From NCBI GenBank assembly GCA_002840735.1, contig PHBY01000003.1, positions 1-64,000 on the forward strand: a DNA stretch of 64,000 nucleotides. Direction: 5' to 3'. Below are positions 1 to 64,000 of the stretch, piece after piece. How positions within the stretch are numbered: position 1 is the first letter of the stretch; each line of letters begins with the position of its first letter. Origin of the DNA: Chloroflexi bacterium HGW-Chloroflexi-2. GTDB lineage: Bacteria; Chloroflexota; Anaerolineae; Anaerolineales; Anaerolineaceae. Position numbers and translations under genes: made by a program. Under the pieces are notes generated by a model that saw only the letters and a program-made list of their open reading frames with translations, was not told the origin of the DNA and made no database searches.

Positions 1-151
1 CTATCGGTTTCTTTTTTTCCTTACCTAAAATATATTTTTCATTGTTGGATGGCAATTAATTTGGATTGCAATTTGAAATTAGACTTACAAATTTGAGTTA
101 TTGCAGGAAAGTCATTTATAAAAAGAAAAAAGCGTGTATTCGTTTTGAATC

Positions 152-1309
152 TTAAAACGCAAACTTCATTTGATGAATCGGAGTTTTACCATTCAGCAGG
201 ATATATTGAGCTACCGATTCTATAGAGATCCCTAACAATTTTAAATCATCCTCTGACTGAATTTTCATTCGTTTACGATATCTGGCAATCATCTCGACCC
301 TTTTAGGTCCAATTCCAGGAATTCTCAATAGTTCTTCTCTTGATGCACGATTAATCTCGATTGGGTTACCTTTCAGATTTGTTTCCGCCCAGAATTTCTT
401 TGGATCAACCTCTAAATCCAATCGTCCTCTATGATCAAATGCAAAATCCTCAAACGTAAAACCATAATCGCGTAAAAGAAAGGATACCTGGTAAAGTCGA
501 TGACCTCTCATTGGGTTTTCAGGTGGAAAATTCTCGAGTGGAGTATTCAAGACCGGAGAAAAAGTCATGTAATAAATTCTTGCCAGGTGGAAATTCTGAA
601 TTAAATAATCACTTGCTTTGAGAATTTCTACATCATTCTCTCCTGAAGGACCTATCACCATTTGTGTGGTTAATGACGGCCATTTCTTTCTCCAATTTTG
701 CTTTGGATCATGATTTTTTCTTATGGTGTCCACCCATTTTAACCTCGAAAATAATTCTTCTCCAAAATTTTTGAGCGGCGCGATACTTTTCAATCGTTCA
801 GGGTTAGGAGCTTCCAGATTTATGGACACTCTATCTGCATATTTCATTAATTGTTTAATCTGATCATATTCTGCACCAGGCATGATCTTCATATGTAAAT
901 ACCCATCAAATTTCTTTTTGGTTCTTAATATTTCAGCGGTATCAATGATTTTTTCTTGCATCCGCACGCCTCCCCCAGCTATACCTGAGCTTAGAAATAA
1001 ACCTTTAGCAAAATTTTTTTGATATAAATCGAGGAAGGTGCTGGCCATTTCGTCTGGCGTGAATGTTGCGCGTTGAAAATCACGCGCGGATCTAAATGAA
1101 CAATACTTACAATTTCTTTCACACACTGAAGTGATCATGCTTTTTAATATTGGAAGAGTCTTCCCTCCAGACATCTTTGCATAAGTTACAAGAGGGTGGT
1201 TTTCCACAGTAGATTTTTCTGGACAATTCATCAAGGAAGTTTCCAGACTTTCCCCTTCCTCGGCATCCATGTTCTCAGATAACAGGTTTAATTTTTTAAA
1301 TCTATCCAT
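152..1309 (-). CDS. Radical SAM protein with C-terminal helix-hairpin-helix (putative DNA modification/repair)
   Basis: This 385-residue protein has a radical SAM motif C63-x3-C67-x2-C70 (CERNCKYC) near the N-terminus, which should bind a [4Fe-4S] cluster and S-adenosylmethionine. Its C-terminus has a helix-hairpin-helix from about residue 323 (LRIPGIGPKR), a non-specific DNA-binding fold. This pairing is typical of the putative DNA modification/repair radical SAM family that often sits beside a uracil-DNA glycosylase-like gene; no such partner is present here, and the substrate is unknown. The gene is divergent from the next one. A GAAC-N4-GTTC dyad lies 13 bp upstream of the start, directly above a TATAAT on the same strand, so the message may be almost leaderless. 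A downstream ATG at 1270 is an alternative start. Family assignment is firm; function is inferred. Confidence 0.85.
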   Translation of the reverse strand: MDRFKKLNLLSENMDAEEGESLETSLMNCPEKSTVENHPLVTYAKMSGGKTLPILKSMITSVCERNCKYCSFRSARDFQRATFTPDEMASTFLDLYQKNFAKGLFLSSGIAGGGVRMQEKIIDTAEILRTKKKFDGYLHMKIMPGAEYDQIKQLMKYADRVSINLEAPNPERLKSIAPLKNFGEELFSRLKWVDTIRKNHDPKQNWRKKWPSLTTQMVIGPSGENDVEILKASDYLIQNFHLARIYYMTFSPVLNTPLENFPPENPMRGHRLYQVSFLLRDYGFTFEDFAFDHRGRLDLEVDPKKFWAETNLKGNPIEINRASREELLRIPGIGPKRVEMIARYRKRMKIQSEDDLKLLGISIESVAQYILLNGKTPIHQMKFAF

Positions 1310-1321
1310 ATTTCAATTATA

Positions 1322-1333
1322 GAACTAATGTTC
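1322..1333 (-). promoter_or_regulatory. LexA/DinR-like box overlapping a promoter
   Basis: The sequence GAAC-TAAT-GTTC is a perfect 4+4 dyad of the form GAAC-N4-GTTC used by Gram-positive-type LexA (DinR) proteins. It lies directly upstream of a TATAAT (complement of 1316-1321) that could be the -10 of the radical SAM gene, so repressor binding would block transcription. One site of this length can arise by chance in AT-rich DNA; the support is its position before a gene of a putative DNA repair family. Confidence 0.45.
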
Positions 1334-1410
1334 CTTTATTTCAAGAACAAATCTTGTGAAGTAATATAATATAGTGTAATATGAAAAAAAAGATAGTTAA
1401 GGAGAATTCC

Positions 1411-2421
1411 ATGCAAGGTGGGTTTCACAAATTTATATCCACTTTAATCATTTTCAGCATTTTTTTTATCATCCCTCCCATTGATATTTTTGCTCAAACG
1501 GATGAGATGGACAATAATTTGAGTTTTGTGGTTAATTCTCAGAAGACCTTTTATGGTTTCAATGCAGGATCAATCAACAAGGAATTACGCTTTCGATTTA
1601 AGCAACAGAATAGGCAAAATTTTTTATATATTGATTTGTTCGAGAACAATCAGTTTTACACGATAGGAGCTTACAATAGCAAAGGCATCTTTATATTGAT
1701 TCAAGATCATCCAGGGAGCCAGCAAAAAAACAGATTATCTCCATCAGAATTTGAAAATCATTTTTCAGAATTACTATTTGGTGCATCGACGATCCCGGAT
1801 TTAAATTCAGAAGAATATTCAATGAACAAATGGATTATTCCAAATTCAAATTTAATTTTTGCGGATAAATTTGGAAATACTGTCATCATTTACTCAGATA
1901 ACACTCATTTCCAATTGTATGATAACGAACTCCCCTATCTCGCAGTCACTTATCGTTATCCATATGATGAATTTAACAACAATCTAAATAATGAAGAACA
2001 GGATAAATTTCATACTCAATTGATGGATGAATTAAACAAAACTGATGAAAATTTCTCAGTGGAATTTGGATTGAAAATTCTAACTGAATTTCAACCAACT
2101 AACGACACACTCACTTCAATATTAATTTCACCTAATGATAATCAGGTGTTTGTTTCCCTGGATAAAAATGCGAATGAAGTTTGGCGCTTTGATATTTATG
2201 GTGGAACTGTTGAAACTCATTCTGGATTCGATCAAAACCACAAAGCGAATATCCCCAAATTAGGTATTACCTCGTCCGATTTGAAAATTCTAAATTTCAG
2301 CAATGAAGGTTTAACCCGAGGAATTATTGCGATTTCCATAGCCATTTTGTTAATAATCATAATATCTATCGTTGTGTATTTTCCCAAAAATATAAAAATT
2401 CAACAAGAAGAAATCATTTAA
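1411..2421 (+). CDS. Membrane-anchored protein of unknown function
   Basis: I do not recognise this 336-residue protein. It has an N-terminal hydrophobic segment (about residues 8-28, ending near an Ala-Gln junction) that looks like a signal peptide or anchor, a polar Asn/Asp-rich extracytoplasmic region of about 270 residues, and a C-terminal membrane segment (about 300-325) followed by a short basic tail. I chose the ATG at 1411 over the in-frame ATG at 1381. AAGGAG lies 6 bases before 1411, while 1381 has no ribosome site and sits only 10 bp after a TATAAT (1365-1370). The protein is probably envelope-located with most of its mass outside. No catalytic motif is visible. Confidence 0.7.
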   Translation: MQGGFHKFISTLIIFSIFFIIPPIDIFAQTDEMDNNLSFVVNSQKTFYGFNAGSINKELRFRFKQQNRQNFLYIDLFENNQFYTIGAYNSKGIFILIQDHPGSQQKNRLSPSEFENHFSELLFGASTIPDLNSEEYSMNKWIIPNSNLIFADKFGNTVIIYSDNTHFQLYDNELPYLAVTYRYPYDEFNNNLNNEEQDKFHTQLMDELNKTDENFSVEFGLKILTEFQPTNDTLTSILISPNDNQVFVSLDKNANEVWRFDIYGGTVETHSGFDQNHKANIPKLGITSSDLKILNFSNEGLTRGIIAISIAILLIIIISIVVYFPKNIKIQQEEII

Positions 2422-2516
2422 TAAAAAACACATAGCCTAAATCCTCTTGGTTATTTTAAAATGATTTTGTGTTAATTTGGCAATTGCAAGCCAAAAATTT
2501 CAACTATTTATAATTT

Positions 2517-3455
2517 TCATTGGTATTCTTCCTTCGGAAGCGTATTGTTATATCGCTTTCTGAATAATACCCCAACGGCTGAACTTATATGAGCTCCAAA
2601 GAGGATTACATAACTGGAAAAATAAATCCATAGCATTAATGCAATAATTCTTCCCAATGATCCATAAATTAATTCATATCGCACCCATTGACTGGATATG
2701 TACCAGTTCATGATAACAGTAATTAACTCAGTCAGAATGATAGCAAATGTAGCACCCCAAAAAGCTTCAGAAGGTTTCACCAATGCCTTTGGGATCCATT
2801 GATACATAACCCAAAAAATGATAAATCGAAAGACTCTTGGGGTGATGTAAGCCAGAATTTCGTATAAAGTTGTTTGAAAAATTGGAATTTGAAAATAGGC
2901 TAATAAGTTCTCAATAAGTTCTATTTTCAAAAAAGTATTAAATCCCCATAATATCAAGATCAAAATGGACAATCCTACAATAATAATGATGCCAATTAAT
3001 CGTCTTTCAAAAAAATTATGTGATCTTTCATCCGACCAGGCACGATCTACATTCAAAGCAAATATATTAAACATGGTTGTTGCTGACCAAATGAGTCCAA
3101 CGATTGCCAACCAACCGACTGCTCCACGTTTGGTAAGTACATTTTCGATGTTTGAAACGATAATGTCTGGACTGATGGGAATCAAATCGATAATAAATTG
3201 AAAAACCTGATCCTGAACAAACTGAGATTTCAATATAAAACTGGCAAAAGAGATGATCACTAAAATTAGAGGAAACAACGAGAAAAATGTGAAGTAAGCC
3301 ATGGAAGCTGCAGCTTCGGGCGCTCTTTCCTTAGTAAAAGTTTGACCAGCTAATCTGAATACATCCAGACTTCCATGTAAGTTCTTATTGATCTTCTGAT
3401 AAATTGGTCGGACATGCTTCTTTACAAGTGCTTTATCAATCTTTTTCCAAATCAT
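2517..3455 (-). CDS. YihY/BrkB family inner membrane protein
   Basis: This 312-residue protein has the features of the YihY (BrkB) family: a basic cytosolic N-terminus, the conserved start of the first membrane helix (AAASMAYFTFFSLFPLI), and about six hydrophobic helices spread to residue 295. Family members were once called ribonuclease BN in error; their real role is unsettled, with transport or envelope functions proposed. The length is normal for the family. It is a single gene ending about 95 bp from the convergent upstream gene, and the start at 3455 is preceded by GGAATT. No partner gene gives a clue to substrate. Confidence 0.88.
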   Translation of the reverse strand: MIWKKIDKALVKKHVRPIYQKINKNLHGSLDVFRLAGQTFTKERAPEAAASMAYFTFFSLFPLILVIISFASFILKSQFVQDQVFQFIIDLIPISPDIIVSNIENVLTKRGAVGWLAIVGLIWSATTMFNIFALNVDRAWSDERSHNFFERRLIGIIIIVGLSILILILWGFNTFLKIELIENLLAYFQIPIFQTTLYEILAYITPRVFRFIIFWVMYQWIPKALVKPSEAFWGATFAIILTELITVIMNWYISSQWVRYELIYGSLGRIIALMLWIYFSSYVILFGAHISSAVGVLFRKRYNNTLPKEEYQ

Positions 3456-3546
3456 AATTCCATTTTACCTTGAAGATTTCAAAAATGACACAATTTTGAT
3501 CCGTGCTCAATCTCTTTATTGGCTGTTTTCAGGTTTTTCATATTTC

Positions 3547-3575
3547 TTGACAGCGCTTGAGCACAATAATATAAT
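3547..3575 (+). promoter_or_regulatory. Consensus promoter for tRNA-Gly
   Basis: TTGACA (3547-3552) and TATAAT (3570-3575) are separated by 17 bases, a perfect match to the housekeeping sigma consensus. The expected start point is about 15 bases before the tRNA. Confidence 0.85.
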
Positions 3576-3597
3576 CTTTTTCACTGATCTTTAACAA

Positions 3598-3671
3598 GCG
3601 GGCATAGTTTAGCGGTAAAACGAATGCTTCCCAAGCCTTAATCACGGGTTCGATTCCCGTTGCCCGCTCCA
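3598..3671 (+). tRNA. tRNA-Gly (anticodon CCC)
   Basis: The sequence folds as a full cloverleaf. The acceptor stem is GCGGGCA / TGCCCGC (3598-3604 with 3661-3667), the D arm has AGCGGTA in the loop, the anticodon loop is TTCCCAA giving CCC, the T loop is TTCGATT, and CCA is encoded at 3669-3671. The anticodon stem has one apparent T-C mismatch. It reads GGG glycine codons. Confidence 0.93.
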
Positions 3672-3677
3672 TGACGA

Positions 3678-3705
3678 ATGACTGTTTTTGCAGTCATTTT
3701 TCTTT
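3678..3705 (+). terminator. Rho-independent terminator after tRNA-Gly
   Basis: A 7-bp stem, ATGACTG / CAGTCAT, with a TTTTTG loop is followed by a T-rich run. It starts seven bases after the encoded CCA. Confidence 0.75.
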
Positions 3706-3777
3706 TTAACCTTTAAAAATTAAACAACATGCTAAAATCATCATGTAGAATATTAATTATTATTGTGGAAAACCAAT

Positions 3778-4239
3778 ATGATCGATAACAAACCAATTCC
3801 CATGACAAATGAAGATCAAGAAAAAGAATTGATAAGTACCATTTCCTTAAAAGGTCTCTCAGTTCTTGTCGTTGAGGACAATGTTTCCAATTTTGTGTTG
3901 ATGGCAAGAATGTTGGGGTATTTAGGCATTCATTGTGAGTGGAAGACTTCCGGTTATGAAGTCGTTGAGTTTGCTGATAGTCTCCCAAAATTAGATCTCA
4001 TCCTGATGGATATACGATTACCTTATGAAGATGGGTATAGTGCACTAAAAAAAATTCAAAAATCCGAAAAATTGAAGCAAATACCAGTTGTTGCAATAAC
4101 AGCTGAAGCTGATCCAGCACAAATTGAAAAAGCCAAAGCGGCTGGATTTAATGGGTTCCTGGGCAAGCCATTGAATCTGGATCGATTTCCAGATCAAATG
4201 AGGAAAATTCTTTCAGGAGTTTCGGTTTGGGAGCTGTAA
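3778..4239 (+). CDS. Single-domain response regulator (CheY/DivK-like)
   Basis: This 153-residue protein is one receiver domain. It shows the acidic pocket (VVEDN), the phosphoacceptor Asp78 in LILMDIRLP, the switch Thr in VVAITAEAD and the conserved Lys in GKPLN. There is no output domain, so it should signal by protein-protein contact, as DivK-type regulators do. I used the ATG at 3778; a TTG at 3763 would add five residues, and neither has a strong ribosome site. The gene ends 12 bp before a large hybrid-free histidine kinase and is almost certainly co-transcribed with it, which makes the kinase its likely phosphodonor. Confidence 0.88.
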   Translation: MIDNKPIPMTNEDQEKELISTISLKGLSVLVVEDNVSNFVLMARMLGYLGIHCEWKTSGYEVVEFADSLPKLDLILMDIRLPYEDGYSALKKIQKSEKLKQIPVVAITAEADPAQIEKAKAAGFNGFLGKPLNLDRFPDQMRKILSGVSVWEL

Positions 4240-4251
4240 CGAAAAGACAAA

Positions 4252-7200
4252 ATGGTGAAAACTGATAATAAGCGTAAGAATCTCATAACAAGACTTCTCA
4301 CAATAAAAGATAAATCGGATAATAAACCTCAATCTGGCAATCTGCTCAGTTGGGAATTTATTATTGATTCAGAAGGGAATTATCTCAATATAAGCCCTGA
4401 AGTAACTGATTGCCTTGGTGTTCCTTCGTCTGAATTTCTGGATCAATCCATTTTTACTTTTTCAATTAATCAATCTTCCGGGGAAAAATTATTTGCGCAA
4501 TTTTCTGAACACAATTTCCCCCTGGATCTGGATGTAATCTTTTTATCAAATAATGGAAATTTGCTTTTCTGTAATTTGAAATTGACAATATTTTCTGAAG
4601 AATATCATTCAAGACCAACCTACATTGGCATTGTTCAAACCCTTGAGGATTTACACGGGACAATTAAACCGAGTTCGGATGGTCAGAATACAGAATTTTA
4701 TGCAGCTGAAACCCAAACACAGGCAATTGAGGAAGAAATCACCGAATTTTTAGAGGATATAAAAACAAACACAAAAGTCGAAGATCGAGTACCATCATTA
4801 AAGATTGCTGACACGCTATTCTCTCCTGCAATATTGGAGAATCTTCATCGTTTTTCGGTTGAAGTAAATCATCTGATTGAACCAATTGATATTTATAAAT
4901 TGACCTACAAAGTCATTAATGAGTTTGTACCGAATAATAATCTTTCAATGGGGATAGTAAATAAACAGGCCTCAAATCTGATTTACCCAATTCGAAAAAT
5001 TGAAAATGAAATTAGTTATTACCCGGAAGTAGATGATTTTGAGCCTATTCTAAAATATGTAATTCAAACCAACCAGGTTATTATTCAAAATGACCAGATT
5101 CCCCCATCTATAAAAAAAATATTAACTTCGCGATTCAATAATTTCCCGAACTCCTTGATAAGTGTTCCTATCAGCATCGGAAATCGGGTCTTAGGTGCAA
5201 TTGTTATCTATGATAAGAGAGAAAATAATCACTACACTGATAATGATCTGCAATACCTATCTGCCATCAGCACTAAAATGGCTACTGCCCTGGAAAATGC
5301 TTTCTTGTTTCAGGAAATGCAATACGCACTTTCTGTGATTGAAACACGCGAACAATACCAGACACTTATTTCCCAATCTGTAAAAATATTAGCCAAATCA
5401 GGGACTAAGAAATTGGATGAAGCTATTGGCTTGTTGGGAAAAGCTTCGAGTGTTGATCGCGTTTTCTATGCGCATTCAAACATTGGTGATGAAAGCAGAA
5501 CCTGGTCCATTCAATCTAATTGGCATTCTATAGATAGATACAATATAACTCATCTGACACATGAGATCCGTTTTGAGATTTTTGAGGAATTTATTCCAAC
5601 ATTAATTGAAAAACGTTATTTTCAGGTCAACAATGAAAATCTTGATCGACCGATTGATGAATGGTTGAGAAAAAGAGGAGCCAAATCCATTCTCATTTTA
5701 GCAGTACTCAATGACGATCCAATTCCAGGAATACTTGTGTTGGAAGATTTGCATCAAAATCATTATTGGAATGTCGATGAAATTCGATTCCTGAGTTTAG
5801 TTTCTGAAACATTATCCGGTGTTCTTGCAAATGAAGAACGCATATTGCAATTAAATAATAAATTATTAGAGACAGAAACATTAAATATTATTAAAGATCA
5901 ACTTTATTTTGCATCAAACATTGATGAAATTCTTCAAATAGTGATGAAGTATATCTTTTCATTGGATATCATTGAAAGTGCCGTATACATATTTGGGGAA
6001 CCAGAATCGACCAGACCTGATCATTATGAGGTGGTCGCAAATTGGTCAAAAAATCCAGATTTCAATCAACCAATTCAAACCCATACATTCGATCGAAATA
6101 CAGTGAATACTTTTTTTCAGCAAGAATTCCCCACATATTTTTCCAATGTAAAAAATGCAAACCTTTCCAATCGAATGATTCAAATGTTCTCTCAAATGAA
6201 CATTGCTGCGCTGGGTGTTATTCCACTCATATCAAAGAGTAGAAAAATCGGATCCATCTTATTATGTTCCGATATGGTTCATGAATTTTCAAAAGAAGAA
6301 AAAAATCTGGTTGATTCCTTATTAGCAGCAATAACAACTTCGGTTGAAAAATCCTTAATTCATGAACACTCTTTTGAAAAGTTTTTTGAGAACTCTTTTT
6401 TCAAAAAAATCAACAAATTAATCAAATCTCAAAATCCACATGACATGGTTTTGTATTTGTCCGAGATTATTCATGAATATTCAGAAGGTGATTGTTCTTT
6501 CTTCGTTCTTGAAAAAAAAGAAAATCCGAAATCGTTCGAATATTATGAATTAAACAAAGAATATTCAATCAATGAATTGTCACCACTTTATGATGATTGG
6601 AAATCAACAAAATTCAACGACCTGTTAAACGAGATAATAAAGTTAAATATTGATCATTTTGAAAATCTATCAAATTTGAATCTTCAGGATGAATTCCTTC
6701 AGGAGTTAAAAAAATATAGAATCGAAAGTGGTTATATTTTTCCAATTTATTTTGACGACCTTATGTCAGGTTTCATCACGATCTTTTCAAATAAACCATT
6801 GAACATAAACCCTGAAAATTTATCGAATCTGAAATATGCATTGAGTGAATTATCAATTCTTCTAACCAATCGATCCATATTAAGAGATTTCTCTGAACTT
6901 GATAACAAAATTAATATTTCAGCCAGTATTGTTCATGATACGTCATCTATTCTAAATTTGGATTTATTAATTAAGAATATAACAAAACAAATTCAGGAAA
7001 AATTTGGTTTTCTATCTGTAGCGATTCATGTTTGCAATAATGCAAATAATTTACTTGACAAAGTTTCTGTTTCTTATGAAGGGAATGATGATAATGACCA
7101 ACACGCATCGGGATTAAGAGAAAATTCTTATTTGATCATCTCAGATGTTTTTGAAAAAGGACAGGCTGTAATATTGAAGGATGCTTCAGACCAAAATGAG

Positions 7201-8130
7201 GATCCTGACAATGTAGAAACACTATGGACAAGGTCTCAGCTTGTCTTGCCACTAAAAATCGGAGATGAAATTATCGGTGTTTTGGATATCCACTCGAGCC
7301 GCTCCAATGATTTTGAATCAAAGGATTTACGTTACTACCAATTGTTGGCAGACCAAATTGCTATTGAGATTGAAAATGTTCGATTATATGAAAAAACCCA
7401 GAATATGATCGAAGATATATCCGATATAGATCGAGTAAAAAGTCAATTTTTGGCAAATATGAGCCATGAATTTCGAACACCTTTAAATTCAATAATTGGA
7501 TTTTCTAAGGTAATACTGACTGGAATAGATGGCCCCATCAACGAAACACAAAAACAAGATCTAACTGCGATTCACAGTGCCGGTCAATATTTATTAAGGT
7601 TGGTCAATGACATTTTAGATATAACCAAAATTGAAGCGGGAACAATGAAATTAACAATGACCAAAACAAATATTCCCGACCTTATCAATTCTTTGCTTCC
7701 ATCAGCCGAAAATCTGGTAAAAGACAAGGTTATAAAATTTGAAGTTGTCAATTCAGAGGATTTACCAGAATTAATTGTGGATCGGGATCGCATTGGCCAG
7801 GTATTGATGAATATCATTACCAATGCAATTAAATTTACTGAATACGGTAAAATCACAATTTCAACTTCTCTTGTCAAAGGATTAGGGAAAAATCAAGAAG
7901 TAATGATAACCATTTCTGACACAGGGATAGGAATAAATCAGGCAGATCAGGCGAAATTATTCAAACCCTTTGAGCAGGCTAAATCCACCGAAAATATCAG
8001 AGCATTTGGCTCAGGATTAGGGCTGGCGATCAGTAAATCTTTAATTCAACTTCATCGCGGAAGAATTGGTTTATTGAATAGCTCACCAGGAAAAGGTTCG
8101 ACTTTCTTTATCGCTTTACCAGTTAATTGA
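4252..8130 (+). CDS. Multi-GAF sensor histidine kinase
   Basis: This 1292-residue cytosolic sensor kinase has no membrane segment. An N-terminal PAS-like region (about 30-140) is followed by roughly five GAF-like domains between about residues 200 and 1050; several end in the typical helix that leads into the next domain. The kinase core is complete: H box with phospho-His1072 (NMSHEFRTPLNS), N box (NIITNAIKFTEYG), G1 (DTGIGI) and G2 (GSGLGLAIS). The long GAF array suggests it integrates small ligands or redox signals; no Cys/His set marks a haem or Fe-S site. It lies 12 bp after the response regulator gene, so the two form a likely pair. The input signal is unknown. Confidence 0.92.
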   Translation: MVKTDNKRKNLITRLLTIKDKSDNKPQSGNLLSWEFIIDSEGNYLNISPEVTDCLGVPSSEFLDQSIFTFSINQSSGEKLFAQFSEHNFPLDLDVIFLSNNGNLLFCNLKLTIFSEEYHSRPTYIGIVQTLEDLHGTIKPSSDGQNTEFYAAETQTQAIEEEITEFLEDIKTNTKVEDRVPSLKIADTLFSPAILENLHRFSVEVNHLIEPIDIYKLTYKVINEFVPNNNLSMGIVNKQASNLIYPIRKIENEISYYPEVDDFEPILKYVIQTNQVIIQNDQIPPSIKKILTSRFNNFPNSLISVPISIGNRVLGAIVIYDKRENNHYTDNDLQYLSAISTKMATALENAFLFQEMQYALSVIETREQYQTLISQSVKILAKSGTKKLDEAIGLLGKASSVDRVFYAHSNIGDESRTWSIQSNWHSIDRYNITHLTHEIRFEIFEEFIPTLIEKRYFQVNNENLDRPIDEWLRKRGAKSILILAVLNDDPIPGILVLEDLHQNHYWNVDEIRFLSLVSETLSGVLANEERILQLNNKLLETETLNIIKDQLYFASNIDEILQIVMKYIFSLDIIESAVYIFGEPESTRPDHYEVVANWSKNPDFNQPIQTHTFDRNTVNTFFQQEFPTYFSNVKNANLSNRMIQMFSQMNIAALGVIPLISKSRKIGSILLCSDMVHEFSKEEKNLVDSLLAAITTSVEKSLIHEHSFEKFFENSFFKKINKLIKSQNPHDMVLYLSEIIHEYSEGDCSFFVLEKKENPKSFEYYELNKEYSINELSPLYDDWKSTKFNDLLNEIIKLNIDHFENLSNLNLQDEFLQELKKYRIESGYIFPIYFDDLMSGFITIFSNKPLNINPENLSNLKYALSELSILLTNRSILRDFSELDNKINISASIVHDTSSILNLDLLIKNITKQIQEKFGFLSVAIHVCNNANNLLDKVSVSYEGNDDNDQHASGLRENSYLIISDVFEKGQAVILKDASDQNEDPDNVETLWTRSQLVLPLKIGDEIIGVLDIHSSRSNDFESKDLRYYQLLADQIAIEIENVRLYEKTQNMIEDISDIDRVKSQFLANMSHEFRTPLNSIIGFSKVILTGIDGPINETQKQDLTAIHSAGQYLLRLVNDILDITKIEAGTMKLTMTKTNIPDLINSLLPSAENLVKDKVIKFEVVNSEDLPELIVDRDRIGQVLMNIITNAIKFTEYGKITISTSLVKGLGKNQEVMITISDTGIGINQADQAKLFKPFEQAKSTENIRAFGSGLGLAISKSLIQLHRGRIGLLNSSPGKGSTFFIALPVN

Positions 8131-8147
8131 TATAGTTCATAAATAAA

Positions 8148-8177
8148 AAAAATTCATGAACAACATCATGAATTTTT
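8148..8177. terminator. Bidirectional terminator between kinase and tRNA-His
   Basis: A perfect 12-bp stem, AAAAATTCATGA / TCATGAATTTTT with loop ACAACA, has T runs on both strands. It serves the kinase gene on the plus strand and the tRNA-His transcript on the minus strand. Its last base is the A of the encoded tRNA CCA (complement of 8177). Confidence 0.7.
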
Positions 8178-8252
8178 GGGGTGCCTGGACGGTTTCGAAC
8201 CCTCAACCTCTTCATCCACAGTGAAGCGCTCTGCCGTTGAGCTACAGGCACC
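8177..8252 (-). tRNA. tRNA-His (anticodon GTG)
   Basis: The minus strand folds as a cloverleaf with acceptor GTGCCTG / CAGGCAC, an encoded extra 5' G (the G-1 needed for histidylation, at 8252) opposite C73 (8180), D arm GTAGCTC, anticodon loop CTGTGGA giving GTG, and T loop TTCGAAA. CCA is encoded (8177-8179). One T-stem pair (G-G) is mismatched. It lies 33 bp downstream of hisS on the same strand. Confidence 0.93.
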
Positions 8253-8285
8253 ATAACGACCAAAATTTTATCACACAGCTAAGCC

Positions 8286-9554
8286 TTATGCAAGCTGATC
8301 TTTTATGCTTGTGACCAGATTTTCGAACAGCACATTTTCCTGTTGGCGAGTCTTTAGGTTTTTTACTGTTACTATATTATTATTTTTTTCTTCCGGACCG
8401 AGCACCAAAACGATAGGTACGCCAATTCGATCTGCATATTTAAATTGCTTCTGTAGTTTTTGATTCTCACTGACAAGTATTGTTGGTATCTCGGCATTTC
8501 TCAATATATTCGCTATTACCAGCGAATCTGGATATAGAGTTGCATCAAATACTGTAACTAATACTTTTGCAGAGGTATTATCAAATTCAGGAAGGCAATT
8601 GTATTTTTCCAAAACGAATCTCAGCATTACATCCCCCATTGCAAATCCTACACCAGGCAGTAATTCGCCGCCGACATCACCAACCAGATTCCCATAATGT
8701 CCACCGCCAAGAATTGCGCGGCCTTCCCTATCCATATCTCTGGCTTCAAAAACAACACCGGTATAGTAGTCAAGACCCCGGATAATTTGTGGATCAAATG
8801 TCACATAATTGCCAAGATCCATGCGTTCAAGAATTTCCATTATCAATGCCAAATCTTTGGATTCCATCCAGAGATTCTTATCATTAAGTACAACTTTTAA
8901 TCCTTCAAATTGATTTTGTGTCAACCCCAGTGATAATGCAAATTCCTGCCATTGCTGGAAAGACAATTTATCTTTGCGATCAATCAGGCGAAACACTGCC
9001 ATTTTTAAATCTGGTTGGATTTCTAATTTTTTAAGTACAGAATCCATTAGTTCACGGCTGTTAATAAATATCATGACCTGGTCAGGACTTAAACCAACTT
9101 TCTTGAAAAAGGTCGCACAAACCGCGATCAATTCAGCATCACTCTCAGGTGTATCTGATCCGAGCATATCGACATTCCATTGGAAAAATTCACGGGTTCT
9201 GCCTTTTTGAGGTCTCTCATAACGCCAAAAAGGACCAAATGACCACCACCTTTGTGGAAATACAAGCTGTTTTTGCTTTTCAGCAATCATTCTTGCCAAT
9301 GATGGTGTTAATTCCGGGCGTAATGTGATGAGATCGCCACCACGATCCGGAAAAACAAAAGCTTGTTCTTTTACCAGTTCTTCACCGGATTTTGCCGCAT
9401 ATAAATCAATTCTCTCAAGAAATGGACCATCAAATTCAACATATCCAAATAATTGAGAAACTTCCCGCATTTTTCCATAAATCCAGTTACGAATCGCCAT
9501 ATCCTCTGGGTAAAAATCACGTGTACCTTTGACTGGTGATATTATCTGTGTCAT
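8286..9554 (-). CDS. hisS: Histidine--tRNA ligase
   Basis: This 422-residue class II aminoacyl-tRNA synthetase charges tRNA-His. Visible motifs are the N-terminal KGTRDFYPEDM, motif 2 (FGPFWRYERPQKGRTREFFQ), the two histidine-specific signatures (RGLDYYTG and GGGHYGNL) and motif 3 (GVGFAMGDVMLRF). A C-terminal anticodon-binding domain spans about residues 325-422. I placed the start at 9554 (MTQIISPVKG), behind AGAGAGG, because the longer in-frame extension of 19 residues has no family counterpart. The gene for its own substrate, tRNA-His, follows directly and may be on the same transcript. Confidence 0.95.
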   Translation of the reverse strand: MTQIISPVKGTRDFYPEDMAIRNWIYGKMREVSQLFGYVEFDGPFLERIDLYAAKSGEELVKEQAFVFPDRGGDLITLRPELTPSLARMIAEKQKQLVFPQRWWSFGPFWRYERPQKGRTREFFQWNVDMLGSDTPESDAELIAVCATFFKKVGLSPDQVMIFINSRELMDSVLKKLEIQPDLKMAVFRLIDRKDKLSFQQWQEFALSLGLTQNQFEGLKVVLNDKNLWMESKDLALIMEILERMDLGNYVTFDPQIIRGLDYYTGVVFEARDMDREGRAILGGGHYGNLVGDVGGELLPGVGFAMGDVMLRFVLEKYNCLPEFDNTSAKVLVTVFDATLYPDSLVIANILRNAEIPTILVSENQKLQKQFKYADRIGVPIVLVLGPEEKNNNIVTVKNLKTRQQENVLFENLVTSIKDQLA

Positions 9555-9689
9555 ATCCAACCTCTCTTTATTTTCAAGTCCAAATAATATCATAAACCTG
9601 TCGTACTTCAATTATTTTTTAACATTGATCATAATTTAAGAGTTATGAAGCTCTTTATTTTAGTGAGTTTTTTAAGTCATGATTATTAT

Positions 9690-9707
9690 TAATGAAATTT
9701 TTCACAA
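9690..9707. promoter_or_regulatory. Candidate Rex-like operator before the hydrogenase locus
   Basis: TAATGAA-ATTT-TTCACAA matches the Rex pattern TTGTGAA-N4-TTCACAA at 12 of 14 arm positions, with a perfect right arm. A weak -10 (TAAAAT, 9722-9727) lies downstream, so a bound repressor would cover the -35 region. Rex is the NADH/NAD+ sensor that commonly controls hydrogenase and fermentation genes. No rex gene is in the window. Confidence 0.4.
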
Positions 9708-9755
9708 ATCAAATTCTAGGGTAAAATAATCTAGTAAGATTCGATTTTTGTTGGA

Positions 9756-10148
9756 ATGCAGGTGAAGATGAATTTAGACGAATTAGTCAAAATTGTTGAC
9801 GGTAACGTATTAACAGATTTGTTTAATAAAAATGAAGTGATATTAGGTGGATGTGGTGCTGATTTGATGAGTGATGTGTTGGCATCTATAGAGCCAGGAG
9901 CTATATTACTCACAGGATTATGCAATCCACAGGTTATTCGCACAGCTCAAATGGCCGATGTAGCTGCTGTTGTACTGGTCAGAGGAAAAATACCACCTGA
10001 AACAACAATTGATCTGGCTAATGATGAAGAAATTCCTTTGATAACCTCACCTTTTGGCATGTTTGAGTTATGTGGACGGTTATACAAAGCCGGCTTGCCA
10101 AGTCTTGAAAAATCTGTAGCAGATCAATCAGATTGTGGTTGTGAATAA
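9756..10148 (+). CDS. DRTGG domain protein (first copy)
   Basis: This 130-residue protein is a stand-alone DRTGG-type domain, a fold named after a motif in CobB/PTA-related proteins and thought to bind a ligand or mediate contacts; its biochemical role is not known. Visible features are the N-terminal helix (LDELVKIVDG), the GGCGADLMSDVL segment and a Cys-rich tail ending DCGCE. It opens a run of four genes (DRTGG, CBS-ATPase, DRTGG, PHP) known from loci encoding NAD(P)-linked hydrogenases. The start could also be the ATG at 9768, behind AGGTG. A second, diverged copy lies at 11156. Confidence 0.8.
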   Translation: MQVKMNLDELVKIVDGNVLTDLFNKNEVILGGCGADLMSDVLASIEPGAILLTGLCNPQVIRTAQMADVAAVVLVRGKIPPETTIDLANDEEIPLITSPFGMFELCGRLYKAGLPSLEKSVADQSDCGCE

Positions 10149-10163
10149 AAGAATAGAGTCGCA

Positions 10164-11159
10164 ATGGCAGCCAATCCCCCACAAAGAAAGCGAATAATTT
10201 CAGACCAGGAAGCTGAAAATATTTCACGTGTAGAGGAATTGGCATATGAAATTAAGGTCAGCGAAGTTATGACCAGCGAATTGATTAGTTTCTCTCCAGA
10301 AATCAAAATGTATGAAGTTCTGGAAGTTTTTCGCCAAAAAAGAATATCAGGTGCGCCAATTGTTTCTCCCCTTGGAGATCTAATCGGAATCATATCCATG
10401 GAAGATTTGATTCGTTGTCTGATCGACAAGGATTTGGATTCGGCAATCAATAAGTATATGACCACCAATTTGTTCACCATTCTACCCACAGACCCAGTGA
10501 TCGAAGCATCCAAGAAATTTGTTTCTACGAATTTTGGCAGACTTCCAGTGGTCGACAAAGATCAAAAATTGGTCGGAATGATCACTAAAGGTGATATCAA
10601 TCGCGGTCTATTGCGAGCCTTGGAAACAGATTACCAGGAAGAAGAGATACGCAAATATAGAGCAAGTCATTTATTTGAAGATATAGAATCCGATCGTACC
10701 AGCCTCATCCTGCGTTATCAAATCCAACAGGGTGATTTTGATATTGGCGGGCAGGCTTCTTCCAACATAAAACGGGCATTAATTCGGTTAGGAGCATCCA
10801 AACAAATTGCTCGTCGATGTGGAATTGCCATCTATGAAGCTGAAATGAATCTCATCATTCACACGACCGAAGGTGGTGTGTTACGGGTAGAAATAGAACC
10901 CCATCAAATTTCTATTGACGCATATGATTATGGCCCCGGTATTAAAGATGTTGGTCTTGCAATGAAACCAGGATACTCCACTGCATCGGATGCGGTTCGT
11001 GAGATGGGTTTCGGAGCAGGCATGGGACTTGTTAACATTTCGCGTTGTGTAGATCAAATGAAACTGGAATCTGTCTGGGGAAAAGGTTCACGCTTAAAAA
11101 TGCGGTTATTCCTGGATTCAGAACATAAAAATAAAGAATCGGAGAATCAAAAATCATGA
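10164..11159 (+). CDS. CBS-pair protein with serine-kinase-like ATPase domain
   Basis: This 331-residue protein has two CBS motifs (about residues 30-155; VSEVMTSELISFSP and YMTTNLFTILPTDP), which usually bind adenine nucleotides. They are followed by a GHKL ATPase domain resembling RsbT/RsbW anti-sigma kinases (AIYEAEMNLIIH as N box, DYGPGI as G1, GFGAGMGLVNI as G2). It could read the cell's adenylate state and act on a partner protein, but no anti-anti-sigma or sigma gene lies next to it. It starts 15 bp after the first DRTGG gene and overlaps the second by 4 bp (ATGA), so the group is translationally coupled. Confidence 0.85.
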   Translation: MAANPPQRKRIISDQEAENISRVEELAYEIKVSEVMTSELISFSPEIKMYEVLEVFRQKRISGAPIVSPLGDLIGIISMEDLIRCLIDKDLDSAINKYMTTNLFTILPTDPVIEASKKFVSTNFGRLPVVDKDQKLVGMITKGDINRGLLRALETDYQEEEIRKYRASHLFEDIESDRTSLILRYQIQQGDFDIGGQASSNIKRALIRLGASKQIARRCGIAIYEAEMNLIIHTTEGGVLRVEIEPHQISIDAYDYGPGIKDVGLAMKPGYSTASDAVREMGFGAGMGLVNISRCVDQMKLESVWGKGSRLKMRLFLDSEHKNKESENQKS

Positions 11160-11506
11160 TTAATTTAGCTACCATAATAGATAAACTAGAATTAAAGGTA
11201 CTGACGGCAGAAAAAGATTTTTCGCAAATATCAGTTAAAAATGGATATACATCTGATCTTTTAAGCTGTGTGATGGCTGGAGCTCCCAACCAATCCATCT
11301 GGGTAACATTACAGGCACACAACAATATTGTCGCTGTTGCTGCCTTACTGGAACTCAGTGCCATCATTATTACCGAAGGTGCAACTCCAGATCCGGTTAC
11401 TATTCATAAAGCCAATGAAGAAGGTATCACTTTATTGCAGACTGAACAAAATTCTTTCCATGTAGTTGGCATGTTGTGGGAATTAGGGATTAGAGCAGAA
11501 AAATAG
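11156..11506 (+). CDS. DRTGG domain protein (second copy)
   Basis: This 116-residue protein is a second DRTGG-like domain. It shares with the upstream copy the spacing of the Leu-rich start, the segment ending in LLSCVMAGAP, and the final half (AVAALLELSAIIITEG, then a MLWELGI end matching MFELCGRLYKAG). It lacks the Cys-rich tail. Its start overlaps the CBS-ATPase stop as ATGA, so both are translated together. Function is unknown; the repeated DRTGG / ATPase / DRTGG order suggests the two small proteins act with the ATPase. Confidence 0.78.
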   Translation: MINLATIIDKLELKVLTAEKDFSQISVKNGYTSDLLSCVMAGAPNQSIWVTLQAHNNIVAVAALLELSAIIITEGATPDPVTIHKANEEGITLLQTEQNSFHVVGMLWELGIRAEK

Positions 11507-11514
11507 AGAAAATT

Positions 11515-12261
11515 TTGAAAAAATATAAAGCTGATTTACACGTGCATACGGTATTGTCTCCGTGTGCAGAAATAGAAATGTTGCCACCTCTAATCGTTTC
11601 AGAAGCAAAAATTCGAGGAATTGACTTAATCGCAATCACCGACCATAACGCTTCTGCTAATATCAGCGCAGTTCAAAAAGCAGCTCTTGGTTCTGGTATT
11701 ACGGTTCTGCCTGGAATGGAATTACAAACAAAAGAAGAAGTCCATGTAATTTGCCTGTTTGATTCAATTGAACAAATTGTTCAATTTCAAAATATTGTCG
11801 ATCAAAAACTCCCACCTATAAAAAATCGTCCTGAATATTTTGGTGAACAATTGGTTGTGGATGACAAAGGAGATTTCGTTCGGAAAGAAGAACGGCTTTT
11901 AATCACCTCAACAGACCTCAGTATCAACGAAGCATTTAATCTGGTTGATGAAATTGGTGGTATTTTCATACCTGCTCACGTCAATCGCAAAGCAAATGGA
12001 TTATTAGAAATTTTAGGTTTCGTGCCGGTTGACATCCCCATTTTAGCCCTGGAGATATCCAGACATATTTCACCAAAGGATGTGAAAATATTCTATCCTC
12101 AAATAAATTCATTCGAAATTATTCAAAATGGTGATGTACATCGATTATCTGAATTTATTGGAACAACGATTTTTGAAATTGAAAATCCTTCTATTAGTGA
12201 AATAAAGCTTGCAATAAGAAAAGAAGCAGATCGATCTTATTTTGTAAATTCCATAACTTAG
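11515..12261 (+). CDS. PHP domain phosphoesterase
   Basis: This 248-residue protein is a PHP-family metal-dependent phosphoesterase. The metal ligands are visible: DLHVHT at residues 7-12, AITDHNA, the Glu in PGMELQT, EEVHVICLF, PAHVNRK and GDVHRL. The family hydrolyses phosphoester bonds in substrates such as histidinol phosphate or nucleotides; the substrate here is unknown. The start is a TTG at 11515, since the first metal motif begins six residues later and no ATG precedes it. It lies 8 bp after the second DRTGG gene and closes the regulatory gene set. A 167-bp gap then separates it from the hydrogenase genes. Confidence 0.85.
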   Translation: MKKYKADLHVHTVLSPCAEIEMLPPLIVSEAKIRGIDLIAITDHNASANISAVQKAALGSGITVLPGMELQTKEEVHVICLFDSIEQIVQFQNIVDQKLPPIKNRPEYFGEQLVVDDKGDFVRKEERLLITSTDLSINEAFNLVDEIGGIFIPAHVNRKANGLLEILGFVPVDIPILALEISRHISPKDVKIFYPQINSFEIIQNGDVHRLSEFIGTTIFEIENPSISEIKLAIRKEADRSYFVNSIT

Positions 12262-12290
12262 GAAAGGAAATTTTAATTTTTATTATAAGA

Positions 12291-12308
12291 TAGTGAAATT
12301 TGTAACAA
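12291..12308. promoter_or_regulatory. Candidate Rex-like operator before hndA
   Basis: TAGTGAA-ATTT-GTAACAA has the 7-4-7 Rex architecture and the same ATTT centre as the site at 9690. The left arm matches TTGTGAA at 6 of 7; the right arm matches TTAACAA at 6 of 7. It is in the only sizeable gap of the hydrogenase locus. It overlaps a 13-bp palindrome (ATTTGTAACAAAT, 12298-12310). Confidence 0.4.
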
Positions 12309-12428
12309 ATCAAGCGTTTTTTCTTAGGGATTTGTGACTTTCAGCAATGTCGAATAATCACTCCATTAGATACACTTGATTAAGGATAAGCAAACAAATT
12401 TAATCCTACATTAATTACGGAGCAATTC

Positions 12429-12935
12429 ATGGTGAAATACTTAAAAAACATTCCAGCGAACGATCCCTTGATTATTCCTGAACAAAGAGCAATCATTGAT
12501 CAGATTATTGAGGAACATCGGGATAAACCCGGAGCTGCAATGGTAGTTCTGGGAGAGGTACAAAGCAAAATTGGATGGGTATCAGAAGCCACTCAGGCGT
12601 ACCTGGCTGATCAATTAGAAATACCTGTCTCCACCATTCATGGTGTTGTGACATTTTATTCCTTTTTTACAACCAACCCGAAAGGGAAACACACGATTAA
12701 ATTCTGTATGGGCACAGCCTGTTATGTAGGTGGTGTCCCACAATTGATGGAAAAGGCAAAACAAATACTGGGAATTGATATTGGAGAAACGACTCCCGAT
12801 GGATTGATTACGTTGGAAATTTGTCGTTGTGTAGGCGCTTGCAGTCAGGCACCGGTTATCGTCGTTGATGAGGAAGTATTGGGCAGGGTAAAACCGAATA
12901 AACTTCCACAGGCAATCAAACAGTTACAAAAATAG
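12429..12935 (+). CDS. hndA: NuoE/HndA-type [2Fe-2S] subunit of the hydrogenase locus
   Basis: This 168-residue thioredoxin-fold protein carries one [2Fe-2S] cluster and passes electrons between the FMN subunit and its partners. The ligands are C93-x4-C98 ([12 protein letters not shown]) and C134-x3-C138 (CRCVGACSQAP). Its length matches HndA of Desulfovibrio-type NADP-reducing hydrogenases and the HydC subunit of bifurcating hydrogenases. GGAG precedes the start. It is more like the formate dehydrogenase NuoE at 22681 than the HoxE at 15780: the [10 protein letters not shown] and CRCVG(A/S)CSQAP blocks are shared. It begins an operon that runs without a large gap to 22433. Confidence 0.9.
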   Translation: MVKYLKNIPANDPLIIPEQRAIIDQIIEEHRDKPGAAMVVLGEVQSKIGWVSEATQAYLADQLEIPVSTIHGVVTFYSFFTTNPKGKHTIKFCMGTACYVGGVPQLMEKAKQILGIDIGETTPDGLITLEICRCVGACSQAPVIVVDEEVLGRVKPNKLPQAIKQLQK

Positions 12936-12951
12936 TTATACGGAATTGTGA

Positions 12952-13503
12952 ATGAAAGAATTATCGTTACATCTACTGGATATTGCAGAAAATAGCATAA
13001 ATGCAAATGCATCGCATGTAACGATTTGTATTGACGAAAACACATTGGAGGATCGATTAACAATGTCTGTCAAAGACAATGGTCATGGAATGACCCCGGA
13101 AATGGCTCTGAGAATTGTTGATCCTTTTACAACCAGTCGCACAACACGTAAAGTAGGTTTAGGGATACCTTTGTTAAAAGCAGCCGCTGAAATGTGCAAC
13201 GGTTTTTTGAAAATTAATTCCCAACCGGGCGAAGGAACAGAATTAATTGTCCAATTTCAACGCAGTCACATTGATCGAATGCCATTGGGTGATATGGCAG
13301 GGACCATTCTTCACCTGGTAGTCGGTTCACCTACAACACATTGGACCTTCAAATATAAAGTAAATGATACAAATTTTGAATTTGATGATCAAATCATTAA
13401 AGCTGAACTGGATGGCATTCCTCTCTCCGAGCCTATGGTTCTATCATTTATCAGAAATGAAATTTCAAATGGAATAAATAATATTTCAATCAATGAATAT
13501 TAA
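12952..13503 (+). CDS. GHKL ATPase-domain protein inside the hydrogenase operon
   Basis: This 183-residue protein consists mainly of a histidine-kinase-like ATPase domain: N box (LLDIAENSINANAS), G1 (VKDNGHGMT) and G2 (VGLGIPLLKAAAEM). It has no phospho-accepting His domain and no sensor domain, so it is not a classical sensor kinase. The last 75 residues are unrelated to kinases and may bind a partner. Genes of this type sit between hndA and hndB in many NAD(P)-linked hydrogenase loci, and the same placement is kept here, 16 bp after hndA. Its role is unknown; control of the complex by phosphorylation or by ATP-dependent binding is conceivable. Confidence 0.8.
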   Translation: MKELSLHLLDIAENSINANASHVTICIDENTLEDRLTMSVKDNGHGMTPEMALRIVDPFTTSRTTRKVGLGIPLLKAAAEMCNGFLKINSQPGEGTELIVQFQRSHIDRMPLGDMAGTILHLVVGSPTTHWTFKYKVNDTNFEFDDQIIKAELDGIPLSEPMVLSFIRNEISNGINNISINEY

Positions 13504-13529
13504 ATCTCAACATGAATAGGAGTAATATC

Positions 13530-13898
13530 ATGCCCACAATTAAAAGTATTGATGATCTCAAAAGAATTCGCGAAGAAGCTCTCAAAAAACAGGAAATGAA
13601 AAGTGCTTCCGGTCAAAAACAAATAATCGTTGGAATGGGAACATGTGGAATTGCGGCGGGTGCACGAGACACAATGAAAGCAATTCTTGAAAAGATTGAA
13701 AAAGATAATTTAAGTGGAATCATCGTCACTCAAACCGGCTGTATTGGAGTATGTGAAATGGAACCAATCGTTCAGGTTCAAATTGGTGATGGTCCAAAAG
13801 TCACATATGGAAAAGTCTCCAAGGATATCGCAGCCCGAATTGTTGATGAACATGTTTTGGCAGGAAATATTGTAAAAGAACACATGGTTAATATCTAA
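13530..13898 (+). CDS. hndB: HndB-type thioredoxin-like [2Fe-2S] ferredoxin subunit
   Basis: This 122-residue protein is a thioredoxin-like [2Fe-2S] ferredoxin of the HndB type. Cys39 (MGTCGIAAGARD) and C71-x3-C75 (TGCIGVCEMEP) are visible; the fourth ligand is not obvious, as in many family members. It should shuttle electrons within the flavoprotein complex. The start at 13530 is chosen because AGGAG lies 7 bases upstream; an ATG at 13512 would add six residues without a ribosome site. In other loci this gene is the separate form of the N-terminal domain found in HydB proteins. It lies between the ATPase gene and hndC. Confidence 0.87.
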   Translation: MPTIKSIDDLKRIREEALKKQEMKSASGQKQIIVGMGTCGIAAGARDTMKAILEKIEKDNLSGIIVTQTGCIGVCEMEPIVQVQIGDGPKVTYGKVSKDIAARIVDEHVLAGNIVKEHMVNI

Positions 13899-13931
13899 GC
13901 AGCAAGGCTTAAATTTAGAAAAGCAGGTTAT

Positions 13932-15716
13932 ATGATTAAATACTTTCGAACTCACGTCTTGGTATGCGTAGATCCAGAATGTCTCTCGAAAGGTGCCCAT
14001 GACATTGTAGACGCTCTCAACGATGAACTGGTAGCCACAGGATTAATCGACGAAGTTCAGGTACTGGAAACATCCAGAATTGGTGCCTGTTCGCAAGGTC
14101 CAGAAATGATGGTTTACCCGGAAGGTGTTCACTATGCTGGTATGACTGTGGACGACTTGCCCTATATTGTGGAAGAACATTTTCTTAAAGGTCGTGTTGC
14201 ACAGAAATTTATCCTACCCATCAAATCGATCAAAGACGAAGAACTGACTGCACCAACGGCAAAGGAAATTCGGGTTGTTCTCAGAAATTGTGGAGTTATT
14301 GATCCAGAGAATATCGAAGATTATATCGCCCAGGATGGCTACATGGCCCTGGCAAAAGTCATGACAGAAATGACCGCTGATGATGTCATCAACGAAATAA
14401 AAAAATCTGGTTTACGCGGACGGGGTGGCGCTGGGTTTCCTACATTTCTAAAATGGACATTCACAAAGCAGGAAAAAAGTGATGTTCGTTTTGTGATTTG
14501 TAATGCCGATGAAGGTGATCCCGGTGCATTTATGAACCGTCGTGTTCTCGAATCAGACCCCCATTCTGTCATCGAAGGAATGATTATCGCTGCATACGCA
14601 ATTGGTGCCAGACAGGGATACATCTATTGTCGAGCGGAATATCCCATTGCAGTTAAGACACTCAACATTGCCATTCAACAGGCTAAAGGTCTTGGGCTCT
14701 TAGGTGAAAATATCATGGGCACAGATTTTTCCTTTGATCTGGAAGTAAGAATGGGTGCGGGTGCATTTGTGTGTGGCGAAGAAACTGCCTTGATGAATTC
14801 AATCGAGGGTAAACGAGGCGAACCCCGACCAAGACCACCCTTCCCTTCTGTTAAAGGGTTATGGGATAAACCAACAAATATTAACAATGTCGAAACCTAT
14901 GCCAATGTTCCTCAAATAATCTTAAATGGTGCCGATTGGTTTGCAAGTATGGGCACAGAAAAAAGTAAAGGTACCAAGACTTTCGCAATGGCAGGTGATA
15001 TTAATCACACAGGTCTGATCGAAGTACCTATGGGCATTACGCTTCGAGAGATCATCTTCGATATTGGAAACGGAATTCGGGATAATAAAGAATTTAAAGC
15101 CATTCAAACAGGTGGACCCATGGGTGGTTGTTTACCAAAAGAATATCTGGATCTTCCTGTTGATTATGAATCGCTTGTCAAGGCCGGGTCCATGATGGGG
15201 TCTGGTGGAATGATCGTCATGGACGAAGACACCTGTATGGTGGACATCGCCCGGTTTTTTATGGAATTCACGCAGGAGGAGAGTTGCGGAAAATGCACGC
15301 CATGCCGGGTCGGTACAAAGCGCATTCTCGATATTCTCGAAAGAATATGCGCAGGACACGGCCGTCCGGGAGATATTGAACAACTTGAAATGCTTTGTGC
15401 AGAGATAAAACAAGATTCCCTGTGTGGTTTAGGGCAAGGTGCACCAAACCCAGTTGAAAGCACCTTAAAGCACTTTCGCGATGAGTATGAAGCCCATATT
15501 CTTGAAAAACGATGTCCTGCCAAAGTATGTAAGGCATTAATTCGTTATCAAATCATCGAAAATACATGCACGGGTTGTACTGTTTGTGCCCGAAATTGCC
15601 CGGTAAATGCAATTTCCGGAGAACGCCGCCAGCCACACTTTATTGATCCAGATACCTGTATTCGCTGTGGAATTTGTGTTCAGGTTTGTAATTTTAATGC
15701 AATTGAAATTGTTTAA
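13932..15716 (+). CDS. hndC: HndC/HydB-type FMN- and NAD(P)-binding flavoprotein with extra ferredoxin domain
   Basis: This 594-residue NuoF homologue is the flavin subunit, where NAD(P)H and ferredoxin electrons meet. It has an N-terminal thioredoxin-like domain with C12-x4-C17 and C53 (the fourth ligand position is Arg), the FMN/NAD site ([26 protein letters not shown]), the [4Fe-4S] site ([13 protein letters not shown] with a later SLCGLGQ), and a C-terminal 2x[4Fe-4S] ferredoxin domain (CTGCTVCARNCP and CIRCGICVQVCN). That last domain is typical of HydB-type subunits linked to electron bifurcation and is absent from HoxF-type subunits. Its final 300 residues are very close to the formate dehydrogenase copy at 23253, indicating a fairly recent duplication. 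Confidence 0.93.
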   Translation: MIKYFRTHVLVCVDPECLSKGAHDIVDALNDELVATGLIDEVQVLETSRIGACSQGPEMMVYPEGVHYAGMTVDDLPYIVEEHFLKGRVAQKFILPIKSIKDEELTAPTAKEIRVVLRNCGVIDPENIEDYIAQDGYMALAKVMTEMTADDVINEIKKSGLRGRGGAGFPTFLKWTFTKQEKSDVRFVICNADEGDPGAFMNRRVLESDPHSVIEGMIIAAYAIGARQGYIYCRAEYPIAVKTLNIAIQQAKGLGLLGENIMGTDFSFDLEVRMGAGAFVCGEETALMNSIEGKRGEPRPRPPFPSVKGLWDKPTNINNVETYANVPQIILNGADWFASMGTEKSKGTKTFAMAGDINHTGLIEVPMGITLREIIFDIGNGIRDNKEFKAIQTGGPMGGCLPKEYLDLPVDYESLVKAGSMMGSGGMIVMDEDTCMVDIARFFMEFTQEESCGKCTPCRVGTKRILDILERICAGHGRPGDIEQLEMLCAEIKQDSLCGLGQGAPNPVESTLKHFRDEYEAHILEKRCPAKVCKALIRYQIIENTCTGCTVCARNCPVNAISGERRQPHFIDPDTCIRCGICVQVCNFNAIEIV

Positions 15717-15779
15717 TTGATGACACAGAATTGATTCAATCATTTCAACCAAATTTCATCCCAAATCAAGGAGTAATAC

Positions 15780-16262
15780 ATGACAAGTAAAAATGAAAAA
15801 GATCGTTTAATCATCGCAGCCGTTGATTCAGCGATCGATCATTTTGGAGAAAACCGGGAAGAACTGATTCCAATTTTAAATCACGTGAATCGAACACTCG
15901 GTTTTCTTCCTTCAGAAGCACTGGAGGAAATCAGCAACCGATTAAAATCATCCCGATCTCAATTGTTTTCAGTAGCCAGTTTCTATCACATGTTATCTAC
16001 CAAACCCAGGGGGAAACACGTGATTCAATTTTGTGAAAGTGCACCTTGCCACGTTGTCGGTGGTCGTGAAGTATGGCAAACATTGAAAGAAACAGTTAAC
16101 CTGGAAGAAGATGAAACCTCTCTGGATGGAAAATGGTCCCTCATTACTACCAGCTGTTTAGGGCTTTGCGGAGTAGGTCCGGTGATAGTTATCGATGATG
16201 ATGCTTATGGAAATGTCACACCGGAACAAATTAAAGATATTTTAGCCAAATACAGCGACTAG
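15780..16262 (+). CDS. hoxE: HoxE-like [2Fe-2S] subunit
   Basis: This 160-residue NuoE homologue binds one [2Fe-2S] cluster through C85-x4-C90 (QFCESAPCHVVGG) and C126-x3-C130 (TTSCLGLCGVGP). Its motifs (SVASFYHMLSTKPRGKH, VDD-type end) resemble HoxE/NuoE more than the HndA type used elsewhere in the window. It starts 63 bp after hndC and 10 bp before the HoxF-like gene, opening the second flavoprotein module of the same operon. It probably links the HoxF-like flavin subunit to the HoxU-like subunit. Confidence 0.88.
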   Translation: MTSKNEKDRLIIAAVDSAIDHFGENREELIPILNHVNRTLGFLPSEALEEISNRLKSSRSQLFSVASFYHMLSTKPRGKHVIQFCESAPCHVVGGREVWQTLKETVNLEEDETSLDGKWSLITTSCLGLCGVGPVIVIDDDAYGNVTPEQIKDILAKYSD

Positions 16263-16272
16263 GAGATAATCG

Positions 16273-17907
16273 ATGAAATCTGTACGATCAATGGTATTAG
16301 TCTCAAGCGATCCAGTCAGCATGGAGCGCGGTGCTGCACAGGTCTATGAAAACTTGAAAACTGAAATTGAAACATTAGGTTTATCGGATGAAATATCACT
16401 CTCAATGATTGGTGATGTCGGCAGGCATGATGCCTTACCTTTCGTTATTATTTATCCTGAAGCCACCATTTATGGCCCAGTAAAACCTGAAAATGCTCAA
16501 TATTTGGTAGAAGAACATTTATATAAGGGGCGTGTTGTTCCTGAATTACAGGCTTCTCATAAAGAATTAACCGGAAAAATTGCCTGGGTAAACGCCAGAA
16601 AAGGAACTTTGCCAGCAGAACAGCGAATTGTTCTCCAACGAGTAGGAATTATTGATCCAGAAAATATCGAAGAATATATCATCAATGATGGTTATCAAGC
16701 GTTAGGTAAAGTCCTTTCAGAAATGAGTCCAAGAGATGTCATTGAGGAAGTTAAATCATCCGGACTTCGTGGACGTGGTGGAGCTGGTTTTCCTACCGGA
16801 TTGAAATGGGGATTTGTTTCTGGCACACCGGCCAAGAAGAAATATGTTATTTGCAATGGCGATGAGTCTGAACCAGGCACCTTCAAAGATCGCCTGATTC
16901 TGGAAGGGGATCCCCACAGTATTATTGAGGCAATGTCTATTGCTGCTTATGCGGTGGGTGCCAATGAAGGTTTTATTTATATACGTGGTGAATATCTGCT
17001 TGCACAGGAACGGCTTAAGAAAGCTATAAAGCAAGCCTATGATTACGGAATCTTGGGTGAAAAAATCTTTGGCTCAGATTTCAATTTCGATATTCATGTT
17101 CACAGTGGTGCTGGAGCTTATATATGTGGCGAGGAAACTGCTCTCATTGAATCAATTGAAGGTAAAAGAGGTGAACCCAGAGCTCGCCCACCGTATCCCA
17201 CCACCCATGGTTTGTGGGGAAAACCAACACTCGTAAACAATGTTGAAACATTAGCGAATATCCCGGCGATTCTCCGCAATGGCGGAAAATGGTATCGAAG
17301 TTTTGGTACACCTTCCAGTCCAGGCACAAAAGTTTATACAATTTTGGGAAACGTCAATGTCACTGGATTAATTGAAGTACCCATGGGAATCACATTGCGA
17401 GAAGTGATTGCCATTTACGCCAAAGGGATGAAAAGAGACGTTAGCTTTAAAGTTGCTCAAACCGGTGGGTCCAGTGGTTCTATCATTCCAGCCAGTTTGC
17501 AGGATACACCGATGGACTTCGACTCGTTCCAAAACGCAGGTGTATCGTTAGGTTCTGGCGCATTATTGATATGTGATGAAAATACCTGTGTTTTAGACCT
17601 GGCAAAAGTTCTACAAAATTTCTTCAAAAAAGAGAGTTGTGGAAAATGTAATCCATGTCGTATCGGAAATGAAAGAGCTTATCAAATTTTGGAGAATATA
17701 TCTCAGGGAACTGGTACGATGCAGGATTTGGATGATCTGGCTATGATTAGCAAAAACCTTTTTGAGCTTTCAAATTGCGGTTTGGGGCAGACAGCTGGTT
17801 CACCAATTCGAGATATATTGAACCATTATAGAGCTGAAGTAGAAGCCCATATTAGATTAAAAGTTTGTCCATCCGGCGTATGTCCGATGAGTGGCAAAAG
17901 ATTATAA
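16273..17907 (+). CDS. hoxF: HoxF-like NADH-binding flavoprotein with a cysteine-free thioredoxin-like domain
   Basis: This 544-residue NuoF homologue should bind FMN, NAD(H) and one [4Fe-4S] cluster. The FMN/NAD site is of the classical NuoF type ([31 protein letters not shown]), and the cluster site is present (ESCGKCNPCRIG with a later SNCGLGQ). The N-terminal thioredoxin-like domain (residues 1-100) has no Cys at all; the CVDPEC pair of the neighbouring HndC is replaced by SSDPVS, so its [2Fe-2S] cluster is gone. The C-terminal double ferredoxin domain of HndC is also missing. GGAG precedes the start. It belongs with hoxE and the HoxU-like gene. Confidence 0.92.
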   Translation: MKSVRSMVLVSSDPVSMERGAAQVYENLKTEIETLGLSDEISLSMIGDVGRHDALPFVIIYPEATIYGPVKPENAQYLVEEHLYKGRVVPELQASHKELTGKIAWVNARKGTLPAEQRIVLQRVGIIDPENIEEYIINDGYQALGKVLSEMSPRDVIEEVKSSGLRGRGGAGFPTGLKWGFVSGTPAKKKYVICNGDESEPGTFKDRLILEGDPHSIIEAMSIAAYAVGANEGFIYIRGEYLLAQERLKKAIKQAYDYGILGEKIFGSDFNFDIHVHSGAGAYICGEETALIESIEGKRGEPRARPPYPTTHGLWGKPTLVNNVETLANIPAILRNGGKWYRSFGTPSSPGTKVYTILGNVNVTGLIEVPMGITLREVIAIYAKGMKRDVSFKVAQTGGSSGSIIPASLQDTPMDFDSFQNAGVSLGSGALLICDENTCVLDLAKVLQNFFKKESCGKCNPCRIGNERAYQILENISQGTGTMQDLDDLAMISKNLFELSNCGLGQTAGSPIRDILNHYRAEVEAHIRLKVCPSGVCPMSGKRL

Positions 17908-17944
17908 GTAATGAATTTTTATAATTGAACGAAGGAGAAACGCT

Positions 17945-19876
17945 ATGTATCAACTCAAAATAGATGATAAAGAAATAGAAGTGCCGGAAGGAACAACCGT
18001 TTTAAAAGCAGCAGGTATGGCTGGAATTGAAATTCCAACCTTATGTAATCACCCTGCACTTGAACCTTATGGTGGCTGTCGTTTATGCCTGGTAGAAATT
18101 GAAGGTGCTCGCACCTTACAACCAGCCTGTACGCTTCCTGTTTCTGACAAAATGGTGATCAAAACTCAAACAGAAAAAGTCAAAGATGCAAGAAAATTTA
18201 TCCTTTCTATGATCTTCAGTGAAAGAAACCATTTCTGCCCATATTGCCAGGTTAGTGGCAGTGATTGTGAATTACAGAATGCAGCTTACAGAGAAGGAAT
18301 GACACATTGGCCAATACAACCAAATTGGCAACCCTATCCTGTTGATGCCTCCCATCCATATTTTGTTTTAGAACACAACCGTTGCATTCTTTGCCGTCGT
18401 TGTGTGCGTGCATGTGCAGAGTTGGTTGGTAATTTCACACTTGGTATGGAAGAACGAGGAGCAAATACCTTATTGGTCGCCGACCTGGGAGTGCCATTAG
18501 GTTCTAGTTCCTGCATCTCATGTGGCGTCTGTGTGCAGATCTGCCCAACCGGTGCATTAATTGATCGCTGGAGCGCTTATCGTGGTCAGGAAAAAGATGT
18601 ATCTTCAACAAAGACGATTTGTCTTGGATGTTCAATTGGTTGTGGCATTGAGGTTTTACATCGTGATAATAACCTGATCAAAATCAACGGGGATTGGGAT
18701 GCCGAAATCAGTGGAGGTGTGCTTTGTGATGTAGGGCGATTTATCCCGATGGATGAAAAACGCAATCGACTGGTTACCCCCATGGTTCGAAAAGATGGCG
18801 CATTAAAAGCCGTAACATGGGATGAAGCATTATCCGTTGTGATGGAAAATTTCAAACCATTCATTAATAAAAAAGAAAACGGAATAGCAGCGATTGCCTC
18901 TACCAGATTACCTGCTGATGTGCTCTATTATTACAAACAAATCTTTGAAGAAATATTAGGCAGTAATATGGTCACCAGCACCGAAGAAGGACGCTACACT
19001 AAAGTTTTATCTGAATTTGCGGAAGATAAAGGTCCTTTCGAATCGAAATTATCTGAAATTCACAAAGCAGACACAATCATGACAATTGGTTTGGACCTGA
19101 CAAAGGATCATCAGGTTGCCGGCTTTTTCATCAAAAGGTTGATACCTGCAGGTACAAAGGTAATACCAGTCAGTTATGAATCCAGTGGTATGGATGCCTT
19201 TACACCTCATTCAATGATCATCGAACGAAATCAAGATCTTGCCTTTATTCAGGCATTAGATGCAGCTCTCACTGGTGTAGATAGTAGTCAATTTGCTGAA
19301 AAATCAGGCATCTCCACTCAGGAAATTACCGAAATTGCAAAATTGTTGGATAGCTCCAAAAATCTTGTAATTGTTTATGGAACCGACTTTGAAGCCAAAC
19401 AAAAAAGAGAAACTGTGCAATCATTGCTGAAACTTGCAAAGAAACTCAATGCAAAACTCATCAGCCCCAAAGGCAAAGCGAACAGTCTGGCTGCTGAGCA
19501 GTTGAAATTAAACAAACCATTTAATGTTAATGGTCATAATGCTGCTTATGTTGCCCTTGGTGATGAAGATCCTTCTCAGGCAATTATTAAGAAATTGGAG
19601 AATGTTCCATTCCTGGTAGTCCAGGCCAGTTATCATTCTGCGCTCACAGCAAAAGCAGATGTAGTGTTACCCGTGACCAACTGGTTGGAACAGAGTGGAT
19701 ATTACATCACTTGTGATGGACAGGTACAATTGGCAAATAAATCCTTACAATCTCCTGTTGATGTGAAAACGAATAAAGAAGTAGTGCTGTCAATTGCCGA
19801 CCGACTGAAAATTATTGTTAATCCAGTTTGGGATAAGGCTGTCAAATTAGAAAAATCTGTCGTCGAAATTGAATAA
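17945..19876 (+). CDS. HoxU/HydA-like Fe-S subunit with vestigial NuoG molybdopterin domain
   Basis: This 643-residue electron-wire subunit joins the flavoprotein to the [NiFe] dimer. In order it has a [2Fe-2S] domain (C34, C45, C48, C62), a His-Cys3 [4Fe-4S] site (H96, C98, C101, C108), two [4Fe-4S] clusters (C147-C157 and C190-C200 sets), a further NuoG-type [4Fe-4S] site (C226, C229, C233, C261), then about 370 residues of molybdopterin-oxidoreductase fold. That last part has no catalytic Cys/Sec site and is shorter than in NuoG, so it is probably structural. HoxU of cyanobacterial hydrogenases stops near residue 240; this form is closer to NuoG. Good GGAG ribosome site; 31 bp before the small subunit gene. 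Confidence 0.9.
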   Translation: MYQLKIDDKEIEVPEGTTVLKAAGMAGIEIPTLCNHPALEPYGGCRLCLVEIEGARTLQPACTLPVSDKMVIKTQTEKVKDARKFILSMIFSERNHFCPYCQVSGSDCELQNAAYREGMTHWPIQPNWQPYPVDASHPYFVLEHNRCILCRRCVRACAELVGNFTLGMEERGANTLLVADLGVPLGSSSCISCGVCVQICPTGALIDRWSAYRGQEKDVSSTKTICLGCSIGCGIEVLHRDNNLIKINGDWDAEISGGVLCDVGRFIPMDEKRNRLVTPMVRKDGALKAVTWDEALSVVMENFKPFINKKENGIAAIASTRLPADVLYYYKQIFEEILGSNMVTSTEEGRYTKVLSEFAEDKGPFESKLSEIHKADTIMTIGLDLTKDHQVAGFFIKRLIPAGTKVIPVSYESSGMDAFTPHSMIIERNQDLAFIQALDAALTGVDSSQFAEKSGISTQEITEIAKLLDSSKNLVIVYGTDFEAKQKRETVQSLLKLAKKLNAKLISPKGKANSLAAEQLKLNKPFNVNGHNAAYVALGDEDPSQAIIKKLENVPFLVVQASYHSALTAKADVVLPVTNWLEQSGYYITCDGQVQLANKSLQSPVDVKTNKEVVLSIADRLKIIVNPVWDKAVKLEKSVVEIE

Positions 19877-19907
19877 TGTCTACCGGTAGAAATGAGGTAA
19901 AAAAATT

Positions 19908-20447
19908 ATGAGTAAACCAAAAGTTGCAACCGACTGGATGGCAGGATGTGCTGGGTGTCACATGTCTTTGCTGGACATAGATGAAAGATTACTACAAGTT
20001 TTAGAGCTGATTGATTTACGTGCTTCACCGATAACTGACTTAAAAGAAGCAGATGAATCGGGTGTGGTTGTCGGTGTCCTGGAAGGTGGCATCAATAACA
20101 CAGCCAATGAACATCAAGCTAAGTTAATGCGCTCACGCTGCAAAATTCTCGTTGCCTTAGGTGATTGTGCAGTGTTTGGTGGTGTCCCTGCCATGCGGAA
20201 TTTCTTCACCATTGAAGAATCCTTAAGAAGAGCATACATAGAGACGGAAAGCACTGTGGATGGATTCATCCCAACGGATCCTGAGTTGGCAGTACCCACC
20301 CGTGTTCGAGCTGTATCAGAAGTCGTTCTTGTGGATATTCACGTACCTGGCTGCCCACCCAGTGCAGACGTGATTTTCCATGTGTTGTCTGAGTTGGCAC
20401 AGGGTAGAATTCCAGAAATCAAAGACGAAAACCTTCATTGGCATTAG
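19908..20447 (+). CDS. hoxY: [NiFe] hydrogenase small subunit (HoxY-like, group 3)
   Basis: This 179-residue protein carries the cluster proximal to the NiFe site. The ligands are C14-x2-C17 (MAGCAGCHMSLLD), C87 (LGDCAVFGG) and C149 (VPGCPP). It is the short form, without twin-arginine signal or the extra C-terminal cluster domain of membrane hydrogenases, so the enzyme is cytosolic and belongs with group 3 (HoxY, HydS). It lies 31 bp after the HoxU-like gene and 9 bp before the large subunit. Confidence 0.93.
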   Translation: MSKPKVATDWMAGCAGCHMSLLDIDERLLQVLELIDLRASPITDLKEADESGVVVGVLEGGINNTANEHQAKLMRSRCKILVALGDCAVFGGVPAMRNFFTIEESLRRAYIETESTVDGFIPTDPELAVPTRVRAVSEVVLVDIHVPGCPPSADVIFHVLSELAQGRIPEIKDENLHWH

Positions 20448-20456
20448 GAGAAAATA

Positions 20457-21887
20457 ATGGTAGCGCAAAAAATAACAATCGAACCTGTAACCCGTATTGA
20501 AGGGCATGCAAAAATCACCATTCACATGAAAGAAGATAATCAGTCCGTTGACCATGCTTATTTGCATGTGAACGAGTTCCGTGGATTTGAGAAATTCTGT
20601 GAAGGTAGAATGGTTTTTGAAATGCCATTAATCACCCCGAGAATTTGCGGAATTTGCCCTGTCAGCCACCATTTAGCGGCTGCTAAAGCTGGTGATGCCG
20701 TATTAGGTGCTCCTCCACCACGACCTGCATCACTATTGCGTGAATTAATGCATATGGGTCAGATTATCCAGTCGCATGGTATGCATTTCTTTGAATTAGC
20801 TGGTCCTGACCTATTACTTGGTTTCGATGCCGATCCGGCGATTCGAAATGTCGTTGGACTGGTTCAGAATGCTCCCGATATAACGGTTAAAGCCGTCCAA
20901 TTACGGAAATATGGACAGGAAATAATCCGAATCCTGGGTGGACGTCGTATTCATCCCACATTTGCCGTTCCAGGTGGTGTCAATAAAGCCTTAAGCGCAG
21001 CCGATCGAGATTTGATTCTTACAGGATTGGATCAGGCAATCGAGACAACCCAAATAGCAATTTCCATCATGAAAGATTGGGCAGCAAAAAACATGGAAGA
21101 TATCCAGAAATTTGCGGTTTTCCCAACCGGTTATTTTGGTTTGATTACGGAAGAGAACGGTCTTGAACTTTATGATGGTAATTTGCGCTTAATCGGTAGC
21201 GATGGAGAACAATTGGAACGGTTCCCGGCATCTAATTATCTCGATTTTATTGGTGAACATGTTGAGAATTGGTCGTACTTGAAATTCCCCTTTTACAAAA
21301 AATTAGGATGGCCGGATGGAGTTTATCGAGTCGGTCCATTAGGACGATTGAACATTATTGACAAAATCGACACGCCTCTTGCCAATGAAGAATTCAAAGC
21401 TTACAGGCAAATCAATGGAGGAAAACCGATAGAAAATACGCTGTATTACCATTACTCCAGATTGATTGAGACTTTATTTGCAGCCGAACGTGTTAAAGTC
21501 CTGTTGGACGACCCTGATATCCTTTCAAAAGATATACTCAATACCCGCCACAACTTCCAGGGTGAAGGTGTCGGTGTTATCGAAGCACCTCGTGGAACAT
21601 TAATCCATCATTATTGGGCAAATGAAAATGGTCAGATTCAGAAATTAAATCTGATTGTCTCAACAGGCCATAATAACTATGCCATGAGCAAAGCAGTCGA
21701 TATGGTTGCAAAGACCTATGTAAAAGGACCTGAGATTCACGAAGGTTTACTCAATCGGGTTGAAGCAGCTGTGCGTGCGCATGACCCATGTTTATCCTGT
21801 TCCACACATGCAGTTGGACAAATGCCCATGATCATTGATGTTGTCGATGCTGCTGGTACAACCATCCAGACTTTAAAGCGCGAATAG
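20457..21887 (+). CDS. hoxH: [NiFe] hydrogenase large subunit (HoxH-like, group 3)
   Basis: This 476-residue catalytic subunit splits or makes H2 at a Ni-Fe(CN)2CO centre. The four metal ligands are visible as R-x-CGIC (C64, C67) near the N-terminus and DPCLSC (C445, C448) near the C-terminus. After H451 comes a 25-residue tail (starting AVGQMP), the peptide normally cut off by a dedicated protease after nickel insertion; such a protease gene follows 3 bp later. The motifs and size match HoxH/HydL of soluble NAD-linked hydrogenases. GGAG precedes the start. Maturation should depend on the hyp genes at 28.5-34.3 kb. Confidence 0.95.
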
Positions 21888-21890
21888 GTT

Positions 21891-22433
21891 ATGCCTGAAA
21901 ATAAAGCACATCCTTCAAAGCGTGAAGATTTTGAACACGCTTTGAAGGATATTCCCAAAACATTACTCGTCGGATATGGAAATCCGGATCGTGAAGATGA
22001 CGGCGTTGCCTGGCACATCTTACGAGGGGTGGCAGATTTTTTCGGTTTGACCATTCCAGAACCTCTGGATGAAGATTTGATTAAGGTAGATGAAAATTTA
22101 CATTTCCTTTTCGATTTACAATTGATACCGGAAATGACTTATGATATGGCTCAATATTCCAGATTATGTTTTGTGGATGCACATACGGGTGCCCTGAAAA
22201 ATGACCTTAATATCCAGATCTTGGATAGGAAATTTCAAAACTCCCCTCTCACCCATCACATGACCCCACAAACAATTCTTTCAATTCTTGAACAGACTTT
22301 CAACCACAGTCCAGAAGCTATTTTAGTTTCAGTGCGAGGATTTCAATTTGGTTTTGAAAATTTTCTTTCTCCCAGAACCAAAAAACTGGCTACAGAAGCC
22401 ATTGAAAAAATCTCCCAATGGATCATAAGCTGA
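21891..22433 (+). CDS. Hydrogenase maturation protease (HoxW/HyaD-like)
   Basis: This 180-residue protein is a HyaD/HybD-type endopeptidase that removes the C-terminal tail of the large subunit. It begins with the family motif VGYGNPDREDDGVAW (metal-sensing Asp/Glu) and has the second acidic site in VDAHTG and the His in LTHHMTPQ. A 22-residue polar N-terminal extension precedes the core. It starts 3 bp after the large subunit stop and is followed by a terminator, so it is the last gene of the hydrogenase operon. Confidence 0.9.
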   Translation: MPENKAHPSKREDFEHALKDIPKTLLVGYGNPDREDDGVAWHILRGVADFFGLTIPEPLDEDLIKVDENLHFLFDLQLIPEMTYDMAQYSRLCFVDAHTGALKNDLNIQILDRKFQNSPLTHHMTPQTILSILEQTFNHSPEAILVSVRGFQFGFENFLSPRTKKLATEAIEKISQWIIS

Positions 22434-22464
22434 TTTAATTTAAATTTTTTCTCAAAATTTAAGA

Positions 22465-22493
22465 AAAACCTCCTTACCCATTCAGGAGGTTTT
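22465..22493 (+). terminator. Terminator of the hydrogenase operon
   Basis: A 10-bp perfect stem, AAAACCTCCT / AGGAGGTTTT with a 9-base loop, lies 32 bp after the protease stop. The T run is short (TTTT) but the stem is strong. It separates the hydrogenase and formate dehydrogenase operons. Confidence 0.75.
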
Positions 22494-22547
22494 GTCATTG
22501 AAAAATAGTGATTAACATTTTTTATTCCCGTTAAAAAAATATGTTAT

Positions 22548-22564
22548 ATTCTATCCTATAGAAT
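22548..22564. promoter_or_regulatory. Inverted repeat before the formate dehydrogenase operon
   Basis: ATTCTAT-CCT-ATAGAAT is a perfect 7+7 dyad within the AT-rich leader, overlapping -10-like TATATT (22545-22550). It may be an operator; I do not recognise the regulator. Confidence 0.4.
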
Positions 22565-22597
22565 TTATCTTATTTATCCAAAAATTTTTAGTATTAA

Positions 22598-22619
22598 ATC
22601 AATATCTCAGAATATTGAT
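22598..22619. promoter_or_regulatory. Second inverted repeat before the formate dehydrogenase operon
   Basis: ATCAATAT-CTCAGA-ATATTGAT is a perfect 8+8 dyad, 62 bp before the start of the NuoE-like gene. Its TCAATAT arm also occurs in the dyad between sufC and the SufR-like gene, but the arm spacing differs (6 here; 10 there with longer arms), so a shared regulator is only a possibility. Confidence 0.4.
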
Positions 22620-22680
22620 CAAAAAACAATTTAACCCTGATTTTTTCTACTTATAAATCTATCAAGAAAAGGAATTCGTT

Positions 22681-23238
22681 ATGGAAGATCAGTCATCGAA
22701 ACAGACATATGGATTAAGTACTCCCTCAATGCATCTATTACTCAATGAATTTCCGCTCAATCAAGTTGAATCCCGTGAAATTATTGATAAGATTTTACTC
22801 TCCTTTAAGGATGTGCCTGGTGGTTTAATGGTCATTCTTAATGAGATCCAAAGCCAGATTGGATATATTTCCCAGCCTATACAAGAGTATATATCTGCGA
22901 TATTAAACATACCCGTCAGCACAATCACCGGGGTTGTAAGTTTTTATTCCTTCTTCACCACCAAACCTAGAGGAGATCACACGATTAAGTTCTGTATGGG
23001 AACCGCGTGTTATGTTGGAGGAACTCCGCAGCTCATGCGTAAAGCAGAACAAATTCTGGATATTCAGACGGGTGATACAACACCTGATAACCACATAACT
23101 ATGGAAGTTTGCCGTTGTGTAGGTTCTTGCAGCCAGGCCCCGGTTGTTGTGGTTGATGAACAACTCTATGGACGTGTTCGCCCCAGTAAGATACCACCAT
23201 TAATTCGCGAGATTATGAAAACGTACGAAGATTCTTAA
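22681..23238 (+). CDS. NuoE-like [2Fe-2S] subunit of the formate dehydrogenase
   Basis: This 185-residue protein has the NuoE fold with C105-x4-C110 ([12 protein letters not shown]) and C146-x3-C150 ([11 protein letters not shown]) as [2Fe-2S] ligands. It is clearly a paralogue of hndA at 12429, with an extra N-terminal stretch of about 15 residues. It should pass electrons to or from the NuoF-like flavoprotein encoded 14 bp downstream. AAAGGA precedes the start. First gene of a three-gene operon with its own promoter region and terminator. Confidence 0.9.
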
Positions 23239-23252
23239 GGAGCATTTTTCAT

Positions 23253-24902
23253 ATGACAAAAATTACCAGTCTAAATCAACTTATAAATCTTCAAGAACAA
23301 ATTATTGAAAAAAAACGGGATGAAATTACCTCTCATCCTGGTAAAAGTTGGGGACCAGAAAAATTTGCTCCTCAAGCACTTAAAGAGGATCAGGAACTGG
23401 ATGCTCCCCGTGGAAAAGAAATCAGGGTTGTTCTACGAAACTGTACGCTGATAGATCCAGAAAGCCTGGATGACTATATATCTGAAGATGGTTATCAGGC
23501 TTTGGCAATGGTATTGGAACAAAATACTCCTGAGCAGGTCATCGAAACAATCGCTCAATCTGGATTACGAGGTCGCGGTGGCGCAGGTTTCCCAACCGCA
23601 AAAAAATGGGAACTTACCAGAAATAATCCTGGGACACAAAAATTTATCATTTGTAATGCAGATGAAGGTGACCCGGGTGCTTTTATGAACCGCAGAGTCC
23701 TGGAAGGAGACCCTCATTCAGTTCTGGAAGGTATGGCAATTGCTGCTTATGCAATCGGCGCACAGCAAGGTTATGTTTACTGCCGGGCTGAATACCCCAT
23801 TGCTGTAAGAACCCTCATTCATGCAATCCAACAAGCGCAGGATTATGGTATCCTGGGAAACAATATTTTTGGAAGCGATTTTTCCTTCAACATAGAATTG
23901 AGAATGGGTGCAGGAGCATTTGTATGTGGTGAGGAAACAGCTTTAATCGCCTCCATTGAAGGAAAACGCGGTGAACCACGTCCCCGTCCTCCTTTCCCGG
24001 CAGTTTCAGGGCTTTGGGGAAAGCCAACCAGTATTAACAATGTCGAAACCTTTGCGAATATTCCTCAAATCATTCTCACAGGTCCAGAATGGTTTGCCAG
24101 TATGGGGACCGAAAAAAGCAAGGGCACAAAAACTTTTGCTCTGGCAGGTGATGTTAACCATACTGGTTTAATCGAAGTGCCTTTAGGTATCACATTGAGA
24201 GAAATTGTTTATGATGTGGGTGAAGGAATTAAGAAAAACAAAGGATTGAAAGCTATTCAAACTGGTGGACCAATGGGGGGGTGCATACCCGCCAGTATGA
24301 TTGATTTACAGGTGGACTATGAATCATTAACTGCCGCTGGTTCCATGATGGGATCTGGTGGCATGATTGTCATGGATGAAGATACCTGTATGGTTGATAT
24401 CGCACGCTTTTTCATGGAATTCACCAAGGAAGAAAGTTGTGGGAAATGTACACCCTGCCGCGTAGGCACGTATAGTATGCTCCAGATTCTCAATCGGATC
24501 TGTCAGGGAGAGGGTGTTGAAGGTGACATCGAAGAACTAGAACGATTGAGCAAAGTTATGAAAGTTCATAGTCTTTGTGGTCTGGGGCAAGGTGCGCCAA
24601 ATCCAGTCATCAGTACGATCAAACATTTTCGCGCAGAATACGAAGCGCACATTTATGATAAACACTGCCCAGCAAAAGTTTGCAAGGCATTAATTCACTA
24701 TGAAATCATTAAAGATAGTTGTACGGGTTGTACCTTTTGCGCGAAAAATTGTCCGGTCGGTGCAATCTCCGGTGAACGCAGGAAACCACATGAGATTGAT
24801 CAGGAAATCTGTATTCAATGTGGGATTTGTTTTCAAACATGCAACTTCAATGCAATCGAAATATTACCTGGAAAAGTCCAATTGGTAGGAGAGCATTCAT
24901 GA
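23253..24902 (+). CDS. HydB-type FMN/NAD-binding flavoprotein of the formate dehydrogenase
   Basis: This 549-residue NuoF homologue has the same core as hndC at 13932: FMN/NAD site ([26 protein letters not shown]), [4Fe-4S] ligands ([13 protein letters not shown], later SLCGLGQ) and the C-terminal double ferredoxin domain ([12 protein letters not shown] and [12 protein letters not shown]). It lacks the N-terminal thioredoxin-like domain; its first 55 residues are a short helical extension instead. The HndC-type ferredoxin domain points to electron bifurcation between NAD(H), ferredoxin and formate. Its stop overlaps the start of the catalytic subunit gene as ATGA, so the two are translationally coupled. 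Confidence 0.93.
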
Positions 24903-27679
24903 TCCCAATCACAATCAATGGCAAACAATATGACGTTCCAGAAGGGAAAACTCTTTTACGTGTTGCTCAGGATCTCGGAATTACTATTCCAAGTCTTTGT
25001 GACCACCCGGATTTAACACCTCATGGCGGTTGCCGTTTATGCGACGTTGAAGTTAAAGGCTTGCGCAATCCTATTGCTGCTTGTACCCTGCCGGTTTCCG
25101 CAAATATGGAAATCATGACTGAGACAGAAGATTTACAGGATGCCAGAAAAACGATTCTCGAGCTGATGTTGGTGAATTACCATGGTCCTTTGTCAATTGA
25201 GAATGGTAAAACGAATTATTTCCTCAAGTGGTGTCAGCAATATAATGTTGATGTACAGAATAAAATGCGAAAGGAACCAAAGTACAAAGTGGATAGTGAT
25301 CCCAACCCATTCATTCGGGTGGATCTCAATCAATGTATTTTATGTACCCGCTGTATTCGGGCATGCGCAGAAATTCAAGGTCGCTTTGTTTGGGGAATGG
25401 CGAACCGCGGAATTGAAAACCAAATCATCGCTGGGTCAGGCGTCCCCTTATTACAGGCCAGATGTGAGTCATGTGGCGCCTGTGTAGATTATTGCCCTAC
25501 TGGCGCGCTCGGTCATAAACCTTCATTTGGAGCAGGAAGTTCAGAAAAGAAAGTCCAAACCACCTGTTCATTTTGTGGGGTCGGATGCAATTTTGATTTG
25601 AATGTTAAAAACGACCAGGTAATAAAGATAACTCCCAATCCCAATGCACCTGTAAATGGAAAACATTTATGTGTAAAAGGCAGGTATGGTTACAAATTTA
25701 TCAATCATCCTGATCGACTCAAACAACCAATGGTCCGAGAATACCTGTTGCAAGATGGACAGAAAAATTCACAGGAAATCGGTCCATGGGTTGAAGTTGA
25801 TTGGGATACCGCATTAACCATTGTAGCCAAAAAACTCATCCAAATCAAACATGAATCAGACCCTGATTCAATTGGATTATTGACCTCTGCGAAATGTACC
25901 AATGAAGAGAATTACCTGATGAACAAACTATCGCGCCAGGTTATTGGAACCCACAATATCGATCATTGTGCCAGACTCTGTCATTCCTCCACCGTCTCAG
26001 GTCTTGCGATGAGTTTTGGTTCCGGTGCCATGTCAAATACAGTTCAGGATATTGTTGATCATGCAGAATCAATTTTCATCATTGGCTCGAACACAACCGA
26101 ACAACACCCCGTAATTGGTTCAAAAATCCGTCAGGCTATCATTAGAAGAAAAGTGAAATTAATCGTTGCAGATCCAAGGAAAATTGATATAGCTGAGTTT
26201 TCCAGCATTTATCTGCGTCATAAAGCGGGAACAGATGTCGCGTTGATTAACGGATTGATGCATATTATCCTTGAAAATAATTGGCAGGATCAACAATATA
26301 TCGATGAACGTTGTGAAAATTTCGAAGAATTCAAAGCAACTTTAGCTGGATACTCACCTGAAATCGTTTCATCGATCACAGGAATTTCAGTAAATGATTT
26401 AATCAAAACTGCTGAAATGATGGCAGCTCATAAACCCATGGCGGTTTTCTGGGCAATGGGAATCACCCAACACTCAACCGGTGTCCTTAACGTATTGACT
26501 TTAGCAAATCTCCAGATGCTTCTGGGCAATATGGGTGTACCAGGTGGTGGGGTGAATCCTTTACGTGGTCAGAATAATGTTCAGGGTGCCTGTGATATGG
26601 GAGGTCTTCCCAATGTTTTCCCTGGATATCAAACCGTAACCAGCCAGGATTTCATTGATAAATTCAATCTTGCCTGGCAGACCAAATCCTCTTCTGGAAA
26701 ACATGACAATGAGCTTTCCATAAAACCCGGATTGACCTCAACAGAAATGATACCCATGGCATTAGATGGCAAAATTCGAGCACTATACATCATGGGTGAA
26801 AATCCATTGGTTACCGACCCGGATGTAAATCATACACGCAAATGTCTCCAGGCTTGTGATTTCATTGTTTTACAGGAAATTTTTCCTTCGGATACATCAG
26901 CATTTGCAGATGTCCTCCTACCGGGAGTATCCTTTGCCGAAAAAGATGGCACGTTTACTAACACCGAACGTCGAGTGCAATTGGTCAGGCAAGCAATTAC
27001 GCCTAAAGGATCCGCAAAACCAGATTGGGAAATTTTATCCAATTTAGCCAATAAGATTTTGAATGAGGAACAACGAGAAATAACTGGCGAGTTTGCAGGC
27101 TGGGATTATAAAAACGCTTCTGAAATCATGGAAGAAATCGGGGCATTGACACCCAGTTATGCTGGCATCAATTATGACCGATTAAACCATGGCGAATCGC
27201 TGCATTGGCCTGTAAAAGACTCACAGCACCCCGGAACACCGATCTTGCATATTGGATCATTCACACGCGGAAAGGGGAAATTCCATCCAACAGAGCATAT
27301 TGATCCTAAAGAAATGCCAGATGAAGAATTTCCACTTTTGCTCACCACTGGCCGCGTACTCTACCATTGGCACGCTGGCGAGATGACACGTCGTTCTTCA
27401 GATTTGTTGGAAGTGTATCCTGGAGCTTATATTGAAGTTCATCCTGAAGATGCGATCAAATATGGTATCAGGCAAAACCAACAAATTACTTTAAATTCTC
27501 GCAGAGGGACGACCAGGGGAAAGGCATTAATCACCGATCGCGTCTCTCCGGGATTGGTCTTTGCGAATTTCCATTTTCCAGGAGAACAAAACACCAATAA
27601 TTTAACGATTGCGGCATTAGATCCTGTTGCAAAAATTCCAGAATATAAAGTTTGTGCTGTTAAATTGGTTATTGAATAA
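24899..27679 (+). CDS. fdhA: Formate dehydrogenase catalytic subunit (NuoG-like N-terminus, Cys enzyme)
   Basis: This 926-residue molybdenum or tungsten enzyme interconverts formate and CO2. It starts with a [2Fe-2S] domain (C34, C45, C48, C62), then two [4Fe-4S] clusters (C146-C156 and C189-C199 sets), the molybdopterin-enzyme [4Fe-4S] site (C223, C226, C230, C258) and the catalytic domain. The active site C361-H362 ([10 protein letters not shown]) has Cys, encoded by TGT, where many formate dehydrogenases have selenocysteine. The His-Cys3 cluster usual between the [2Fe-2S] and ferredoxin regions is lost (only C112 remains). The start at 24899 follows GGAGAG and overlaps the flavoprotein gene by 4 bp. 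No membrane subunit is nearby, so it is soluble. Confidence 0.93.
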
Positions 27680-27698
27680 TCCAACTTATCGCGCAATG

Positions 27699-27729
27699 AC
27701 CTGTCAGATGTGTTCTGGCAGGTTTTTTT
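27699..27729 (+). terminator. Terminator of the formate dehydrogenase operon
   Basis: ACCTGTCAG / CTGGCAGGT forms a 9-bp stem with one G-T pair, followed by TTTTTTT. It lies 20 bp after the fdhA stop. Confidence 0.85.
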
Positions 27730-27748
27730 ATTTAAATTTTGTGTCCTT

Positions 27749-27822
27749 TCAATAATTAGCGGTCAGGGTGTTTTTGGCGTGCGGACGCACGCCAAAAACA
27801 CCCGCTTGCCCCGATTTATTGA
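27749..27822. repeat. Long GC-rich palindrome in the 318-bp gap before the hyp region
   Basis: The gap 27680-27997 holds the fdhA terminator, this element and little else. Its core is a perfect 18-bp inverted repeat (27766-27783 with 27786-27803; arms begin GGGTGTTTTTGG) around the two bases GA. Outside it, TCAATAA (27749-27755) pairs with TTATTGA (27816-27822). The core is much more GC-rich than its surroundings, and no T run follows, so it is not a simple terminator. It may be a small mobile palindromic (REP/MITE-like) element or a cruciform/RNA structure. No second copy was seen in the window. Confidence 0.65.
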
Positions 27823-27997
27823 GATAATACTAAATTTTCGTTTTTGACTTTTGAAGCGATTATTTGAGATACATTTTGGTTCATTGCTTCGATGTGACAA
27901 TATACGGTTCGAACGAGGATGATTAACACTTATTTATCCGATCTTTCAATGATAAAACAAATAGATAGAATGAAGTCACACTCCCACAGGTAAAGTT

Positions 27998-28468
27998 ATG
28001 ATTGACAAAGCAGATATCCGCCCAACATTACAGAGTATTCCATGGCTAATGGATTTATCTCAGGAACAACTAAGAAAATTAGAGAAGATATCTGGTTTTC
28101 GGTTTTTGGAAGAAGGGGAAATTTTATATAGAGAAGGCGATAACGATAACCTGCTTTATATTGTTTCAGAAGGTTCATTAGGAATAGAAATCTATGTACC
28201 GGGACATGGTCAGGTACGCTTATATAATGCAGATCCTCTGGATATTGTAGGATGGGATAGCATGACTCCGGTTGCAAGACATCGAATTACCACAATTACC
28301 GCACTTAAAAAGAGTAATTTAATATATTTTGATGGTTCTGCATTGAATGAGTTGTGCGATATCGATCAGGAGCTTGGATATGTAATCATGCGCAGATTAT
28401 CAAATGTAATTGCTACACGCATGCTGACGATGCGATTAAAACTGATTGACCTTTTTATGCAGAAATAA
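27998..28468 (+). CDS. Cyclic-nucleotide-binding domain protein without DNA-binding domain
   Basis: This 156-residue protein is a single cNMP-binding (CRP effector) domain: FLEEGEILYREGDNDNLLYIVSEG matches the first beta strands with conserved glycines, and AVGW-type segment DIVGWDSMTP replaces the usual phosphate cassette. A C-terminal helix of about 40 residues follows, with no helix-turn-helix, so it is unlikely to bind DNA. It may sense a ligand or a redox state for a partner protein. It precedes the hyp genes by 54 bp; whether it has to do with hydrogenase maturation cannot be told from sequence. Confidence 0.78.
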   Translation: MIDKADIRPTLQSIPWLMDLSQEQLRKLEKISGFRFLEEGEILYREGDNDNLLYIVSEGSLGIEIYVPGHGQVRLYNADPLDIVGWDSMTPVARHRITTITALKKSNLIYFDGSALNELCDIDQELGYVIMRRLSNVIATRMLTMRLKLIDLFMQK

Positions 28469-28510
28469 GCTAAAGATCATATTAACATCAATAATTATTT
28501 TTAATACGTT

Positions 28511-28516
28511 TATAAT
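28511..28516 (+). promoter_or_regulatory. -10 element very close to hypA
   Basis: TATAAT lies only 6 bases before the hypA ATG (28523), and no ribosome site precedes that ATG. If used, transcription would start at about the ATG, giving a leaderless message. A -35 is not obvious. Confidence 0.35.
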
Positions 28517-28522
28517 AATGAA

Positions 28523-28867
28523 ATGCATGAATTAGCTGTTACTGAAAGTATTTTACAAATCGCAGAAAAACATGCGCATCAAGCCAATGCTTCAAAAGTC
28601 ACAGATATTTTTCTGGTAATTGGAAACCTATCAAGCATTGTTGATGATAGTGTGGTCTTTTATTGGGAAATGATCTCTAAAGGTACAGTTTGTGAAGATT
28701 CTGTAATCCACTTCAATCGATTACCGGCCACCTTGTATTGTCTGGTTTGTGATCATACGTTCGAAATACCCGGAGAATTAATTCCCTGCCCTAACTGCGG
28801 ATCTTATCAGCTCAAAATTCAATCCGGGGAAGAGTTCTTTCTCGAGAGCATAGAAATTGAAAGGTAA
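28523..28867 (+). CDS. hypA: Hydrogenase nickel incorporation protein HypA
   Basis: This 114-residue nickel chaperone delivers Ni to the hydrogenase large subunit together with HypB. The N-terminal Met-His-Glu nickel-binding start (MHELAVTESIL) and the zinc-binding C-x2-C pairs (CLVCDH and CPNCGS) are present, and the length is standard. No ribosome site is visible before the ATG. First of six hyp genes packed in one operon. Confidence 0.95.
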   Translation: MHELAVTESILQIAEKHAHQANASKVTDIFLVIGNLSSIVDDSVVFYWEMISKGTVCEDSVIHFNRLPATLYCLVCDHTFEIPGELIPCPNCGSYQLKIQSGEEFFLESIEIER

Positions 28868-28871
28868 TCAA

Positions 28872-29552
28872 ATGGCTACAGAAAAAGTACAGGTAGTAGA
28901 AAAAATTCTTGATGCAAATGATCAGGTTGCATCTCAAACTCAAACTTTATTAACCGGATCAGGTGTTTTTTCTATTAATATCATGGCATCCCCTGGAGCG
29001 GGGAAAACAAGTGTAATTCTTAAAACGATTGAAAAATTATCAGGAAAAATGCGAATTGGTGTCATCGAAGGTGATACCGCCCCGGTTACAATTGATGCGG
29101 ATAAAGTGATGGCAATGGGAATGCCGGCTGTACAGATAAACACCGGAGGTCAATGCCACCTGGATGCTATGATGATTGATCGCGCCTTGAAGCACATTGA
29201 CTATAAAGCCCTTGATTTAATCATTGTTGAAAATGTTGGCAATTTAATTTGTCCGGCAGCATTTAAAATCGGCACGCACGCGAATGTTGTAATCTCCAGT
29301 GTTCCCGAAGGTGATGACAAACCTTACAAATATACAAATATTTATCGTGGTATCGATGTATTGTTGATCAATAAAATTGATCTACTTCCTTATCTCGATT
29401 TTCGTATGGATTATTTTCAACAAGGCGTTGAAATACTTAATCCTGGATTAACCACTTTTAAAGTTTCCTGCAAAACGGAAGAGGGTTTTGACCAATGGAT
29501 CCATTGGTTATCACAACAAGTGGATGAATTCAAAAACCGGATCCATGCTTGA
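28872..29552 (+). CDS. hypB: Hydrogenase nickel incorporation GTPase HypB
   Basis: This 226-residue GTPase drives nickel transfer. It shows the P-loop (ASPGAGKTS), switch region (EGDTAPVTIDADK), VENVGNLICPA with the conserved metal-site Cys, and NKIDLL for guanine recognition. It lacks the N-terminal CxxCGC nickel motif and His-rich stretch found in some HypB proteins. I used the ATG at 28872, behind AAAGGTAATC, 4 bp after hypA; a TTG at 28857 is less likely. It overlaps the start of hypF by 8 bp. Confidence 0.94.
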   Translation: MATEKVQVVEKILDANDQVASQTQTLLTGSGVFSINIMASPGAGKTSVILKTIEKLSGKMRIGVIEGDTAPVTIDADKVMAMGMPAVQINTGGQCHLDAMMIDRALKHIDYKALDLIIVENVGNLICPAAFKIGTHANVVISSVPEGDDKPYKYTNIYRGIDVLLINKIDLLPYLDFRMDYFQQGVEILNPGLTTFKVSCKTEEGFDQWIHWLSQQVDEFKNRIHA

Positions 29553-31833
29553 AATTAAATCAATAAAAATTCAAATCAAAGGGATTGTTCAGGGTGTTGG
29601 TTTTCGTCCCTTTGTTTACTCATTGGCGTTACAAAATGATCTGACAGGTTGGGTTCGTAATTCTTCCAGTGGGGTAGAAATTGAAATTAATGGTACCTCA
29701 CCTAACCTTGAAAATTTTCTAGCAGTATTAAGAAACTCACCCCCTCCCCTCAGTCGAATCGACACGTTTAATGTCGAGGAAACAACCAAAAATGAATACA
29801 AAGAATTTACCATTATTGAAAGCAATTCAATGGAAGGGGAATTTCTGCCAATTTCGCCTGACTACAGCCTATGTGATGATTGTCTGCGAGAATTGTTCGA
29901 TCCACAGGATCGGCGATACAGGTACCCTTTCATTAATTGCACCAATTGTGGTCCACGCTTTAGCATCATTAAAGATATTCCTTACGATCGCCCCACAACC
30001 ACAATGGCATCCTTTGAAATGTGTGACCAATGCTTCAAAGAGTATAAAAATCCGTTGGATCGAAGATACCATGCACAACCGATTGCCTGCACAGATTGTG
30101 GACCTCAAGTAAGTCTGATCATTGATAACCAGATAATCGCCAATGGAGAAGAAGCGATCCAAATTTCTCGTAAGATGGTTCGTGAGGGGAATATTCTGGC
30201 GATTAAAGGATTAGGTGGCTTCCATCTGGCTTGTGATGCAGCAAATTTCGAAGCCGTGGACAAGTTGAGATCACGCAAAAAACGCAGTGATAAACCTTTT
30301 GCTTTAATGGCATTCTCCATTAAGACGATTTCAGATTACTGCCTGGTTTCAAAATCAGAGCAATTACAGTTGGAATCGAAAGAAAGACCGATCGTTTTAC
30401 TGCAATCAAAATCAATGAGTGATCTTTCTCCTTTGGTGGCTCCTTTGCAAAATCATCTTGGTTTTATGTTGCCATACACACCGTTACATTACCTGTTATT
30501 AGAACCCACTGATGATAATCCACCCGTATGGGTGATGACCAGTGGAAATATTAGCGATGAACCGATCGCATATAAGGACCAGGATGCCTTTTCACAACTG
30601 GGGAATATCGCAGACGCTTATCTCATCCATAATCGTGAAATCCATATGCGCATTGATGATTCAGTAACCAGAGTGATCGCAGGAAAAAATTATCCCATTC
30701 GCAGATCACGTGGGTATGCTCCCAATCCCGTCATTTCACCGCTTAACCTTCCTCAAATACTGGCAACTGGAGCAGAATTAAAAAACACATTTTGCCTTAC
30801 GAGGGATAATTATGCTTTTATCAGTCATCATATTGGTGACATGGAAAATTATGAAACCTTGCAATCATTTGAAGAAGCAATTACTCATTATCAAAAATTA
30901 TTTAGAATAAATCCTGAATTGATTGCCAGCGATATGCACCCTGACTATCTGTCAACCCGTTTTGCCATTCAATACGCACAAAATAAAAATATCAAAAATA
31001 TTCAAGTTCAACATCACCATGCACATCTGGCTGCCTGTCTAGCGGATAATCAATATGACAAAGATGAACCCGTAATCGGCCTTTGTTATGATGGCACAGG
31101 GTATGGAACGGATGGTGCCATCTGGGGTGGTGAAATATTGGTTGGCAATTATGCCCAATATCAACGGAAATTTCATTTAAGGTATGTACCTCTTCCTGGT
31201 GGAGATATCTCCATTCGAATTCCTGCCAGAATGGCGTTATCTCACCTATGGACCTATCAAATCGAATGGGATTATTCGCTACCTGGCGTTGCTGCGCTTT
31301 GTATGGAAGACAAAACAGCTTTAGATGTTCAGCTTTCCAGACAAATCAATACCCCGCAAACTTCCAGTATGGGACGATTATTTGATGCAGTAGCATCATT
31401 AATCGGAGTAAGACATAAAGTCAGTTACGAAGGACAGGCTGCCATTGAGATGGAAGCGCTGGTAGACCCGGATGAAACGGGTTATTACCCGGTAATTTTG
31501 GAAAATGGGTTAATCAATCCCAAACCATTATTTGAAGCCATCATCGTTGATTTACATGAAAATACCCCAATCCAAACAATATCAGCCCGATTTCATAATA
31601 GTATTGTGCAGTTTTCTCTTGAAGTATGTAAATTGATTAGAAGTGAAAATAAAATAAATACGGTGGCATTAAGCGGAGGAGTCTGGCAAAACAAAGTATT
31701 GTTGGAAAATACGATAAAAAGGCTAAATAATGATCGATTTGATGTTATGATTCATCAAGCGATACCCACCAACGATGGTGGAATATCATTAGGACAGGCA
31801 ATAATTGCATCAAAATATATAAAAAATTCATAG
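29545..31833 (+). CDS. hypF: Carbamoyltransferase HypF
   Basis: This 762-residue protein makes the cyanide precursor for the Fe(CN)2CO centre by transferring carbamoyl to HypE. Its domains are all present: acylphosphatase-like (GIVQGVGFRPFVY), two zinc fingers (CDDCLRE...NCTNCGP and CDQCFKE...ACTDCGP), a YrdC-like domain (AIKGLGGFHLACDA) and a Kae1-like C-terminus (HHHAHLAACLADN). I set the start at 29545, overlapping the hypB end by 8 bp, because the longer in-frame extension would add 19 residues foreign to the family. Confidence 0.95.
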   Translation: MLEIKSIKIQIKGIVQGVGFRPFVYSLALQNDLTGWVRNSSSGVEIEINGTSPNLENFLAVLRNSPPPLSRIDTFNVEETTKNEYKEFTIIESNSMEGEFLPISPDYSLCDDCLRELFDPQDRRYRYPFINCTNCGPRFSIIKDIPYDRPTTTMASFEMCDQCFKEYKNPLDRRYHAQPIACTDCGPQVSLIIDNQIIANGEEAIQISRKMVREGNILAIKGLGGFHLACDAANFEAVDKLRSRKKRSDKPFALMAFSIKTISDYCLVSKSEQLQLESKERPIVLLQSKSMSDLSPLVAPLQNHLGFMLPYTPLHYLLLEPTDDNPPVWVMTSGNISDEPIAYKDQDAFSQLGNIADAYLIHNREIHMRIDDSVTRVIAGKNYPIRRSRGYAPNPVISPLNLPQILATGAELKNTFCLTRDNYAFISHHIGDMENYETLQSFEEAITHYQKLFRINPELIASDMHPDYLSTRFAIQYAQNKNIKNIQVQHHHAHLAACLADNQYDKDEPVIGLCYDGTGYGTDGAIWGGEILVGNYAQYQRKFHLRYVPLPGGDISIRIPARMALSHLWTYQIEWDYSLPGVAALCMEDKTALDVQLSRQINTPQTSSMGRLFDAVASLIGVRHKVSYEGQAAIEMEALVDPDETGYYPVILENGLINPKPLFEAIIVDLHENTPIQTISARFHNSIVQFSLEVCKLIRSENKINTVALSGGVWQNKVLLENTIKRLNNDRFDVMIHQAIPTNDGGISLGQAIIASKYIKNS

Positions 31834-31848
31834 CCCTGGGAGAATAAT

Positions 31849-32109
31849 ATGTGCCTCGGTATACCTGGAAAAATTATTGAAATTGAAGATTCAATTGGAA
31901 TGAAAATGGCAAAAATTGATTTTGGTGGTGTGATTCGCTCGGCTTGTATCGAAGCAATTCCTGAAGCAAAAATTGGAGATTACACCATCATCCATGCAGG
32001 ATTTGCTTTAAATGTGTTGAGCGAAGAGGAAGCAATGGATACATTAAATTTGCTTCAGGAAATTGCAGACTTAAACGAAGAATTAAATATCAATGAACAA
32101 AACACCTGA
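31849..32109 (+). CDS. hypC: Hydrogenase assembly chaperone HypC
   Basis: This 86-residue protein carries the Fe(CN)2CO unit with HypD and delivers it to the large subunit. The essential Cys2 is in MCLGIPGKI, and [12 protein letters not shown] is the family signature. It lies 15 bp after hypF behind GGGAG and overlaps hypD by 17 bp. Confidence 0.95.
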
Positions 32110-33199
32110 TTTTACAAAATCCTTCAGGGATTCGCATCTGGTTCAAGGGGTGGTGGAAGAGATAAAGAGGATCACGACCCAAAATTGGATACTGATGGAA
32201 ATTTGTGGTGGGCAAACGCACGCCATTATGCAATATGGTCTGGATCAATTATTACCCGCCCAGATTGAATTGGTTCATGGACCCGGATGTCCGGTTTGTG
32301 TCACTCCGCTGGATCAAATTGATCGTGCTCATGCGATTGCAAGCCGCCCTGAGGTTATTTTCTGTTCATTTGGGGACATGTTACGTGTTCCAGGGTCAGA
32401 AGTAGACCTTTTTACTTTAAAAGCCCGTGGTGCCCAAATTCGAGTTGTGTACTCCCCATTGGATGCAGTAAAAATCGCTCAGGAAAATCCTGATAAGCAA
32501 GTAGTCTTTTTCGCGATCGGTTTTGAAACCACAGTGCCAGCAAATGCGTCATGTGTATTGCAGGCAAAAGCAATGGGGGTCAAGAATTTTTCGATTCTGG
32601 TTTCACAGGTCACCGTTCCACCTGCCATGCACGCCATACTCAGCTCACCAAAAAATCGAGTACAGGCATTTCTGGCTGCGGGGCATGTTTGTGCAGTTAT
32701 GGGGTATTGGGAATATCACCCGATTGCCAACCAATACGAAATTCCAATCGTTGTCACTGGATTTGAACCATTAGATTTGTTGCAGGGAATTCTGTTATCC
32801 ATTCGACAATTGGAGAATAACCAGCATTTTGTTGAAAACGCCTATACCAGAGCAGTAACTGAAACTGGAAATCAGGTCGCACAAAAAATTATCCGACAGG
32901 TCTTTGAGCCTTGTGATCGAAATTGGCGGGGTATTGGTCGCATTCCAAATAGTGGACTATGTTTGCGAGAGGAATATGCTTTTTTTGATGCAGAGAAACG
33001 CTTTCAGGTGGAACACATTCAAACCCGGGAACATGAAGTTTGTATTGCCGGCGAGATTTTACAGGGATTGAAAAAACCTTTCGACTGCCCGGCATTCGGG
33101 ACACAATGTTCTCCAACCAATCCTCTGGGGGCTCCCATGGTCAGCTCTGAAGGCGCATGTAACGCCTATTTTCGTTTTTCAAAATCATCGATTTCATAA
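32093..33199 (+). CDS. hypD: Hydrogenase formation protein HypD
   Basis: This 368-residue Fe-S protein is the scaffold on which the Fe(CN)2CO group is assembled with HypC and HypE. Conserved blocks are [33 protein letters not shown] and the C-terminal Cys cluster ([28 protein letters not shown]) that binds a [4Fe-4S]. The length is normal. It starts inside the end of hypC, so translation is coupled. Confidence 0.95.
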
Positions 33200-33212
33200 C
33201 AAGGAACTTTTC

Positions 33213-34286
33213 ATGGATGATCAAATTCCATCTTTTGAGGGTCCAGTCTGCCCTCTCCCACTAAAAAACGAAACAACCATCGTTTTAGGACATGGTAGTG
33301 GTGGTCTCATGACCCACAATTTGATTCAGGAAGTGTTCCAGGCGCATTTCCGGAACTCTTTTATCAATGCTGGCAATGACTTCGCCAACACGCCGATTCC
33401 TGAGAATTACCAGAACGGTAAACTCTCCATCAGCACGGATGGTCATATCATTTCGCCGATTTTTTATCCCGGTGGAGATATTGGTAGATTGGCAATCTGT
33501 GGAACCGTGAATGACATCAGCATGTCAGGATCTACTCCTCTTTATATAACCGCCAGTTTCATTCTTGAAGAAGGCTTACAAATCGCCGATTTGAATAAAA
33601 TAGTCCTGTCCATGCAAGCGGCTGCTGAAGAGGCTGGTGTTGAAATTGTCGCTGGAGATACGAAAGTGGTTGAAAAAGGCAAAGGGGATGGCATCTTTAT
33701 TTCCACGACCGGAATAGGATGGCTTCCCAACCACATCGAAATCCGTGGTGATTTAGCTCGACCAGGTGATGTTATTCTCATTTCTGGAACCATTGGAGAT
33801 CATGGAATTGCTGTGCTTTCAGCCAGAGGAGATCTTGGATTTGAGACAAATCTTCAATCAGATGTTGCTCCACTTAATCATTTAATTCAATCATTGATCA
33901 AAGAAATACCAGAAATTCATGTACTTCGAGATCCAACCCGTGGTGGATTAGCAACAACACTCAACGAAATTGCCAGGCAGAGTAATGTTGGCTTGATGAT
34001 TTATGATGAATTGGTCCCTGTCAATTCTATTGTGCAGAGTGCATGTGAAATGTTAGGGTTTGATCCCTTATATGTAGCCAATGAGGGAAAGGTGGTTGTG
34101 ATGCTTCCAAAAGAATACAAAGAGAAAGCGCTGGAAATCATGAAATTGAATCCCTATGGAAAAAATGCAGCTTTTATTGGAGAAGTAGTGGCCAATCATT
34201 CCGGGCATGTTGTATTAAAAACAAGTTTTGGAACTACCCGCATGCTTGAAATGATGTCTGGAGAAATGCTGCCGCGAATATGTTAA
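33213..34286 (+). CDS. hypE: Hydrogenase expression/formation protein HypE
   Basis: This 357-residue AIR-synthase-family enzyme dehydrates its own C-terminal thiocarboxamide to a thiocyanate, the donor of the CN ligands. It shows the ATP-binding Gly-rich start (LGHGSGGLMTHNL), GDTKVVEKGKGDG and DPTRGGLATTLNE, and ends in the obligatory PRIC with Cys357 as last residue. It lies 13 bp after hypD and closes the operon. Confidence 0.95.
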   Translation: MDDQIPSFEGPVCPLPLKNETTIVLGHGSGGLMTHNLIQEVFQAHFRNSFINAGNDFANTPIPENYQNGKLSISTDGHIISPIFYPGGDIGRLAICGTVNDISMSGSTPLYITASFILEEGLQIADLNKIVLSMQAAAEEAGVEIVAGDTKVVEKGKGDGIFISTTGIGWLPNHIEIRGDLARPGDVILISGTIGDHGIAVLSARGDLGFETNLQSDVAPLNHLIQSLIKEIPEIHVLRDPTRGGLATTLNEIARQSNVGLMIYDELVPVNSIVQSACEMLGFDPLYVANEGKVVVMLPKEYKEKALEIMKLNPYGKNAAFIGEVVANHSGHVVLKTSFGTTRMLEMMSGEMLPRIC

Positions 34287-34316
34287 AATATTAGCAAGAG
34301 ACTGAATACGCTTATC

Positions 34317-34344
34317 TTGACAGAGAAACTTTCTCTTTTATACT
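34317..34344 (+). promoter_or_regulatory. Promoter for the methyltransferase/PIG-L pair
   Basis: TTGACA (34317-34322) and TATACT (34339-34344) are 16 bases apart. The spacer holds a small dyad (AGAGAAA / TTTCTCT), a possible operator or weak hairpin. Confidence 0.7.
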
Positions 34345-34371
34345 TACAAAAAATTAACGCATTGGAGAAAA

Positions 34372-35172
34372 ATGAAAATCGATTATCGTGAAACAACAAA
34401 TGATCTCTTAAAGAGAATTGACATTCACTCACAATACGGCGCTAAAAACATAGATGAATGGATGTTGGATATCATCAATCTCGAAAAAGGTATGAAAATA
34501 CTGGATGTTGGTTGTGGTGCTGGCAAGCAATGCTTTTCATACCACCAGTTCCTGGATGGAGAAGCTGACATTACCGGTGGTGATGTTAATCTTGAGTTGC
34601 TCTCGCAGGCGAAACTTGAAAATGAGAAGCGTGGCACTGGAATGGAATTCCTAGAGCTTGATTTCAACAAAAAATTTCCAATGGAAGATAATCACTTCGA
34701 TTTTGAATCCTGTTGCTTTGCCATTTATTATGCAGAAAATATTCCTTTCACCATTCGAGAAATGCATCGTGTTTTGAAACCAGGTGGCAGATTATTCTCC
34801 AGTGGACCAATGCCTGAAAATAAACAATTTTTCTATGAGATTATTCGTGAAGCAACTGGAAAGATGATCCCGCCGATGCCCGGCAGCTCCCGATATTCCA
34901 CTCAAATTCTGGACGCGATGAAATCAACATTCAGTAAGGTTGATGTCCACATTTTTGAGAATCCTCTGGTTTTTGACAATGTCGAACCTTTCCTGGCTTA
35001 CACGCGCGCCTCTTTGTCTGAAGATCGCAAATTATGGAGTAGTTTCTTTGAAACCAAAGATGATTTCGAAAAGATTATGAATGCAATCACCAGGACTTCA
35101 GAGAAGAGACTGAAACAGGACGGAAAATTAATCATGACAAAGGTTGTTGGTGGCTTCATCGCAACAAAATAA
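34372..35172 (+). CDS. SAM-dependent methyltransferase (class I)
   Basis: This 266-residue protein has a class I methyltransferase fold: motif I LDVGCGAGKQCFS, the acidic end of beta-2 (GGDVNLELL), motif II region (NHFDFESCCFAIYYAENI) and motif III (VLKPGGRLFSSGP). The UbiE-like pattern gives no substrate. GGAG precedes the start. The PIG-L deacetylase gene follows 4 bp later, so the two probably act on one small metabolite, for example a glycan, lipid or thiol precursor; this is inference from adjacency only. Confidence 0.87.
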   Translation: MKIDYRETTNDLLKRIDIHSQYGAKNIDEWMLDIINLEKGMKILDVGCGAGKQCFSYHQFLDGEADITGGDVNLELLSQAKLENEKRGTGMEFLELDFNKKFPMEDNHFDFESCCFAIYYAENIPFTIREMHRVLKPGGRLFSSGPMPENKQFFYEIIREATGKMIPPMPGSSRYSTQILDAMKSTFSKVDVHIFENPLVFDNVEPFLAYTRASLSEDRKLWSSFFETKDDFEKIMNAITRTSEKRLKQDGKLIMTKVVGGFIATK

Positions 35173-35176
35173 AAAT

Positions 35177-35824
35177 ATGAATCAAAATCTTATTTTGTAC
35201 GGTAAACGTGTTTGTTTCATCGGAGCACATCCGGATGATATTGAATTGGGTTGTGGAGCATTAATTTCAAATATCGGGAATCGGGCTGATATTCTTTGTG
35301 TGACCCTCTCTGATAATAAAAAAAATCCTGAATTACAGAACCTGGTAGCTGAACATAAAGCCAGTATGGCAGTCCTTGGGATAACTGGCAATCACGATAT
35401 TGTAAAAGATTTTGAAACCCGCCGTTTTCCTCAGGTACGTCAGGAAATTCTGGAAACAATGCTTGACATTAAACGAACCTTCAAGCCAGAAATAGTTTTT
35501 GTTCACACAAAAAATGACATCCACCAGGATCATGTCACCGTTACAGATGAAGCTTTACGCGCCTTTCGAGGAACAACTGTACTCGGCTTTGATGTTCTTC
35601 GCAGCAGCTATGGCTTCTTTCCCCATTTTCTAATTGAAGTATCCGAACAGGATGTTGAGAAAAAATTAGCCGCATTGGCTGAGTACAAAACCTACACCAG
35701 TCGCTATTACTTTGATTCTCAAATTACCCGGGCAACGATGATTCGACATGGAGCACTTGCAGAACGACCTTTCGCAGAAGGGTTTGATCTGATAAGGGTT
35801 GTTGCGCAATTTGGTGAAGATTAA
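35177..35824 (+). CDS. PIG-L family deacetylase
   Basis: This 215-residue protein belongs to the LmbE/PIG-L zinc deacetylases, which remove N-acetyl groups from GlcNAc-type sugars. The zinc and catalytic motif AHPDDIELGCG is near the N-terminus, and the third zinc ligand lies in HQDH (DIHQDHVTV). I placed the start at 35177, 4 bp after the methyltransferase stop, since the upstream in-frame TTG lies inside that gene. There is no clear ribosome site; translation is probably coupled. The exact substrate is unknown; BshB-type or lipid-linked GlcNAc deacetylation are possible. Confidence 0.88.
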   Translation: MNQNLILYGKRVCFIGAHPDDIELGCGALISNIGNRADILCVTLSDNKKNPELQNLVAEHKASMAVLGITGNHDIVKDFETRRFPQVRQEILETMLDIKRTFKPEIVFVHTKNDIHQDHVTVTDEALRAFRGTTVLGFDVLRSSYGFFPHFLIEVSEQDVEKKLAALAEYKTYTSRYYFDSQITRATMIRHGALAERPFAEGFDLIRVVAQFGED

Positions 35825-35843
35825 TTAATCAGAAAGAAAAATA

Positions 35844-35884
35844 AAAAAGGAAATTCACAGGCAATAATTCGGGATGTCCTTTTT
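35844..35884. terminator. Possible bidirectional terminator between PIG-L and Rieske genes
   Basis: AAAAAGGA and TCCTTTTT form 8-bp arms around a 25-base loop between two convergent genes, with T/A runs at both ends. The long loop makes it a weak call. Confidence 0.35.
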
Positions 35885-35902
35885 GATTATCAAATCAGCT
35901 AA

Positions 35903-36238
35903 TTATTTGACAGGAACACCAATTTCAATCTGATTATCAACGATTCGCACTGGAAAATAGCGCGTAGGTTCACTTGCTGGCAATGTCAACGCCCGCCCAT
36001 CGCGTACATCAAATCGGGCACCATGTCTGGGGCAAATGATTTCAAATCCTTCTATTTCCCCTTCCCCTAAAGGTCCATCATCATGGGTACAACGATCTTC
36101 AATCGCATAAACATCGCCGGCGATATTAAAAATCACAACTGCCATGTCATCCACATCGATAAAAATCCGCTCACCTGGAATGAGATCATCCAGAGAGATC
36201 ACTGGATAATACGCGTAATTGCCATCCTCCTGCCCCAT
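35903..36238 (-). CDS. Rieske-type [2Fe-2S] ferredoxin
   Basis: This 111-residue soluble protein is a Rieske ferredoxin with C50-x-H52 (CTH) and C69-x2-H72 (CPRH) as ligands of a [2Fe-2S] cluster. It resembles the small ferredoxins of dioxygenases and NirD-like proteins, but no oxygenase or nitrite reductase is present. It is the last gene of the suf operon, 2 bp after sufU; small Rieske genes often end suf operons and may supply electrons to cluster assembly. That role is inferred from position. Confidence 0.88.
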   Translation of the reverse strand: MGQEDGNYAYYPVISLDDLIPGERIFIDVDDMAVVIFNIAGDVYAIEDRCTHDDGPLGEGEIEGFEIICPRHGARFDVRDGRALTLPASEPTRYFPVRIVDNQIEIGVPVK

Positions 36239-36240
36239 TT

Positions 36241-36639
36241 TCAGATCTCCAATAATTCTTCTTCGATATTCCCTATCCCATACAATCCTGCTTTAAGTAC
36301 TTTTAACGAAAGCAGAGCGCATTTCAACCGTACTGGCCCTAATTGTATGCCTAAAAGTTCCAGAACCGTCTCTTTGGTCATATTTTTCACTTCGTCCAGT
36401 GGTTTACCGATAATGGATTCCATCAACAAATCAGCACTTGCTTGCGATATGGCACATCCATGCCCGCTAAAAACAGCTTCCGTAATGATCTGTTTTTCAT
36501 CTACACGCAAATCCACACGTATATGATCTCCACATAATGGGTTTTCATCTTCATAAGTGAAATCGTTTGGGTCTAATGTGCCCTTATATGCTGGATTTTT
36601 ATAGTGTTCAACAATTAATTCCCGATAAAAGTCATCCAT
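36241..36639 (-). CDS. sufU: SufU sulfur-transfer protein
   Basis: This 132-residue IscU-like protein has the SufU zinc site: C36 and D38 (CGDH), C62 (GHGCAIS) and C106 (RLKCALL), with the SufU-specific insertion between the second and third ligands. In this branch it takes persulfide sulfur from SufS and passes it to SufBCD, rather than acting as the main scaffold. It starts 12 bp after sufS. Confidence 0.92.
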   Translation of the reverse strand: MDDFYRELIVEHYKNPAYKGTLDPNDFTYEDENPLCGDHIRVDLRVDEKQIITEAVFSGHGCAISQASADLLMESIIGKPLDEVKNMTKETVLELLGIQLGPVRLKCALLSLKVLKAGLYGIGNIEEELLEI

Positions 36640-36651
36640 GAATCGTCCTAT

Positions 36652-37878
36652 TTATGCAAACATTTCATTAACATGCTGTAATCCAATAACCAGAAGATCA
36701 ACATCTTCATAGTCATTGTAAAGGTAAAAACTTGCCCGGCTCGTCGCTGGAAGTCCAAATTTTTCATGCAATGGCATCGCACAATGATGTCCAGCCCGAA
36801 CAGCGATTCCATAATGATCGAGAACCTGCGCTACATCATGTGGATGGACAAAACCTAATTCGAAGGAAATCACTCCTCCTCTTTCTGTGACATTCGGACA
36901 GAAGACCTTTAGGTTCTCAACATCCTTTAATTTCTGCAATGCATATTGCGTAATTTTCTTTTCGTGATTAGCAATGTTTTCCATTCCAATCGCTGATAAA
37001 TAATCAATTGCTTTTCCAAATCCGATTGCTTCAGCAATTGCAGGTGTGCCGGCTTCAAATTTATGAGGTAAGTCATTGGGTTTGAAAGATCGTAATAGAA
37101 CTTTCTTGATCATGTCGCCACCACCTAAAAACGGGGGCATCTCAGCCAATAATTTCTCTTTGCCGTAAAGAACCCCAATGCCTGTCGGGCCAACCATTTT
37201 GTGAGCCGAAAAAACGTAAAAGTCTGCATTCAAATCTGTAACATCGACGGAAAAATGGGGAACCGACTGTGCACCATCAACTAAAACCAATGCCCCGGCA
37301 TTATGGGCTTTTTCGATCATTTCCTTTGCAGGGTTGATGGTACCTAATACGTTGGACATATGCGTAAAAGCAACCAATTTTGGTTTCTTCTCTAATAAAA
37401 GATCATATGTGTCTAAATCTAATTCGCCATTTTCAGTTACAGGGATAAAATCCAATTCCAGGTTCTTTTCTTCTGCCAGCATTTGCCAGGGTACCAGATT
37501 AGAATGGTGTTCCATTTCAGTCAAAATTATCAGATCACCTGCTTGAAGGAATTTTCTTCCCCAGGTTTGGGCTACCAGATTTATTGATTCAGTGGCATTG
37601 CGTGTGAAAACAATCTCTTTGGTACTGCGCGCATGAATAAATATGGCAATCTTTTGCCTTGCCGATTCATACATAGCCGTGGCTTCTTCTGCTAACTGAT
37701 GGATCCCTCGATGAATATTCGCATTATTCGTTTCATAATATTGTTTCATCGAGTCGATCACAATGCCTGGCTTTTGAGCTGTGGCTGTCGAATCCAGATA
37801 AACAAGTCTGGTTCCAGGTCTTACTTCTCTGTTTAATATGGGAAAGTCTGTCTTTATTTTATTGATATCCAAATTCAT
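36652..37878 (-). CDS. sufS: Cysteine desulfurase SufS
   Basis: This 408-residue pyridoxal-phosphate enzyme converts cysteine to alanine and an enzyme persulfide. It shows the cofactor Asp (LVLVDGAQS), the Schiff-base Lys in FSAHKMVGP, and the persulfide Cys366 in RAGHHCAMPLH, with the short loop of group II (SufS) enzymes. The length is standard. It lies between a small unknown gene and sufU. Confidence 0.95.
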   Translation of the reverse strand: MNLDINKIKTDFPILNREVRPGTRLVYLDSTATAQKPGIVIDSMKQYYETNNANIHRGIHQLAEEATAMYESARQKIAIFIHARSTKEIVFTRNATESINLVAQTWGRKFLQAGDLIILTEMEHHSNLVPWQMLAEEKNLELDFIPVTENGELDLDTYDLLLEKKPKLVAFTHMSNVLGTINPAKEMIEKAHNAGALVLVDGAQSVPHFSVDVTDLNADFYVFSAHKMVGPTGIGVLYGKEKLLAEMPPFLGGGDMIKKVLLRSFKPNDLPHKFEAGTPAIAEAIGFGKAIDYLSAIGMENIANHEKKITQYALQKLKDVENLKVFCPNVTERGGVISFELGFVHPHDVAQVLDHYGIAVRAGHHCAMPLHEKFGLPATSRASFYLYNDYEDVDLLVIGLQHVNEMFA

Positions 37879-37899
37879 TCAAGACCTTTCATGAATTTC

Positions 37900-38178
37900 T
37901 TATTCTTCGCTGAGAACCGGTCTTTTCCTGGGTTTTCGTATTTGACTGGAGGTCTGCGGAAACCAGAGGATGTGGTCGGGTACCATCCAACCATCTGTTA
38001 GATATACATTTGCTCGAAATTGAACAGCTACCATTTTTGGATCCGTTTGCACAACGATCCCTCGCAACCATCCACGTACGCGTTCACCCTTTCGGTCGTG
38101 ATCACATAAAACCTCTACAATATCACCAACTTCAAACGCGTACTCCGGATCAGGTGGCCGCATAAAAGGAGCTGTCAT
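37900..38178 (-). CDS. Small protein of unknown function in the suf operon
   Basis: I do not recognise this 92-residue protein. It is soluble, with a beta-rich pattern (VGDIVEVLCDHDRKGERV, then GWLRGIVVQTD, MVAVQFRAN) that looks like a small SH3-like or RNA-polymerase-binding barrel, and a basic C-terminal tail (RKPRKRP). The start at 38178 follows a strong GGAGG; a TTG 12 bp upstream lies inside that ribosome site. It sits between sufD and sufS on the same strand. No Cys/His metal site is visible, so it is unlikely to carry a cluster. Confidence 0.7.
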   Translation of the reverse strand: MTAPFMRPPDPEYAFEVGDIVEVLCDHDRKGERVRGWLRGIVVQTDPKMVAVQFRANVYLTDGWMVPDHILWFPQTSSQIRKPRKRPVLSEE

Positions 38179-38277
38179 TTTATCCTCCAAATCAAAGATT
38201 AACCAGTTAATTCTAACATAATCTTAAACCTCAACGGCTATTTAATACCAATAATAGGTTGAGATTCCTTTGTTTGA

Positions 38278-39630
38278 TCAACCTAAATAAGATCCCATTT
38301 TATCTGAAATAGCTTTCTGGAATCGGTGTTTCACACCTTCAAATGGTATTCGTTGCATAATGGGATCAAAAAATCCTTCAACAATTAATTTTTCAGCATC
38401 TGGCCGGGCAATTCCTCGGGACATCAAATAAAAGACCTGATCTGCATCGATCTTTCCTACAGTTGCTCCATGTGTACAACGCACATCATTGGCCAGGATC
38501 TCAAGACCCGGGATCGAATCGGCGCGGGCTTGTTTGCTTAGCAATAAGTTACGATTGGCCTGATATCCATCTGTCTTGTCAGCTCCTGGAGCGACATAGA
38601 TCATTCCTTGCCACACCGAACGACTTTCATCGACCAATGCCCCTTTGAATAAAAGGTCGCTGGTTGTGTTAGCTGCCAGATGATTCTGTTGCGAATCATA
38701 GTCCAGATGTTGATTCTTATCAGTAAAATAAAAACCAGACATTTTTCCCACCGCGCCATTTGCTATCAGGTCTAATTCCGCAAAATTTTTGGTCAAATGT
38801 CCACCAATTGCACCAAAAATCCAATCCAGTTGACCATCTCGATCGACCTGGACGCGTTCGTGCGTAAAATTCCAGACATGCCTGCCCAATGATTGCAGTT
38901 CAACAAACCGGAAATTTGCCTGAGGACCGACGTAGATCTCAATGTTATTGGTGATCAGGCTTTGTCCTTTTTCTTCGGTTTTTGAAGCAAACTCCAGAAC
39001 ATATGTCGCAGATGCACCTGATTCAAGATAAACAATAATGTGTGAAATTTGAGCTGTATCAATTCCTGCTCCCCAAATCAGGCTATGAACCGGGGTTTCA
39101 ATAACAACATTCTTTGGTATATACAGAAAAACACCATTTTGAGCGAATGCACCTGTCAACGCCGAAAACTTTCCTTCTTCGGGTTTGACAATTGTGCCAA
39201 TCGCTTTTGCTAACAAATCAGCATAATCTCGTTCAGCAGTCAGTAAATCACAGAAAATGACGCCATTCTTTTGAAGATCCTCGTCCAATCGATGAATATA
39301 TTCATTTGCGTAAAGTATGATTTGTCCACCGTGATCACCATCAGCTACAGGTTCTAATAAATTTGCAGGTATGTCAGAAATGCTGGATTTTTCGTTTCGT
39401 TTAATCAATTGGAACTGACCCAATCGCAAAGAACGAATATCTGTACGTCTCCAGGCTTCTTCTTTTGTCGTCGGAATACCAGTCTCCTGATTAATTTTCC
39501 AGGCTTTTTCGCGATAAGCATCGATCACTTGATTTCCAGTAAAGCGAACCTGGTCTTTTGTAAATACAAAATCTGAAGTTTCAGATCTTTTCTTTGAGGT
39601 TGAAATAACAACAGGTTTTTTTATTACCAT
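38278..39630 (-). CDS. sufD: Fe-S assembly protein SufD
   Basis: This 450-residue beta-helix protein pairs with SufB in the SufBC2D scaffold. The family core VRCTHGATVGKIDADQ, followed by FYLMSRGI and a C-terminal helical part ending FEGVKHRFQ, identifies it. The N-terminal region includes GIPTTKEEAWRRTD, typical of SufD. It starts 28 bp after sufB. Confidence 0.94.
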   Translation of the reverse strand: MVIKKPVVISTSKKRSETSDFVFTKDQVRFTGNQVIDAYREKAWKINQETGIPTTKEEAWRRTDIRSLRLGQFQLIKRNEKSSISDIPANLLEPVADGDHGGQIILYANEYIHRLDEDLQKNGVIFCDLLTAERDYADLLAKAIGTIVKPEEGKFSALTGAFAQNGVFLYIPKNVVIETPVHSLIWGAGIDTAQISHIIVYLESGASATYVLEFASKTEEKGQSLITNNIEIYVGPQANFRFVELQSLGRHVWNFTHERVQVDRDGQLDWIFGAIGGHLTKNFAELDLIANGAVGKMSGFYFTDKNQHLDYDSQQNHLAANTTSDLLFKGALVDESRSVWQGMIYVAPGADKTDGYQANRNLLLSKQARADSIPGLEILANDVRCTHGATVGKIDADQVFYLMSRGIARPDAEKLIVEGFFDPIMQRIPFEGVKHRFQKAISDKMGSYLG

Positions 39631-39658
39631 AAGATTAATGGATCCTTCCTTATCCTGA

Positions 39659-41071
39659 TTAGCCTACAGAGCCTTCCATTTGCAATTGGATCAGGCGGTT
39701 CATTTCTACAGCGTATTCCATCGGCAATTCTTTTACCAGGGGTTCAATAAATCCGGAAACGACCATAGTGGTGGCTTCCTCCTCGCTGAGTCCTCTGCTC
39801 ATCAGATAAAAGAGCTGTTCTTCACCAACTTTTGATACAGATGCTTCATGTCCGATACTCACATCTTCTTCGTCAATCTCAATATAAGGATAAGTATCTG
39901 ATCTGCTTTGCGGATTTAACAGTAAAGCATCACAAACCACATTTGAGCGTGAGTTGTAGGCACCTTTGTGAACTTTCAATAAACCACGATAAGATGATCT
40001 ACCAGTACCTCTACTGATTGATTTGGAAATAATTTTACTGCTCGTGTTAGGTGCCAGATGAATGATTTTTCCACCAGCATCCTGGTGTTGTCCATCCGAT
40101 GCAAACGCAACCGAAAGAATCTCACCATGTGCACCTTCTCCCATCAAATAACAGGAAGGATATTTCATGGTTACTTTAGAACCAAGATTACAGTCAACCC
40201 ACTCCATCGTACCACCTGCATCCACTTTTGCTCGCTGCGTTACCAGGTTGTATACATTCGTAGACCAGTTCTGAATGGTGCTGTATCTTACCCTGGCGTT
40301 TTTCTTCACCACAATTTCAATGACACCACTATGAAAGGAGTCCGAAGTGTAAGTCGGTGCGGTACAGCCTTCCACATAATGTACCTGTGCGCCTTCATCG
40401 GCGATGATCAATGAACGCTCAAATTGGCCAATATTGGCTACGTTCAAACGGAAATAAGCCTGTAAAGGTAAATCTACTTTTACACCTTTCGGGACATAAA
40501 CGAATGATCCACCTGACCAAACAGCGCTATTCAGGGCAGAAAATTTATTATCTTCGATCGGAATAACTGTTCCAAAATATTCTCTAAAAAGATCTGGATG
40601 TTGTCGTAAACCTTCTTCGATACTCAGGAAAATAACACCTTGTTTCTCAAGATGCTCCTGGATACTGTGATATACCATTTCAGATTCATATTGTGCTCCC
40701 ACACCAGCCAGAAATTTTTGTTCTGCTTCCGGGATCCCTAATTTATTAAAAGTATCTTTGATATTTTCCGGCACATCATCCCAGGATTTGCTCTCCATTT
40801 CAGATGGTTTTACATAGTAAATAATATTTTCCAGATCCAAATGCGAGATATCCGCACCCCAATTAGGCATTGGGCGTTGCATATAATGTTTCAGAGCTTT
40901 TAATCGAAAATCCAGCATCCATTCCGGCTCTTTTTTGATGACGGAAATCTGTCGGACGACACCTTCATTCAAACCTTTTTCTGTCTTAAAAACGGAAATG
41001 TCAGGATCACTGAATCCGTATTGATATTCCCCTAATTGCTCAAGGAATGTATCTTGAACTTTTTCACTCAT
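39659..41071 (-). CDS. sufB: Fe-S scaffold protein SufB
   Basis: This 470-residue protein is the main scaffold on which Fe-S clusters are built. Diagnostic segments are the N-terminal [34 protein letters not shown] with its conserved Cys, and the SufB/SufD core [18 protein letters not shown]. Length and order (C-B-D) are standard. GGAGG precedes the start, 44 bp after sufC. Confidence 0.96.
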
Positions 41072-41115
41072 GATATACCTCCTAATTCAATTTTGGTGAC
41101 GTTGAATCGGACATT

Positions 41116-41883
41116 CTAGTTACCATTCACTTTTTCGCGAATCCAGTCATATCCGTGTTCTTCGAGGTGCAAAGCCAGATCACTCTCACCAGATTCGACA
41201 ATTTTGCCATCCATCATGACATGCACATAATCAGGCTTGATGTAATTTAAAATACGTTGATAGTGCGTAATGATAACAACGCCAAGGTCTGGACCCCTCA
41301 GAGTATTCACGCCATCAGCTACAATTTTTAATGCATCAATATCAAGTCCTGAATCGGTCTCATCAAGAATGGCAATTTCTGGTTTTAACATTGCCATCTG
41401 CAAAATCTCAGCTCTCTTCTTTTCTCCCCCAGAGAAACCATCATTTAAATAACGTCCAGCAAAAGATGGATCCATTCTTAGCATTTCCATTTTTTGCTTA
41501 ACTTCTTTACGAAACTCCAACAAAGGAACACCTTTATCATCTGTATTAACCGCACGTCTTCGAGAATTAACAGCCGAGCGTATGAAATTTGCTACTGTTA
41601 CGCCAGGAATAGCAACTGGATATTGAAATGCTAAGAATATACCTAAAATTGATCGTTCATTAGGTTCCAAATCCAGAATATTAACACCATTAAAGAACAC
41701 TTCACCCTCAGTAACTTCATAGGCTGGATGCCCCATTAAAGTATAGGCAAGTGTTGATTTTCCTGTACCGTTGGGTCCCATTATTGCATGCACTTCGCCT
41801 TTGGGTAAAGTGAAATTTAGACCTTTTAAAATTTCTTTACCATTAATGTTTACATGTAAGTTTTTTATGACCAATTCAGACAT
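41116..41883 (-). CDS. sufC: ABC-type ATPase SufC
   Basis: This 255-residue cytosolic ABC ATPase powers the SufBCD complex. It has Walker A (GPNGTGKST), the SufC-type signature FSGGEKKR, Walker B ([12 protein letters not shown]) and the switch His in VIITHYQR. It is the first gene of sufCBD-x-SU-Rieske, divergent from the SufR-like regulator; the operator dyad is about 90 bp upstream. Confidence 0.96.
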
Positions 41884-41971
41884 GAACCTGTAAACTCCTT
41901 ATAAGAATTGTATTTCGGTGATCACTTCAACGCCGAATTTTCAAGAATTATATCACGCCAGAATAATTGGG

Positions 41972-42003
41972 TCAATATTTATTATAATAATCATAAATAT
42001 TGA
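41972..42003. promoter_or_regulatory. Operator dyad between sufC and the SufR-like gene
   Basis: TCAATATTTAT (41972-41982) and ATAAATATTGA (41993-42003) are perfect 11-bp inverted arms with a 10-base spacer. The right arm overlaps the -35 of the regulator promoter. Position and symmetry fit an operator for the adjacent Fe-S-sensing repressor, controlling both directions. Confidence 0.7.
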
Positions 42004-42029
42004 CAATTTCTTTTTATTTATGATATACT
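42000..42029 (+). promoter_or_regulatory. Promoter of the SufR-like gene
   Basis: TTGACA (42000-42005) and TATACT (42024-42029) are 18 bases apart. The -35 overlaps the right arm of the operator dyad, so the regulator probably represses itself. Confidence 0.75.
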
Positions 42030-42063
42030 GCCATGACAATTTTCAATATCATGGTATCTACTT

Positions 42064-42678
42064 ATGAAAAGCACTAGAGAAAAAATTTTATTATTTTTAT
42101 TAAAAAATCCAAAATCAACCATCAGTGATTTGGCAGATGCTGTGACAATTAACACAATTTCCGTCAGGCACCACATGAACAATTTACTCGCTGAAGATTT
42201 GATTTTAGCTGAAGAAGAAAGACATGGCGTCGGACGCCCCCGATTGGTGTACTCGCTTTCAGATGAAGGACTTGAGCGGTTTCCATCACGTTATTATCGT
42301 TTGACCAATAGAATTTTAGATCGGTTTAAAGAGACCTTATCGCCTGATGCTTTGAATATTATTTTTGCAGGAATTGCAAAAGACATTGCTTCCTCCCATC
42401 GAAATACTATTAAAAATCTTCCACTAGAAGATCGTTTAAACTTTATCCAGGGACTTCTGGACGAAGAAGGATTTAATGTTGAATGGGAAAAGAAAAATGA
42501 TCATTATTTGATCCACGAAATAAGTTGTCCTTATTTCCATGTTGTTCAGTCTCATCCTGAGGTGTGCACAATCGATCAGACAATAATCACTGAAATGTTG
42601 GACATTCCTGCCAGTAAAATGCATTGTATTTTACGAGGTGACCAACGTTGTAGTTTTGTTATTCCAATGGAAAATTAA
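42064..42678 (+). CDS. sufR: SufR-like Fe-S-dependent transcriptional regulator
   Basis: This 204-residue DNA-binding protein has an N-terminal winged helix-turn-helix (about 5-65; STISDLADAVTINTISVRHHM) and a C-terminal region with four Cys: C155-x12-C168-x19-C188-x7-C196. SufR proteins bind a [4Fe-4S] cluster with such Cys and repress suf when Fe-S is sufficient. It is divergent from sufC across a perfect operator dyad and overlaps it with its own promoter. The gene symbol is by similarity of architecture and position; DNA specificity is untested. Confidence 0.82.
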   Translation: MKSTREKILLFLLKNPKSTISDLADAVTINTISVRHHMNNLLAEDLILAEEERHGVGRPRLVYSLSDEGLERFPSRYYRLTNRILDRFKETLSPDALNIIFAGIAKDIASSHRNTIKNLPLEDRLNFIQGLLDEEGFNVEWEKKNDHYLIHEISCPYFHVVQSHPEVCTIDQTIITEMLDIPASKMHCILRGDQRCSFVIPMEN

Positions 42679-42692
42679 TCGGAGATTTTATT

Positions 42693-43040
42693 ATGACTGA
42701 AACACCTGGTTCAAACCGACCTATCTGGCTTTCGGAAACAACGCATCCAGAATTAAGTGAAAAATTAAAAAAAGGATTAGAAGAAATCATTGATCCTGAA
42801 ATTGGGTTCAACATTATTCAATTGGGATTAGTTCGCAATGTGACAATCGATGAAAACAGAGCGATCGTAAATATGATCCTTACAACACCGTTTTGCCCTT
42901 ATGGACCAGCCATGCTTGAATCGACACGCAAAAAAGCTGAAGAAGTGTTGGAACGCGAAACATCCATCGATTTTGGCATGGACCCCTGGGATTTTTCAAT
43001 GGTTGAAGAAGGTCTGATGGATGATTGGGGACTATATTAA
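42693..43040 (+). CDS. MIP18/SufT-family Fe-S assembly protein
   Basis: This 115-residue protein is a DUF59/MIP18 (SufT, PaaD-like) domain: IIDPEIGFNIIQLGLVRNV and TPFCPYGPAM with the conserved Cys68. Such proteins help deliver or mature Fe-S clusters. It is 14 bp downstream of the SufR-like gene and so probably co-regulated with it. The C-terminus ends in an acidic, Trp-containing stretch (DPWDFSM). Confidence 0.87.
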   Translation: MTETPGSNRPIWLSETTHPELSEKLKKGLEEIIDPEIGFNIIQLGLVRNVTIDENRAIVNMILTTPFCPYGPAMLESTRKKAEEVLERETSIDFGMDPWDFSMVEEGLMDDWGLY

Positions 43041-43047
43041 TCCATTT

Positions 43048-43401
43048 TTAGATCATTGCTTCTATTTGAGACTTATCAGTTGAAAACAAATTAGTGATCT
43101 CCAGCGCGTGCTTGATGCGACCTTTAAATTGAATTTTTCCCTGCATATAAGCTCGTAGTGGATCTAATTCACCAAGGAATATCTTCAAAATATCATCAGC
43201 TGTAGCAATAAGAGAGAAATCCGGGTTTTCTATCTGACCTTCTTCAACACGACAGGTCTGATCAATAATATGAATCCCCCATTCACCACCCTCTGAACCA
43301 GTGGCAATAATTTGAATATTTGCTCTGATGTTTTTTGCATTTTCTGAGATAAAAACCTTCGGAAGTACATTAATTAATTTTTTTACCGTTATTTCTACCA
43401 T
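43048..43401 (-). CDS. SCP2 sterol-binding domain protein
   Basis: This 117-residue protein is a stand-alone SCP2-like lipid-binding domain, recognisable from WGIHIIDQTCRVEEG, PDFSLIATADDILKIFLGE and AYMQGKIQFKGRI. It probably binds a fatty acyl or isoprenoid ligand in the cytosol. I placed the start at 43401, behind GGAG, four codons inside the longest frame. It ends 7 bp from the convergent MIP18 gene. Confidence 0.87.
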   Translation of the reverse strand: MVEITVKKLINVLPKVFISENAKNIRANIQIIATGSEGGEWGIHIIDQTCRVEEGQIENPDFSLIATADDILKIFLGELDPLRAYMQGKIQFKGRIKHALEITNLFSTDKSQIEAMI

Positions 43402-43444
43402 TAATTTCTCCAATTTTTAACTATGCCAATCATACCATAGCATT

Positions 43445-44023
43445 TTATACTTCAAGAATAATCTTTTTGATAATAAAGTAATAATTATTGTCTTCCTCGA
43501 TTAAATTTACTGTAAAGTTTTTCGTGTCAATCCAGTTTAATACCACCTCTGGTTTTAGAAAATGACTGCGCATGAGTAATAGTTTTTCCATCACAGCAAT
43601 TAGTTTGACAGGAAATTTCCGAATATCTGGTTCTTCTAATATAAATATTCCACCAGGTTTAAGTACATGCAGAATGGATAAAATGGCTTTTTGATGATTT
43701 TCGACATGATGTAACGTATCAACCATGATAATAGCATCAAAAAAATCATTCTCTACAGCTAAATTTTCTACTTTTCCGCAAATTCCGGAAATGTTACCAT
43801 TCTTATTCTTCGATCCTTTGATCATCGCTAACGAAATATCGTAAATCACAATTTTTTCAAAACATTTCGCCATCGCATCAGCAATTCTACCCGTTCCGCC
43901 ACCGACATCCAGAAGCGTTGAGGTTGAACCCAATTCACATATGATTTTTCTCCAGGAGATGTCCTGTTTGGGTTGTATGATGCGATCATATATCCTGGCG
44001 ACTAAACGAAAATCATCTCTCAT
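43445..44023 (-). CDS. UbiE-like SAM-dependent methyltransferase
   Basis: This 192-residue class I methyltransferase has motif I (LLDVGGGTGRIADAM), the beta-2 acidic residue (VIYDIS), and LKPGGIFILEEPD. The start YDRIIQ resembles the UbiE/COQ5 group, which methylate quinones or similar lipids, but the protein is short and the substrate unknown. It is upstream of the SCP2 gene on the same strand, 43 bp away, and the two may share a transcript. Confidence 0.85.
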   Translation of the reverse strand: MRDDFRLVARIYDRIIQPKQDISWRKIICELGSTSTLLDVGGGTGRIADAMAKCFEKIVIYDISLAMIKGSKNKNGNISGICGKVENLAVENDFFDAIIMVDTLHHVENHQKAILSILHVLKPGGIFILEEPDIRKFPVKLIAVMEKLLLMRSHFLKPEVVLNWIDTKNFTVNLIEEDNNYYFIIKKIILEV

Positions 44024-44072
44024 TTTTTCCTCAATTATCTTATCAGATTATATACGAAAAGAATTTTCCCTA

Positions 44073-44101
44073 TTGACAATTTAGATATTATGTTCTATTA
44101 T
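44073..44101 (+). promoter_or_regulatory. Promoter for the membrane protein gene
   Basis: TTGACA (44073-44078) and TATTAT (44096-44101) are 17 bases apart, followed by AAAAGGAG before the ATG at 44138. Confidence 0.75.
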
Positions 44102-44137
44102 ATATATTAGAATTTATTTTCTAAAAAGGAGATTATC

Positions 44138-44896
44138 ATGATTACCACAAACTCATTTACTTCCAACATAAAATCTAATTTGAGCTATTGGTTCGCCAAT
44201 AATCGTCTGTCGATCACAACCTTTATCTTATTAATAGGTCTGATCGCTTTTGAGATGTTTAATTACAGTACCACCGATTATGCGCTGAAAGATCTTTTAG
44301 GAGATTTAAAATTTGCCGGGTTTTATTGGTCAACAATTTTGGCAGTTGCATTCTGTCTGATTGATTTTGCAGGAATTGCCCGCTTGTTTATGCCGGGAAA
44401 TAAATTATCAGACATCAAGGAAGACTGGTTTCTGTTTGGTGCATGGTTTTTAGCTGCAACAATGAATGCAATTCTTACATGGTGGGGCGTATCGATGTCA
44501 ATTGTTAATCACTCTATCATGAGTTCAAAAATTATTGACTCAGAAACCATTCATCTCGTGGTTCCCATATTTGTGTCCATCATGGTGTGGGTAACTAGAA
44601 TCTTGTTGATAGGTAGTCTGACCCTCTCAGACCAAAGAACTACCACTAAAAGTCAGACAAGAGTGGCTCGCCCATCGACTCATACTTCTGTTTCACCTCG
44701 CTATAATTCTTCCGGGTCAACTTTAACTTCCCGCGGTGCATCATTACAATCTAAAGTCCCGGTACAATCAAATCTAAAACAACCACGTTTTTCCAATAGA
44801 CCAGATCCTGAATATGTATCAGATCCAACCAGTTCAATTCAGCAACCTGCTTTTCAGGGTAGAAGCCAAAACAATACGTCAGTAAGAAGATTTTAA
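44138..44896 (+). CDS. Four-helix membrane protein of unknown function
   Basis: I do not recognise this 252-residue protein. Four hydrophobic helices are seen at about residues 22-40, 58-80, 97-118 and 140-163. The last 85 residues are a polar, Ser/Thr/Arg/Gln-rich tail, probably disordered and cytosolic. A strong AAGGAG and a consensus-like promoter precede it, so it is likely to be well expressed. It stands alone; the 3' end slightly overlaps the decayed HAD-like fragment on the other strand. Confidence 0.75.
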   Translation: MITTNSFTSNIKSNLSYWFANNRLSITTFILLIGLIAFEMFNYSTTDYALKDLLGDLKFAGFYWSTILAVAFCLIDFAGIARLFMPGNKLSDIKEDWFLFGAWFLAATMNAILTWWGVSMSIVNHSIMSSKIIDSETIHLVVPIFVSIMVWVTRILLIGSLTLSDQRTTTKSQTRVARPSTHTSVSPRYNSSGSTLTSRGASLQSKVPVQSNLKQPRFSNRPDPEYVSDPTSSIQQPAFQGRSQNNTSVRRF

Positions 44897-45117
44897 ATTT
44901 CTATAGCATCAACACAAGCTGAAAATGCCTCATTTATTGTGGGAAAAATGATGGCATTTTCGGTCATTAATGCTTCTTTTTTGTTCTGTTTTGTTGATAT
45001 ATCATAGGCAATCATGTTAATATCAAAATCATCTTTTTATAATCTTTCACATGCACTTTCCAAAGATTGTATACCAATGATTGAATCTTCAAATATAAAC
45101 ACGTTAATGGGTTGAGT
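44892..45117 (-). pseudogene. Decayed C-terminal fragment of a HAD-like hydrolase
   Basis: The minus strand reads as about 75 codons interrupted by one TAA at 45037-45039. The pieces read VFIFEDSIIGIQSLESACERL, stop, then KDDFDIN, AYDISTKQNKKEAL and IIFPTINEAF. FEDS-x2-GI is the metal-binding region of HAD phosphatases (family IA), and the rest fits the end of such a protein (isolated ISTN-like turn and INEA helix). No start codon or N-terminal half is present, and the KBL terminator abuts it. It is most likely a deletion remnant; a small chance remains that it is a coincidence. Confidence 0.5.
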
Positions 45118-45123
45118 AAATAG

Positions 45124-45161
45124 AGAAAAAATCAGAGCCCCGATTTTCAGGAGCTCTGATT
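45124..45161 (-). terminator. Terminator after the KBL/AONS-family gene
   Basis: AATCAGAGC and GCTCTGATT (minus-strand order) form a 9-bp stem followed by TTTTTT on the minus strand, a few bases past the stop codon at 45167. Confidence 0.8.
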
Positions 45162-45166
45162 AAAAC

Positions 45167-46345
45167 TCAGATCAACCCAACTTGTTTGCCTATCTGGCTA
45201 AATATCTCCAAAACTGTATCCAGTTGCTCATCTGTATGGGTTGCCATATAACTGGTTCTTAATAATTGATGTCCAGGAGATACCGCTGGACTGATAACAG
45301 GATTTACAAACACACCGGCGTCGAATAATAATTTCCAGGTTAAGAATGTCTTTTCATCGGATCCAATCAGTATAGGTATGACAGGTGTTTCTGAATTTCC
45401 AATATCAAAACCTAATTCTTTGAACCCTGTTCGCATCCGTTCACCTATTTTATTAACTCGCTCAATTCTCTCGGGTTCTTCACGCATAACCTGTAAGGAG
45501 GCTAATGCTGCTGCAGCATTTCCCGGGGGGATACTGGCGGAAAAAATGAGCGATCTGGCGAAATGTTTTATGTAATGCACCACATCTGCATCTCCTGCAA
45601 CAAATCCACCAAGGGATGCAAAAGATTTGCTGAATGTAGACATAATCAGATCCACATCTTTTGTGACACCAAAATGATATGAGGTACCATGCCCTCCACC
45701 GGTAACGCCCATGCCATGAGCATCATCCACCATAAACCTTGCTCCGTACTTCTTCGCAAGTGGAACAATCTCTGGTAGAGGTGCTAAATCACCTTCCATG
45801 CTGAACAAACCATCGACGATAATGATCTTTCCCGAATCTTCTGGTAAAGACTTTAATACTCGCTCCAGGTGATTCATATCATTATGGCGATATCGCTCAA
45901 TTTTTCCAAAGCTCAATCGAGCACCATCGACAATCGATGCATGGTCATCTTTATCAAGAACAACAATGTCTTTACTACCTACAATGGCGGATACCGCACC
46001 TAAATTTGTCTGCATTCCTGTGCTAAAAACAAGTGCCGCTTCTTTACCGACCCATTCTGCCAATTCATGTTCTAATTGTTCATGTAATTCTAAAGTACCA
46101 TTTAGGAATCTGGAACCAGTACAACTGGTGCCAAAATGCTCAGTTGCCTTACATGCAGCTTCTTTGACTTTAGGGTGAGTTGTCAGCCCCAAATAATTAT
46201 TGGATCCACACATAATTAGTTTATGGCCTTTATACTCGACGACAGTTCCCTCATTTTCTGTTAATGGAATAAAATAAGGGTAGAAACCCTGTTTTATTGC
46301 TTCTTTTGCGGTTGTGAAAGCAAAACATTTTTCAAAAATATCCAT
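45167..46345 (-). CDS. Glycine C-acetyltransferase / 8-amino-7-oxononanoate synthase family enzyme
   Basis: This 392-residue alpha-oxoamine synthase condenses an amino acid with an acyl-CoA using pyridoxal phosphate. Visible are GSNNYLGLT, the substrate-side [15 protein letters not shown] and the Schiff-base Lys in [12 protein letters not shown]. The family includes 2-amino-3-ketobutyrate ligase (threonine degradation), biotin BioF and serine palmitoyltransferase; neither a threonine dehydrogenase nor bio genes lie near, so I cannot choose. A 20-residue N-terminal extension resembles KBL/SPT-type members. GAGG precedes the start. Confidence 0.9.
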
Positions 46346-46455
46346 AATTTCCTCATATAAAAAATTTAGGTGAATAAAATCAAGAATTACATTATACCTG
46401 ATTAGAAAATTGTATGGTTACATCAAAACTACAGGATTTGGCTTGGGAGACGATG

Positions 46456-47349
46456 ATGAAAGAATATTACGGTGGAATTGAGGCTGGAGGAACAAAATTT
46501 GTCTGTGTAATTGCAAATAATCCCGAGGATATACTTGAGGAAAGTCGATTTTCGACCACCAATCCACAGGAAACGATCGAGAAAACGATTCTTTTTTTTG
46601 AGCAGGCGATTCAAAAACACAAAATAAAATTAAATGCGCTTGGAATCGGGTGTTTTGGCCCTATTGATTTGAATACAAACAGTCCAACTTACGGGTACAT
46701 TACCACTACGCCCAAACCTGGATGGCGCGATATTAATCTACTTCAACCCATCAAAAGCGCTTTGAATATTCCAATTGCTTTCGATACAGATGTAAATGCG
46801 GCAGCCATCGGCGAAGGTAAATGGGGAGCCGCACAAAACCTGGATGATTTTTTGTACTTCACCATTGGCACGGGAATTGGGGGGGGAGCAATCATTAATA
46901 ATAAACCACTGCATGGGCTGATACATCCAGAAATGGGTCATATACGACTGAATCAAGATATATCCAAGGACGCATACACCGGGAAGTGTCCTTTTCACCA
47001 CAATTGTTTTGAAGGTCTTGCCAGTGGACCAGCCATAAAAGGACGCTGGGGAAGCTCTGCTGAGAACCTGGATGATCATCATCCTGCCTGGATTTTGGAA
47101 GCTGATTACATTGCACAGGCAATGAGTACCTACATTTGCTCATTTTCGCCGAAAAAAATTATCCTTGGTGGTGGGGTCATGCAAAAGAAACAATTATTTC
47201 CAATGATTCACAAACAAACACAACAATATTTGAATGGTTATGTTCAATCGGAAATGATATTCGCCCGCATGGATGAGTATATCGTACCACCTGGTTTGGG
47301 AAATCAGTCTGGAATGTTAGGCGCGATTGCATTAGCGCAAAGTATTTAA
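46456..47349 (+). CDS. ROK-family sugar kinase (fructokinase-like)
   Basis: This 297-residue kinase has the ROK fold with ATP site GGIEAGGTKFVC, catalytic Asp in FDTDVNAAAIGE, and the zinc-binding signature H-x-C-x-H-x-C (HIRLNQD, KCPFHHNCFEGLASGP) of bacterial fructokinases and mannokinases such as Bacillus YdhR. Likely reaction: ATP-dependent phosphorylation of fructose. I placed the start at 46456, six bases after GGGAG, rather than at 46414. It converges on the tal-pgi operon with a 13-bp gap, and its product would feed that pathway. Confidence 0.88.
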   Translation: MKEYYGGIEAGGTKFVCVIANNPEDILEESRFSTTNPQETIEKTILFFEQAIQKHKIKLNALGIGCFGPIDLNTNSPTYGYITTTPKPGWRDINLLQPIKSALNIPIAFDTDVNAAAIGEGKWGAAQNLDDFLYFTIGTGIGGGAIINNKPLHGLIHPEMGHIRLNQDISKDAYTGKCPFHHNCFEGLASGPAIKGRWGSSAENLDDHHPAWILEADYIAQAMSTYICSFSPKKIILGGGVMQKKQLFPMIHKQTQQYLNGYVQSEMIFARMDEYIVPPGLGNQSGMLGAIALAQSI

Positions 47350-47362
47350 ATTTTTATGTGGT

Positions 47363-50134
47363 TTATATCAAGAGGTCTTTGATATTTGATTTCTTGAGCT
47401 CAATGCGGATTATTCTTCTATTGCGATTCACTAAAGCTTCATAATCACCTAATGCTTGTGCATGCAATAATTTTCCAAACGATAATCCCATACCAGGAAT
47501 TTCAAAATCCTGATCAGGTGTGTCTACGATTTGAATAAATAATCCATTTTCAGGTCCACCTTTGTGCAATTGACCTGTTGAGTGCAGGAATCTTGGCCCA
47601 AATCCTAACGTGGTGGCATTTTGTGTCCGTATTAATACGGATTGACGAAATGCCTGCAAATCTTTTTCAACTTCCTGAATTCTCGGCAAATAAGCATTGA
47701 TGGCAATGTAATCACCTTCTTTTTGTAGCTTTAGAAAAGTTCCAAGGATCTCATCCAAATTCATATCGCCGAGATCGAGATCCGTTTGATTACTAAAAAT
47801 AGTGGCATTATCGTTGTCCCAAATTGGAACACCAGAATTAAACTTGCCAAAAGTTAAAAATTCATTGATTTTTTGCTTTGTTCGGGTCTTATTATCCTGA
47901 ACATCAGGTTGGTCAAATGCATTTACACCCAGGACCGCACATGCCACAGCTGTGGCAAATTCCCAACGGAAAAATTCCAGTCCTAATTCATAAGGGTCAC
48001 TCAATTCATATGAAATTACCGGATGCCCAGCATTAAGGATTTCATTCATTTTTTGTTCAAAAATTCCATCATTTTTCAGGTAAACAAAAATCCGATCTTT
48101 TGAATAAATGTCAATATTAACAAAAGGTTCAATGTCAATCGGAACAATTCCTTTCCCTAATTTGCCACTCGATTCAGCGATCAATTGTTCCAGCCATGAT
48201 CCAAAAGAACGATACGGTTCTTCGGCGATGATGGTTAATTTGTCAATTCCTTTTTGGGCAGCTTCAGCCAGGATGACACCTAGCCCCAGACCGGGATTTC
48301 TTCCGGCAGCTATGCCTGGTCGACAAGTATATGCAAATTCCCTGGTTTTCTGTAAAAATGTCTCAATCTCAACACCTATCAGTGCAGCAGGTACCAGACC
48401 AAACGCTGTTAATGCTGAAAATCTGCCACCCACACTGGGATCCGCGTAGAAAACCTTTCTGAATTTGAGTTCTTTTGCCTGTCGGGATAAATCAGTTCCT
48501 GGATCCGTGATGGCAACAAAATATTTGCCTGCTTCATCACCTGCAATAAATTGCATTCGGTGATAGAAATATTTGAGGAAAGCCTGCACCTCCGTCGTTC
48601 CACCTGATTTACTGGAAACGATGTAAATCGTTTTTCCATTGGGACTATTTTCTTCAGCAAATTTCACCTGGCGTGGATCAGTTGAATCCAAAATGGATAA
48701 ATTCAACCCTTCCGCATAACCTCTAAAAGACAGACTCAACACTTCAGCAGCTAGGGAAGAACCACCCATTCCTAATAGGAGTACATGCGTAAAACCCTCT
48801 TGAACAATTTCATCGCGAAATTTATTAATTTCATCAATTATGTCCAAAGAAATAAAAGGGGCATCCAGCCACCCAAGTCTGTTTGAAATTTCATTGGATG
48901 CTGAGGGATTTTCATTCCAGACGGAAGCATCCCTTTCATAAATTCGCGAAACGATATGTTTCTTGTCTAAATCAGAAATCCTGTCTTTTATTACATTGCT
49001 TAGACCTGGTAATTTTGTCTGGATGGAGATTTTTCTATTATTGATCGTATCGAGCAAAGATATGAAAGCTTTTTCAAATGAATTTACACCCTCGTTTTCC
49101 AGAGTCTGGGTTACAGCATCCATTTCAATTCCGAGATTATCCAGTGAGGAAAATAGATCTCTGGCATCTTCGATTTTTTTTCGGATTTTTATTTCTGCTT
49201 TTCCATGATCTCTGAAAGCATCCAATGTCTGAGGTGGCATAGTGTTAACTGTATTTTCACCAATTAATTCTTCAACATAAATTACATCGTAATATGCAGG
49301 ATTCTTTGTCGAAGTAGATGCCCATAATGGTCGTTGAATTTTTGCCCCCTTTTGTTTTAAAAGCGTAAATCTTTCAGCAGAAAAAACCTTTTCAAACAAT
49401 TCATAAGCCAGCCTGGAGTTAGCAACGGCAGCTTTTCCTCTTAATTCCAGAAATTGTTTATGGTTTAGCTTTTGATCATTAAGCAGTTTTTCCAAAATTG
49501 TATCCACTTTTGTGTCAACTCTTGATACAAAAAATGACGCTACAGATGCAATATTATTAATGGGAAGATTGTTTTTTACCCGATCTTCGAGACCGGAAAT
49601 ATAAGCTTCCATCACTTCTTCATATCTTGAGACTGAAAAGATTAATGTGATATTGATATTAATTCCTGTAGCAATCGCTTGTCGAATTGCTGGCAAACCT
49701 TCTTTTGTGGCAGGAATTTTGATCATTAAATTTTTACGATTGACCCTGTCCCATAATTCTTTCGCCTGAATGAGTGTTCCTTCAGTGTCATAGGCCAGTT
49801 TTGGGTTTACCTCCAGACTGACATACCCATCACTGCCATTGGTTTCTTGATATAAAGGTAAAAATAGATCGGCTGTTTGCTGAATATCCTCGATGGCGAG
49901 TTGGAAAAAAATATCCTCAGAATTCCAATCAGCCCACGCCATGGGTTGTATAGCTGAGTCATAATCAGTGGATTTAGCAATTGCATTTTGAAAAATCGAA
50001 GGATTGGATGTTACCCCTCGAATTTCACCTGCGACGATCATTCTTTCCATTTCTCCATTTTTTAACAACCTTCTTTCGATATTGTCATACCAAATCGATT
50101 GCCCTAATTGATGCAGCTTATCTATTTCATTCAT
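47363..50134 (-). CDS. Bifunctional transaldolase / glucose-6-phosphate isomerase
   Basis: This 923-residue fusion has an N-terminal transaldolase (about 1-365; SIWYDNIERRLL, GVTSNPSIFQNAI, Schiff-base Lys in LMIKIPATKEG, ARASTSTKNPAY-like WASTSTKNPAY) and a C-terminal glucose-6-phosphate isomerase (about 380-923; LLGMGGSSLAAEV, SSKSGGTTEV, VGGRFSALTAFG). The fusion is known from several phyla including Chloroflexota. It links the pentose phosphate pathway to fructose- and glucose-6-phosphate. It is the last gene after tkt and rpiB, 14 bp downstream of rpiB. Confidence 0.95.
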   Translation of the reverse strand: MNEIDKLHQLGQSIWYDNIERRLLKNGEMERMIVAGEIRGVTSNPSIFQNAIAKSTDYDSAIQPMAWADWNSEDIFFQLAIEDIQQTADLFLPLYQETNGSDGYVSLEVNPKLAYDTEGTLIQAKELWDRVNRKNLMIKIPATKEGLPAIRQAIATGININITLIFSVSRYEEVMEAYISGLEDRVKNNLPINNIASVASFFVSRVDTKVDTILEKLLNDQKLNHKQFLELRGKAAVANSRLAYELFEKVFSAERFTLLKQKGAKIQRPLWASTSTKNPAYYDVIYVEELIGENTVNTMPPQTLDAFRDHGKAEIKIRKKIEDARDLFSSLDNLGIEMDAVTQTLENEGVNSFEKAFISLLDTINNRKISIQTKLPGLSNVIKDRISDLDKKHIVSRIYERDASVWNENPSASNEISNRLGWLDAPFISLDIIDEINKFRDEIVQEGFTHVLLLGMGGSSLAAEVLSLSFRGYAEGLNLSILDSTDPRQVKFAEENSPNGKTIYIVSSKSGGTTEVQAFLKYFYHRMQFIAGDEAGKYFVAITDPGTDLSRQAKELKFRKVFYADPSVGGRFSALTAFGLVPAALIGVEIETFLQKTREFAYTCRPGIAAGRNPGLGLGVILAEAAQKGIDKLTIIAEEPYRSFGSWLEQLIAESSGKLGKGIVPIDIEPFVNIDIYSKDRIFVYLKNDGIFEQKMNEILNAGHPVISYELSDPYELGLEFFRWEFATAVACAVLGVNAFDQPDVQDNKTRTKQKINEFLTFGKFNSGVPIWDNDNATIFSNQTDLDLGDMNLDEILGTFLKLQKEGDYIAINAYLPRIQEVEKDLQAFRQSVLIRTQNATTLGFGPRFLHSTGQLHKGGPENGLFIQIVDTPDQDFEIPGMGLSFGKLLHAQALGDYEALVNRNRRIIRIELKKSNIKDLLI

Positions 50135-50148
50135 AACGATCTCACTTT

Positions 50149-50604
50149 CTATAAATGACCAAATTCTTCAAGTTTTTTTACTTTTCCCATTCGCCGGACA
50201 AATCTTTCATCATGATCCTCTTTAGCTGACAAAAAAGCTTTTGTGAGTTCATCAGCAATCGCAGAACCAATGACACGGGCACCCATACAAAGAACGTTCA
50301 TATGATCATGTTCCACGCCTTGATGTGCCGAATAATGATCATGGCATAAACCTGCGATGATTCCACTCATTTTGTTGGCAGCTACACTTGCGCCTACCCC
50401 TGACCCACAGATGATAATTCCCCGGTCAGCCACTCCTCGTTGGATGCCATCACAAACTCTATAAACGTAATCAGGAAAATCAACACTTATATCACCGTTA
50501 TCAGTTCCAAAATCCACAACTTCATGACCAAGCGAAGTGATAGCTTCGATCACCGTGAATTTTAGAGGGAAACCACCATGATCACATCCCACTGCTATGC
50601 GCAT
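50149..50604 (-). CDS. rpiB: Ribose 5-phosphate isomerase B
   Basis: This 151-residue isomerase interconverts ribose 5-phosphate and ribulose 5-phosphate. It starts with the family motif [11 protein letters not shown] and has the catalytic Cys region [12 protein letters not shown] and [11 protein letters not shown]. The length is standard and GGAG precedes the start. It lies 9 bp after tkt and 14 bp before tal-pgi. Confidence 0.94.
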
Positions 50605-50613
50605 AATATCTCC

Positions 50614-52623
50614 TTAGTCATTCATTTCCAAAGCAATTTTTACGATATTTTCAACCGAGAATCCAAGGTGGGGATAAATCTCTTCAAATTTTCCAGACTC
50701 TCCAAAGCGATTAAGACCAATTATTTTACCTGAATCACCAACCCATCTCTCCCACCCAAAGCCAGAACCGGCCTCAACCGATATCCTGTTTTTCACATCC
50801 GGTGGAAGGACGCTATCTTTGTAGTTTTGATCCTGCTGCTCGAACAAGTACCAGCTTGGCATGGACACTACCCGGACATTCTGGCCTTTCTCCACCAACG
50901 CTTCAGCCGCTTTCACCACCAATGCGATTTCAGACCCGGATGCGATTAATATGAGATCTGGTTTTTCGGACCCATAATCCTTTAGTACGTAAGCACCTCT
51001 AGTTAGACCCTCAGCCGAATTGAAAAATTGTCTATCTAACGTAGGCAGGTTTTGTCTTGATAATGCCATTAGCACTGGTTTGTCATTGGTCTGAATCGCG
51101 ACTTTCCAGGCTACAGCTACTTCGTTAGCGTCCGCAGGTCTGAGATCTACCAATCCAGGCATGGCTCGTAAAGAAGCAAGATGTTCTACTGGTTGATGGG
51201 TTGGGCCATCTTCTCCCACACCAATGGAATCATGCGTGAAAATCCATTTGACCGGGATGTGTGACAACGCAGATAAACGAATGGATGGTCTTACATAATC
51301 CGTAAAGACGAGAAAAGATGCTCCATAAGGGATAAAACCTTTGTGTAAGGCGATTCCATTTAAAATAGCACCCATGGCATGCTCTCGCACACCGAAGTGC
51401 AAGTATCTTCCACCAGGATTGTTAGCTTGAAAATCAGAATCTCCATCTATCCAGGTATTGTTGGAGGGCGTTAGATCGGCAGATCCTCCCACCAGTTCGG
51501 GTAATTTGCTTGCCAGAGCGTTGATCACTTTTCCGGAAGCTACCCTGGAGCCCATTCCTTTTGGATCGGCATTGAATACTGGAAGATCCTCCTGCCAATC
51601 GTCCGGTAATAATCCAGACATTCTTCGAAGAAATTCAGTTGTCATCATTGGATTTTCATTTTTGTATTTTTCTAAAATTTCATCCCAAATTGCTTCCTGC
51701 TTTTCACCAATATCAATGGCTTTTCGATAGAATTGCATCACATCATCCGGTACAAAGAATTTTGGCTCAACAGGCCAATCAGCATTTTGCTTTGCAGCGC
51801 TTAATTCAGCTTCACCAGGTGGTTTACCATGAGCGTCTGCCGTATTTTCCATGGTTGGCAAACCGTACCCGATTTTTGTTCGGCAAATAATTAATGACGG
51901 CCGATCAACTTTTTTTGCTTCGATAATTGCTTGATCAATTTTTTCAACATCATTTCCATCATCCACCTGACTTACATGCCAACCATACGCTTTGAATCGC
52001 ATCGCTCTATCTTCGGTAAATGCCAGATCAGTGGACCCATCGATTGAAATACGGTTGTCATCATAAAGATAAATTAATTTCCCTAATTTCAGATGTCCGG
52101 CAAGTGATGCAGCTTCTGAAGCTACCCCTTCCATCAAGTCACCATCTGTGACAATCGCATATACATAATGGTCAACGAGTTTTTCGAACCCAGGCAAATT
52201 GTATTTGGCGGCTAAATGAGCTTCAGCAATCCCAAATCCAACGCCGTTTGCAAACCCTTGACCCAATGGACCCGTGGTAGTCTCCACACCTGGCGTTACA
52301 CCTGCTTCAGGGTGTCCAGGAGTCATGCTTCCCAGTTGGCGGAAATTTTTTAACTGGTCTAAAGGTAAATCATATCCTGTGAGATACAGAAGCGAATACA
52401 ACAGCATCGAACCATGTCCGCCTGACAATATAAACCTGTCACGATTTACCCAATTTGGATTTTTTGGATTATGTTTCAAATGTTTTGTCCAGATTGTATA
52501 AGCCATCGTCGCTGTTCCCATGGGCAATCCAGGGTGGCCGGAATTAGCTGTTTGTACCCCATCTGCGGAGAGAAAACGAATTGTTTTAATTGCCTGTTGT
52601 TCAAGTTCTGAATTTATTTTCAT
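50614..52623 (-). CDS. tkt: Transketolase
   Basis: This 669-residue thiamine-diphosphate enzyme moves two-carbon units between sugar phosphates. It shows [12 protein letters not shown], the TPP/Mg motif [18 protein letters not shown]...[24 protein letters not shown], and DLRPADANE. Length and domain order are normal. The start at 52623 follows AAGGA; an upstream TTG would put five residues before it. It begins the tkt-rpiB-tal-pgi operon. Confidence 0.96.
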
Positions 52624-52783
52624 GCTGAATTCCTTCAAAAATTTAATATGTTTCCAAAATTTTATTATAACCTCTGTCCATTATGACATTGTTTTTTTAT
52701 GATTAAGTAAGAAATGTTATTCCAACTTTGGTAAAGTAAGGCTTACATTAAACGTGGAATTTGACATATGTGGATATCCGATT

Positions 52784-53344
52784 ATGATTTATGCAATGAA
52801 ATCATTTTTCAATAAAAGCAATTTTTTCTCCCTTGCACTAATACTTTTAACATCAATCTGGGTAATATTTACTGCTGCGACCAATCAAGAAAACGCAGGA
52901 GAAATTTACTCAGCCCCACAAAAAGGGTTTATCGCTCCAGACTTTGTTTTAAACGATTTATCGGGTAAAGAGTATCAATTGTCCAGTTTGCAGGGTAATA
53001 TCATAATCGTCAATGTTTGGGCGAGTTGGTGCAAACCCTGTCAATACGAAATGCCAGCCATGCAAGAGATTTATGAAAAATACAAAGACAGTGGATTAAT
53101 CTTATTGGCAGTCAACAATACATATCAGGATAATGTTTCTGATGTTCTAGAATTTGTCCGTGAAAATAACCTTACTTTTCCTATCCTATTAGATGTGGAG
53201 GGGTTCGTGTCTGACCAATATCAAGTTCAAGCTCTGCCTTCAACTTTCTTCATCGATAAGGCCGGAAAAATATCCGAAATCGTCATCGGTGGCCCGATGT
53301 CTGAGACGTTAATTGAGTCCAAAATTAAGGAATTACAAGAATAA
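52784..53344 (+). CDS. TlpA-like membrane-anchored thioredoxin
   Basis: This 186-residue protein (from the ATG at 52784; 52796 and a GTG at 52754 are alternatives) has an N-terminal membrane anchor (about 12-32) and an extracytoplasmic TlpA/ResA-type thioredoxin domain: FVLNDLSGKEYQLSSLQG, the active-site WASWCKPCQYEMP, and the cis-Pro loop QALPSTFFID. It should act as a thiol-disulfide reductant outside the membrane. Its stop overlaps the start of the Lgt-like gene by one base, so the two are co-translated. The substrate is unknown; no cytochrome c assembly gene is near. Confidence 0.9.
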   Translation: MIYAMKSFFNKSNFFSLALILLTSIWVIFTAATNQENAGEIYSAPQKGFIAPDFVLNDLSGKEYQLSSLQGNIIIVNVWASWCKPCQYEMPAMQEIYEKYKDSGLILLAVNNTYQDNVSDVLEFVRENNLTFPILLDVEGFVSDQYQVQALPSTFFIDKAGKISEIVIGGPMSETLIESKIKELQE

Positions 53345-54099
53345 TGTTTCCGATTTTAAATATTGGCCCGTTAGCCATTCAAACCCCTGGTTTATTAATC
53401 ATAATTGGCATTTATATCTCAATTTTAGTGGTTGAAAAACAATCTAAAAGATACTCATTAAACGCTAATGATGTTTCAAATTTAATTTTCTTATATCTGA
53501 TATCAACTATCATTATTGGCAGATTGTCGTATGTATTTCAATATCCTTCATTATTTTTTGAAAATCCTGTATCAATATTTTCGATAAGTCCCTCTCTCTT
53601 TGATTTCACATCCGGATTAATACTTGCTCTTTTAGTTGCGCTGATTTTTATTCAACGGAAAAAACTACCTCTTCGCGAAATTCTTGATTCCATCTCCTTG
53701 CCATTATTAATCTTTCTCATCTTCTTATTTTTGGCTTTATTCGCATCTGGCAATTTTTACGGAAAGCCATCTTCGTTAGCCTGGTCAATTCAACTTTGGG
53801 GAACGACGCGTCATCCTTTGCAAATCTATTACATCATTGGATTAATACCTGTTATCGCGTTTAATATTCATTTATCCAAAAAGAGATTGCCCCCTGGTCA
53901 ACTATTTCTCAAATCAGTTTTTAACCTGGCAATTTTGGTAGTTTTCCTGGATTTTTTTAATGGTAATCCAAATAACCTGATCTCAAATGTTAATTTCCTT
54001 CAAATAATCGCCTGGCTTGTTATGGTCGTGCTCGTATTTGTTAATGCAAAAGCCAGACTGAAGGAAGATGAAGTAACAAATCTCAACCTCAGTTCTTAG
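53344..54099 (+). CDS. Lgt-like membrane protein (degenerate prolipoprotein diacylglyceryl transferase)
   Basis: This 251-residue protein has about seven hydrophobic helices and the layout of Lgt: start FPILNIGPLAIQTPGLL, IIGRLSYVF matching the GRLGYV motif, GNFYGKPSS and RHPLQIYY matching GNF and RHP-x-QLYE. The catalytic HGG region of true Lgt (SFHGG) is replaced by DFTSG, so the conserved His is missing. It may have lost lipoprotein diacylglyceryl transfer or have a different role; a true lgt gene would have to be elsewhere. It is coupled to the TlpA-like gene and overlaps the convergent prenyl synthase gene by 4 bp at the stop codons. Confidence 0.78.
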   Translation: MFPILNIGPLAIQTPGLLIIIGIYISILVVEKQSKRYSLNANDVSNLIFLYLISTIIIGRLSYVFQYPSLFFENPVSIFSISPSLFDFTSGLILALLVALIFIQRKKLPLREILDSISLPLLIFLIFLFLALFASGNFYGKPSSLAWSIQLWGTTRHPLQIYYIIGLIPVIAFNIHLSKKRLPPGQLFLKSVFNLAILVVFLDFFNGNPNNLISNVNFLQIIAWLVMVVLVFVNAKARLKEDEVTNLNLSS

Positions 54100-55112
54100 T
54101 TTTTTCTTTTAATCAATAAATCTGTCAATTCTAATAATGAATCGAAGGCATTTTGATCACTAACCTGAATTTCTTCCAGCGATTTTAATGCAATATCTGT
54201 GTATTGTTTTGCTATATTTTCTGTGAATTCCTTTGCGCCACAATTTTCTAACAGAAAGTGTAATTCTTGGAAATTTTCCTGATTCGCCCCTGCAGACAGA
54301 TAAATTCGTGAAAAATCTCCCCCCTTATCAAGTGCGAAAATAATTGGTAATGATTTTTTGCCTGATATAAGATCTGATGAAGTCGATTTACCAGTCTGTT
54401 CCTCTTCCCCCCAGATTCCAAGCCAGTCATCCCATGCTTGAAAAGCTAATCCTAATGCATGGCCATAATTTCTTAATACGTTTCGATTGGATTCAGTTGT
54501 TAATGCCGTTATAGCGCCAATTTCTGCCGAAGCCGATAATAATGCCGCTGTCTTTCCACCAACCATAAGCAAATATCGTTCAAGAGAGAACTTTGTTTCT
54601 TTTTCAAAAGAAATATCAAGGTTTTGTCCACCTGTTAAAATTAAACAGGTTTCATTTAGAATATGAAGGGCATCAAACCCAATTTGTTTATTAAACTCAT
54701 TTCCCACCTTCAACATATTGATCTGGGCTAAGGAGAACATCGCATCACCCGTATTGATCGCTTGAGGAATACCATAAATTTTCCATAATGTCTCCCTACC
54801 TCTTCTCAGCTCAGATTGATCTTCAATGTCATCATGAATTAAAGAGAAATTATGGATAAGTTCGATTGCAATTGCCGCTGGTAGTGCTTTATACCAATCT
54901 CCTCCACATATTGAATTGCAAAGTAAAAGAATAATGGGGCGAATCTGTTTTCCCTGGGATTTTTGAGATTTTCCATTTTCCAGCCATCCAAAGTGGTAAT
55001 TCATCATTTCTATTAAACCAGGAAAAGAGTCAGGAATATCAACTCGAATGGTTGATTTAATCCCATCTTCAATTTCTGGAATCATTAATTGGGAAAATTT
55101 TTTTAAGTTCAT
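54096..55112 (-). CDS. Polyprenyl diphosphate synthase
   Basis: This 338-residue trans-prenyl synthase extends allylic diphosphates with isopentenyl diphosphate. The first Asp-rich motif is intact (HDDIEDQSELRRGRET), with KQIRPIILLL upstream. The second, normally DDxxD, reads AWDDWLGIW, so the last Asp is lost. Chain-length cannot be predicted safely. Its start overlaps the isomerase gene by 4 bp, so both enzymes of isoprenoid supply are made together. Confidence 0.88.
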   Translation of the reverse strand: MNLKKFSQLMIPEIEDGIKSTIRVDIPDSFPGLIEMMNYHFGWLENGKSQKSQGKQIRPIILLLCNSICGGDWYKALPAAIAIELIHNFSLIHDDIEDQSELRRGRETLWKIYGIPQAINTGDAMFSLAQINMLKVGNEFNKQIGFDALHILNETCLILTGGQNLDISFEKETKFSLERYLLMVGGKTAALLSASAEIGAITALTTESNRNVLRNYGHALGLAFQAWDDWLGIWGEEEQTGKSTSSDLISGKKSLPIIFALDKGGDFSRIYLSAGANQENFQELHFLLENCGAKEFTENIAKQYTDIALKSLEEIQVSDQNAFDSLLELTDLLIKRKN

Positions 55113-56146
55113 ATGGTTTCGCCTGTTTTGAAAATTCTTCCGGTAGAAAATGAGATCAAATCTTTTGAGCCAGTAGCAAACATGCTGATTCGAATAATTT
55201 TTTCAATAATGGTGATCGTGTCTTCCAGGTTTTCAAGTGATACAACGGCAGCTTTTAAGAAAACACCTGCCATCCCGGCTAAATTTGCGCCTAAAGCTAG
55301 AGATTTGGCAACGTCCATCCCGGTTTTAAGCCCACCACTGGCGAATATTGGAATATCAGGAAATGAATTTCTAACTCTTGTGAGCGCATCAGCTGTTGGA
55401 ATACCCCAATCCAGGAATGCTTCTGCTACCTTTATCGCAATAGGATCCTCCAATCGGAATCTTTCCACCTGTGACCAGGAAGTTCCACCAGCACCGGAAA
55501 CATCGATGGCAGCTACTCCAACAGTTATAAGTTGTTTAACGAGTGTATCTGATATCCCCCAACCCACTTCCTTGACAACGACAGGAACAGATAATTTGTG
55601 ACAAATAATTTCAATTTTCTTTAAAAGACCAGAAAAATTTGTATCTCCCTCATGCTGAACTGCTTCCTGAAGAGGATTTAAATGCAAAATTAAACTATCC
55701 GCATTAATCATTTCCACTGCTCGTTTACATTCATCGATTCCAAAACCATAATTCAATTGAACGGCTCCTAGATTTGCAAACAATAAAATGTTGGGTGCAA
55801 ATTCCCGGACATTAAATGTTTCTTTCAATGCATTGTTTTCGATTGCTGCCCGTTGAGAACCAACTCCCATTGCCAGGCCAAATTTTTCGGCAGCTTGCGC
55901 TAATATTTGGTTTATTTGAAAAGCTTCAGGAGTTCCTCCTGTCATGGAAGAAATCAATATTGGTAATGAAATTTTTTTATTAAATAATGTTTGGGTTAAA
56001 TCGATTTCTGTTAAATCAATCTCAGGAAGTGCATTGTGGATAAATCGATATTTTTCCAATCCATTACTTAGAGATGATCTGACATCTTCCTCTAAATTTA
56101 TCCTGATATGGTCATTTTTTCTTGATTCAATCAATTCTTCATCCAT
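55109..56146 (-). CDS. fni: Type 2 isopentenyl-diphosphate delta-isomerase
   Basis: This 345-residue FMN- and NAD(P)H-dependent enzyme interconverts isopentenyl and dimethylallyl diphosphate. It shows RKNDHIRI, PILISSMTGGT, GVGSQRAAIEN, VKEVGWGIS, DVSGAGGTSW and FASGGLKTGMDVAK. I set the start at 56146, behind AGGA, because the longer frame adds 32 residues with no family match. It is followed by the prenyl synthase, overlapping by 4 bp. Confidence 0.94.
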   Translation of the reverse strand: MDEELIESRKNDHIRINLEEDVRSSLSNGLEKYRFIHNALPEIDLTEIDLTQTLFNKKISLPILISSMTGGTPEAFQINQILAQAAEKFGLAMGVGSQRAAIENNALKETFNVREFAPNILLFANLGAVQLNYGFGIDECKRAVEMINADSLILHLNPLQEAVQHEGDTNFSGLLKKIEIICHKLSVPVVVKEVGWGISDTLVKQLITVGVAAIDVSGAGGTSWSQVERFRLEDPIAIKVAEAFLDWGIPTADALTRVRNSFPDIPIFASGGLKTGMDVAKSLALGANLAGMAGVFLKAAVVSLENLEDTITIIEKIIRISMFATGSKDLISFSTGRIFKTGETI

Positions 56147-56235
56147 AACTATTCCTGAAATGTAGTGTTTTATTTTTAGTATAGCAGAGCTATCTCTATC
56201 ATTTATTGATTTAGGAACAAATAAAATGAGAGCAC

Positions 56236-56263
56236 TTGACAATATTATAAGTAAAGATACAAT
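56236..56263 (+). promoter_or_regulatory. Promoter of the acyl carrier protein gene
   Basis: TTGACA (56236-56241) and TACAAT (56258-56263) are 16 bases apart, with a strong AGGAGG before the ATG at 56302. Confidence 0.75.
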
Positions 56264-56301
56264 TTTGAAATATATTACTGTAGCATGTACAGGAGGAATG
56301 A

Positions 56302-56538
56302 ATGAGTGAAGTTTTTGATCAGGTTAAAGCAATTATTGTGGATATACTAAAAGTTGATGAAAGTGAAATTTCGATGGAAACTCGATTTATTGAAGACTTG
56401 AAAGCCGATTCAATGGATCAATTTTTCCTCATCGATGGTTTCAGTGAAAAATTTGATTTGGAAATCCCGGATGATAGTGCCAGACAAATCAAGACGGTTG
56501 ACGATGCGGTAACATATATTGAAGCAAATCTAAAATAA
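56302..56538 (+). CDS. acpP: Acyl carrier protein
   Basis: This 78-residue acidic protein carries acyl chains on a phosphopantetheine arm. The attachment Ser is in KADSMDQFFLID, slightly changed from the usual DSLD(T/M)VEL, which suggests a specialised rather than a housekeeping carrier; Phe replaces the usual Glu. Fold pattern and length are normal. It is a single-gene unit with its own promoter and terminator. Confidence 0.88.
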   Translation: MSEVFDQVKAIIVDILKVDESEISMETRFIEDLKADSMDQFFLIDGFSEKFDLEIPDDSARQIKTVDDAVTYIEANLK

Positions 56539-56544
56539 GAATAT

Positions 56545-56570
56545 AAAAGCACCTTAGGGTGCTTTTTTTA
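56545..56570 (+). terminator. Terminator of the acyl carrier protein gene
   Basis: AAAAGCACC / GGTGCTTTT with loop TTAG is followed by a T run. The T run ends in the stop codon of the convergent sucD. Confidence 0.88.
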
Positions 56571-57434
56571 TCTATTAAGAATAATGGCTATTTCTTCAGG
56601 ATGTCTTGCAATTTGAACACCCACCTCTTGTAAAGCCTTTATTTTTTCTTCAGCAGTACCCGATCCACTTTCTATGATAGCTCCGGCATGTCCCATTCTT
56701 TTCCCAGGAGGAGCCGATTGTCCTGCAATAAAAGCAACCACAGGTTTGGTCATGTACCTTGAAATATAGTCGGCTGCTTGTTGTTCATCAGTCCCACCAA
56801 TTTCACCAATTAACACGATTTGATCCGTTAATGGGTCAATTTCGAACATTTCAAGCAAGTCAATATAACTTAAACCACTGATGGGATCTCCACCAATTCC
56901 AACACAGGTGCTGGTGCCAATTCCTAATAACATCATGGCATATAAAACTTCATAAGTCAGGGTTCCTGACCGTGATATAACACCTACATTGCCTGGCATG
57001 GTGATGTTTCCAGGGATTATTCCAACTTTCGCTTCAGATGGTGTGATTAATCCAGGACAATTAGGACCAATTAATTTACTTCCTTTTTGATCCAGATATT
57101 TTCGCACCCGCATCATATCCCGAACGGGTATACCTTCTGTTATACAAACAATCAACTCCATACCAGCATCAGCTGCTTCCAGCATAGCATCGCTGGCAAA
57201 ATGAGCAGGCACAAATATTACCGATACATTTGCTCCAGTTGCTTCTTTAGCAACTTTGACTGAGTCAAATACCGGTACTTTGCCTTCAAACACCCACTCC
57301 CCACCTTTTCCTGGTGTAACGCCTGCCACCACATTGTTTGCATATTGGTACATTTGCCAGGCATGAAAATTTCCTTCATTTCCTGTTATACCCTGAACCA
57401 GAATTCGACTGTACTTATTAACAAGAATACTCAT
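56568..57434 (-). CDS. sucD: Succinate--CoA ligase alpha subunit
   Basis: This 288-residue subunit binds CoA and carries the phospho-His. It shows the CoA-binding [21 protein letters not shown], the GGDPISG motif and the active-site His in [11 protein letters not shown]. The full length is present. It starts 4 bp inside sucC. The enzyme makes ATP or GTP from succinyl-CoA, or runs in reverse in anaerobes. Confidence 0.95.
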
Positions 57435-58573
57435 GCTGCACCGCCTGTTGAAAGACGAACAGCAATTTTCGCTGCTTCCACTAATGTGTTAGCTGTCTGA
57501 ATTTTTTCATTGACAAGCAATTCGAGTCCTTCCTCAGCATTCGTTCCCACTAATCTGACAACTACTGGAACTTTAGTCTTTACATCCGCCAATGCAGATA
57601 ATAATCCTTTGGCTACTTCGTCACAACGGGTAATCCCACCAAAAATGTTGATCAGTATAACCTTAACGTTTGGATCAGAGAGAATGATCCGTAGCGCAGC
57701 AGCCACTTTCGTCGCTCCAGCACCACCACCTATATCCAGGAAATTGGATGGCTTACCCCCAAATTGACTGATGATATCCATTGTTGCCATGGCAAGACCA
57801 GCACCATTTACCATACAACCAATATCTCCATCCAGTTTTATGTAGGATAATCCGTATTTTTGTGCTTCAATTTCAGCTGGAGCTTCCACGTCCAAATCTC
57901 GCAATTCCATCATTTCCGGATGTCTAAATAATGCATTATCATCAATGATCATTTTGGCATCTAAGGCAATTAATCGCTTATTTTTGGTGACAACCAAAGG
58001 ATTAATCTCCGCTAAAGTGGCATCCGTTTCCAGGTATGCTCTATAAAGTCCACGAAGAATTTTGATAAATTGTTTCCAATACTCACGTCTGAGATCTATT
58101 CCCAGAGCGATGTCCCTCACTTGAAAATCCTGTAATCCTAATAATGGATCAATAGTCAACTTGAAAATTTTTTCTGGTGAGATTTGGGCAACTTCCTCGA
58201 TATCAATGCCACCCGACGAAGAGGCAATCACAATGGGTTGTCTGCAGGTTCGGTCGTTGGTAATTCCCAGATATATTTCTTGATCAATTTCAACAATTTC
58301 ATCTACCAATATCTTTCGTACAGGTAATCCTTTGATTTCCATCCCTAAAATCTCAGTTGCTAATTCTTTAGCTTGGTTTGGATCCCTGGCAAGTTTTATA
58401 CCCCCCGCTTTTCCTCTACCGCCAACAAGCACCTGAGATTTTATAACAACTCTTCCACCTAATTCTTCTGCAATCTGTTTTGCCTCTGAGGCGATGTTGG
58501 CGACTCTGCCTTTAGGGATAGGAACATCAAAACGATCAATTATTTTTTTTGATTGGTACTCGTGAAGTTTCAT
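57431..58573 (-). CDS. sucC: Succinate--CoA ligase beta subunit
   Basis: This 380-residue ATP-grasp subunit binds nucleotide and metal. It begins [11 protein letters not shown], and has [31 protein letters not shown] and [11 protein letters not shown], all typical. I placed the start at 58573 behind GGGGAG, eight codons inside the longest frame. It overlaps sucD by 4 bp. Confidence 0.95.
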
Positions 58574-58642
58574 TAATGCTCCCCAAAAAGAAATCAAAAA
58601 TTATTTAGAACTTAAAATTATTGAATAAATTAAAGAAGGTAG

Positions 58643-58667
58643 AAGAACCGGGATTGTGCCGGTTCTT
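58643..58667 (-). terminator. Hairpin after the SPFH-HTH gene
   Basis: AAGAACCGG / CCGGTTCTT form a 9-bp stem between the stop of the SPFH gene and sucC. The T-rich tail on the minus strand is interrupted (TTCTTCTACC), so the call is moderate. Confidence 0.55.
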
Positions 58668-58675
58668 TTTTAAAA

Positions 58676-59731
58676 TTATCCTTTTAGGAATTCTTCTAGC
58701 GCTTCTTTACTTATTCTATAGGCAGCGCCTATTTTCCTGGCTTTCAAATCGCCAGCTGTTATCGCTGCCAGAACATCTTCCTCTGATACTTTCAAAGCAG
58801 ATGCTGCCTCTGAAGGTGTCATCACATCTGGTAATCCAGCCTGAGGTGAAGGTATTTGTCCACCACCCCCGGCACCGGTCTGTGATCCAGTCATTCCCTG
58901 TAAAGACTGAGAGATCACTCCCCCTAATCCAACACCTGCTCCAATGCCAGCGGTTAAACCTGCACCACCACTTTCGTTGCGTGCAGCTTCCCGTAAAGCA
59001 TCAGCTGCCTGTAGTTGCGTGTAAGTCTGCATGTCCAGCATACCCATCGCACGTAATTCTTCCGCGGACTTATCACTGGGTTTTAGATTGGATATATAGA
59101 AAGATTTTAATAATAGACCTATCGCCGCAAAATCGTCCTGCGCTTTTGCTCTGACTGCAGCGCCAATTTCTTCAGTCAAGCCAATTAATTCGGCTACGCT
59201 TTTTCCAGCAGCGGTTTCACCCAATAAATCCTGCAATTTGGATAGAAGCATGGATCGTAAGCGACCTTCGATATCTGCCATTCGATAAACACCGCTGGCA
59301 CCGACGATCTGTGTGACGAATTGTTGTGGGTCTTTTACCTGAAAGCTATAGTTACCAAAACCCTGCAACAAAGCTACACCTAAACCCATGCCTGGATTTC
59401 TTACCAATATTGGTTGTGGGGTACCCCACTTTCTATCTGCAAATTCTCGCATTGAAACAAAATAAACTTCAGCAGTGAAAGGCGTACGATCATTAAATGC
59501 TTTACCGATCAGGTTGATTATTTTTGGGATATTTGCAGTTATGATGGTGTGTCTACCAGGACCAAACTCATCTAATGCTTTACCATCACGATAGAAAATC
59601 ACACGCTGAGATTCTCTAACGATTACCTGGGAACCAATTCGCAAATCAGCGACACCTGTCTCTGGAAAACGGCGGACTATTTCGTCCTTCATTTCACTTG
59701 CATATTCAACTACATCAAAAATTCTAGCCAT
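58676..59731 (-). CDS. SPFH/band-7 domain protein with C-terminal excisionase-type helix-turn-helix
   Basis: This 351-residue protein has an SPFH domain of the YdjI (virion-core-like) type over about residues 1-225 (SQVIVRESQRVIFYRDGK, FGPGRHTI), a helical region, a Gly-rich low-complexity stretch (about 260-295), and a last domain of about 50 residues (MTPSEAASALKVSEEDV...GAAYRISKEALEEFL) that looks like an excisionase/MerR-type HTH_17. In YdjI the C-terminus is instead a zinc-ribbon-like tail. SPFH proteins form membrane-linked oligomers; the HTH may bind DNA or a peptide. The gene is 28 bp downstream of an unknown gene and probably acts with its product. Confidence 0.85.
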   Translation of the reverse strand: MARIFDVVEYASEMKDEIVRRFPETGVADLRIGSQVIVRESQRVIFYRDGKALDEFGPGRHTIITANIPKIINLIGKAFNDRTPFTAEVYFVSMREFADRKWGTPQPILVRNPGMGLGVALLQGFGNYSFQVKDPQQFVTQIVGASGVYRMADIEGRLRSMLLSKLQDLLGETAAGKSVAELIGLTEEIGAAVRAKAQDDFAAIGLLLKSFYISNLKPSDKSAEELRAMGMLDMQTYTQLQAADALREAARNESGGAGLTAGIGAGVGLGGVISQSLQGMTGSQTGAGGGGQIPSPQAGLPDVMTPSEAASALKVSEEDVLAAITAGDLKARKIGAAYRISKEALEEFLKG

Positions 59732-59759
59732 AGTAATTCTCCATTTTGTTTACGAGAAA

Positions 59760-60296
59760 TTAATTGTTTTCTGCGGAATCAATTCCACCCATCATCATTT
59801 CTGATCGTCGGTTATAAACATCAATTGTTTGTTGGGATAGAGTCGTCAGATGCCGGATCGCTGCTGGTAGGCCATCAGTTCCAATTGATGATTCAATATT
59901 ATCAATTGCTCTCGCCACGCCATCCCCATTTTCCAGTAAAGCTAAATCAAACTCATATACCTTTGATAATTCCTCTTCATTGATTTTGGTAGCATTAAAG
60001 AAAGGAGAATAACCATAAGATGCATGTCGAATTCGATCAATAAATTGTCGAATTTTGATTGCAGCCCGTTCGATATCATCAATAAATTCTAGCCCACCAG
60101 AACTAATCAAATCGGTTTGAATACTGGATATTCTTTGCCACATTTCTTCAAAACGATCCGCTATAGCCTCACGAAGAATCTTGTCTGCAGCTCTTCGATT
60201 TTCTCTTTCTACATAACCACTGAAGCCAGGAATTTTGCTGAATAATTTTCTAAAAATATCTTGATCATCAGTTATTCGATTAAACAAATCGCTCAT
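59760..60296 (-). CDS. Protein of unknown function paired with the SPFH protein
   Basis: I do not recognise this 178-residue protein. It is soluble, mostly alpha-helical and charged, with long amphipathic stretches (DKILREAIADRFEEMWQRI and DDIERAAIKIRQFIDRIR) that may form a coiled coil, and no Cys or catalytic motif. AGGAGG precedes two adjacent ATG codons; spacing favours the second (60296). It is the first gene of a two-gene unit with the SPFH-HTH gene, suggesting a joint envelope-stress or scaffold role, by analogy only. Confidence 0.7.
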   Translation of the reverse strand: MSDLFNRITDDQDIFRKLFSKIPGFSGYVERENRRAADKILREAIADRFEEMWQRISSIQTDLISSGGLEFIDDIERAAIKIRQFIDRIRHASYGYSPFFNATKINEEELSKVYEFDLALLENGDGVARAIDNIESSIGTDGLPAAIRHLTTLSQQTIDVYNRRSEMMMGGIDSAENN

Positions 60297-60421
60297 CATA
60301 CCTCCTGAAATTATTGCCCGAATGCATATTCATTATTATAGCTTATTCTTTTTTTTTGCAATATTTGCTGAATTGTTCGTTACAGTCACAAAAATCCATA
60401 GAAAAGAAATTTGCAAAAAGA

Positions 60422-60475
60422 GAGAGTTCCGATCAAAATTGTAATTACTCAAAAACAAACCAGAATGGAACTCTC
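60422..60475. repeat. Inverted repeat in the 356-bp gap before the pilin genes
   Basis: The gap 60300-60655 has no credible gene. GAGAGTTCC (60422-60430) and GGAACTCTC (60467-60475) are perfect 9-bp arms 36 bases apart. Apart from the pilin promoter, the rest is AT-rich with runs of A and T. The repeat could be the ends of a decayed small element or an RNA stem; there is no T run and no flanking duplication that I can see. Confidence 0.35.
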
Positions 60476-60579
60476 AAATAACAGAAAACCGTCACAATTA
60501 GTATAACCATAAAAGCTGGAAACGAAGAAAAAAAAATCATAAAGATTGTTTGTTGTTTGTTATTTGTAATTTTTAATGC

Positions 60580-60607
60580 TTGATTTTAATATTTTTTCAG
60601 ATATAAT
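60580..60607 (+). promoter_or_regulatory. Promoter of the first Flp pilin gene
   Basis: TTGATT (60580-60585) and TATAAT (60602-60607) are 16 bases apart; a second TATAAT overlaps at 60607-60612. AAGGAG lies before the ATG. Confidence 0.6.
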
Positions 60608-60655
60608 ATAATCTAGGTAAATAATCCCAATTTGATATGAAAGGAGAAAAATTAC

Positions 60656-60802
60656 ATGTTGTTTGCACCGAAAGAAAAAGGACAGGGCCTCGTAGAATAT
60701 GCTTTAATTCTTGTTTTAGTAGCAGTTGTTGTTATTGTTATCCTTGCTTTGCTTGGCCCAGCAATCGGCAATATCTTCAGTAACATTGTCTCACAAATAT
60801 AA
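60656..60802 (+). CDS. flp1: Flp-type pilin (first copy)
   Basis: This 48-residue protein is a Flp/Tad major pilin precursor. It has a short leader MLFAPKEKG, a predicted cleavage after Gly9, and the mature start QGLVEYALIL with Glu at +5 and the Flp Glu-Tyr pair, then a long hydrophobic helix ending near residue 33 and a short tail. TadV-type prepilin peptidase would process it. It is too short for many gene callers. It has its own promoter, ribosome site and terminator. Confidence 0.92.
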   Translation: MLFAPKEKGQGLVEYALILVLVAVVVIVILALLGPAIGNIFSNIVSQI

Positions 60803-60817
60803 TTTCTTTCTGTCACC

Positions 60818-60854
60818 AAAAAAATAGGTCCCAGCTGGGATCTATTTTTTTTTT
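60818..60854 (+). terminator. Terminator between the two pilin genes
   Basis: A 17-bp nearly perfect stem around AGCT (arms with ATAGGTCCC / GGGATCTAT) is followed by a T run, so the second pilin may need read-through or its own promoter. Confidence 0.85.
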
Positions 60855-60958
60855 ACTTGTTAGGGAACTGTAATTTTTACTTACTTGAAAATAAAAAAGA
60901 TTATTGTATAATGACAGCAGGAAAATTCTTATTATAATGAAGAAAGGAGGAAAATCAC

Positions 60959-61105
60959 ATGTTATTTGCTCCAAAAGAAAAAGGACAGGGCCTCGTCGAA
61001 TATGCTTTAATTCTTGTTTTAGTAGCAGTTGTTGTTATTGTTATCCTTGCGTTGCTCGGCCCAGCAATCGGAAACATCTTCAGCAACATTGTATCCGCAA
61101 TATAA
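60959..61105 (+). CDS. flp2: Flp-type pilin (second copy)
   Basis: This 48-residue pilin precursor is identical to the first copy except for Ala instead of Gln at residue 47; DNA differs at scattered third positions. The leader, Gly9 cleavage site, Glu at +5 and hydrophobic helix are the same. GGAGG precedes the ATG. The tandem pair is a recent duplication kept under protein-level constraint, and it is the first part of a Tad pilus cluster. Confidence 0.92.
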   Translation: MLFAPKEKGQGLVEYALILVLVAVVVIVILALLGPAIGNIFSNIVSAI

Positions 61106-61122
61106 AATCATTGAACCAAACT

Positions 61123-61158
61123 AAAAACAAAAGATCTCAATTGAGGTCTTTTGTTTTT
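61123..61158 (+). terminator. Terminator after the second pilin gene
   Basis: AAAAACAAAAGATCTCAA / TTGAGGTCTTTTGTTTTT forms an almost perfect stem (one G-T pair) with T-rich end. Confidence 0.8.
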
Positions 61159-61245
61159 AATGAAGATATAATAATATGGTAATTCATTTTGTATTTTTTA
61201 CAATAAGTGGCATAATAATTGCAATTATTTTATATAATTATTATA

Positions 61246-61274
61246 TTGACAAATCGCAGGGGAAAACTTAAATG
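61246..61274 (+). promoter_or_regulatory. Possible promoter for cpaB
   Basis: TTGACA (61246-61251) and the weak -10 TAAATG (61269-61274) are 17 bases apart in the 262-bp gap between flp2 and cpaB. Confidence 0.4.
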
Positions 61275-61367
61275 ATCCCACAACAAAAATCATTTTCCTA
61301 TACGATTCAATTGCCGTATAATAAATCATCAGGTTAGTTTTCCTATTCAAAACCTAAGGAGACGTAG

Positions 61368-62456
61368 ATGGCTACCAGTGGAAGAAAAAGCGGAAGAATT
61401 TTTATCATTATTGCGTTATTGTTGATTGTTATCGTTGCGGCAGCAGCTGTGGTGTGGTTACGGTTAAGACCGTTATTACAACCCGCAGAACCTGTTGCGG
61501 AGGATTCTCCTCAAATTCAAATTGAGGAAATGGTTGATATCGTGATTACGACCCAATTTGTAAATCGTGGGGAAGTGATCAACGAAAGTGTGGTTACGAT
61601 GATTCCTTTCCCAAAAAATGAACTGGTTGCCGGTACATTCTTTACCGAAATGGAATCAGTAGTTGGGAAGAGAGCAATTTATCCATTAGAAGCAAGAATG
61701 CCTCTTACACCCAGGATGTTAATCGACGGTGAAACGGGTGGATCGATTGCTGCCTTTGATATACCCGTTGATAAAACAGCTCTATCAGTCATGATTGACC
61801 GAGAATCCATGATTGCTTATGCCCCCCGAGCTGGGGATCACGTCATGGTTATTGGCTGCATGTTATTAGTGGATGTTGATCCTGAGAACCAGTCTATTCT
61901 CCCCAATTATACCGGGTCGGTTACCAAACAAATTCTAACTGCAGAAAGCAGCACTGAATCTTTGACAGTGATTATTGCTAGTGGTGGACCAGGATCAACG
62001 CAAGGTCGAACTGAATTAGATCCTACGCTTAACGAACCAGTATATGTAGTTCCTTCTGAACCTCAACGGCCAAGGCTAGTTTGTCAGAATGTCATTCAGG
62101 ATGCCATTGTCCTCAGAATGGGTAATTTCCCATTATCTGGCGAAGAACCTACTCCCGCAGATCAAGTTGTCGTTCCCGAGGGAGAAGAGGCACAACCAGC
62201 ACCTGAAATACCGGCTCCGGATATTGTTACGTTGGTTGTTTCACCACAGGACGCCGTAGTGTTGACTTACATGAAAAAAGCAAATATCATGCTCACACTG
62301 GCACTTCGAAATCCAAATAACATACAGACCATTCTTACAGATGCTGTTACCCAACAATATTTGATGGATCAAAAGAATATACCACTCCCTGCAAAACTGC
62401 CGTTTGCTCTTGAATCAAGACGAGGTGTGTATGCGCCATTAACAGAACAACCCTAA
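61368..62456 (+). CDS. cpaB: Tad pilus assembly protein CpaB (RcpC-like)
   Basis: This 362-residue periplasmic-type protein has one N-terminal membrane anchor (about 10-30) and an SAF-like domain (about 55-115; FVNRGEVINESVVTMIPFP, PLEARMPLTPRML), followed by the RcpC-like region (about 130-360) with an acidic, Pro/Glu-rich insertion near residue 265. CpaB is part of the secretin side of Tad pilus machines in diderms; in monoderms its role is less clear. GGAG precedes the start. It is first in cpaB-cpaE-cpaF. Confidence 0.85.
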   Translation: MATSGRKSGRIFIIIALLLIVIVAAAAVVWLRLRPLLQPAEPVAEDSPQIQIEEMVDIVITTQFVNRGEVINESVVTMIPFPKNELVAGTFFTEMESVVGKRAIYPLEARMPLTPRMLIDGETGGSIAAFDIPVDKTALSVMIDRESMIAYAPRAGDHVMVIGCMLLVDVDPENQSILPNYTGSVTKQILTAESSTESLTVIIASGGPGSTQGRTELDPTLNEPVYVVPSEPQRPRLVCQNVIQDAIVLRMGNFPLSGEEPTPADQVVVPEGEEAQPAPEIPAPDIVTLVVSPQDAVVLTYMKKANIMLTLALRNPNNIQTILTDAVTQQYLMDQKNIPLPAKLPFALESRRGVYAPLTEQP

Positions 62457-62506
62457 ATGGCAATTTTTGATCTAATAATCTTAAAAATGGAACAAAGAGG
62501 ATAGAT

Positions 62507-63712
62507 ATGGCGAATCCAGAAAAAATTCGGGTAGTTATTGTTGATGACATTACGGAAACACGCGAAAATATTCGCAGAATGCTGCAATTCGACCCGAAAA
62601 TTGAGATCATTGGAGAAGCCAGAACCGGGAAAGAAGCAATTGATCTTGCGTCTCAAAAATTGCCTGATGTAATTGTCATGGATATCAATATGCCGGATAT
62701 GGATGGGCTGGTAGCCACTGAAAATATCCGGCGTAAACATCCTCATATCCAGATTATTATCCTTTCTGTTCAATACGACTCTGGATACATGCGCCGTGCA
62801 ATGCTGGCTGGTGCAAGAGACTTCTTATCAAAACCTCCATTAATTGACGAACTAACAAATGCCATTCGTCAAGCGGGAAAACTGGCAATTGAAGAAAAAC
62901 AAAAAGCCCAGTTGGTTATTGAGAGTAGTGAGACATCTGCTGCACGCACAGGGAGATTAGGGAAAATAATTGTAGTTTATAGCCCAAAAGGGGGGGTGGG
63001 ATGCACAACCATCGCCACAAACCTTGCTGTGGCTCTACATAGTGAAAGTTCCCCAACGGTTATTGTAGACGGGAACCTATTGTTTGGAGATGTTGCTGTC
63101 TTTTTGAATGAGCAAGGCAGAAATACGATACTCGATCTAGCTCCTCGCGCCGATGAGTTGGATCCTGATATTATCAACGAGGTCTTGATTACACATTCAT
63201 TATCAAATATAAGAGTATTAGCCTCGCCACCCAGACCAGAGTTTGCTGACCAGGTCTCCTCGGATCAATTTCAGAAAGTACTTCAATACCTGCAAAGGAT
63301 TTATGAATACATCATCGTCGATACCACCCCGTATCTCACTGATGTGGTGCAATCAGCGATGGACATTGCAAATTTAATTGTTTTAATAGCTACACAGGAC
63401 ATCCCTTCCATAAAAAGTACAAACTCTTTCCTCAGTCTCTCTGATCAATCTGGAATCAATCGAAAAAGAATATTGTTTGTTCTAAATCGTTTTGATAAAA
63501 GAATAGCCATTTCTCCGGAAAGAATTAGCGAAAGCTTGAAACAAATCATTGAAGGTGTAATTCCTTTAGAGGAAAGAATTGTCACCACCTCAATCAATAG
63601 AGGGGTACCTTTCATTATTGAAAACAAGACTACATTAATCGCAAAAAGCATTTATGCTATTAGCGAGAAAATAAAAGAAAAAATTGCAACGCACATTGAA
63701 GAATTAGTTTAA
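62507..63712 (+). CDS. cpaE: CpaE-like protein: receiver domain fused to MinD/ParA-type ATPase
   Basis: This 401-residue protein has an N-terminal receiver domain (about 5-125) with the acidic pair VIVDD and phosphoacceptor Asp in VIVMDINMPDMDG, and a MinD-like ATPase (about 148-395) with deviant Walker A YSPKGGVGCTTI. The second Walker Lys is Cys here; substitutions at this position are common in CpaE. CpaE helps place Tad pilus machines. The complete receiver, with its Asp, suggests real phospho-control rather than a degenerate domain. It lies 50 bp after cpaB and 22 bp before cpaF. Confidence 0.9.
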   Translation: MANPEKIRVVIVDDITETRENIRRMLQFDPKIEIIGEARTGKEAIDLASQKLPDVIVMDINMPDMDGLVATENIRRKHPHIQIIILSVQYDSGYMRRAMLAGARDFLSKPPLIDELTNAIRQAGKLAIEEKQKAQLVIESSETSAARTGRLGKIIVVYSPKGGVGCTTIATNLAVALHSESSPTVIVDGNLLFGDVAVFLNEQGRNTILDLAPRADELDPDIINEVLITHSLSNIRVLASPPRPEFADQVSSDQFQKVLQYLQRIYEYIIVDTTPYLTDVVQSAMDIANLIVLIATQDIPSIKSTNSFLSLSDQSGINRKRILFVLNRFDKRIAISPERISESLKQIIEGVIPLEERIVTTSINRGVPFIIENKTTLIAKSIYAISEKIKEKIATHIEELV

Positions 63713-63734
63713 ATCTTAGTATTAAGGAAATATT

Positions 63735-64000
63735 ATGTCGATATTACGACGAATCCAAAATGAGAATTCAAACAACCCTCCACAAAAACCAGGTGGATCG
63801 GAACCATTGAGAAATCCTGTTCTTCAATCAAGACGTGTATCTGCCCCATCCCCTACGACGACAAGTGATACTTATCAGGATTTAAAAAATCGTGTTCAGA
63901 CAAAATTAATCAGTACACTTGATCCAAGTATGGATGTAAGTCAGACTGCAGAAGTAAAAAAGACAATTCAGGAACTTTTTGAACAGATACTTAACGAAGA
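63735..64000 (+). CDS. cpaF: CpaF/TadA pilus ATPase (partial, runs off the window)
   Basis: Only the first 88 residues are in the window. The start MSILRRIQ follows AAGGAAA. After a polar Pro/Ser-rich leader comes YQDLKNRVQTKLISTLDPSM and IQELFEQILNEE, the N-terminal helices of CpaF/TadA secretion ATPases. The Walker motifs would lie beyond the window. Its place after cpaE supports the call. Confidence 0.82.
   Translation, partial: MSILRRIQNENSNNPPQKPGGSEPLRNPVLQSRRVSAPSPTTTSDTYQDLKNRVQTKLISTLDPSMDVSQTAEVKKTIQELFEQILNE

Follow-up and report, generated by a model that had tools for sequence, protein, structure and literature searches.

What do four closely spaced genes, coding for two DRTGG proteins, a CBS protein fused to an ATPase and a PHP-domain protein, do upstream of a [NiFe] hydrogenase operon? 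We addressed this question in 64,000 nucleotides of Chloroflexi bacterium HGW-Chloroflexi-2 (contig PHBY01000003.1), the whole stretch of DNA analysed, hereafter the window.

A conserved four-gene set precedes a Bfu-type operon

The features on which the analysis rests are as follows.

9690-9707, + strand: candidate operator ahead of D1, a Rex-like palindrome (TTGTGAA-N4-TTCACAA, 2 mismatches)
9756-10148, + strand: D1, DRTGG-fold protein of 130 aa (ORF call)
10164-11159, + strand: CBS-ATPase, tandem CBS (Bateman) pair, long helix and SpoIIAB-like GHKL ATPase
11156-11506, + strand: D2, second DRTGG-like protein, 116 aa, with a DLxS motif as in D1
11515-12261, + strand: PHP-domain protein, TTG start, with HxH, DH, H and DxH motifs retained
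12291-12308, + strand: a further Rex-like palindrome, located before the Hnd operon and differing from the full consensus by 3 mismatches
12429-12935, + strand: NuoE/HndA-type [2Fe-2S] subunit (BfuC), from domain matches
12952-13503, + strand: ATPase 2, second, free-standing GHKL ATPase of HisK type, assigned by position
13512-13898, + strand: HndB-type thioredoxin-like ferredoxin (PF01257 match below cut-off)
13932-15716, + strand: HndC/HydB-type flavoprotein (BfuB), with N-terminal Trx-like part, NuoF core and C-terminal 2x[4Fe-4S]
15780-19876, + strand: second NuoE and second NuoF, both named from reading and from resemblance to the first pair, with a NuoG-type subunit; all three presumably belong to the same complex
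19908-22433, + strand: [NiFe] small and large subunits, and what we take, from its position, to be a maturation protease
22681-27679, + strand: second Bfu-type enzyme, with NuoE, an HndC-type flavoprotein that lacks the N-terminal part, and formate dehydrogenase alpha (TIGR01591 803.7 bits, above cut-off)

ORF coordinates (a 15 bp gap between D1 and CBS-ATPase, a 4 bp overlap between CBS-ATPase and D2, an 8 bp gap between D2 and PHP) and Pfam matches agreed with the initial annotation of a tightly coupled set at 9756-12261. In the phylum of the window, the order D1, CBS-ATPase, D2, PHP, NuoE, ATPase, HndB, HndC was found in 10 of 13 loci, and since the same order recurs the four-gene arrangement is not due to chance; the remaining three loci were near-complete (L035), ended at a contig edge (L027) or comprised D1 and CBS-ATPase only (L032). 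The parts of a Bfu-type core (NuoF core with Trx-like and two [4Fe-4S] domains, plus NuoE) were all found in the window, and the [NiFe] enzyme, to judge by its sequence, is built on a Hnd/HydBC-type flavoprotein, that is, the published Bfu core, with bifurcation as its predicted activity.

Rex-like sites, scored against what we take to be the Rex consensus, were not above chance in the whole window (15 vs 10.8 expected), and a promoter and terminator scan was uninformative (7 promoter-like sites vs 11.3 expected). Across relatives the placement of Rex-like sites was above chance, with many hnd promoters marked.

The DRTGG proteins share a serine, and the ATP- and metal-binding motifs are intact

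D1 and D2 scored 27.9 and 28.5 bits against PF07085 (Pfam gathering cut-off 25.2), the match covering only the second half of D2. The AlphaFold model of D1 (pLDDT 91.4) has the DRTGG fold, as seen from its superposition on 2ioj (Z 17.2, rmsd 2.1, 115 residues). NIF3, MurE, LpxD and others also matched the model (Z ~8 to 13), which we took as common fold only. D1 carries the motifs DLMSDVLA and GLxNPQVxRTA, and the DLxS serine was present in 48/48 D1 and 28/28 D2 sequences vs 0/20 other DRTGG domains, several of these 20 being near-identical. Conversely, the arginine of the GDR motif, kept in 20/20 of the other domains sampled, was replaced by Asn or His in D1 (47 and 1 of 48) and by His in D2 (28/28). 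The DLxS serine sits near a helix start in the D1 model, and Ser39 of D1 is a candidate phosphosite for a serine kinase of the SpoIIAB/RsbW type; the invariant D1 residues may instead line a ligand pocket. A DRTGG paper retrieved by our literature search concerned a different protein (AAA-DRTGG).

The CBS-ATPase matched PF00571 in two stretches (100.1 bits), and the nearest folds of its CBS pair include AMP-bound CBSX2 and AcuB with AMP, ADP or ATP; the pair should read adenine nucleotides. Its HATPase_c match was of 28.4 bits (cut-off 26.4), and the N, G1 and G2 boxes (YEAExN, DxGxGI and GFGAGxGL) were invariant across 42 CBS-ATPases. The ATPase domain of the window had no phmmer match in the PDB at E 0.01; the short ATPase of another locus, L080, matched SpoIIAB, including the N-box Glu and Asn. 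A label of anti-sigma F (SpoIIAB) orthologue was dropped (TIGR01925 46 bits, cut-off 135). The PHP protein scored 33.9 bits (cut-off 26.4), and HxH, DHN, the H of EEVH, PAH, and the D and H of GDxH, among which we presume the metal ligands to lie, were present in 13/13 aligned sequences. No Pfam match to STAS or PP2C was found among the four proteins or ATPase 2.

The set splits into two halves

The loci surveyed were the top 80 among at least 590 matches to a Chloroflexota-led query, so their phylum proportions are meaningless. Within this sample, the ATPase gene followed D1 in 74 of 78 loci (1 at an edge), and the second ATPase lay downstream of D2 in 49 of 59; in the separate loci from the phylum of the window the counts were 13/13 and 10/11. 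In a further group of mostly atypical regions, which includes 20 chosen since most of them looked atypical, 7 of 12 D1 copies had no such ATPase adjoining. Two loci (L036 and L093) come from the same genomes as L035 and L033 and were excluded from the 47-locus correlation and 91-locus partner count described below, while they are included in the ATPase-adjacency and CBS/HydS counts; L045/L049 and L088/L094 each come from one genome and were counted separately.

The set consists of two halves, D1 with its ATPase, and D2 with PHP and the second ATPase. An indivisible four-gene unit was rejected, D1 and D2 being separable: D1 and its ATPase also stand beside group-3b-like [NiFe] hydrogenases (L032, L043, L044 and L119) or without any such enzyme, and D2 with ATPase 2 can occur without PHP within complex I operons. 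Distance correlations among seven families over 47 loci were all high (0.72-0.86), with partial r of 0.26 for D1 with its ATPase and 0.50 for HndB with HndC; they reflect joint inheritance and indicate protein pairing weakly.

CBS and HydS replace each other as presumed inputs

The initial annotation held that the set cannot be an H-cluster assembly factor here, and the genome content argues strongly for this view: the genome of the window gave no match to [FeFe] hydrogenase (PF02906, E<=1e-10) and none to HydF, absence of HydF from incomplete assemblies being little proof, and H-cluster assembly was rejected as the role here. Its statement that the set is conserved beside [FeFe] hydrogenases had to be revised. 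Five of the six loci adjoining [FeFe] HydA had an ATPase without CBS, four of these five with a separate HydS-like gene within the set, and a single locus of 91 (L047) combined [FeFe] HydA with the CBS form, so that conservation of the CBS set beside [FeFe] enzymes was discarded as a general rule. Among the loci listed, HydS was found in 0/51 CBS loci vs 18/25 short-ATPase loci. The CBS pair is one of two presumed inputs, and the ATPase that lacks it usually adjoins a group-D-like HydS.

Among the closest known systems is that of Thermoanaerobacter mathranii HydS, a putative sensory [FeFe] hydrogenase of group D (M2e), with its gene neighbourhood. A HydS-like gene, with the layout Fer4 - Fe_hyd_lg_C - FeS, is present in L080; the window differs in having no HydS and an ATPase-fused CBS pair in its place. 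DRTGG and PHP genes are not mentioned in the accessible part of the published account of the T. mathranii HydS. Since CBS pair and ATPase are fused, a Rosetta Stone argument would make the short ATPase the signalling partner still sought for group D HydS, whose interaction partners a 2026 paper, in the part available, calls critical to identify (PMC13104023).

The set accompanies HndC

The initial annotation had proposed a tie to the Hnd flavoprotein or to cellular energy state, and the former was borne out. HndC was present in 15/15 D1 genomes vs 29/286 without D1 in Chloroflexota and in 47/48 vs 97/150 others in a second phylum (Fisher p = 3e-14 and 6e-7, relatedness ignored). We looked for the set being equally common in genomes without a Hnd-type flavoprotein, and this did not appear. 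In Chloroflexota, HndC required a query start <= ~20, an end >=585 of 598 and >=600 bits, with matches picked by eye among those listed, down to E ~4e-164; in the second phylum E <= 1e-185 alone was used, and D1 was separated from D2 by score (110 bits), one genome (G483, 97.6 bits) being D1-like by locus. As scoring in these surveys was limited to the top 4 or 6 first-look candidates of each genome, some HndC-negatives may be misses. HndC occurred without the set in 29 of 44 HndC genomes of Chloroflexota (11 of these 29 in one family), which argues that the set is dispensable. The tie to energy state, for its part, is suggested by the CBS pair alone and for the CBS variant only, HydS replacing CBS elsewhere.

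A proposed sensor-driven switch for bifurcating enzymes

We consider it somewhat more probable than an even chance that the four genes belong to a modular, sensor-driven GHKL switch, shared by many anaerobes and dedicated to Bfu-type (Hnd/HydBC) bifurcating NADH/ferredoxin enzymes. The sensor (the fused CBS pair here, a neighbouring group-D-like HydS elsewhere) would bind its ligand and feed the SpoIIAB-like ATPase, which would act on D1, its nearly always adjoining partner; the signal would be relayed to D2 and ATPase 2, the pair that accompanies the Hnd operon, and would alter the flavoenzyme in its activity or state, with the PHP protein resetting the switch. Specifically, the GHKL protein may be a kinase for the DLxS serine of D1 and D2, and PHP the phosphatase.

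Alternatively, the set could serve Bfu assembly, maturation or repair, the GHKL proteins having a chaperone-like ATPase function, the DRTGG proteins an adaptor role and PHP that of a cofactor-repair hydrolase. The second ATPase gene does lie among the enzyme subunit genes; however, many HndC genomes lack D1, and alternative sensors are unexpected for an assembly factor, so that we regard this role as unlikely. According to the part of the report available (PMC9499530), HydABC of T. maritima produced in E. coli bifurcates and contains every cluster but [2Fe]H, which also speaks against assembly, to a degree that depends on whether T. maritima has the set.

A signalling module of general use, for nucleotides or redox state, that came to lie in Bfu operons through gene order alone, without a flavoprotein tie, would account for stand-alone copies amid housekeeping genes in Caldatribacterium-like genomes and for D1-ATPase pairs adjoining unrelated genes. 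However, of 23 genomes without HndC beside the D1 locus, 21 encoded HndC nonetheless (nearly all candidates were scored in this check), those of L075, L078, L082, L083 and L101 encoding it away from the D1 locus. Moreover, operons of five partner types ([NiFe], [FeFe], FdhA, HdrA/Mvh and complex I) contain or adjoin the set, and HndB/HndC with NuoE are what stays constant while the partner varies; we therefore find a general module improbable. Transcriptional control, in which the ATPase would sequester a transcription factor, sigma or other, until a nucleotide or H2 signal triggers release, fits the resemblance to SpoIIAB and the regulatory role suggested, in the accessible part of Land et al., for group D HydS, which an AraC regulator adjoins (PMC8163306), but is very unlikely, because among the labelled minority of neighbours none stood out as a constant sigma factor, STAS or DNA-binding gene, and many hnd promoters already carry Rex-like sites.

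For the dedicated switch, known systems offer partial parallels. SpoIIAB/RsbW partner switching comprises a GHKL ATPase, a STAS antagonist, a PP2C phosphatase and a sigma factor. The set likewise includes a SpoIIAB-fold GHKL ATPase, a small partner protein that bears a serine, and a hydrolase nearby, but has DRTGG for STAS, PHP for PP2C, an ATPase-fused sensor and no sigma factor noticed. The CBS-DRTGG family II pyrophosphatase (3l2b, 3l31), in which DRTGG hardly matters according to the part of the report available (PMC11172384), also joins a CBS pair and DRTGG in one regulatory system; here they are separate proteins without DHH domains, and D1 and D2 have DLxS and no GDR. The Bfu family itself, as described in the accessible part of Schut et al. 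2022 (PMC9304861), consists of a HydBC core with [FeFe], [NiFe], formate and complex I partners, the same range that the set accompanies; that part marks regulatory genes in a figure only, gives no analysis of the set, and shows no HdrA/Mvh partners.

More tentatively, one GHKL-ATPase/DRTGG switch may govern Bfu enzymes across phyla with its sensor exchanged, HydS being used where there is H-cluster capacity and fused CBS where there is none, with the short ATPase as partner of group D HydS and D1/D2 as outputs. HydS in Hdr/Mvh organisms without HydF/HydG would then lack the [2Fe] subcluster and serve as an iron-sulphur redox sensor; the genome of L082 has HydF and gave no HydG match.

Bfu enzymes set the NADH/ferredoxin/H2/formate/quinone balance in very many anaerobes. 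If the proposal is true, a dedicated switch with exchangeable sensors would explain how they respond to energy charge or H2, and the short ATPase becomes a testable partner for group D HydS, while the complex I cases would bring a proton-pumping respiratory enzyme under the same kind of control.

Anatomy of the set and its surroundings

The four open reading frames named in the initial annotation lie where it placed them, with the same 15-bp gap, 4-bp overlap and 8-bp gap. The first and third products (D1 and D2) match DRTGG (PF07085) barely over the Pfam cut-off and are the only such matches (E <= 0.001) in this 4.1-Mb, 99.87% complete genome; by Pfam, the second carries two CBS domains and HATPase_c, and the fourth is a PHP protein. 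A 167-bp interval separates PHP from the Hnd operon, ordered NuoE, second GHKL ATPase (ATPase 2), HndB, HndC, second NuoE and NuoF, NuoG-type subunit, and [NiFe] small and large subunits.

4252-8130, same strand as the set: 1292-aa frame resembling, by reading, a multi-sensor histidine kinase
Between that frame and the set, opposite strand: hisS-like gene, also by reading
9690-9707: Rex-like palindrome before D1
9756-12261: D1, CBS-ATPase, D2, PHP
12291-12308: Rex-like palindrome before HndA
22681-27679, downstream: formate dehydrogenase (NuoE, HndC-type flavoprotein, FDH alpha)
28523-33199, after the formate dehydrogenase-type Bfu enzyme: hypA, hypB, hypF, hypD

Since the neighbouring formate dehydrogenase has the same kind of flavoprotein, one set adjoins two Bfu-type (electron-bifurcating) enzymes. 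A third HndC-type gene lies on another contig, but this genome has a single D1/D2 set. In the searchable open literature, screened mostly by titles and abstract openings, we recognised no paper describing the set.

The set is tied to the HndC flavoprotein

We surveyed Chloroflexota with PF07085 (301 genomes) and with a D1 profile (an equal number); the latter found D1 in 15/301 genomes, 14 of which had a second (D2) match. A full-length HndC-type protein was encoded in 15/15 D1 genomes vs 29/286 without D1, and, in a second phylum (198 genomes, including G315, a record labelled Deltaproteobacteria), HndC was found in 144/198 genomes, comprising 47 of the 48 matched by the D1 profile (all except G491; G497 had D2-score matches only) vs 97/150 others, few candidates per genome being scored for HndC in both surveys, so that negatives are less sure than positives. 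The HndC-type match lay within 10 kb on the same contig in 13/15 Chloroflexota D1 genomes, the exceptions being a cut contig (G290) and an HndC on another contig (G192). No HndC was visible at the D1 locus in 23 genomes (contig-end cases counted); 21 of these encoded one elsewhere (best match at least 868 bits), and this search found none in those of L037 and L039. The proposed tie to Hnd thus held: the set was not as frequent without Hnd, because D1 genomes nearly always encode HndC, even when none is visible at the D1 locus. The converse fails, HndC being frequent without the set.

The full order D1, CBS-ATPase, D2, PHP, NuoE, ATPase 2, HndB, HndC was present in 10/13 fetched Chloroflexota loci. 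Of the others, L035 had no NuoE called by script, its D2 being visible only in the PF07085 and D1-profile surveys; L027 is truncated by a contig end; and L032 has D1 and CBS-ATPase next to a group-3b-like [NiFe] hydrogenase. A locus from the window's own family (L023) places the same set ahead of a formate dehydrogenase whose TIGR01591 score (833.5 bits) exceeds the cut-off.

Partner enzymes vary

Across 91 distinct loci, labelled by rules checked on examples with Pfam and NCBIfam and with contig ends scored as misses, Hnd genes were visible in 63. Their partners were window-type [NiFe] (13), HdrA-like (9), FdhA (5), [FeFe] HydA (5) and complex I NuoABCD (3); in the remaining 28 no partner was visible or it fell outside the locus. 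These types match the Bfu family in the accessible part of Schut et al. (PMC9304861), except HdrA, not seen there. Loci of the Deltaproteobacteria kind include complex I operons in which D2 and ATPase 2 are flanked by NuoD on one side and by NuoE or HndB on the other (L073, L074, L089, L116, L118, L121, L123, L133, L134), sometimes with PHP missing. In the complex I operons of L118, L121, L133 and L135, D2 and ATPase 2 come after NuoD with PHP not detected, the L135 D2 being seen only in the D1-profile search of the second phylum. The HndC frames of L034, L035, L042, L061, L081, L088, L090, L097 and L106 measure about 1014-1046 aa, exceeding the usual length by some 400 aa.

The CBS sensor is exchanged for a HydS-like protein

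The ATPase of many lineages, about 140 aa long, lacks CBS and lies beside a 424-472 aa protein resembling HydS, the putative sensory [FeFe] hydrogenase of group D (in L080: Fer4, Fe_hyd_lg_C and FeS domains). Among the best 80 of at least 590 loci, 51 had the CBS form (HydS in 0/51), 25 the short form (HydS in 18/25) and 4 neither. HydF was found in 1/31 CBS genomes tested (this genome, 11 of 13 Chloroflexota genomes and those of 19/51 named CBS loci), 8/18 HydS genomes and 5/7 short-ATPase genomes without HydS. No PF02906 match (E <= 1e-10) was found in this genome or in 24/29 other CBS genomes tested. In each of the 21 HydS-like sequences aligned, the three regions that hold the H-cluster motifs retain CP, PC and CxxGC, with the first Cys offset by one vs L080 HydA. 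Yet neither HydF nor HydG was matched in the genomes of six of these, from HdrA/Mvh-type loci (L066, L070, L079, L090, L098, L104). G522 is a counter-example to neat replacement: besides its CBS set it carries, as a distinct pair, a short ATPase and HydS (L136).

In HydS of L066, L070, L079, L098 and L104, from genomes without a HydF match, the first N-terminal [4Fe-4S] motif has another residue in place of its second Cys (CxGC to CxG[RHD]); L090, also of the Hdr/Mvh kind, retains it. PF02906 proteins (289-325 bits) occur in G536 (L065, L138; on a 4.8-Mb contig), G537 (L042) and G523 (L053), genomes without HydF or HydG matches. The accessible parts of group D HydS papers mention a neighbouring ATPase (PMC8163306, PMC3608648), and HydS interaction partners are still to be found according to that of PMC13104023.

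DRTGG proteins pair with ATPases

The set divides into a D1 half, with its ATPase, and a D2 half, with PHP and ATPase 2. The ATPase follows D1 in 74/78 named loci (from the best 80) and 13/13 Chloroflexota loci, and ATPase 2 lies within 1.8 kb of D2 in 49/59 and 10/11, respectively. In the second phylum, 35/51 weaker (mostly D2) matches had a D1 no more than 5 kb away; G341, G379, G415 and G444 each carry a single D1 with two D2. Copies outside Hnd operons count against a strict one-to-one tie: D1 and ATPase adjoin group-3b-like [NiFe] hydrogenases in L032, L043, L044 and L119 (the last with PHP; L043 and L119 alpha subunits best match sulfhydrogenase models, but below cut-off) as well as unrelated genes, and in L082 a full set is flanked by ValRS and mraZ, with like-length neighbours in L075, L083 and L101. 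Also counting against such a tie, 7/12 D1 copies in 24 mostly atypical regions lacked an adjacent ATPase of this kind. Tandem D1 copies occur in L131 (G452), followed by a short ATPase, and in G352:C14.

Possibly separate, NADH-responsive transcription

Rex-like palindromes, scored against the Rex consensus (P <= 0.1 vs 100 mononucleotide shuffles per gene), preceded HndA in 15/25 and D1 in 8/26 Chloroflexota genes (about 2.5 expected for each). This pattern in the upstream sequences suggests that the D1 and Hnd units are transcribed separately and in response to NADH, in keeping with the hnd Rex site predicted in PMC10084766.

Protein features and a possible signalling route

The D1 model (pLDDT 91.4) has a DRTGG fold (2ioj, Z 17.2; 3l2b, Z 15.2). 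Neither D1 nor D2 has the GDR motif; both have DLxS, whose Ser is present in 48/48 D1, 28/28 D2 and 0/20 other DRTGG domains (several of the 20 near-identical). In D1 this Ser (Ser39) comes second in helix 38-44. In the model of the CBS-ATPase (pLDDT 86.2, pTM 0.54), helix 142-172 joins a Bateman pair resembling AMP-bound CBSX2 and AcuB to a SpoIIAB-like domain (1til). The ATP-box residues do not vary across 42 sequences, and PHP keeps its metal-ligand motifs.

That the set assembles the Bfu enzyme is improbable: T. maritima HydABC produced in E. coli bifurcates with all clusters but [2Fe]H, according to the accessible part of PMC9499530, though T. maritima is not established as a set carrier. 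The data show the anatomy of the set, its pairings, the exchange of its sensors and its tie to HndC. In a signalling role, the ATPase would act as a kinase, the Ser of D1 and D2 as its target and PHP as the phosphatase. From family knowledge and the modelled fold it follows that the CBS pair would bind adenylates, and the flavoenzyme may be the end point of the signal.
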